From Priapulus caudatus (taxonomy: Eukaryota; Priapulida; Priapulimorpha; Priapulimorphida; Priapulidae): a DNA stretch of 36,726 nucleotides. Location: positions 562,905 to 599,630 of the forward strand of contig NW_014577217.1 of assembly GCF_000485595.1 (NCBI RefSeq), in the 5' to 3' direction. Below are positions 1 to 36,726 of this stretch, piece after piece. Under the pieces are notes generated by a model. The model had not been told where the DNA came from. It saw only the letters and a program-made list of their open reading frames with translations, and ran no database searches. Made by a program: the position numbers and the translations under genes. Within the stretch, counting starts at the first letter, position 1. Each line of letters starts with the position of its first letter.

Positions 1-260
1 TATGCGTAGGCCAACAGCTAGTACGCGAGCTCGGCCACCCACCTGACGCGGTCGTTTTAATGGTGTCACATTGGGCAGGAAACTGGGAAGCTTTACCGCT
101 GTCGCCTCGGCCAGCGCTGGATCAGTTTGTTCACCAGTGTTATTTCTTCGCAGAGGCTTCCGCTTAAATGGTCTCAACATGGGGGCGCGGATATAACACG
201 CTCTTATAGCGACTTCATTGTAGACAATAACGGAGGTGCGCCGCAGCGTCCCGGTAGCTA

Positions 261-677
261 ATTGGCGTCTCGTCCACTAAACCTGATATACTAATAAGCA
301 TGGCGCGCTACGGTAGGACGCAGCGGTGGCGGGCGACGTCGTAGATGTTTCACTGCGCCGTAAATTCACTAGCATGCTAATGAACGCGTTATTCCTGCGT
401 CCTGTTACAGCACACAGGTTGACACGCACATTACTAGCCATTGATTTTAACGTTTATAGTCTTTCTTGAACACCGCCGACGTCTTTCACGCGAACGGTCA
501 TAACAGTCACGTACCATTGCGCGGCGAGGAGGTGTTCAATACCAACGCGTCCGACAGATGCTTTGTATTGGAAGCGCGGTCGCAGAGAAATATTTGCCCC
601 TTGTGTGGGGCGGCCATGATTGTTGAAGATTGAGATGAAAAGGTCCAACTAAACAACATACTTTCCTTTGAAAATTC
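261..677 (+). repeat. Internal segment of the palindrome, left copy (direct orientation)
   Basis: This segment matches 4617-5001 in the same orientation, while the sequence on both sides matches the right arm inverted. It starts ATTGGCGTCTCGTCC and ends near CTTTCCTTTGAAAATT. It contains a short reading-frame stretch with a CPLCG motif (around 594-615), reminiscent of a zinc-knuckle pair, but too short and broken to name. The left copy has many single-base insertions compared with the right copy. Confidence 0.75.
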
Positions 678-1374
678 GAATGACCGCAGGCTCATCGCCT
701 TTGGTACCGATTTCGTAATTCTTAACAATAATAATGCAGTTCCTATAATGGTTTCCGCTAACAAGGAACATTTTTATTTGAATATGTTGAAGGCAATGAC
801 GGACCGGACAGATTATTAGATTCGGCGCCCGCCCAAACGGTCGCCATGATTTGCCGACCCCCTACTTTAAAACACAGACAGACAAAAATCTGTTTAGGCG
901 CGATTTTAAATCTTAATCGGTTTTAACCGTCATATGAATTTGCGCCCACGATTCCAAACGCCGTATGCTAGGTAAAAAGATCCGGTAAAAAAGATCACGT
1001 ATGTGCCCTGGAATATGTTCCCACAGACGGCGAACACGGAATGAATGTCTTTTACACGTATAAATATACGGAAACAAATCTACGCCCACTAAGCTACCAG
1101 GAATCTGTGTATAATTGAAGGCGACCAGACGAGGGAGGTATGTCTGAATTTTATTTATCACAATATAGACTCCGAATATATGGGGACAGCAATCCGCCGG
1201 ATCTACACAATCGATTACGCATCGCAGTTACAAATAATTCACGCGCGACAAATAGGGCCATCGTTCAATCCAATCGCCCTGGTCCTACTCAACATCGCCT
1301 GTCTATGGCACAGTCGCCTTTCCTGGTATTAGTCGCGATGGATGCCCGCGCTTACGTTCTCTCTCGTACGACAC

Positions 1375-2540
1375 AGCAACGCGTGCTGTTGCCATATACT
1401 TCTAAATCTTCCATTCGGAACCACGGTCTGTCTGTGTTATGGCACAGTAGACGAGCGGCTTTGCCATATACTTCTGAATCTTGCATGGAACGTAGGGGCT
1501 CGTCTGTGTATGGCACAGCACCGCGTGTTTTGCCAATATATACTTCTAAATCTCTTCATCGAAGCCACCGGTCTGTCTGTATTGGCACAGTAACGCGTGT
1601 TTTGCTACAATACTTGCTAAATCTTCATCGAACCATGTCCGTCTTGTATGGCAAGCAGCAACGCGCTGTTTGTGGCCACATTACTTCTTAATCTTTTTAT
1701 CGAACGGCACGTCTGTCTTGTATAGGCACAGTAACGAGGCGCGTTTGCCATATAACTTCTTGAATGCTTCATGGAACTAAGGGCTCGTCTTGTATTGGCA
1801 CAGCACCGCGTGGTTTTTGCCATACTATACTTCTAAGAAATCTTCATCGACCGACGGTCCCAGTCCTTGTATGGCACCCACAGTAACGAGCGCTTATGGG
1901 CCATATACTTCTGATCTTCATGGAAATAGGGACTCGTCTTGTATGGCACAGTAACGCGTGTTTTTTTGCCATATATACTCTAAATCTTCAATCGAACCAC
2001 GGTCCGTCTTGTATGGCACCAGCACACGCGTGTTTTTGCCATATTACTTCTAAATACTTCATCGAACCATGGTCCCGATCCTGTATGGCACAGTAAACGC
2101 GTGTTTTCCCATATACTTTCTAAATCTTTAACTAAAAATATCCGTCTTGTATGGCACAGTACGCGTGTTTTGCCCATATACTTCTAATATTCATCGAACC
2201 CAATGGTCCGTCTTTGTATGGCACAGTAACGCGTGGTGTTTCTGCCAGATACTTCTAAATATTCATGAACCATGGCCCGTGATTGTATGCACAGGTAATA
2301 ACGCGTGCTTTGCCACATACTTCTAAATATTCATCGACGCATGGCCCGTATGTATGGCAGCAGTAATGAACGCCGTGCTTACCGCGCACATACTTCTAAA
2401 ATATTCATCGAAGCCATGCCGGTATTTGTATGCACAGTAATAACGAGCGTGTTTTGCCATATACTTCTAAATCTTCATCGAACCACGGTCTGTCTTGTAG
2501 GTGCACAGTAAACGCGTGCTTTGGCAAATACTCTCCAAAT
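1375..2540 (-). repeat. Tandem array of ~65-bp unit, inverted and noisy copy
   Basis: This is a series of about 17-18 units recognisable by CCATATACTTCTAAAT, CTTCATCGAACCATGG and TCTTGTATGGCACAG. They are the reverse complement of the units at 3157-4008. Spacing varies because of scattered single-base insertions and deletions, often in homopolymers. Long frames through this stretch come from repeat translation, not genes. Confidence 0.85.
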
Positions 2541-2794
2541 CTGAGCTTACCGCGCGCGTAACACGTCAACAGCAAACAGCGAACGTCTGACGGAGCGGCA
2601 CATAAACCTAATTCTTTGACAAGCAAGCGCGTAATGCACCGAAAATAGAGCATCAGTCACGTGGTATCATGAGGCGAGCTAATGCTGCGCGCCTGCTTCA
2701 CTACGCTAATCACTGACAATCGTCGAGAATATTTGTTGGCATTTTTTTCTCGGCGAAATGATGGATGGAGTGTAGGAGCCTTACACTGGCCACA

Positions 2795-3156
2795 CGCACA
2801 TATTAGTGTAATAAGGGAAAACCCACATATCAACGGAGTAAGGGAAATACCCTACATATCAGCGGAGTAGGGAAATCCCCCACATATCAGCGGGTAGAGG
2901 AATACCAACATATCAGCGGGTAGAGGATACAACATATATCAGAGGGTAGAGGAATACCAACATATAAGCGGGTAGGGCCCGGGAATCCCACATATCAGAG
3001 GGTAGAGGAATCCCCACATATCAGAGGGTAGAGGAATACCAACATATCAGAAGGTAGAGGAATACCAACATATCAGAGGGTAGAAGAATACCAACATATC
3101 AGAGGGTAGAGGAATACCAACATATCAGAGGGTAGAGGAATACCAACATATCAGCG
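2795..3156. repeat. 26-bp tandem array
   Basis: The repeated unit is ACATATCAGAGGGTAGAGG followed by AATACCA, about 26 bp, in roughly 13-14 copies. The first few copies (to about 3000) are irregular and the later ones nearly identical. The array exists in one orientation only and sits between the two inverted 65-bp arrays. Confidence 0.9.
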
Positions 3157-4008
3157 GACCATGGTTCGATGAATATTTAGAAGTATATGGCAAAACACGC
3201 GTTACTGTGCCATACAAGACGGACCATGGTTCGATGAATATTTAGAAGTATATGGCAAAACACGCGTTACTGTGCCATACAAGACGGACCTTCTTTCAGT
3301 AAAGATTTAGAAGTATATGGCAAAACACGCGTTACTGTGCCATACAAGACGGACCGCGGTTCGATGAAGATTTAGAAGTATATGGCAAAACACGCGTTGC
3401 TGTGCCATACAAGACGGACCATGGTTCGATGAAGATTTAGAAGTATATGGCAAAACACGCGTTATTACTGTGCCATACAAGACGGACCATGGTTCGATGA
3501 ATATTTAGAAGTATATGGCAAAACACGCGTTGCTGTGCCATACAAGACGGACCATGGTTCGATGAATATTTAGATGTATGTGGCAAAGCACGCGTTACTG
3601 TGCCATACAAGACGGACCATGGTTCGATGAAGATTTAGAAGTATATGGCAAAACACGCGTTATTACTGTGCCATACAAGACGGACCATGGTTCGATGAAT
3701 ATTTAGAAGTATGTGGCAAAACACGCGTTACTGTGCCATACAAGACGGACCGCGGTTCGATGAAGATTTAGAAGTATATGGCAAAGCACGCGTTGCTGTG
3801 TCGTACGAGACGAGCCCTAGTTCCATGAAGATTCAGAAGTATATGGCAAAGCGCTCGTTACTGTGCCATACAAGACCGACCGTGGTTTGATGAAGATTTA
3901 GAAGTATATATGGCAAAACACGCGTTACTGTGCCATACAGGACGGACCGCGGTTCGATGAAGATTTAGAAGTATATGGCAAAGCACGCGGTGCTGTGTCG
4001 TACGAGAG
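3157..4008 (+). repeat. Tandem array of ~65-bp unit, clean copy
   Basis: About 13 units of 65 bp. Each contains CCATGGTTCGATGA, ATTTAGAAGTATATGGCAAA and ACACGCGTTACTGTGCCATA. Units are close to identical, and a three-base TTA expansion recurs in some (GCGTTATTACTG). There are no unique spacers between units, so this is a satellite-type array, not a CRISPR array. Confidence 0.92.
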
Positions 4009-4616
4009 AGAACGTAACGCGGGATCCATCGCGATAATAAGTAAGGCGATGTGGTAGACCAGGCGATTGGATTGAACGATGGCTATTTGTCGCGTGAATT
4101 ATTTGTAACTGTGCGTAACGATTGTGTAGTATCCGGCGGATTGCTGATCCCCATTGTCGAGTTATATTGCGATAAATAAATCAGACATACACTTCCCTCG
4201 TCTGTCGCCTCAATTATACACAGATCCTGGTAGCTTGTGGGCGTAATTTGTTTCCTATATTTATACGTTAAAAAGACATTCATTCGTGTTCCGTCTGTGG
4301 GAACTATTCCAGGCAATACGTGATCTTTTTACCGGATCTTTTTACCTACATTACGCGTTTGGAATCTCGGGCAAATTCATATGACGTTAAAACCGATTAG
4401 AATTTAAAATCCGTAACAGATTTTGTGTGTGTTTAAAGTAGGGGGTCGGCAAAATATGGACCGTGGGCCGGGCCCGAATCTAATAATCTGTCCGGTCCGT
4501 CATTGCCTTCAACATATTCAAAATAAAAATTTCCTTGTTTAGAAACCATTTATTAGCAATCGATTATATTTTAAATTACGAAATCGGGACCAAAAGGCGA
4601 TGAGCCTGCGGTCATT

Positions 4617-5001
4617 ATTGGCGTCTCGTCCACTAAACCTGATATACTAATAAGCATGGCGCGCAGACGCAGCGGTGGCGGCGACGTCGTAGATGTTCAC
4701 GCGCGTAAATTCACGCATCGCTAATGAACGCGTTATTCTGCGTCCTGTTACACACACAGGTTGACACGCACATTACTAGCCATTGATTTTACGTGTATAG
4801 TACTTTTCTTGGAACACCCGACGTTTTCACGCGAACGGTCCATAAAGTCACGTACCATTGCGCCAATGTTCAAACCAAGCGCCGACAGAGCTTTATTGGA
4901 ACGCGGCCAGAGAAATATTTGCCCCTTGTGTGGGGGCGGGCCATGAGTTGAAGATTGAGATGAAAAGGTCCAACTAAACAACATACTTTCCTTTGAAATT
5001 C
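4617..5001 (+). repeat. Internal segment of the palindrome, right copy (direct orientation)
   Basis: This is the cleaner partner of 261-677, in the same orientation although the flanking arms are inverted. The junctions are GTCATT/ATTGGCG on the left and GAAATT/CTTAGCTACC on the right. No inverted repeats or target duplications are obvious at the ends, so it looks like a simple inversion in one arm rather than a separate transposon. Confidence 0.75.
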
Positions 5002-5236
5002 TTAGCTACCGGACGCTTCGGCGCACCTCCGCCATCGTCTACAATGAAGTCGCTATAAGCAGGTGTTATGATCGCGCCTGTTGAGACCATTTAGCGAAGC
5101 TCTCCGGAGAAATAACACGTGAAACTGTCCAGCGCTGCCAATGCGACAGCGGAAGCTTCCCAGTTTCCTGCTGTGACACCATTAACAACGAGTCAGTGGG
5201 TGGCCGAGCTCGCGTACTAGCTGTTGCCTACGCTAA

Positions 5237-7780
5237 GTGAGCCTTTATAACAGGCAGGCGCGCGCTGAAGCCAGCCGCGCGTGAGTATACGGGTTAATTC
5301 CAATCGCGGGTCAATGGACATGAGCACTCACGCACCGGTGGTGACGATATTGATTGCGGGATAACGATGGCGTCACGAAATTCCCCTAGCGTCGCCTAAA
5401 CGACTTCACGAAATTTGAAATTGAATCTCGAGTGTTGCGATGTTTTCGATGAGCGGGAGACGTGCTAGAAGCTTGGCCCGTACTATCGCTATAACGTGGC
5501 CGTTATAGGAGAGGTTATAGGGTGCATGCATGCGCCCTCACGGCGGGGGACAACGACGATCAATAGCAATGAGAGAATATAGAACTGGCAGAATCGTTTT
5601 GTATGTTTGTCATCGAGATGGCTATCATCAGATGTGACAATTCGGTTGGTGCATGTGTATGATTTTGCGATGAAAAAATTGCTCGCTTGTACCACGGTTG
5701 CTCGTCCAAAACAAAATATATTTATTATACCGCTTACTGGATCCGTTCGCCAGTCCTCGCGTCAAACATAAGGAATCGTCTATAAATATTACACATAAAA
5801 GTATACAAACTAACTCAACTTTAAGGTAGACATAGTAATTTAAATTTTACGATTGCACATAAATTTCTTAAAATCATCTCATACTCCCCAAATACGAGTG
5901 GCACTGAGGTGGTATTGTGAGTGTGGCTTTAATATGTTTAATTTCGTTTTTAATGTTATCACATTTGTAATAAACTATGTTACTGTTAATCAAAATCAGT
6001 ATTTTCTGAACAAACCTATAAAATCGTGTACTATATATGAAAGCACTTATTGAATTTAGTATGAGGTTAGACTGCACATGTGACTACTGCTGCTTACTTT
6101 ACACGTGTATACGTCTGAGTTTCTGTATGTGAAATATTGTAGCACATGTAGTAAGTGCTCATCTAAGGTTAGATTGATTCACTGTTGTTGATCTTGACTA
6201 CAAGTCACGCAAGTAAAATTGGAGCCGAAGGAGCGATTTCTGTTATATAGATGATTGGTTTAACGTGTAAGTCATATTTTCCGTAAAAAATAAACACATC
6301 TGTACTATAGGCAGATAGTGTCAAAGGACTGCGTCGATAAGTCTAGTCAGCAGTGACAAGACTTACATTGCTATATTTAAAAGAATCATCACTCAAATAC
6401 ATTTAAAATATGACAACATGCAGTGAAATATATTCTCACTTATTAGCGGATAGGCTACTTATTACATAAGCTTGAAAATTACTAAGTATTTGTGCTGTTA
6501 TGGTGTATAAAATAGCAAATAACGCACCCACATGGTCGCAACAATTGTTTTTGCCAATTGCCTCACGTACACAAGTGCATATAATTCTGACAAAGGTGTT
6601 TCTGATTCTATGACGTAAGAGGTTGCAGACTGGTACCGCGTCTCTACTACTTTATGCAAGTTTCCGTAGAACAGAATGGACAGAAAATCGTTCGAAATTC
6701 TCACTTTAATTACTCGTATAGAGTAAGCATAAAAAATCAGGCAAAGAAAAATTGGAATTGACAGTGCGGGCAAGATTTAACCGCACTTCCGCTAATTTAG
6801 TTGAAAGGTTTTTAAGCAAAAAATTTTCTTCGGCTAATTGTTCTAGCTTTGTCTATAGTCACGTGGCCGTATTGCGTTAAAGATATCACCTTCTGTTAGG
6901 AATTTCCAGGGAAAATCGCATGGACCTATGAAGTTATAAGTTTGCATAATGAGTCATGGATTATACTTAAACATTTCACCCACTAGATTGTATAAGCTGT
7001 CTAGCCTATTCGGTATACTCGCCTGGTTCTACTAGAGCACTAGTATTTTGTTTTCATTTAGCCAAATACAGATTATGTAATGGCAGATGGTGGCCATGCA
7101 ATGGCGTTGACCGTTATTCGCGTTGTCACGGGGCTATTTATTCGTCTCTCCGGACTGTTGTAATGGTAGGAATACTGAGAATTGGCAACGTCTCAGATTT
7201 TCCGACAGACATTCTCTTAATAGATCTCTCAAAACCTCAAATAGCGCCGGTGCTCATTTCCCAGGGAAGCAGGTTAGGCTGTGTCATTGAAACATATAGA
7301 TTTATATACTATAGAAACATTATTTATTCATGTTGGTGAACTGTGATCTCAACTACGCGGCCATGTCATAGATGATACATTTATAGATCCGGTTACCGCC
7401 TCCATAGAGCGTTATAGATAAAAATCGATTTCCCTATTTGATCGCCACACATATTTCAGGCCATGATTTCTCTCTCGTTATATCGCGTTCTTGCGCTCTT
7501 TTCATGATTTATGGTTAGTTGTGTTGGACCGAGAATGGTGCCAATCCACTACACTACTGCATCCTGCCAATATATCCTGCAGCGTACACATGTCACATTC
7601 GATTTCTCCATTCCAGTGTGCATGATGCAATATCATATCAAGTAGACAGTTTGGTCAAAGCTATTTTGCCGTGTCATACGATAACAATAGATGTTTGGAT
7701 GTCTGTGTGTGAGCAGTCAAGCATCCGACCCTCATTCGTGTATATAGTTATGTATCTATTACTAATCAGCAAACCGCCAC
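5237..7780. other. No recognisable gene
   Basis: I see only short unrelated frames in this AT-rich stretch and no exon with convincing splice sites or protein similarity. It follows the palindrome edge at about 5236. Confidence 0.6.
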
Positions 7781-7782
7781 GA

Positions 7783-7809
7783 GTGTGTGTATGTATGTAT
7801 GTGTGTGTG

Positions 7810-7857
<48 letters not shown>

Positions 7858-7960
7858 TATGTGTGTGTGTGTGTGTCCGCCTGCGTGTGTGTGTGGGCGT
7901 GTGCGCGTGCGTGTGCGCGTGCCCGCGTGCGTGTGCGTGTGCGCGTGCGCGCGTGTGTGG
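7783..7960. repeat. (GT)n/(GC)n compound microsatellite
   Basis: A long alternating purine-pyrimidine tract: GTGT runs, then GTGC/CGTG runs. Both strands read through as Cys/Val/Arg or Thr/His frames, which are artefacts of the dinucleotide repeat. Confidence 0.95.
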
Positions 7961-8684
7961 TGTTTGATTTAGATTTCCCCTGACGGCCGAGCCTATTTAA
8001 CGCACCCGCGGCATTCTGCACCAACAATGCGAATTATTGTCCATGGGCCAGCTGCTACTGGTGAAGCTGTTGACCATGTGGGTCAATCGATCGATACACA
8101 ACCGTCCCGTGAACTGTAGCTGTTTACCATTCATGAACGTCGGCACACATCACTCGAGAGAGCGATTGTCTGTCTGCCTCGAAAGTAGTCTCATTTCGAG
8201 ATGCACGCACGTGCACACGCCAATTGGCATTTAGCTTTGCAGTTTGAGTGAAGTGGGCTGTATTATAGGTGGCTATGGTAACGTTACAGGCGCAATCTCA
8301 ACGCTGAAGTGTGTCCGCCGTTCCTCATCTTCATCCTGCTTGTCGATATTAAAATGAAGCAGACGTCACTGAATATTAAATCCGCGAGCGACCGACACAC
8401 TGGAAACCGCATTTCGCGTTCCGTATACAGTAAGCCGCGTCGTGGTGGAGACTTCATTATCAGGGCTTAATATGTTCGTCCGCATTGGAAGGGATTTGCA
8501 GCTGCAAAATAGAAAATGCAAGCTTGAATACATTTAGCTAATAAGCGAGTGATTTTTTTGACGACAGGAGATGAATATGTGCGCCTAATCACTCGAACAG
8601 ATGCGAGCATTGTGCTCGTGACTTTGATGCCACCTGGGTTTATGCTGGCGTGTGCTCTCCTGCATCGGGAGATTGTGTTTGTGT
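7961..8684. other. No recognisable gene
   Basis: Unique-looking sequence with short frames only. No family or splice-site pair could be supported. Confidence 0.5.
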
Positions 8685-8805
8685 GAAATATCAGGAGCGT
8701 ATAATGACAAATTGTCATTATACAATTTTGACAATTTACGTATTATGACAACGTCTTACAAAAACGTATTATGACAATTTTGTCATTATACGCTCCTGGA
8801 AATAT
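8685..8805. mobile_element. CAGGAG-type palindromic element, 107 bp, 7-bp target duplication
   Basis: The element at 8692-8798 begins CAGGAGCGTATAATGACAAA and ends with the inverse of that motif. It is flanked by perfect direct repeats GAAATAT at 8685-8691 and 8799-8805. Its inside holds further GTATTATGACAA-type partial inverted repeats. It is the same family as 33704-33747, 9057-9104 and 11456-11544. It has no coding capacity. Confidence 0.88.
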
Positions 8806-8970
8806 CTACGTTCAAACTAAAGCCACCGTGACGTGGTGAATTGCTTTTATTACTGCAGTATTGTATGTAGTCGCCAATTAATACTCGTTATACATGATCG
8901 TGCACATGATATTCCACCAATGAGTTTCCACCAAGCTGTTACAATGAAAGGCATCGTGTGTTATGCAAAA

Positions 8971-9002
8971 CCAATTATTATAATTACGTAATTAATAATT
9001 GG
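8971..9002. repeat. AT-rich 32-nt palindrome
   Basis: CCAATTATTA on the left is mirrored by TAATAATTGG on the right around a TAATTACGTAATT core. It could form a hairpin. No target duplication is obvious. Confidence 0.5.
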
Positions 9003-9049
9003 ATGCGTGCAGAAAGCACTTTGCTGTATAGACGTTTATAGGTTACTAC

Positions 9050-9111
9050 ATTATATCAGGAGTGAATTATAATGGATCTAATCATCTATTATTATTCACT
9101 CCTGATCATAT
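9050..9111. mobile_element. CAGGAG-type palindromic element, 48 bp
   Basis: The element at 9057-9104 starts CAGGAGTGAATTATAAT and ends with ATTATTCACTCCTG. The flanking 7-mers are ATTATAT (left) and ATCATAT (right), matching at six of seven positions. Architecture and ends match the other CAGGAG elements in the window. Confidence 0.75.
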
Positions 9112-9142
9112 CACATAAATCATGATCAGACATTTATTACGC

Positions 9143-9143
<1 letters not shown>

Positions 9144-9173
<30 letters not shown>
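9144..9173. repeat. (ATT)n microsatellite
   Basis: About ten TTA/ATT units. Confidence 0.9.
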
Positions 9174-9174
<1 letters not shown>

Positions 9175-10328
9175 GATTGTACAGAAAATTGTATTCAATA
9201 AAGTTTGGCACTAGGAAACGCAGTGAGTAACCCAAGTCGAGCGATTTCTCTGTAGTTTGATGATGGTTTGTTCGTAGAGCTGATGGGCGGTAATACATCA
9301 CTTGCACTAGTGAGAATCAGAGAACGTCTGCTAATCTAACCGTCTGAAGTGAGTATGCGATGTATCCCCCGTGCCGAAATGCCTACCCTCAAATAACCCT
9401 GTGATCAACTGAAGTATATATAGCTTTTATACTTATCACGAGTTCAGGTTGTGAACAAATGTGCGGCATGTTACAATAATCATCAACGACAATATGGGAT
9501 TCGATGTCTGGGTAAATTGTCCTCGATTACTACTGACAGAAAGACCCTGTATTTCCTGCCTAAGCAGAACTTTCGGTAGTACCGCCTGATCAACAGATAT
9601 AAGATGCTGTTGACACAGCTATAGTAATCAAAGTGTCTCTCACTGGGCCCCAATTCGATGGAAGCAGTAAATGCGCTTGTGACCTTCACGGCAATATGTT
9701 GGCTCCAAGAAACGGTCTTGCTAGGGTTAGATAACAGTCAGTCGACAGCCTCGTCTGTAGACAGTCAGTCGCACAGCCTCGCCGGGCTAGGCTATGTGTA
9801 TGCCCTAGGCCTAGAGTGATGCCATAGATATCACGCTCTAGTGCTTCAACGAAAATAAACTAAGCGAACACCTCTTCCACCTTTCTCTAGGCTGCTGGTA
9901 CTGATAACTCCGACAATATCATCCAAACGATAACAACTCCGACAATGTCATATCATTCATCTCTCTCTCCCTCCCCGACGGTGTCAACGAAACTAAATGA
10001 AACGGAATGAATACCTCTCGCGTCATTGCTCTGGCTATCGGCCTTCTCTCCTCTGCCTCTCTATTACCTGATCGTACATTTATTATAGGAACTCATCAAT
10101 ATAGTATGTACGCTCCAAATGCAGCATCGTCTTGTATTATGGGGTAAACGCGACGTGATTTGGCTCACAGCGATATCGAACGTACACTGCATTCGCTCAA
10201 GCGTCACCGTTCGTCTTCGTTACGCGACCTAATGGGCCTTCATAGCGATCGACTGCGACCGGCGTTCTTCTGAAACTTTCCTTCACGCGCCGTGGCGAAC
10301 CTTGTTCATCGTCTGGGATCGATGCCCG
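9174..10328. other. No recognisable gene
   Basis: Unique sequence with small local direct repeats, such as ACAGTCAGTCG near 9733 and 9761 and AACTCCGACAAT near 9905 and 9931. No exon could be supported. Confidence 0.5.
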
Positions 10329-10346
10329 ATATATATATATATATAG

Positions 10347-10421
<75 letters not shown>

Positions 10422-10426
10422 CAGAC

Positions 10427-10513
<87 letters not shown>

Positions 10514-10613
10514 AAGATAGATAGATAGATAGATAGATATTTAGATAAATAGATAGATAGATAGCTAGCTAGCTAGATAGCTAGCTAGCTAGATAGATAG
10601 ATAGATAGATAGA
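10329..10613. repeat. (AT)n then (GATA)n/(GACA)n microsatellite, ~280 bp
   Basis: Starts with ATATAT, then a long GATA array interrupted by two GACA blocks (about 10420 and 10492-10512) and a TAGC-containing block near 10561-10590. It is followed by a short AGAGAG stretch. Confidence 0.95.
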
Positions 10614-11448
10614 AGGAGAGGGAGAGAGATAAAGAGAAAGAGCCTCGGGTGTCGTCTGCCGGTTTCCTCGCGTGTTCGCGAGCAGCCGACTTCGCATGGT
10701 AACCTGGATGTATAGTAGTAATATCGTCTGAGTTCAACCTGTGCTATACAAGCGGCTATATATATATATATGTCTGATATGCATGACGGCATGCACATTT
10801 TTCACGTAATTCTATAGGATACTGCATGGCAAGAGCTAGCTCATCGTGCGTCGAACATTGGGTATACCCGCTCTGCGCCTATGCGACGCATGGGTTATGC
10901 ATAATATATATATATATAATTGATATATCGAATACGTTTATGAATATGAGCGACTGTTTCACATGAATTGCTTTGTTCCGTGACAATCACGCTAACCAAG
11001 GAAATAACGGACGCCACATTCGACATTCTGCCCATGTTTGTTGTTTATGTTATTTCGCGTGAGTTCCGCTGACCAAATAAGTTTCTATACACACACAGTT
11101 TTAAATGTGCACATACCGAGTATATATTGACTTGTCATTTCTTTGTCTATTTGACTTGCATACAAAGGCAACGCCTGTTGTAGTATCATATTGATTCGTA
11201 ATTTCGGGCGGAGATGATCGCTAGCACACTGTGAACCATTGTCTCATCAGAGGCTGCAGGCGCATCTGCTGGTACAGTGACCGGGTGTTGGTTCTGTGAA
11301 TTTTAGCATTAATTATTTCTGCGGTTGAACATTGTGCGCGCTAATTGTAATATATGTGATATGCTCGGGCACTCGTTGGCGCGCGTAATCGCATTGCGCA
11401 GCGGTGGCAGTAACATACGTATCAGAATTAGATAATAGAGATAATTCC
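10614..11448. other. No recognisable gene
   Basis: Unique sequence with short (TA)n runs near 10757 and 10903. No coding exon could be supported. Confidence 0.5.
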
Positions 11449-11551
11449 TTTTTATCAGGAGTAGATAATAGGGATTAATTCCCTAATTAGTAATAGTAGA
11501 TAATAGTAGACTAATAGTAGATAATTTTCTATTATCTACTCCTGTTATTAT
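11449..11551. mobile_element. CAGGAG-type palindromic element, 89 bp
   Basis: The element at 11456-11544 begins CAGGAGTAGATAATAG and ends CTATTATCTACTCCTG, a perfect 16-bp terminal inverted repeat. Its interior is made of repeated TAGTAGATAATAG motifs. Flanking 7-mers TTTTTAT and TTATTAT match at six of seven positions. Confidence 0.78.
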
Positions 11552-12436
11552 CTACTTGTGACACGTATATAGTAGAAGCCTCTATAACGTAACGTCGTTA
11601 TGCGCGTTACCGCTGCGCGCGCATCTGTTGACGAGTGCCTGTGATGTGAGGTCATAAATAAGGTAAATGCACTCGTAAATCATCTGAATCAGGCGCGTGG
11701 GGGGGGGAGAGGTGTACGAGTGCGAGTCCCTGATGCGTCCTGATGTGCCTGCGTGCGTGACGATGCCGCTCCGATCGCGCGCAGGGACCGCGTCATCGTT
11801 CCTCCTCGCCGTTATTCGCGTACAGCTCAATGCGAGAGCTGCCAGCTCTCCTGCCTCTCGTTTTAGTTTATGCTCCTGTTTTCGTAAATCTGTATATTGC
11901 TTCTGTTTTCGTTCAGGCGGGTGATACAATGGCATGGGTGGCTGCTCCAGCCGTCCCTATCGCGCATGCGCAGTCACTGTGGCGATATAATCTAAACATC
12001 GGCAACTGAACGAAAATAGAACGACGTGGGGGGATTTATGATGGTGACATTGGTGAATGGTAAAACTCTCCCGAAATAGGGAAGCTACAGTGAGGGGAGA
12101 GATCCGAGGTCAAAAAGTGCACTTGAACTAGTTAGACATATACACGAAAATTAAGTCCACAAAAGGTCAATCTGCGCGGAATTTTTGTGCTAACTGTATG
12201 AGTTTTGTGCTGATAATACAGTAGCAACGCGATACCCCGCCATTATAGCTAGCTGCTGCAGTGAAAAGAAACCTAACCCATGAAGGAGGAAACATTAACA
12301 CAATACAAGCCGTTTAGGATATGCTTTTTATTCGCGCCAACGTTTTTTGCAGTGTAACCAAGATCGCTGAAGAGGTCGATGTGAACGTTTCTCACGTTAC
12401 TGCAGATTCTCCCCAAGCCATATCTCTGCTGCTCTA
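11552..12436. other. No recognisable gene
   Basis: Frames of 75 and 117 codons overlap on opposite strands at 11582-11935 and resemble nothing I know. I do not call either a gene. Confidence 0.45.
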
Positions 12437-12612
12437 ATGTACACACACACACACACACACACCGCCCACACACACGAGCGCACATACGTGCACGTGCACG
12501 CCCGTACACGCACATGCGTACACACGCACCCGCGCACCCGCACAAATACTCCCGCGCGCGCTCATACACACACACACGCACGCACGCACGCGCACACACA
12601 CACACACACACA
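12437..12612. repeat. (CA)n compound microsatellite
   Basis: CA/CG-rich alternating tract. The same tract reappears as the first sequence after the N gap at 20218, marking the left edge of the duplicated region. Confidence 0.93.
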
Positions 12613-13588
12613 CTCATGCACGCACGCACAAATTTCCCTAGTATAGCCCGACGCGGCTGTGAGACGAAGTGTCTCTGCACGTGAACGCCGTAAATATCAT
12701 CTACATGACCGTTCCTAGCCAAGCGCTTTCCGTGAAACATAGGTTCTTCTCAGGTTCCTCTTGTGTAGGTCTCAGGTGCCTCTCCGCGTGTACAGGTCAC
12801 GGCACCACTATCACCGAGTAGCTAGGCTTCAAGCAAAAAGGTGCAAGCGCGGGGAACGTTACTTCGACGTCAACATAATTATGTCACTGCATGCATGTGT
12901 CGGCCGCTGATTGTTGTTGTTGTTTTTGTTGCCGCGATTCCTAGTTCGCGCGCGATTCCAGCGCGAGGTTTTATAGAGTGTTTACATGCTGGTAATGCAA
13001 TCCCCACACGCGATGAAGCCACCTCACACAGTCGCGTTTTTGTAGAGCTGATTCACCAAGGATGTGTTGCAGTGTTTAGTTATTAGAGCGAGTTATTAAA
13101 ACACTATTAACCTCTCGTTGTGAACGATCCCGCACCCTATCTCCACCCCCTGGACGGCAAAACAGAATTAGGATCTCGTAAGTGAGCCATTTATACGCCA
13201 TGTTTTTCAAAGTGTACTCACTTTTCTTGTTTGCCGCGGGCTCAGCGGTAGATAAACATTCAGATCGTTCGGCCATGCTCACTTCTAAGGATAAATGTAG
13301 CCATGCGAACCTGTATAATTTTATTTGACGTTAGGTTGGAAGATGCTTTGACGATAGGTTGTTATGCGCGTTACGTTGTGCCGGTGTTAAAACAGGAAAC
13401 TGCAGATCCAGTTATGTTTACAGTTACTCATTCAAATTCTCAGTCAAACTGTGAGATATCAGAAGTATAAATATCTAAATCGCGAATAGACGTAAAATTC
13501 TATGTGTACCGTGCAAATATATGGCAACGTGAAAAGCAAAAATTTACATTTCAGTGTGCATCGTGCACTGGTTAAAATTGCGTAGGCG

Positions 13589-13623
<35 letters not shown>

Positions 13624-14041
13624 GTTATTATTATATATATATATGTTTAGAATATATATGTATTATGTATGTGTGTATGTATGCGTCGTAAGCGTGCGTA
13701 CGACGGAAAGAGTCGTGTGGTGAGTGGCTGGTGGTCAGCCTCGTAAAAAAACATTACTACTTTTACCATTATTACTGTAAAAAATTACAGCACAAAAACG
13801 CAATGATCTGGTGAATGTGTGATGTTATACAGAGAGCTAATGTCCATCACGAGTGCAATTTTGATAACGCTTTTGTGATATCTCGCGTTCAAAGTGGCAA
13901 TTAACGAGTGACGAGCGAGCGATTCGTGACGAAATATCTCATTAAAAATGCAGTCGCGAGCCCGATAGAAAATTTACTGCAAGATTCTTTATCATCGGCG
14001 CTGTGCGTAACTCCGCGGCAGCATGAATGCTGTGCTCTGCC
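12590..14041 (+). repeat. Duplicated block A, copy 1
   Basis: Matches 20258-21716 in direct orientation from the CACTCATG beside the (CA)n tract to the shared TGTGCTCTGCC. By eye I see a handful of differences, such as a 4-bp difference near 12785, an (ATT)n length change near 13595 and a 6-bp indel near 13720. It contains an (ATT)n tract at about 13591-13623. I find no exon in it. Confidence 0.92.
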
Positions 14042-14043
14042 TG

Positions 14044-16580
14044 AAAATGTTTCTGTTCTCCTAGTTGGCCTGACGATTAACTGCCAGCAATATCTAGGTC
14101 AACTACATAAGAACCAATCCTGCATGCATCTATCCAACATGCGCAGTATGGGGACCTGTCTCTTTATAGATGCCTTTGCAACTCTGATCGATGGAACGAT
14201 AGACATAATGATGTAAAATTGTCACAGTTGCCTACGTGGAGCTGGAACTATCTCTATGAGATAGAGCGATGCAAGACGTTCCGGGAACAACAATTGAGGC
14301 GCGCACTAAACTATGTCCTTGTGCTTGTTATGCTAGTGTAAAACCACAATTATACAATAAAAAGGTCACCATTTCATCGCTGATATTTTCGCAATAGTAC
14401 GTAATCATAGGATCGCATCGTTAGTTATGCATCATTATCGAAAGAAGGTTATCCCTAGGCTTTCTTAAATGAAAAACACTCATTGAAATACACTTTTCAG
14501 TCAAGAGGAAGAAGAGAGTAATACCATCTGTATAGCAACTGCATAGAACCTACCGCTTCTCACATTTATTGACTCCAAGAACATATGTCAGCATAAATTG
14601 GCTGATTGGCTGATTGGGTGAATAAATTAACAGTCGTATAATCCACGTTCCAACACGCACATATTTAATTATTAAAAGAAAAGATGGTGACAGAGCGATA
14701 AACCCTCTAATCGTTTATCGTTATATTAGACTTCATGTTCAGCAGCACAGGCTGACCAATGATAATCCGGCACTCTTGGGACCAGAGCCAGGACGGACCA
14801 GTGGGCTCACCGGACCATCAGAAGTCTATGCTAAATATGCTAACCTCAGATACCGCCTATACATTAGCTATAGGCCTATATACACACCTCACGCTAACTC
14901 AATATCAGAGAACGCATCACAATCGAACATACTCGATGCATCGTATCGCGATGCCGATGACTATACAGCGAACTATAAATATCTCTGTTGTACGTCATGA
15001 ATATCTGGTCTACTAATTCATTATCTAGGATGAGCTTGTGATTGATCTATACATGTGCATTATGTATGTAAACGCAGCCAACTTTATGAAAGTTGTAAAC
15101 GTATAGAGTTCTAAGAACGATAAGATCCTCTCTGCCAAATAGCGTGTAGTATAATAGCAACAAATCAACGGGGATTGAATCAGAATATTATATCTGTATA
15201 CTCGGCTTACAAGTGGCTTTCAATGCCAAAACCAACTTACAATCTACAGAATTATTTTTATGCGCACACCACTTGAGGATTACCTGATTTAAAACAGCTA
15301 TGCATTTTTTATACGCATTTTTTATCCGAATTTGTTCTACTCTTCGTCTAGTGTCCTGCAAATCCTGTAAATGTTTGGTATTACTTCGGTATCAGATACC
15401 TAAAACCAATTGATATAGGCCTACTGTATATAATTTAATGTATGCATATTTATTACATTCGTTCCCGTCAGTTTCTTAGTTTTCGTTGTCTCTATATATA
15501 CAATCACACTATATAGACACGCTATCGTGTTAGCTGTGCCATGTGCGAGCCTTACTGTGACAAACGTAGTAACACGGACGCCCAAGCACACGGGAACTAT
15601 ACAATTACTTTCGATGTTGAATGTGGGTAGAGTCCCTTTATAGAGATCTATAAAGGGAAATAGAGGAACGACTATTAAGGGACAATAGACGCAGCAAGAC
15701 TTTATAGAGATCTATACGGCAACATAGCGAGACCTCAGCAAAGAAATTTATATGCAGCCTGACACTATAGCGACCCTAGCGGTAGCTGTAGGATCCTTTT
15801 CCACACGAAGTAGTAGGAACGGGGCTGTAAAGCACAGATATGATACTTGATTAAAATACAAATTAAAATCAAAATGCAAATTAATCATACCGTGTGAGGT
15901 AATAATTAAACGTAACGATGATCCTCTATCTACTATAATTTTGCAAAAACCATTATCAATAGCAATGACCTCATCACGGGATTGAAATGATAGTCGATAT
16001 TTCATATTCACAAGGAGACAAACAGCAGGTTACAGTTACATGTCTTGGGAGCAGAGAACAACGAACAAAAATGTCGGCTTCTTGCGTGGCGCCCAAAACA
16101 AAGATTGCAGAGCGGCGAGGTGGGGGAGCGTAGGGTGTGGAGAGGGAGGCGGAGGAACCATTAAAATATTAATTCATCCACTATTTTGCGCAGTTCGCTG
16201 TTTTTGGCCCCCTGTTAAAAAATCCTGGCTACGCCACTGAGGAGGGACAACCTATTGTCTTTTCGTGAACAGTAAAAACGTTTGAATAAATATTATTAAT
16301 TGTCAACCGAGGTACATCGATGTTATAACCAAAAATATGAAATTTAGAATAATTGTAATTTTCTCTGACTATGTGATGAATCATTGACCAATTTTTAGAG
16401 GAAGCACTGAAATCAGGCACGCTTCAATTTAACACGTTTATTCTTCACACAATTTCATGCGTTCCTATTACCAGGCAAAGTAAACTCACGAAAGGGCGCC
16501 ACTCTATCGTGCTAACGTACTATACTTGTGAACGACTGCTATGCACGCACCTGGCTTTCATGCATCAATGTGTGCATACA
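14044..16580 (+). repeat. Duplicated block B, copy 1
   Basis: Matches 21718-24233 as reverse complement. More substitutions and small indels are visible between the two B copies than in blocks C or D. It contains a transposon end (CAGTGGCGTAGCCAGG, minus strand, outer edge at 16239) and a short palindrome around TTTATAGAGATCTATAAA at about 15638. No gene recognised. Confidence 0.92.
16090..16239 (-). mobile_element. Transposon end, CAGTGGCGTAGCC type (partial)
   Basis: On the minus strand the sequence starts CAGTGGCGTAGCCAGGATTT at 16239 and runs into a G-rich stretch. This terminal motif is widespread at the ends of non-autonomous DNA transposons in invertebrates. I cannot find the other end, so the extent is approximate. 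The second copy starts at 22055. Confidence 0.4.
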
Positions 16581-16581
16581 T

Positions 16582-19064
16582 TCGCCGTAGGGAGCATAAA
16601 TGATGCACTACGAAATCCTTTACGGGTACTTCTGTCAGCGTTAGATAATATATAATTATAGGAGTAGCGCGGGAATTCAAGTTTACAAACAATTTCAGAT
16701 TTTCAGATTTTGACTGATAATGCTTACGTCCAGGAAGCACATTACGAGTAGCAACACAAAAGCAACATTTTGCAAACAATGAAACTGAAATTACAAGGTA
16801 TAGTTATTACAACTTTATATGGTTAACGGAAACGCTAAAATGCGTGATGATAATTACTCTAATGCCGGCTGCATTTTGCTGAGCTATTTATGAGATGAGT
16901 ATATCGCGGTCTCGTGGGATGCATCCATCGAAATGCCGTTTTCGGTATAGAGCTGCTTTTACAGACGCACAGAGGGTTATGTCTCGTCGTTACGATCCTG
17001 CATTTACGCTACAACAAATTCCCACGTTGTCGGTAAAGAGAATCATTAATGGCACCTATAGTCAAGATGTCATTTACGGATCATTTGCAAACGTGTGCGA
17101 TGGGTTTCCGAACACAGTGAATGCTCTCGATATGAGATTGGCCGGTCGCACAACGTAACTATGATAGCTGCATCACAATGTTGGCTAAACTCTCCGACGG
17201 CAGCGGTATTATAGTGGTGTATCGCTATTCGTAATGTAACCCGCAAGTGCTTCGCGGGTGTGCCGTTAAAATTCCATGCAAATACCTAGTGAACAAACGT
17301 CTGTTTTAAAGACGCGTACGCGTTGCCAAACAAAAATTTCGTCTAAAATTAACGTTCACGCGTTGTACGCTTGCACTTCCCTTCAAGGTTTCGTCTAGAA
17401 AGTATAACTATTGGAATGAATGCTATCCATGCAATTTAATTTTTGCCGTTCCTTGAGAGGTCGTGTCGTCTCCAATAACTGCACGCGCGCGTGTGTGTGT
17501 GTATGTGTGCGTGCGTGCGTGTGCGTGTGCGTGCACGTGTTTGCGTGTGTACACAGATTACCGGCATCTCACAAACCTCTGTGAAATTCGATTTTTGAGT
17601 TGGTATTTACTTTGAGGTAGAACTGGCATGCTACTGACTTGTACAGTTTCCATTTCAATGGTAACAATCATGTATAGTAAAGTTTAATATATACGGGGTA
17701 TCGACTATGATTTGTTGCAAAGGTTTACGAAGGAATTCATCTTTAAGCAGAATCATACAGTGGTACAATAAAGAATTATAATAATGACCAATTACGCTAT
17801 TAGTTAATTGCGGAAGCACCGGATGATCACATTTGAAATATTGTTATTCCGGTTCTGCTTATACTGTTGACACCACCCCTTGTCGCAAATTACTTAATAG
17901 CAATAAATGTAGCCTATGCAATTTCCCACCACTATTCAGTGACTGATGCCAGGTATGAAAATATCAGAAGTATGATAACTCTACGTCCGGTATAAATTAT
18001 ACCCGCTTGCGCAATTCGTTAATCTTCATTAAATTGTCCCTACGAGTGCTTTACTACTTTAAGCCACGTACAGCTGTTGTTATACCTATAGTTACGATTC
18101 CGCAGAAATTGATGGTTGCTAGAAACCTGGACGGGCGGATGCAATCGGAATCAGCACTATTTACCTAATACATCTAGCGTAACAGTCCGTGATTCTCGGT
18201 AAATACAGAATCATATATTATCACGCCGCCACCATTTCAAAATTACAAAATAGCACTAACACTCTCTCCCTCTTGCAGGTGGCCCCACTCTCCCCCTCCT
18301 CTTCTATATAATCAATTAATCATAGGTATACGAACGGTCATATATGTAGGCCTTGGTGATAATGGATGTTTCTCGAATGGAAAGATAGAAGTTCCTCCAT
18401 TTTTAGACCGTGGCGGTTAAGAATAACGTTCGATCGAACTGAATATCATTGAATTTAGTCAGCCTATAATTAAGGACATCTACAGCTCATCTCGTCAAAC
18501 AGAACAGCACACACATCTAATCAATGACTGTGTAAAAAAAAATCGAAAACGTACAGAGTGTAACCTAGAGTTACACAAATCTGTTCAATACGCTGGTATT
18601 CTACAGTAAAATGTCTACATTATTGAGTACCAAGTTGGTACGTAAATCAGATGTCGCTGAAATTACTTTTACCGTTGCTACAGCGTAAGGGATGCACACA
18701 CTCACACGCACGCGCGCACACACACACGTACACGCACGCATACATGTACTTATGCGTTACACTGTATATAGGAGGCTGCGTTTATGTGATAGAACGAAGT
18801 AACGTAAAATGGTAAAACTAGTAACCTAGCTTTAAAGATTTACGGCGTTATTATGTACGCCTAAAATATTCGTACTCGGAGGGGGGTGCGAGAAACCAAA
18901 TGGTTTTCTTGGTGATATCCTTGTAATACAACCTAAATGAACCAGATCGTGCGATTTCACGGGCTCGCTACAACAACAGCAAAACAGGCTTTCCATGCAT
19001 TTCGATGATGATTCCTGTTTTGTTGTTCCTGAAATGTAAAACGTACTAAACGTCAAATTCCAAG
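16582..19064 (+). repeat. Duplicated block C, copy 1 (empty site for the LTR)
   Basis: Matches 24236-26912 as reverse complement, apart from a 194-bp insertion in the second copy. All segments I compared base by base were identical. It holds CA/GT-rich tracts at about 17486-17550 and 18698-18740. An 87-codon frame at 16895-17158 is intact in both copies but resembles no family, and identity of the copies is no evidence that it is coding. Confidence 0.92.
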
Positions 19065-19156
19065 CATAAAAATAGACAGGCGCTAATGTTTTCAAGCGCA
19101 AGCAGCTCTAAAGTGTCACCTCTGAGGAGCCTCTCGCTGCATGCGAAGATGCAACA

Positions 19157-19441
19157 TGTTCTGCTAGCATCTATGACAAATACGACATACGCATATATAC
19201 GCTCTCCTATGACACTATTTGTCATAGGAAGATTCTTCCTATGCCAAATATTGGCGAGTCAACTTTGTTCCGCTTTACAGCTGAAATTCACTGCTTGCGT
19301 TCATGTTAGCGCTCCTAAACTCCTATGATGCGCACAATACATACAACAATATTTGTCATAGGAAGAATCTTCCTATGACAAATAGTGTCATAGGAGAGCG
19401 TATATGCGTATGTCGTATTTGTCATAGAAGCTAGCAGAACA
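19157..19441. mobile_element. Fold-back element, copy 1
   Basis: Long inverted arms run inward from TGTTCTGCTAGC (19157) and GCTAGCAGAACA (ending 19441), each about 80 bp. Each arm carries a palindrome built on CATAGGAAGA/TCTTCCTATG. The loop of about 115 bp is unique. The arms include GGAGAGCGTATATG and ATGACAAAT, faintly like the CAGGAGCGTATAATGACAAA family. No coding capacity. Confidence 0.8.
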
Positions 19442-20156
19442 GGCTGGAAAATGATACATCCTTGCTGGTGTCATGCACTGTCTCGGCTTGTAAATAGCTC
19501 TCTCACTTTAGGCACGCACGTTAAGCGCTACTGGCAAGTAGTAACTATCCGGTATTCGTTTTAAATAGCCGAAGTACAGCTTGTATTTCGTGTACTAAGC
19601 TCAACCTCCGTATTCGCAAGATTAGCAAAATCTATCAGATCTTTCGTCGTTGCTTCGAAGCATGATAAACGGCTAATGGGCAGGTGGATGGCAACGGCTG
19701 CGAAAACCACACCTTTCAGGCGAAAATGTGTGCGCTAGCAAATTCCTCTTGACTTCCCATATCTAAGACTCTTTGAAACGTAGATCCATGACATAAAATC
19801 ACGTGTGTATTTTCGGATTAACATAAATGAAGAGATCCACTCCCGTAATCCTGATTTGATTGACAAGCGGTCTTAATTTTCGATATTCTTGCGGGATCGA
19901 TTGTAATCAGTTTACATGTTTTACATTATTAAATTTTGCTTCACTCGCGCGAGATTGGCTCAAGGTTCACTGGTCGTGTGTGTTTTTATCACTAAACAGT
20001 GACGTCAGTGTAGTATGCCATTGCTTTCTAAAAGTGATTAAGATTAGATGGGTTTTGCCAAACCTGTCTGTCGGCGAAACTGCGAGCAAACAAAATGGTA
20101 ACTGTAGAATCAGTAGGGAAAGGCACCCCACCTGACAAAGACGTCGGTCAGAATGC

Positions 20157-20158
<2 letters not shown>

Positions 20159-20207
<49 letters not shown>
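20159..20207. repeat. (TA)n microsatellite at the contig end
   Basis: Pure TA repeat ending directly at the N run. Confidence 0.97.
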
Positions 20208-20217
20208 NNNNNNNNNN
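20208..20217. other. Assembly gap (10 N)
   Basis: Ten unknown bases between a (TA)n and an (AC)n tract. Both neighbours are typical contig-breaking microsatellites. The sequence to the right restarts at the left boundary of the sequence that has just ended. Confidence 0.99.

Positions 20218-20283
<66 letters not shown>
20218..20283. repeat. (AC)n microsatellite at the contig start
   Basis: Pure AC repeat directly after the gap. It corresponds to the CA tract at about 12590. Confidence 0.97.
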
Positions 20284-20285
<2 letters not shown>

Positions 20286-21716
20286 ATGAACGCACGCACA
20301 AATTTCCCTAGTATAGCCCGACGCGGCTGTGAGACGAAGTGTCTCTGCACGTGAACGCCGTAAATATCATCTACATGACCGTTCCTAGCCAAGCGCTTTC
20401 CGTGAAACATAGGTTCTTCTCAGGTTCCTCTTGTGTAGGTCTCAGGTGCCTCTCCTTGCGCGTGTACAGGTCACGGCACCACTATCACCGAGTAGCTAGG
20501 CTTCAAGCAAAAAGGTGCAAGCGCGGGGAACGTTACTTCGACGTCAACATAATTATGTCACTGCATGCATGTGTCGGCCGCTGATTGTTGTTGTTGTTTT
20601 TGTTGCCGCGATTCCTAGTTCGCGCGCGATTCCAATCGCGAGGTTTTATAGAGTGTTTACATGCTGGTAATGCAATCCCCACACGCGATGAAGCCACCTC
20701 ACACAGTCGCGTTTTTGTAGAGCTGATTCACCAAGGATGTGTTGCAGTGTTTAGTTATTAGAGCGAGTTATTAAAACACTATTAACCTCTCGTTGTGAAC
20801 GATCCCGCACCCTATCTCCACCCCCTGGACGGCAAAACAGAATTAGGATCTCGTAAGTGAGCCATTTATACGCCATGTTTTTCAAAGTGTACTCACTTTT
20901 CTTGTTTGCCGCGGGCTCAGCGGTAGATAAACATTCAGATCGTTCGGCCATGCTCACTTCTAAGGATAAATGTAGCCATGCGAACCTGTATAATTTTATT
21001 TGACGTTAGGTTGGAAGATGCTTTGACGATAGGTTGTTATGCGCGTTACGTTGTGCTGGTGTTAAAACAGGAAACTGCAGATCCAGTTATGTTTACAGTT
21101 ACTCATTCAAATTCTCAGTCAAACTGTGAGATATCAGAAGTATAAATATCTAAATCGCGAATAGACGTAAAATTCTATGTGTACCGTGCAAATATATGGC
21201 AACGTGAAAAGCAAAAATTTACATTTCAGTGTGCATCGTGCACTGGTTAAAATTGCGTAGGCGGTATTATTATTATTATTATTATTATTATTGTTATTAT
21301 TATACATATATATGTATAGAATATATATGTATTATGTATGTGTGTATGTATGCGTCGTAAGCGTGCGTACGACGGAAAGAGTCGTGTGGTGAGTATACGT
21401 GGCTGGTGGTCAGCCTCGTAAAAAACCATTACTACTTTTACCATTATTACTGTAAAAAATTACAGCACAAAAACGCAATGATCTGGTGAATGTGTGATGT
21501 TATACAGAGAGCTAATGTCCATCACGAGTGCAATTTTGATAACGCTTTTGTGATATCTCGCGTTCAAAGTGGCAATTAACGAGTGACGAGCGAGCGATTC
21601 GTGACGAAATATCTCATTAAAAATGCAGTCGCGAGCCCGATAGAAAATTTACTGCAAGATTCTTTATCATCGGCGCTGTGCGTAACTCCGCGGCAGCATG
21701 AATGCTGTGCTCTGCC
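20258..21716 (+). repeat. Duplicated block A, copy 2
   Basis: Direct repeat of 12590-14041. The homology stops exactly after TGTGCTCTGCC; the next base (G, 21717) fits neither partner cleanly and is followed by block B in inverse orientation. It holds an (ATT)n tract at about 21266-21303. Confidence 0.92.
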
Positions 21717-21717
21717 G

Positions 21718-24233
21718 TGTATGCACACATTGATGCATGAAAGCCAGGTGCGTGCATAGCAGCCGTTCACAAGTATAGTACGTTAGCACGATAGAGTGGC
21801 GCCCTTTCGTGAGTTTACTTTGCCTGGTAATAGGAACGCATGAAATTGTGTGAAGAATAAACGTGTTAAATTGAAGCGTGCCTGATTTCAGTGCTTCCTC
21901 CAAAAATTGGTCAATGATTCATCACATATTCAGAGAAAATTACAATTATTATAAATTTCATATTTTTGGTTATAACATCGATGTACCTCGGTTGACAATC
22001 ATACTTATTCAAACGTTTTTACTGTTTACGAAAAGACAATAGGTTGTCCCTCCTCAGTGGCGTAGCCAGGATTTTATAACAGGGGGGCAAAAACAGCAAA
22101 CTGCGCAAAATAGTGGATGAATTAATATTGTAATGGTTCCTCCGCCTCCCTCTCCACACCCTACGATCCCCCACCTCGCCGCTCTGCAATCTTTGTTTTG
22201 GGCGCCACGCAAGAAGGCGACATTTTTGTTCGTTGTTCTCTGCTCCCAAGACATGTAACTGTAACCTGCTGTTTGTCTCCTTGTGAATATGAAATATCGA
22301 CTATCATTTCAATCCCGTGATGAGGTCATTGCTATTGGTAATGGTTTTTGCAAAATTATAGTAGATAGAGGATCATCGTTACGTTTAATTATTACCTCAC
22401 ACGGTATGATTAATTTGCATTTTGATTTTAATTTGTATTTTAATCAAGTATCATATCTGTGCTTTACAGCCCCGTTCCTACTACTTCGTGTGGAAAAGGA
22501 TCCTACAGCTACCGCTAGGGTCGCTAGTGTCAGGCTGCATATAAATTTCTTTGCTGAGGTCTCGCTATGTTGCCGTATAGATCTCTATAAAGTCTTGCTG
22601 CGTCTATTGTCCCTTAATAGTCGTCCCTTTATTTCCCTTTATAGATCTCTATAAAGGGACTCTACCCACATTCAACATCGAAAGTAATTGTATAGTTCCC
22701 GTGTGCTTGGGCGTCCGTGTTACTACGTTTGTCACAGTAAGGCTCGCACATGGCACAGCTAACACGATAGCGTGTCTATAGTGTGATTGTATATATAGAG
22801 ACGAACGGAAACTAAGAAACTGTCTGGAACGAATGTAATAAACATGCATACATTAAATTATATACAGTACATCAATTGGTTTTAGGTATCTGATACCGAA
22901 GTAATACCAAACATTTACAGGATTTGCAGGACACTAGACGAAGAGTAGAACAAATTCGGATAATTGTATAAAAAATGCATAGCTGTTTTAAATCAGGTAA
23001 TCTTCAAGTGGTGTGCGCATAAAAATAATTCTGTAGATTGTAAGTTGGTTTTGGCATTGAAAGCCACTTGTAAGCCGAGTATACAGATATAATATTCTGA
23101 TTCAATCCCCGTTGATTTGTTGCCATTATACTACACGCTATTTGGCAGAGAGGATCTTATCGTTCTTAGAACTCTATACGTTTACAACTTTCATAAAGTT
23201 GGCTGCGTTTACATACATAATGCACATGTATAGATCAATCACAAGCTCCTCCTAGATAATGAATTAGTAGACCAGATATTCATGACGTACAACAGAGATA
23301 TTTATAGTACGATGTATAGTCATCGGCATCGCGATACGATATGCATCGAGTATGTTCGATTGTGATGCGTTCTCTGATATTGAGTTAGCGTGAGGTGTAT
23401 ATATAGGCCTATAGCTAATGTATAGGCGGTATCTGAGGTTAGCATATTTAGCATAGACTTCTGATGGTCCGGTGAGCCCACTGGTCCGTCTTGGCTCTGG
23501 TCCCAAGAGTGCCGGAATATCATTGGTCAGCCTGTGCTGCTGAACATGAAGTCTAATATAACGATAAACGATTAGAGGGTTTATCGCTCTGTCACCGTCT
23601 TTTCTTTGAATAATTAAATATGTGCGCGTTGGAACGTGGATTATACGACTGTTAATTTATTCACCCAATCAGCCAATCAGCCAATTTATGCTGACATATG
23701 TTCTTGGAGTCAATAAATGTGAGAAGCGGTAGGTTCTACGCAGTTGCTACAGATGGTATTACTCTCTTCTTCCTCTTGACTGAAAAGTGTATTTCCATGA
23801 GTGTTTTTCATTTAAGAAAGCCAAGGTATAACCTTCTTTCGATAATGATGCATAACTAACGATGCGATCCTATGATTACGTACTATTGCGAAAATATCAG
23901 CGATGAAATGGTGACCTTTTTATTGTATAATTGTGGTTTTACACTAGCATAACAAGCACAAGGACATAGCTTAGTGCGCGCCTCAATTGTTGTTCCCGGA
24001 ACGTCTTGCATCGCTCTATCTCATGATAATTCCAGCTCCACGTAGGCAACTGTGACAATTTTACATCATTATGTCTATCGTTCCATCGATCAGAGTTGCA
24101 AAGGCATCTATAAAGAGACAGGTCCCCATACTGCGCATGTTGGATAGATGCATGCAGGATTGGTTCTTATGTAGTTGACCTAGATACTGCTGGCAGTTAA
24201 TCGTCAGGCCAACTAGGAGAACAGAAACATTTT
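21718..24233 (-). repeat. Duplicated block B, copy 2, inverted in place
   Basis: Reverse complement of 14044-16580. At the right junction the homology ends in ACAGAAACATTTT, followed by two bases (AA) present in neither partner, then block C inverted. By eye this pair shows roughly 2-3 % substitutions plus small indels. Confidence 0.92.
22055..22250 (+). mobile_element. Transposon end, CAGTGGCGTAGCC type, second copy
   Basis: CAGTGGCGTAGCCAGGATTT begins at 22055 and is followed by a run of six G. Counterpart of the minus-strand copy ending at 16239. The far boundary is not identifiable. Confidence 0.4.
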
Positions 24234-24235
24234 AA

Positions 24236-26912
24236 CTTGGAATTTGACGTTTAGTACGTTTTACATTTCAGGAACAACAAAACAGGAATCATCATCGAAA
24301 TGCATGGAAAGCCTGTTTTGCTGTTGTTGTAGCGAGCCCGTGAAATCGCACGATCTGGTTCATTTAGGTTGTATTACAAGGATATCACCAAGAAAACCAT
24401 TTGGTTTCTCGCACCCCCCTCCGAGTACGAATATTTTAGGCGTACATAATAACGCCGTAAATCTTTAAAGCTAGGTTACTAGTTTTACCATTTTACGTTA
24501 CTTCGTTCTATCACATAAACGCAGCCTCCTATATACAGTGTTGTAATAGTATTGGTATAGCTATTATAAGCCAAAGACAGGCATTTCCATGGAGCGGTGT
24601 CAAGCTCTTTATTAGCATTCAAAGATGGCTATACATGGAATGCTTTCCAGCCCATGTGATCACCGGTTTACGCCTCGCACTATATTGTGGCGTATCACTA
24701 CGCTAGTGCTTGTGAACGCATATCACCACAAGTGTAACGCATAAGTACATGTATGCGTGCGTGTACGTGTGTGTGTGCGCGCGTGCGTGTGAGTGTGTGC
24801 ATCCCTTACGCTGTAGCAACGGTAAAAGTAATTTCAGCGACATCTGATTTACGTACCAACTTGGTACTCAATAATGTAGACATTTTACTGTAGAATACCA
24901 GCGTATTGAACAGATTTGTGTAACTCTAGGTTACACTCTGTACGTTTTCGATTTTTTTTTACACAGTCATTGATTAGATGTGTGTGCTGTTCTGTTTGAC
25001 GAGATGAGCTGTAGATGTCCTTAATTATAGGCTGACTAAATTCAATGATATTCAGTTCGATCGAACGTTATTCTTAACCGCCACGGTCTAAAAATGGAGG
25101 AACTTCTATCTTTCCATTCGAGAAACATCCATTATCACCAAGGCCTACATATATGACCGTTCGTATACCTATGATTAATTGATTATATAGAAGAGGAGGG
25201 GGAGAGTGGGGCCACCTGCAAGAGGGAGAGAGTGTTAGTGCTATTTTGTAATTTTGAAATGGTGGCGGCGTGATAATATATGATTCTGTATTTACCGAGA
25301 ATCACGGACTGTTACGCTAGATGTATTAGGTAAATAGTGCTGATTCCGATTGCATCCGCCCGTCCAGGTTTCTAGCAACCATCAATTTCTGCGGAATCGT
25401 AACTATAGGTATAACAACAGCTGTACGTGGCTTAAAGTAGTAAAGCACTCGTAGGGACAATTTAATGAAGATTAACGAATTGCGCAAGCGGGTATAATTT
25501 ATACCGGACGTAGAGTTATCATACTTCTGATATTTTCATACCTGGCATCAGTCACTGAATAGTGGTGGGAAATTGCATAGGCTACATTTATTGCTATTAA
25601 GTAATTTGCGACAAGGGGTGGTGTCAACAGTATAAGCAGAACCGGAATAACAATATTTCAAATGTGATCATCCGGTGCTTCCGCAATTAACTAATAGCGT
25701 AATTGGTCATTATTATAATTCTTTATTGTACCACTGTATGATTCTGCTTAAAGATGAATTCCTTCGTAAACCTTTGCAACAAATCATAGTCGATACCCCG
25801 TATATATTAAACTTTACTATACATGATTGTTACCATTGAAATGGAAACTGTACAAGTCAGTAGCATGCCAGTTCTACCTCAAAGTAAATACCAACTCAAA
25901 AATCGAATTTCACAGAGGTTTGTGAGATGCCGGTAATCTGTGTACACACGCAAACACGTGCACGCACACGCACACGCACGCACGCACACATACACACACA
26001 CACGCGCGCGTGCAGTTATTGGAGACGACACGACCTCTCAAGGAACGGCAAAAATTAAATTGCATGGATAGCATTCATTCCAATAGTTATACTTTCTAGA
26101 CGAAACCTTGAAGGGAAGTGCAAGCGTACAACGCGTGAACGTTAATTTTAGACGAAATTTTTGTTTGGCAACGCGTACGCGTCTTTAAAACAGACGTTTG
26201 TTCACTAGGTATTTGCATGGAATTTTAACGGCACACCCGCGAAGCACTTGCGGGTTACATTACGAATAGCGATACACCACTATAATACCGCTGCCGTCGG
26301 AGAGTTTAGCCAACATTGTGATGCAGCTATCATAGTTACGTTGTGCGACCGGCCAATCTCATATCGAGAGCATTCACTGTGTTCGGAAACCCATCGCACA
26401 CGTTTGCAAATGATCCGTAAATGACATCTTGACTATAGGTGCCATTAATGATTCTCTTTACCGACAACGTGGGAATTTGTTGTAGCGTAAATGCAGGATC
26501 GTAACGACGAGACATAACCCTCTGTGCGTCTGTAAAAGCAGCTCTATACCGAAAACGGCATTTCGATGGATGCATCCCACGAGACCGCGATATACTCATC
26601 TCATAAATAGCTCAGCAAAATGCAGCCGGCATTAGAGTAATTATCATCACGCATTTTAGCGTTTCCGTTAACCATATAAAGTTGTAATAACTATACCTTG
26701 TAATTTCAGTTTCATTGTTTGCAAAATGTTGCTTTTGTGTTGCTACTCGTAATGTGCTTCCTGGACGTAAGCATTATCAGTCAAAATCTGAAAATCTGAA
26801 ATTGTTTGTAAACTTGAATTCCCGCGCTACTCCTATAATTATATATTATCTAACGCTGACAGAAGTACCCGTAAAGGATTTCGTAGTGCATCATTTATGC
26901 TCCCTACGGCGA
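24236..26912 (-). repeat. Duplicated block C, copy 2, inverted in place
   Basis: Reverse complement of 16582-19064 with one insertion at 24542-24735. The left edge is CTTGGAATTTGACG and the right edge CTCCCTACGGCGA. One base (T at 16581) of the copy-1 B/C border is missing here. Confidence 0.92.
24537..24735. mobile_element. Solo-LTR-like insertion (189 bp) with 5-bp target duplication
   Basis: The insert at 24542-24730 begins TGTAATAG and ends CACCACA, the TGT...ACA borders of retrotransposon long terminal repeats. It is flanked by AGTGT at 24537-24541 and 24731-24735. The allelic site in block C copy 1 (about 18750-18765) has the uninterrupted ACAGTGTAACG with a single AGTGT. It contains TATAAG near its start and a CTTTATTAG motif, compatible with promoter and polyadenylation signals. 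No internal coding region or second LTR is present, so I call it a solo LTR. A short non-autonomous transposon with 5-bp duplications is the alternative. Confidence 0.8.
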
Positions 26913-27004
26913 CATAAAAATAGACAGGCGCTAATGTTTTCAAGCGCAAGCAGCTCTAAAGTGTCACCTCTGAGGAGCCTCTCGCTGCATGCGAAGATGC
27001 AACA

Positions 27005-27289
27005 TGTTCTGCTAGCATCTATGACAAATACGACATACGCATATATACGCTCTCCTATGACACTATTTGTCATAGGAAGATTCTTCCTATGCCAAATATT
27101 GGCGAGTCAACTTTGTTCCGCTTTACAGCTGAAATTCACTGCTTGCGTTCATGTTAGCGCTCCTAAACTCCTATGATGCGCACAATACATACAACAATAT
27201 TTGTCATAGGAAGAATCTTCCTATGACAAATAGTGTCATAGGAGAGCGTATATGCGTATGTCGTATTTGTCATAGAAGCTAGCAGAACA
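27005..27289. mobile_element. Fold-back element, copy 2
   Basis: Same as 19157-19441, with arms from TGTTCTGCTAGC to GCTAGCAGAACA. Confidence 0.8.
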
Positions 27290-28004
27290 GGCTGGAAAAT
27301 GATACATCCTTGCTGGTGTCATGCACTGTCTCGGCTTGTAAATAGCTCTCTCACTTTAGGCACGCACGTTAAGCGCTACTGGCAAGTAGTAACTATCCGG
27401 TATTCGTTTTAAATAGCCGAAGTACAGCTTGTATTTCGTGTACTAAGCTCAACCTCCGTATTCGCAAGATTAGCAAAATCTATCAGATCTTTCGTCGTTG
27501 CTTCGAAGCATGATAAACGGCTAATGGGCAGGTGGATGGCAACGGCTGCGAAAACCACACCTTTCAGGCGAAAATGTGTGCGCTAGCAAATTCCTCTTGA
27601 CTTCCCATATCTAAGACTCTTTGAAACGTAGATCCATGACATAAAATCACGTGTGTATTTTCGGATTAACATAAATGAAGAGATCCACTCCCGTAATCCT
27701 GATTTGATTGACAAGCGGTCTTAATTTTCGATATTCTTGCGGGATCGATTGTAATCAGTTTACATGTTTTACATTATTAAATTTTGCTTCACTCGCGCGA
27801 GATTGGCTCAAGGTTCACTGGTCGTGTGTGTTTTTATCACTAAACAGTGACGTCAGTGTAGTATGCCATTGCTTTCTAAAAGTGATTAAGATTAGATGGG
27901 TTTTGCCAAACCTGTCTGTCGGCGAAACTGCGAGCAAACAAAATGGTAACTGTAGAATCAGTAGGGAAAGGCACCCCACCTGACAAAGACGTCGGTCAGA
28001 ATGC

Positions 28005-28005
<1 letters not shown>

Positions 28006-28050
<45 letters not shown>
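28006..28050. repeat. (TA)n microsatellite
   Basis: TA tract at the right end of block D. An AAT-rich run follows at about 28178-28230. Confidence 0.95.
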
Positions 28051-28058
<8 letters not shown>

Positions 28059-28487
28059 TATCTACTATTCCTTACACAGAACGCGTAATTAATAACTGTG
28101 GGGTATGGGTATTGTTGCAAATATCCTCAGCAATACGTGCACGTACATCGCTTGGTGGGAGCGGCACAGAGTTCTAATAATATATAATAATAATATAATA
28201 ATAAATATATAATAATAATAATATAATAGTAATATTGCGCAGTTGATATCTATTATAGCGGTGTAATGTATGTGCGCGCACCGGCAAATGTGTGCGTGGA
28301 CACGTGCGTGCATGTCTTTCCTGTGTGTTCGTGCCCGCGTGCGTGCTCGCGTGCGGGCATGCGTGCGTGGAGTGTGCTGGTGTGCGTATAGTTAGTAAAT
28401 AAAATATGTTTATCTCAAGTGTAATCTTTATTGTAGGTCTCTAACTATATTACTCCACCTGTAACACTGCTGTTTTCTCTCTTGCAG

Positions 28488-28578
28488 ATTCATGATGGTA
28501 CTCATATGCCTTATATTCAGTGTTCTTTCAACGATAGACCAATACGAAAATTTTGCACAGAAATCTCTATTCTGGATG
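28488..28578 (+). CDS. KCNQ1: KCNQ1-like channel exon 2: end of S1 and S1-S2 loop
   Basis: This partial coding exon belongs to a voltage-gated K+ channel of the plasma membrane. After one base completing a codon from exon 1, it reads FMMVLICLIFSVLSTIDQYE and then NFAQKSLFWM, closely matching human KCNQ1 exon 2. The exon is 91 bp, the length I recall for human exon 2, and ends in phase 0 at ATG. The acceptor is a good polypyrimidine tract (TGTTTTCTCTCTTGCAG) and the donor is GTATGT. It encodes the C-terminal half of the first voltage-sensor helix and the loop to S2. The upstream exon with the N-terminus and early S1 is not found anywhere in the window. Confidence 0.95.
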
Positions 28579-29590
28579 GTATGTTCATTTGCAGTTGTTT
28601 ATTGTTACGTTCTTCCAGGTGTGAAATTGGCTAATCGATCTAAAGCAACATCATTCTTTCATATATGATTTCATCAGAAGTAGGCCTACTTGAATAGAGT
28701 TTTATTTTTATTCTGATTTATTACTTCTGCTTTTTATGCAGTATCGTGTTATAGGGTTGTAGAGCTGCTGACTACTTCATGAAACATTTGCTTTACAATA
28801 TTCTGTCATATTATATGTAGTGCATTCATTATCTTAGTTGATTATGTATGTGACATAGCCACAGTTGTGTTATTCATGTTATCATGTAATTACAAAACAC
28901 TCCTGTAGCGGACTATAGTTGCTGCAAGAATGTTAAATCTTAAGAGTGCAAAACATGGAAATAAATTAATAGAGATAGAAGTAAAACTGAAAGAGGTTGA
29001 TGATAATTTTCCACTAACCATGATTTTCCAGTAACCTGACGCTACTCCCAAGTTTTTTAAATATTTCTCTGATTCCGTTGTGGTACATTAGCAGATGTGT
29101 TCAAACAAATGTCACATTGGATTATTAATTCCTTTCATATTTATCCGATTAGCCTGTTTACAAATCTTATTTTTAGATTAATAATTCCAAGTGCTAATAA
29201 TATTACCTTATTATTTAACAATTATTCAACAAGATTCACCGAGCCTGAGGCGAATAATTGTTTTAGTATCATTGCCCGAGTACTTTACATCTTTGGTACT
29301 TTTAGGGACAGCATTTTCTTTAAATTTGTCAATTTCGGCTTCCGTAACATTTACAAATCTAGCCGCCATTTTTGGCGCCACTACAATGTAAATCCTAGAG
29401 GTGATTATCGAAAAATAATCACCTAGGTCTCGACCAATCAGCGCGCAGGATTTCCTATAATCACTCGGGCGATGATACTAATAGGTATTATTAGTTCTTG
29501 ATAATTCTCGTCCCATTAGCGACTGAGCAGACTTAACAGCTATCTAGACTGAGTATGAGAACGCTTCCCCTGCAGGGCATTTCTCACTAC
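28579..29590. other. Intron 2, 5' part: no further gene
   Basis: Intronic sequence after the GTATGT donor. A small hairpin at about 29392-29426 has arms AGGTGATTAT and ATAATCACCT. A 23-bp stretch at 29480-29502 (AATAGGTATTATTAGTTCTT) recurs inverted at 31781-31803. Confidence 0.6.
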
Positions 29591-29594
29591 ACAG

Positions 29595-29682
29595 CAGGGG
29601 CGGATCCAGAGGGGGGGTCGAGGGGGTCCGGACCCCCCCTTTATACCACAAAAAATAGAAGAAGCATACACGCACGCACGCG

Positions 29683-29744
<62 letters not shown>

Positions 29745-30115
29745 CACACACACACAGACACTTCTCTTATATTGTCTCCATAAAAAAATCTTGTTTAACG
29801 CTAGTTTTTCTGATAAAGATTTACTTATATATATGTAAATTCGTTATAAAAACCTAGAAATGGGCAAAGAGGGGTCCGCAGGCGTCCGGGGGACCGGATC
29901 TGATACATTTGTGCATTCTATACATCAAAATTACTGCTCAGATGCTCTCAGAATGCACCAATTTAAAAAAAAAAATATTGGGGAGGTCCCCTAAACCCCC
30001 CCCCCCCTAAGTGGCCTTCGGCAGCTTTTTAAAACACCAGAAAAAGTAAGCAGGAAAAGGTGCCCTTTATTTCTTCCTGGACACCCCCTTTTCAAAAATA
30101 CTGGATCCGCCCCTG
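29595..30115. mobile_element. Non-autonomous DNA transposon with CAGGGGCGGATCCAG ends
   Basis: Terminal inverted repeats CAGGGGCGGATCCAG (29595) and CTGGATCCGCCCCTG (ending 30115), with G-rich/C-rich subterminal runs, enclose 521 bp including a (CA)n tract. CACTAC occurs close outside both ends but not at an exact target duplication. The terminal motif is typical of hAT-like non-autonomous elements abundant in marine invertebrates. No transposase is present. Confidence 0.7.
29667..29758. repeat. (CA)n microsatellite inside the transposon
   Basis: CGCACG, GCGC and then pure CA repeats. Both strands give spurious frames. Confidence 0.95.
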
Positions 30116-30689
30116 ACACACTACGATTACATTCAAGCTATCTTAATTCTATGTATTTGTCTCCGCCCCACCTGTTTTTCTGCGTCTGTGTATAACACAG
30201 ATCACAGAAATGGGGATTATATGACATTTTGTCAATCGCCCACACGTGGTTACTTTCTCACGGCGGTTACTGAAATTATATATGGTTGGTGGCTGGACCG
30301 CTAGGTGCTGCCACCTTGTGATAGGTAATGACATATTCCGCGTTGATGTACGAAATATCAATCGGGGTCACCAGTCTGGCTCTGATATGAGCGATTCATA
30401 CATGTTTTTACGGACATGTTTGATTTCCACTACTTGCGAAGCATGTTTACAATTTTAGCATGTTTAAATTTTGTTATGATATAGTAAGGTTTAACGTATA
30501 GGTTTATTGCCAGATTTCACACCTGCGCAGAACCGTGTGAAAAACGTCTTTGCCTATTAACTTAGCGCGTCTAGACACCAACAAAAAACCACTGTATAGC
30601 GATGTTTCATGTTTATAAACATTGACGTCATATGCGCACATGCGCAGTTTAACGGTTGGCAGCAAGCAGATGCGTGGTATTGTTAGATA

Positions 30690-30980
30690 CAAGCACACGC
30701 ACGCACGCACGCACGCACGTGTACGTACATACGCACGCACGTGTACGTACACACGCACGCACGCACGTGTACGTTCACACGCACGCACACACTCATGCAC
30801 GCACGTGTACGTGCACACGCACGCACGTGTACGTGCGCACGCACGTGTACCTGCACACACACGCACGTACGCACGCACGCACACATGCACACACGTGTAC
30901 CTGCACACACACGCACGTACGCACGCACGCACACATGCACACACGTGTAGCTGCACACGCACACACGCACGCACGCACAG
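30690..30980. repeat. CA/CG alternating minisatellite with GTGTACGT inserts
   Basis: ACGCACGC repeats are interrupted regularly by ACGTGTACGT palindromes. The right part contains three tandem 50-bp copies starting with ACGTGTA at 30843, 30893 and 30943. It is purine-pyrimidine alternating throughout and could adopt Z-DNA. Confidence 0.9.
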
Positions 30981-31069
30981 CGGGTTTCAGCTAGTACATA
31001 TTAAAAGTAGAAACAATTAAGAACTATTTAAGAACCTTTTGAGCCTAATTTTTCAGTAAGCACCATTTA

Positions 31070-31116
31070 TATAAGAACATGTTGAGGCTAACTTGGAAAA
31101 ATCTATGTTCTTATAC
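31070..31116. repeat. Short inverted repeat
   Basis: TATAAGAACAT at about 31070 is mirrored by ATGTTCTTATA at about 31106. Possibly the ends of a tiny hairpin element; no target duplication seen. Confidence 0.4.
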
Positions 31117-31245
31117 GCGGGTTTTTACTGTAGCGTACGTTAGTTCTAGAGCTATCTCTGTCACAGCGCCGTTTCTTATGTATATGATAGAACGTAACCT
31201 AGCAACTGCAACACATGTTTGTAGTTATCTGCCAGCTGACTGCCT

Positions 31246-31396
31246 GCTGTCCTCCGCTATTTAGCGGAGGCATAGCGGAGCGTTCGTGAAACAGGAGTTG
31301 TCCGTTCGCTAAGTTCTCCGTTTTGCCTCCGTTCGCTAAAGAGCGAACGGAGAACTTAGCGGAGAACTTTAACGGAGCTTTGTGAAACGCGCCCCA
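31246..31396. mobile_element. Fold-back element rich in CTCCGCTA/TAGCGGAG motifs
   Basis: Nested inverted repeats: CCTCCGCTATTTAGCGGAGG near 31250 is itself palindromic, and GTTCGCTAAGTTCTCCG (about 31308) is mirrored by CGGAGAACTTAGCG (about 31349). GTGAAAC occurs near both ends. It looks like a degenerate fold-back transposon. A separate transposon-end motif, CAGGCCCGTAGC, follows directly at about 31396. Confidence 0.6.
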
Positions 31397-31780
31397 GGCC
31401 CGTAGCTATAGGGGATGGGTCCGATGTCGGAGGGGTCGAACGACCTTCCTGTTTATCAGATAGTGGTCCGATTTTTCACGGCAGTTATTTTTCCAATTAT
31501 CCATCTAAACGTGTTATAAACTATTCATAATTACCATTTTCTTCAGTGAACTAAATAATGCATACGCATTTGTTGTACATACCGAATTAAGAGGTCTAAG
31601 CAAAAAAATGGAGAGAGATATAGGCCTACTAGTTAGGATTTCGTTTGCTTATAGCTAGCTGTCAGGGACGACCCGTGTGACGAAACTCCTATAGGCCTAC
31701 TATTGTCTTTAGTCAAGCAGCCGCGTGATTTCCAATCGAAACGATTTGGCAGTCTGCCAGTATGCAGGCAATCTAGTCAT

Positions 31781-31870
31781 ATCAAGAACTAATAATGCCT
31801 ATTATTATTATCATTATTGCGTATTCTTAATAATACCTATTATATTAGCGAGGTATTATTCGCTCTTGAT
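31781..31870. mobile_element. 90-bp hairpin element with ATCAAGA ends
   Basis: ATCAAGAACTAATAATGCC on the left is mirrored by GGTATTATTCGCTCTTGAT on the right (about 16 of 19 pairs). The left terminal motif is found inverted at 29480-29502, so it is dispersed. I see no clean target duplication. Confidence 0.5.
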
Positions 31871-32126
31871 GGTAATACATCAAGGAGCTGCTGCAACCAT
31901 ATCTTATAGCGCACATGTTCAAAAAAACAAAAAGAAAAGTACGAGTCCGAGATAGAAATATAATAATATAGCATTATGTATAACGTTATCAAATGGCAAA
32001 ATACCAGGCGTACTGTGTGTAGATATAGAATATATAATGCCAGGCTACATAAACTCATCCCTATTAGCAATTTCACCTTCTCAGATATGCTGCGTATGAT
32101 GCAGGTCTAAACATTGACAAAATAGT

Positions 32127-32291
32127 ATGATGAGATCATCATTGAGTGAGGAGAGGCTCTCTGCTCTCGCCATGATACAAACGCACTATGACACGTATCA
32201 TGTAGATCTAGAAGAGGCTGTCAACATCATCACCATACTCCATTCAATGAAACTATACCCAGACAAACTGCACCCAAACATCATACTATGA
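32127..32291 (+). pseudogene. Probable hAT-type transposase C-terminal relic
   Basis: A 54-codon open stretch includes SLSEERLSALAMIQTHYDTY and then a leucine- and proline-containing tail ending in a stop. The ERLSALAMI motif resembles the C-terminal dimerisation segment of hAT transposases and related ZMYM1-like proteins, whose last helix commonly reads (S)xxRLxxLAL. No DDE catalytic part, BED finger or terminal repeats are recognisable nearby, and an in-frame stop (TGA) lies just upstream at 32115. It sits in KCNQ intron 2 and is most likely a dead fragment. The assignment rests on a short motif and is tentative. Confidence 0.4.
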
Positions 32292-32615
32292 CTTACGGTA
32301 GAAGCTACTGTCAGTTCTAGGGAGTTTTTCATGCTTGGCTTTATTTCATATGAGGGTGACAAAGACTTCTGAACATGTTTATGTGTTCCGCAATGCACTG
32401 ATTATACGTGCTTTGACCTCGTCGGGGTTGTACATCATTGTACACATAGTTTATTCAAAAGTAAAAGATTCTGAAGGTATTTATAGGGTGAATCTGTGGC
32501 ATTGTTGCGTTCATGCAGTACACTGACTAAGTTGGCTGGCTCCAAAGGTCCACCTTCTGACGAAAAAGACCCATGCCTCTTGGAATGCTCGCTACGCGGG
32601 GCTATAATTAATACT

Positions 32616-32703
32616 CAAGATGTGTGCGTGTGCATGTGCATGTGCGTGTACGTGCGTGCGCGCGTGTGTGTGTGCGTGCGCGCGCGTGTGTGTGTGTGTG
32701 CGC
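32616..32703. repeat. (GT)n/(GC)n microsatellite
   Basis: TGTGCGTG-type alternating tract within intron 2. Confidence 0.93.
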
Positions 32704-32927
32704 AAATTCAGTCTTGGCAGGACTTCCTTTGTCCTTGCAGCATTTAATATATCTTTATTACCATTGGCGATCAGCTTGTTGGTAATTTATCTGGCGAATA
32801 GGAATTTCTATAGCTAGGCAGAAACGTATGTCTGTGTTCTCTTTCAGCCTTTACCCGGTGTCTCGAACATTTCGTTGCAAACATATTTTCCTATAATAAA
32901 TTCCCAGTTTCCTTGCTCATGCTGTAG

Positions 32928-33023
32928 GGAATTCTAGGATCTGGGTTTGCCTTGAAAGTTCAGCAGAAGCAAAGACAGAAGCATTTCAACAGACAGATTC
33001 CAGCTGCAGCATCTCTCATACAG
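32928..33023 (+). CDS. KCNQ1: KCNQ1-like 'exon 8' (S6 end and proximal C-terminus), out of order
   Basis: This 96-bp open exon reads [17 protein letters not shown] and then [15 protein letters not shown]. As far as I recall, all 32 residues equal human KCNQ1, where the exon is also 96 bp. It encodes the intracellular end of S6 and the start of helix A, which binds calmodulin. The acceptor TTTCCTTGCTCATGCTGTAG is good; the donor GTCTGT is GT but weaker than consensus. Both borders are phase 0. In the normal gene this exon lies after the pore, yet here it is on the + strand between exon 2 and exon 3. Because exon 2 ends and exon 3 begins in phase 0, including it would keep frame and insert 32 residues. 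Flanking introns argue against a processed pseudogene. Assembly misplacement, a duplicated exon or true scrambling are all possible. Confidence 0.9.
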
Positions 33024-33059
33024 GTCTGTCAAATGTGTTTACGTTTATCCTAGTGAATA

Positions 33060-33358
33060 AATCTTGTTCGGAGTGGGAGTGGGAAAGCGACAGTGAGAAA
33101 GACGAAAGGAGGGAGACAGAGCAAGAATTAAAGAAAAAAAGGGAAGGAGAGAGAAAAACGGAGTGAGTGAAGGAGAGAGAAAAACGGAGTGAGTGAAATA
33201 GAGAGAAGAGAGAGGGGAGGGGAGAGAATAGGAGACGAGTGGGAAAGGAAGAGTGAAGAGAAATAGGAACGGAGAGACAAACATACAGGGTGGGATGCGG
33301 GAGAACGAGGAACGAGTAGTGAGGCAAATAGAGGAGGAATGAAGAAAAACAGGAGACA
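33060..33358. repeat. Purine-rich (GA) tract, ~300 bp
   Basis: The + strand is almost all A and G from 33070 to 33350. It includes two direct copies of GAGAGAGAAAAACGGAGTGA near 33145 and 33173. The minus-strand frames here are Ser/Leu/Phe-rich artefacts. Such strand-asymmetric tracts can form triplexes. Confidence 0.9.
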
Positions 33359-33364
33359 TCATCT

Positions 33365-33412
33365 TATGTGTGTGCGTACGTGCGTGCGTCCGCGCATGTG
33401 TGCAAGTGTATG
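33365..33412. repeat. Short (GT)/(GC) alternating tract
   Basis: TGTGTGCGTACGTGCGTGCG-type sequence following the GA tract. Confidence 0.7.
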
Positions 33413-33587
33413 CGTATAAAATGACTTATGCCTATATCTATAGAGAATGTATACAGAAATAGCGGAATACAGTGAAAACGTTTGTGCAAAATTATATTGC
33501 GGCGTTCTTTTGATATGCTGTCAACCCGTTTTATATGTAATTAACATGTGTCATTTAACATTTAACATTAATTAGCATTATCCAAAA

Positions 33588-33694
33588 CTACGTGTGAACG
33601 CTGTTTAACTCAAGGTCACGCTATACGCGTACCGTACGGAGTCCGTAAGATACGCGTTCGAAACTGCGTTTTACGGTACGTGTGAACGCGCTAT
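33588..33694. repeat. Degenerate inverted/direct repeat cluster with CGTGTGAACGC motif
   Basis: ACGTGTGAACGC occurs at about 33590 and 33679, flanking TACGCGTACCG and CGGTACG-type inverted motifs. It resembles a decayed fold-back element. Confidence 0.4.
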
Positions 33695-33696
33695 AG

Positions 33697-33754
33697 GTGA
33701 TATCAGGAGCGTATAATGACAAATATATTTGTCATTATACGCTCCTGGTGATAT
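33697..33754. mobile_element. Minimal CAGGAG palindromic element: 44 bp, 7-bp target duplication
   Basis: The element at 33704-33747 is a perfect palindrome. CAGGAGCGTATAATGACAAA is followed by TATA and the exact inverse. Perfect 7-bp direct repeats GTGATAT flank it (33697-33703 and 33748-33754). It lies about 290 bp upstream of exon 3a. Other members in the window are at 8692, 9057 and 11456. Confidence 0.92.
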
Positions 33755-34043
33755 GGCGCTAGGATGACCTAGAAGTACTCGATTTTTATCGCTTTATATC
33801 TCGGCATAGGAACATCGTAGAGACAAGCGCGGTTGATCTTATATTGGCTAGCTATGACTCCTGCATAATATTCCGGTAGAGAAGTATCAAAATAAGGTAG
33901 GTAAACTTTATTAATTTTGCTGAAACGACACCATGGTTTTCCTATTTCAGCATTGTACGCTCTGGGGTTAATGGGCTCTTGATATCAGTGATTTCTTCCC
34001 CTTGTTGTGGAAAATAACAGTAGTTCTCACGATTTCTCTGCAG

Positions 34044-34170
34044 GAAATAGTGCTTGTGTCATTCTTCGGGGTAGAATACTCAGTGCGCATATGGTCCTCG
34101 GGGTGTAGAAGCAAATACATGCATCTGAAGGGTCGCATTAAATTTGCCAGAAAACCGATATGTATCATAG
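34044..34170 (+). CDS. KCNQ1: KCNQ1-like exon 3a: S2 and S2-S3 linker, first alternative
   Basis: A 127-bp exon reading [17 protein letters not shown] and then [17 protein letters not shown] plus ARKPICII, ending with one base (G) of the next codon. This matches S2 and the S2-S3 linker of KCNQ1 (human exon 3, 127 bp from memory). Residues equivalent to human E160, F167 (charge-transfer centre), E170 and R174 are all present, as are the basic linker residues equivalent to R190 and R195/K196. Acceptor TTTCTCTGCAG, donor GTAAGT (strong). It begins in phase 0 after exon 2 and ends in phase 1. A second version of the same exon follows 602 bp downstream. Confidence 0.95.
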
Positions 34171-34191
34171 GTAAGTTGTTTTACTCAAAAT

Positions 34192-34719
34192 GCGCTTAAT
34201 TTGGTTTCCACCGGGCAGTCCTGCTACATTAAGGTAAATGAGCCAATGGACTACTATAGCGGACTGAAGACTATAGTATCAGGATACTATAACGTTCAGT
34301 CAACTGTTAACTATTTATAAAGAAAAGCTACCAATGTACAAGCGTCGTAACAATAGTGATAGTACAACATGTAATTACTTATATATAATGCTGACTATTA
34401 TGGTTCACACAGGTATAGCAGATAAGACTTACCTGGTTAATATTCCTGTAATTCCAACCATGTAACCAGCGGTTTCAATTCGATTGCAATCATTCGATTG
34501 ATAATCGATTCAAATCTGCATTGTCTGTCTCTGATTTCGCTAATTTTGATCGTCAGCTCGCGTCGACCCTGCTTCATCCCGGCGTCCTACTCTCTTAATT
34601 CCCTAAAAATTCAATGCTGAAATGGCATGATGGCTGAATGGGCTGAGTGTGTGCTTGAGATTGTATTCCGAACGCAGTTCCTCAGCAGTACTGCCCGGTG
34701 TGTAAACCAAACTAAGCGC
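34192..34719. promoter_or_regulatory. Inverted repeat bridging the intron between exons 3a and 3b
   Basis: The left arm at 34192-34225 (GCGCTTAATTTGGTTTCC, then ACCGGGCAGTCCTGCT) is complementary to the right arm at 34684-34719. About 30 of 34 positions pair and there is a 2-nt bulge. The arms lie 21 nt after the 3a donor and 53 nt before the 3b acceptor, enclosing about 458 nt. In RNA this would form a long stem joining the two exon borders. Alternatively the arms are the terminal repeats of a small transposon. GCGCTTAA on the left and CTAAGCGC on the right could be a TTAA-type target duplication in a palindromic site. Both could be true. Confidence 0.75.
34265..34303. repeat. Short hairpin in the 3a-3b intron
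   Basis: TATAGTATC, AG, GATACTATA forms a perfect small hairpin, extended by outer CTGAA/TTCAG pairing. Confidence 0.55.
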
Positions 34720-34772
34720 TTTTTAATTGATAATCTCTCGTTCTTACCATGCTGTCTTGTATTCTTCTACAG

Positions 34773-34899
34773 GAGATTGTATTAGTATCGTTCCTGGGTT
34801 TGGAGTACCTAGTGCGACTATGGGCGGCTGGATGCCGCAGTAAATATATGCGCGTAAGAGGGAGGTTGAAATTTGCAAAAAAACCTATAGCCGTACTGG
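34773..34899 (+). CDS. KCNQ1: KCNQ1-like exon 3b: S2 and S2-S3 linker, second alternative
   Basis: A 127-bp exon with the same phases as 3a (starts phase 0, ends phase 1). It reads [17 protein letters not shown], then [17 protein letters not shown] plus AKKPIAVL. It is identical to 3a at 28 of 42 residues, with diverged third codon positions, so the duplication is not recent. E160, E170 and R174 equivalents are kept, but the F167 equivalent is Leu. The R195 equivalent is Lys. Acceptor TATTCTTCTACAG, donor GTAAGAG. Both copies are open and well spliced, so I regard 3b as a functional alternative exon rather than a relic. Confidence 0.94.
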
Positions 34900-36151
34900 G
34901 TAAGAGACCTGTTCGTGTTTTATTTGTTTTTTTTGTTTGTTTTTGTAACTTTATAACTTGAGTGTGATCGTCACGCGTCAATATGTCTAGCATGTAGGTC
35001 GTGTGTGGTGTTTGCAGTGGAGGAATGGGCAAGTGTGTGTAGCGCTGGTTGCTTGTGTGCTAGGCAATGTTGTGCTTGTTACAGCTTTTATGCAGCTTAA
35101 GTAAGAGTCAGACCAAAAGTAAGCTTAAGTAACCCTGGCTATTGTAAATGTGAGGTGTTCGTAACTTCAACGTAAATTGTAGGGGGGAATAGGAAATGTC
35201 GTGTAATGCCGTAGCAGCAGAATGTTTCACGATACGGATCCAATAGCACCTGCAATAGGACCCTTTTTGTTTTATCTTAATTTTGTGGGGCTGGATCGCT
35301 ATAGCCACTAGCCATAGTATATTGCATAACGGCATAATGTTGTCAATTTCTACACCTATGTGGATTCATATGCATTTTGATGGTGACTGTGTTGTATGTT
35401 GTGATTAACAATGTAATGGAATTCTAACATGACGACGTAAAATAGATTGATGGCTTAACACAAATGTGCTATATAATAAATCCATTGGTGAGTTTACCAA
35501 ATGGTAGAATATTAAGCTACATGTAAATTGTAAAGAGATATTGGAACTACAATGTTCGATCTACGTTTTTCTGTGCTCATTCTGACAACATTTAAAGTTG
35601 TCGTATTTATTATTTTCGTATTTATTATATCACTTTTAAGGTCGTATTCTGCGGATATTATTGTTGCTAGTTTGCTCGAGTCAAATTGATTTATAAGTGA
35701 AATTCTAGAGTTGTATATTTAGGATATTGATATTCATGGTATCAATACTATTAATAGATGTAATTAGGCCACTATTGCCGTATGATTTACAGGGACACAT
35801 CTATCTGCTATATATTTCTACAGCAGCTGCTCTACATTAAACGGATATGATATTTATTGTTGTTTACTTAGCATGAATGCTTTCTAGCTATTTTGACGAG
35901 ATCATCACTTTTATAACAAAAGTTTGCATACGGAATATTTTACAATTCTCCACATTAGTAACAATTTTAAATAAACTGCTTTACTATAGTTACTTTTATA
36001 TATTTATGATGGTAAAATGTGTCAACGAATATTCAGTGTTGGTTCATAAGTTGTAGAAATGGTTATAATTGCGAAAATGCCCTGCGTTATTTTTTGGGAC
36101 TTGAGGTTCCATTCAAATTGATAATACATTTCTGTGATTTTCCCGTTGCAG
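34900..36151. other. Intron between exon 3b and exon 4
   Basis: 1252 bp of AT-rich sequence from the GTAAGAG donor to the CCCGTTGCAG acceptor. I see no exon, transposon or array in it. Confidence 0.75.
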
Positions 36152-36327
36152 ATTTAATCGTGGTGATTGCCTCATTGGTGGTTTTGGTGGTTGGGTCTAA
36201 GGGGCAGGTGTTTGCAACATCGGCTATCAGAGGAGTCCGATTCCTGCAGATCTTGCGCATGTTGCATGTTGACCGGCAGGGAGGAACGTGGCGCCTCCTG
36301 GGATCAGTCGTTTTCATTCATCGTCAG
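36152..36327 (+). CDS. KCNQ1: KCNQ1-like exon 4: S3, S4 voltage sensor and S4-S5 linker start
   Basis: A 176-bp exon. Its first two bases complete the Asp codon begun by the last G of exon 3. It then reads [40 protein letters not shown] and [19 protein letters not shown]4 has the KCNQ1 charge pattern R, R, Q, R, H, R (human R228 to R243), which separates it from KCNQ2-5 (RMIRMDRR). Human KCNQ1 splits this region into two exons (79 + 97 bp, from memory) whose sum is 176; here they are one exon, as in KCNQ2. Acceptor CCCGTTGCAG, donor GTACTTG, ends in phase 0. The next exon (S5, pore) lies beyond the window. Confidence 0.96.
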
Positions 36328-36403
36328 GTACTTGCACGATGCCAATGTGTACGTGGGAGGAGAGAAAAACGCAGCGAGTGAAAGCTGAATGTGTATAAGC
36401 CTC

Positions 36404-36726
36404 GTCTACACGACGAACCTTAACTCGAGTTAAGCTAACTCGAGTTAAGCGTTAACTCGAGTTAGCGATTATGTAGCGTCTACACGACGAACCTTAACTC
36501 GAGTTAAGCTAACTCGAGTTAAGCGTTAACTCGAGTTAGCGATTATGTAGCGTCTACACGACAACACCCGAACTCGAGTTAAGCTAACTCGAGTTAAGCG
36601 TTAACTCGAGTTAGCGATTATGTAGCGTCTACACGACAACACCCGAACTCGAGTTAAGCTAACTCGAGTTAAGCGTTAACTCGAGTTAGCGATTATGTAG
36701 CGTCTACACGACAACACCCGAACTCG
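36404..36726. repeat. 74/75-bp tandem array with nested TTAACTCGAGTTAA palindromes
   Basis: Units start GTCTACACGAC at 36404, 36478, 36552, 36627 and 36702. The first two are 74 bp and have GAACCTTAACTCGAG. Later ones are 75 bp and have AACACCCGAACTCGAG. Each holds three copies of a CTCGAG-centred palindrome. The array begins 77 bp after the exon 4 donor and continues past the window end. Confidence 0.93.

What the first reader, a model, noticed from the sequence alone, without database searches (positions are those of the whole stretch)
34044..34899. Tandem mutually exclusive exons for S2 and the S2-S3 linker in a KCNQ1-like channel
Exons 3a and 3b are both 127 bp with identical phases, strong splice sites and 67 % identical peptides. 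Their use must be exclusive. Joining 3a to 3b gives TAA at the 24th codon after the junction, and skipping both joins ATG to AT-TTA-A, giving ATG ATT TAA. So only one-of-two splicing yields a channel. I do not recall this arrangement being described for KCNQ1.
Basis: partly seen in the sequence, partly recalled or inferred. Interest (0 to 1): 0.9.

Follow-up and report, generated by a model that had tools for sequence, protein, structure and literature searches.

The report
Swappable voltage-sensor exons in KCNQ1-like gene
An animal potassium-channel gene of the KCNQ1 type carries two versions, side by side, of the exon for part of its voltage sensor, and the reading frame allows only one at a time, so splicing may let the animal choose between two voltage sensors.

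Summary
Exons 3a (34044-34170) and 3b (34773-34899) are both 127 bp, with equal phase and GT-AG borders, between single exons 2 and 4 of a KCNQ1-type gene. Only 2-3a-4 and 2-3b-4 stay open. The copies share 29 of 43 residues but 79 of 127 bases, with saturated synonymous sites, pN/pS 0.24 and no shared intron sequence: old duplicates kept by selection, not alleles. Two additions. (1) Both copies keep the voltage-sensor acids and PIP2 residues, but 3b has Leu where 3a and every KCNQ1-5 alignment shown have the Phe plug (F167) of the charge-transfer centre. (2) The ends of the 3a-3b intron form a strong predicted stem that could bring the 3a donor within about 38 nt of the 3b branch site and hinder 3a-3b joining; a transposon remnant is not excluded. 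No RNA and no relatives could be examined. Six open-library searches listed no such KCNQ1 exons by title or abstract start. It is a new member of a known kind.

The parts
28488..28578 (+). exon 2, 91 bp, S1 (FMMVLICLIFSVLSTIDQYENFAQKSLFWM after one codon-completing base), ends in phase 0
   Evidence: AG/GT borders; aligned to PDB KCNQ1
34044..34170 (+). exon 3a, 127 bp, S2 and S2-S3 loop, Phe at the F0 plug position
34171..34772 (+). 602-nt intron between 3a and 3b; folds more stably than 20 of 20 shuffles (z -3.65)
34187..34225 (+). 5' arm of the predicted RNA stem, starts 16 nt after the 3a exon end
34684..34724 (+). 3' arm of the predicted RNA stem, ends 48 nt before exon 3b
34743..34747 (+). 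candidate branch site of 3b (CTTAC, A at 34746)
   Evidence: consensus match only
34773..34899 (+). exon 3b, 127 bp, S2 and S2-S3 loop, Leu at the F0 plug position
36152..36327 (+). exon 4, 176 bp, S3 and S4 with KCNQ1-type R-R-Q-R-H-R pattern; equals human exons 4 and 5 joined (human exon sizes recalled)

Best explanation
This is the voltage-sensor part of a KCNQ1 gene, probably of an invertebrate (inference), in which exon 3 was duplicated in tandem long ago, and both copies are kept as mutually exclusive exons. Shown in sequence: two homologous 127-bp exons of equal phase between single exons 2 and 4; frame arithmetic that makes double inclusion and double skipping non-productive; constraint on the coding sequence of the pair. 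Inferred: each is spliced in some cells or stages; 3a-3b products are destroyed or do not form. Two inferred safeguards: nonsense-mediated decay, and a stem joining the two ends of the 3a-3b intron that could place the 3a donor about 38 nt from the 3b branch site, too close for a spliceosome. Inferred effect: both isoforms keep the acidic counter-charges, the PIP2 residues and most of the calmodulin-facing loop, but 3b replaces the aromatic plug of the charge-transfer centre by Leu and alters the S2-S3 loop. The isoforms would then differ in voltage dependence, in the speed of the voltage sensor and perhaps in Ca/calmodulin coupling, rather than in whether they conduct.
For: Exon anatomy and frames. 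Best PDB match KCNQ1 at about 3e-64 for both isoforms, against KCNQ2 at 6e-47 (3a) and 1e-45 (3b); Ion_trans for both. pS 0.89, pN 0.21, pN/pS 0.24 (bootstrap 0.14-0.37). A neutral copy diverged to the same third-position level kept at most 17 of 42 residues in 5000 simulations against 28 observed, and stayed stop-free in 12.6%. Of 26 positions identical in two vertebrate KCNQ1 and KCNQ2, 3a keeps 22 and 3b 21. F0 is Phe in all KCNQ1-5 alignments displayed and Leu in 3b. F167 as F0 of the charge-transfer centre: PMC7069725, PMC12589563, PMC10214144 (passages). Phe-to-Leu effect in Kv1/Shaker: PMC3477161 (passages). Stem: -56 kcal/mol; among 15 pairs of 300-nt intron blocks only the two halves of this intron stand out (z -6.5, 0 of 40 shuffles).
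Against: No RNA evidence. The 3b donor is only moderate. The gene is cut by the window end and no exon 1 was found, so the pore and C-terminal domain were not seen. The species is unknown and no relative could be examined. The stem may be terminal repeats of an old transposable element, and pairing that brings splice sites together can help splicing (PMC11802352, passages). In PMC6071210 (passages) pairing in exclusive clusters was between outer and internal introns, not among internal ones, which is not the pattern here. Changing F0 can do harm: Ser at this place stops Kv1.2 trafficking and shifts Shaker by about 80 mV (PMC9169947, passages); only Tyr and Trp were near wild type in one Shaker study, and for Leu two laboratories disagree, -40 to -50 mV or near wild type (as told in PMC3477161).
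Confidence: 0.83

Rival explanations
1. One copy is a relic or a rarely used exon: the duplication is real, but only one copy (3a with the stronger donor) is spliced in practice.
For: The 3b donor matches 6 of 9 consensus bases against 8 of 9 for 3a; 3b departs from the Phe at F0 kept in every KCNQ1-5 alignment displayed.
Against: 3b has an open frame, an acceptor that scores as well as 3a's, 21 of 26 family-shared residues, and the pair has pN/pS 0.24; a neutral copy would have lost most residues. Recent loss of use cannot be excluded.
Confidence: 0.1
2. Assembly artefact: the two exons come from two alleles or two gene copies placed in series.
For: The same scaffold has a 10-N gap and, just 5' of exon 2, about 7.8 kb in two copies of 97-100% identity, partly inverted, as expected of haplotypes joined in series.
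Against: 3a and 3b share only 79 of 127 bases and no same-strand similarity beyond the exons, far from the 97-100% of the apparent haplotype copies; exons 2 and 4 are single; both exons lie right of the gap and outside the doubled stretch.
Confidence: 0.03
3. On mechanism only: the intron stem has no part in splicing. Its arms are the inverted ends of an old transposable element, and exclusivity rests on frame and decay alone or on protein regulators.
For: The window is rich in palindromes and element-like pieces; arms of about 40 bp spaced by 458 bp resemble a small inverted-repeat element; the last 60 nt before 3b hold seven UCUU/UUCU/CUCU words, against five, five and one before exons 2, 3a and 4.
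Against: No other copy of the arms in the window; no target-site duplication of 5 or more bases at any of the limits tried; arms lie next to the two splice sites whose joining must be avoided. None of this is decisive.
Confidence: 0.5
4. The exons are alternative through other means, such as an internal promoter that starts transcripts after exon 3a, not through one-of-two splicing within one pre-mRNA.
For: Not excluded by sequence; exon 1 was not found in the window with a short recalled motif.
Against: 3b begins in phase 0 after the same ATG-ending exon 2 and completes the same S1-S4 reading frame; such an explanation needs an extra promoter, for which I did not search.
Confidence: 0.03

Closest known systems
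Vertebrate KCNQ1 (Kv7.1) exon 3
   Same: Same exon borders and 127-bp length (human size recalled), S2 plus S2-S3 loop, 29-32 of 43 residues identical
   Different: Vertebrate KCNQ1 has one exon 3 (recalled); here there are two, and one lacks the F0 Phe
Tandem duplicated mutually exclusive exons of voltage-gated channels: Drosophila cacophony, Ca-alpha1D, Ca-alpha1T and slowpoke, insect para, human CACNA1A-E, invertebrate NALCN (PMC9741552, section 16 read whole)
   Same: Homologous neighbouring exons, one used per transcript, channel function kept; the paper finds most substitutions conservative (passage)
   Different: That section names calcium and sodium channels, NALCN and slowpoke; 'KCNQ' does not occur in the main text. 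I recall none that exchanges the S2 plug, and did not search for that specifically
Docking-selector mutually exclusive splicing (Dscam1 and others; PMC6071210 and PMC11802352, passages)
   Same: RNA base pairing in introns of an exclusive cluster
   Different: Here no pairing between the tested parts of the outer introns and the inner intron stands out; the pairing is between the two ends of the inner intron
Short-intron steric exclusion (described in PMC6071210, passage; alpha-tropomyosin recalled)
   Same: Would prevent joining of the two copies by bringing donor and branch site too close
   Different: The intron is 602 nt; closeness would come only from the stem, which is a prediction

Membership tests
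KCNQ1 (Kv7.1) channels | S1-S4 sequence closest to KCNQ1 within KCNQ1-5 | tested here: met
   Both isoforms about 3e-64 to KCNQ1; best KCNQ2 6e-47 and 1e-45; KCNQ3-5 weaker
KCNQ1 (Kv7.1) channels | S4 pattern with Gln at the third charge position (R R Q R H R) | tested here: met
   Exon 4 aligned to PDB KCNQ1; pattern from PMC10214144 passages
KCNQ1 (Kv7.1) channels | TTL motif at the S4-S5/S5 border and KCNQ1-type C-terminal assembly domain (PMC2597720, passages) | not testable with these tools
   Those exons lie beyond the window end
Mutually exclusive tandem duplicated exons | Adjacent homologous exons of equal length and phase | tested here: met
Mutually exclusive tandem duplicated exons | Both single-exon forms open; double and null forms not productive | tested here: met
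Mutually exclusive tandem duplicated exons | Transcripts with one and only one copy | not testable with these tools
   No RNA data on hand
Docking-selector exclusive splicing | A site in an outer intron complementary to selectors near each variable exon | tested here: not met
   14 of 15 block pairs show no excess pairing; the one that does is within the inner intron. Only six 300-nt blocks next to exons were tested, so a distant docking site would be missed
U2/U12 incompatibility | Mixed U12-type and U2-type sites | tested here: not met
   All four donors and acceptors read as U2-type GT-AG (judged by eye)
Steric exclusion by short intron | Donor of first copy too close to branch site of second | tested here: inconclusive
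   602 nt in linear sequence; about 38 nt if the predicted stem forms

The most novel reading that the evidence does not exclude
A KCNQ1 channel whose splicing swaps the plug of the gating charge-transfer centre (Phe to Leu) together with the S2-S3 loop that meets calmodulin and PIP2. This would make a natural two-state voltage sensor. Exclusivity would be secured physically by a stem closing the ends of the inner intron, so that the first donor and the second branch site cannot be used together.
Probability: 0.3. Interest if true: 0.75.

Novelty: new member of a known kind. Interest (0 to 1): 0.58.

Why it matters
[quoted passage not shown] A gene that supplies both a Phe and a Leu form by splicing would be a natural test of what the plug does in KCNQ1, whose gating through intermediate and activated states and control by KCNE, calmodulin and PIP2 are studied for long-QT syndrome. 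It would also show splicing used on the voltage sensor in a channel family for which my searches listed no such report.

Tried and rejected
Alleles in series: rejected for 3a/3b. A third exon copy, or second copies of exons 2 and 4: none seen. Docking-selector pairing with the tested parts of the outer introns: not found; I take the 12-base match 33944-33955 with 34612-34623 as chance, since the duplex test of those blocks shows no excess. U12 introns: no. tRNA or Rfam (gathering threshold) features in the window: none. Pfam hits in ten stop-to-stop ORFs chosen from the 178: none. Splicing-factor motif counts near the exons are uninformative. Exon 1: an 18-residue recalled motif gave no convincing match. 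Relatives in viral contigs (15 pattern matches, none confirmed) and prokaryote genomes (597, none confirmed): none, as expected for an animal gene. Profile libraries other than Pfam were not searched. No structure prediction was run.

Paper listings without a fitting title or abstract start: 10 papers, none opened; 2, none opened; 23, 20 listed, two read in passages: PMC2597720, PMC9989356; 0; 47, 12 listed, none opened; 11 of the 12 do not hold the word KCNQ1, so this search was weak; 1, PMC9741552, section 16 and passages read. The library holds open-licence papers only and no supplements were read, so an automatic annotation, a supplementary table or a subscription paper could already hold this exon pair.

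Full report
What is there. In the last 8.2 kb of the window lie four exons of one gene on the + strand: exon 2 (28488-28578, 91 bp), exon 3a (34044-34170, 127 bp), exon 3b (34773-34899, 127 bp) and exon 4 (36152-36327, 176 bp), all with AG before and GT after. Joined as 2-3a-4 or 2-3b-4 they give 131 codons without a stop. Both products match vertebrate KCNQ1 in the Protein Data Bank over their full length at about 3e-64, and KCNQ2 at best at 6e-47 (3a) and 1e-45 (3b); Pfam calls both Ion_trans. The human exon sizes 91, 127, 79 and 97 bp are from memory; exon 4 here equals the last two fused.

Frame. 127 is not a multiple of three. Exclusive use is what the sequence demands of a working channel; it does not show that both exons are used.

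Age and constraint. The exons share 29 of 43 residues but 79 of 127 bases; of the 29 shared residues 18 have different codons. Synonymous sites are saturated (pS 0.89), pN is 0.21, pN/pS 0.24 with a bootstrap range of 0.14-0.37. In 5000 simulations a neutral copy brought to the same third-position divergence kept at most 17 of 42 residues (median 4), against 28 observed, and 12.6% had no stop. The simulation lets only one copy change, so it is a rough guide. Similarity ends with the exons: BLAST of 527-bp stretches around each finds one same-strand match of 124 aligned bases, lying almost wholly in the exons. By identity to vertebrate KCNQ1 neither copy is clearly the older form (3a 30 and 32, 3b 31 and 29 of 43 to the two sequences compared).

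Artefact check. The scaffold has a 10-base N gap at 20208-20217, and 12563-20207 recurs as 20233-28056 at 97-100% identity, with inner blocks inverted. The two exons 3 lie outside it and are far more different from each other than those copies.

What the exon codes for. It starts at human E160 and ends in the first base of the D202 codon (numbering from the 676-residue PDB chain). It thus holds E1 (E160), F0 (F167) and E2 (E170) of the voltage sensor, the S2-S3 loop, and R181, K183 and K196 of the canonical PIP2 site (roles from passages of PMC7069725, PMC12589563 and PMC10214144). The S2-S3 peptide that interacts with calmodulin in vitro, [23 protein letters not shown] (PMC9988260, passages), lies within this exon. 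Both copies keep the three acids, the three PIP2 residues and the GCRSKY core of the loop. They differ from each other at 14 positions: 167 (3a Phe, 3b Leu), 169, 172, 175, 177, 178, 186-188, 191, 195 (3b Lys) and 199-201. Phe at F0 is present in every KCNQ alignment that was displayed: four KCNQ1 displays (three distinct sequences), five KCNQ2, one KCNQ3, two KCNQ4 and two KCNQ5. These are vertebrate proteins; no invertebrate KCNQ could be compared, so whether Leu at F0 occurs elsewhere in KCNQ is open.

What Leu at F0 might do. [quoted passage not shown] PMC9545881 (passages) reports that of 13 F290 mutants only one had a meaningful effect on gating charge. PMC9169947 (passages) shows that Ser there abolishes Kv1.2 surface expression. 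So a change in gating by 3b is likely, but its size and direction cannot be foretold, and a trafficking effect is possible.

The inner intron. The ends of the 602-nt intron between 3a and 3b are complementary: 34187-34225 with 34684-34724, 85% over 41 aligned positions. Among 40 inverted matches of at least 36 bits and span under 1 kb in the window, this is the only one with separated arms; the other 39 are palindromes matching themselves. The duplex of the first 70 and last 100 or so bases is -56 kcal/mol (500 single-base shuffles: mean -25, lowest -41). Of 2946 random 602-base segments of the window 10 did as well; by position five of these are this intron itself, shifted or on the other strand, and five fall in simple-repeat or element-like stretches near 7.9 and 29.5-30.1 kb. 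In a 1.1-kb context the arm positions pair with the other arm with mean probability 0.87. The intron folds at z -3.65 against 20 shuffles. Of 15 pairs of 300-nt blocks around these exons only the two halves of this intron pair beyond shuffles (z -6.5, 40 approximate dinucleotide shuffles; the other 14 lie between -1.0 and 1.7). With the stem formed, 16 nt separate the 3a exon end from it and 22 nt lead from it to the candidate branch A at 34746. I infer that this could bar 3a-3b joining while leaving 2-3b and 3a-4 joining possible. This is a model. Against it: pairing can also bridge splice sites and help them (PMC11802352, passages), and in the clusters surveyed in PMC6071210 (passages) pairing ran between outer and internal introns, which I tested and did not find here. 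An inverted-repeat element could leave the same pattern; no target-site duplication of 5 or more bases was found at the limits tried, and the arms have no other copy in the window, which does not settle it.

Against known kinds. Mutually exclusive tandem exons are frequent in voltage-gated channels; PMC9741552 (section 16 read) counts events in 4 of 14 human and 5 of 13 Drosophila families, centred on calcium and sodium channels, with slowpoke and NALCN; KCNQ does not occur in its main text. [quoted passage not shown] PMC2597720 (12 of 21 matching places seen) describes invertebrate KCNQ1 genes in worm, bee and sea squirt and fragments in amphioxus without such exons in what I saw. Known means of exclusion are short introns, U2/U12 mixing, decay, and docking-selector pairing (PMC6071210, passages): decay fits by frame, U2/U12 and docking-selector were tested and not met, short intron is met only through the predicted stem.

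Limits. The statement that I found no report of the pair rests on six searches of an open-licence library, one of them empty and one weak; automatic annotations were not seen.

Noticed in passing
12563-20207 and 20233-28056: Near-identical copies (97-100%) on the two sides of a 10-N gap, with inner blocks inverted: probably two haplotypes joined in series, or an inversion polymorphism; the length of the upstream intron is therefore unreliable.
   Followed up: partly
4-5233: Long inverted repeat (4-261 against 5233-5002 and 679-2283 against 4616-3150, with a direct block 261-673 against 4617-4998; 81-88%) carrying 65-72 bp minisatellite arrays; perhaps a large foldback-type element.
   Followed up: no
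29595-30115: About 0.5-kb element-like stretch with inverted ends CAGGGGCGGATCCAG and CTGGATCCGCCCCTG in the intron before exon 3a (by eye).
   Followed up: no
19157-19441 and 27005-27289: Palindromic 285-bp element (79% to its own reverse complement), present in both apparent haplotype copies.
   Followed up: no
33704-33747: Perfect 44-base palindrome about 300 bases before exon 3a.
   Followed up: no
36403-36726: 75-bp tandem repeat (4.3 copies, 98% matches) full of AACTCGAGTT palindromes, running to the window end just after exon 4.
   Followed up: no
34262-34301: Hairpin of two 19-base arms (84% complementary) inside the loop of the intron stem.
   Followed up: partly
34171-34175 and 34743-34747: The 3a donor GTAAG is complementary to the candidate 3b branch site CTTAC and pairs with it in the intron-only fold, but in the 1.1-kb context the donor's favoured partner is a nearby stretch instead.
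   Followed up: partly
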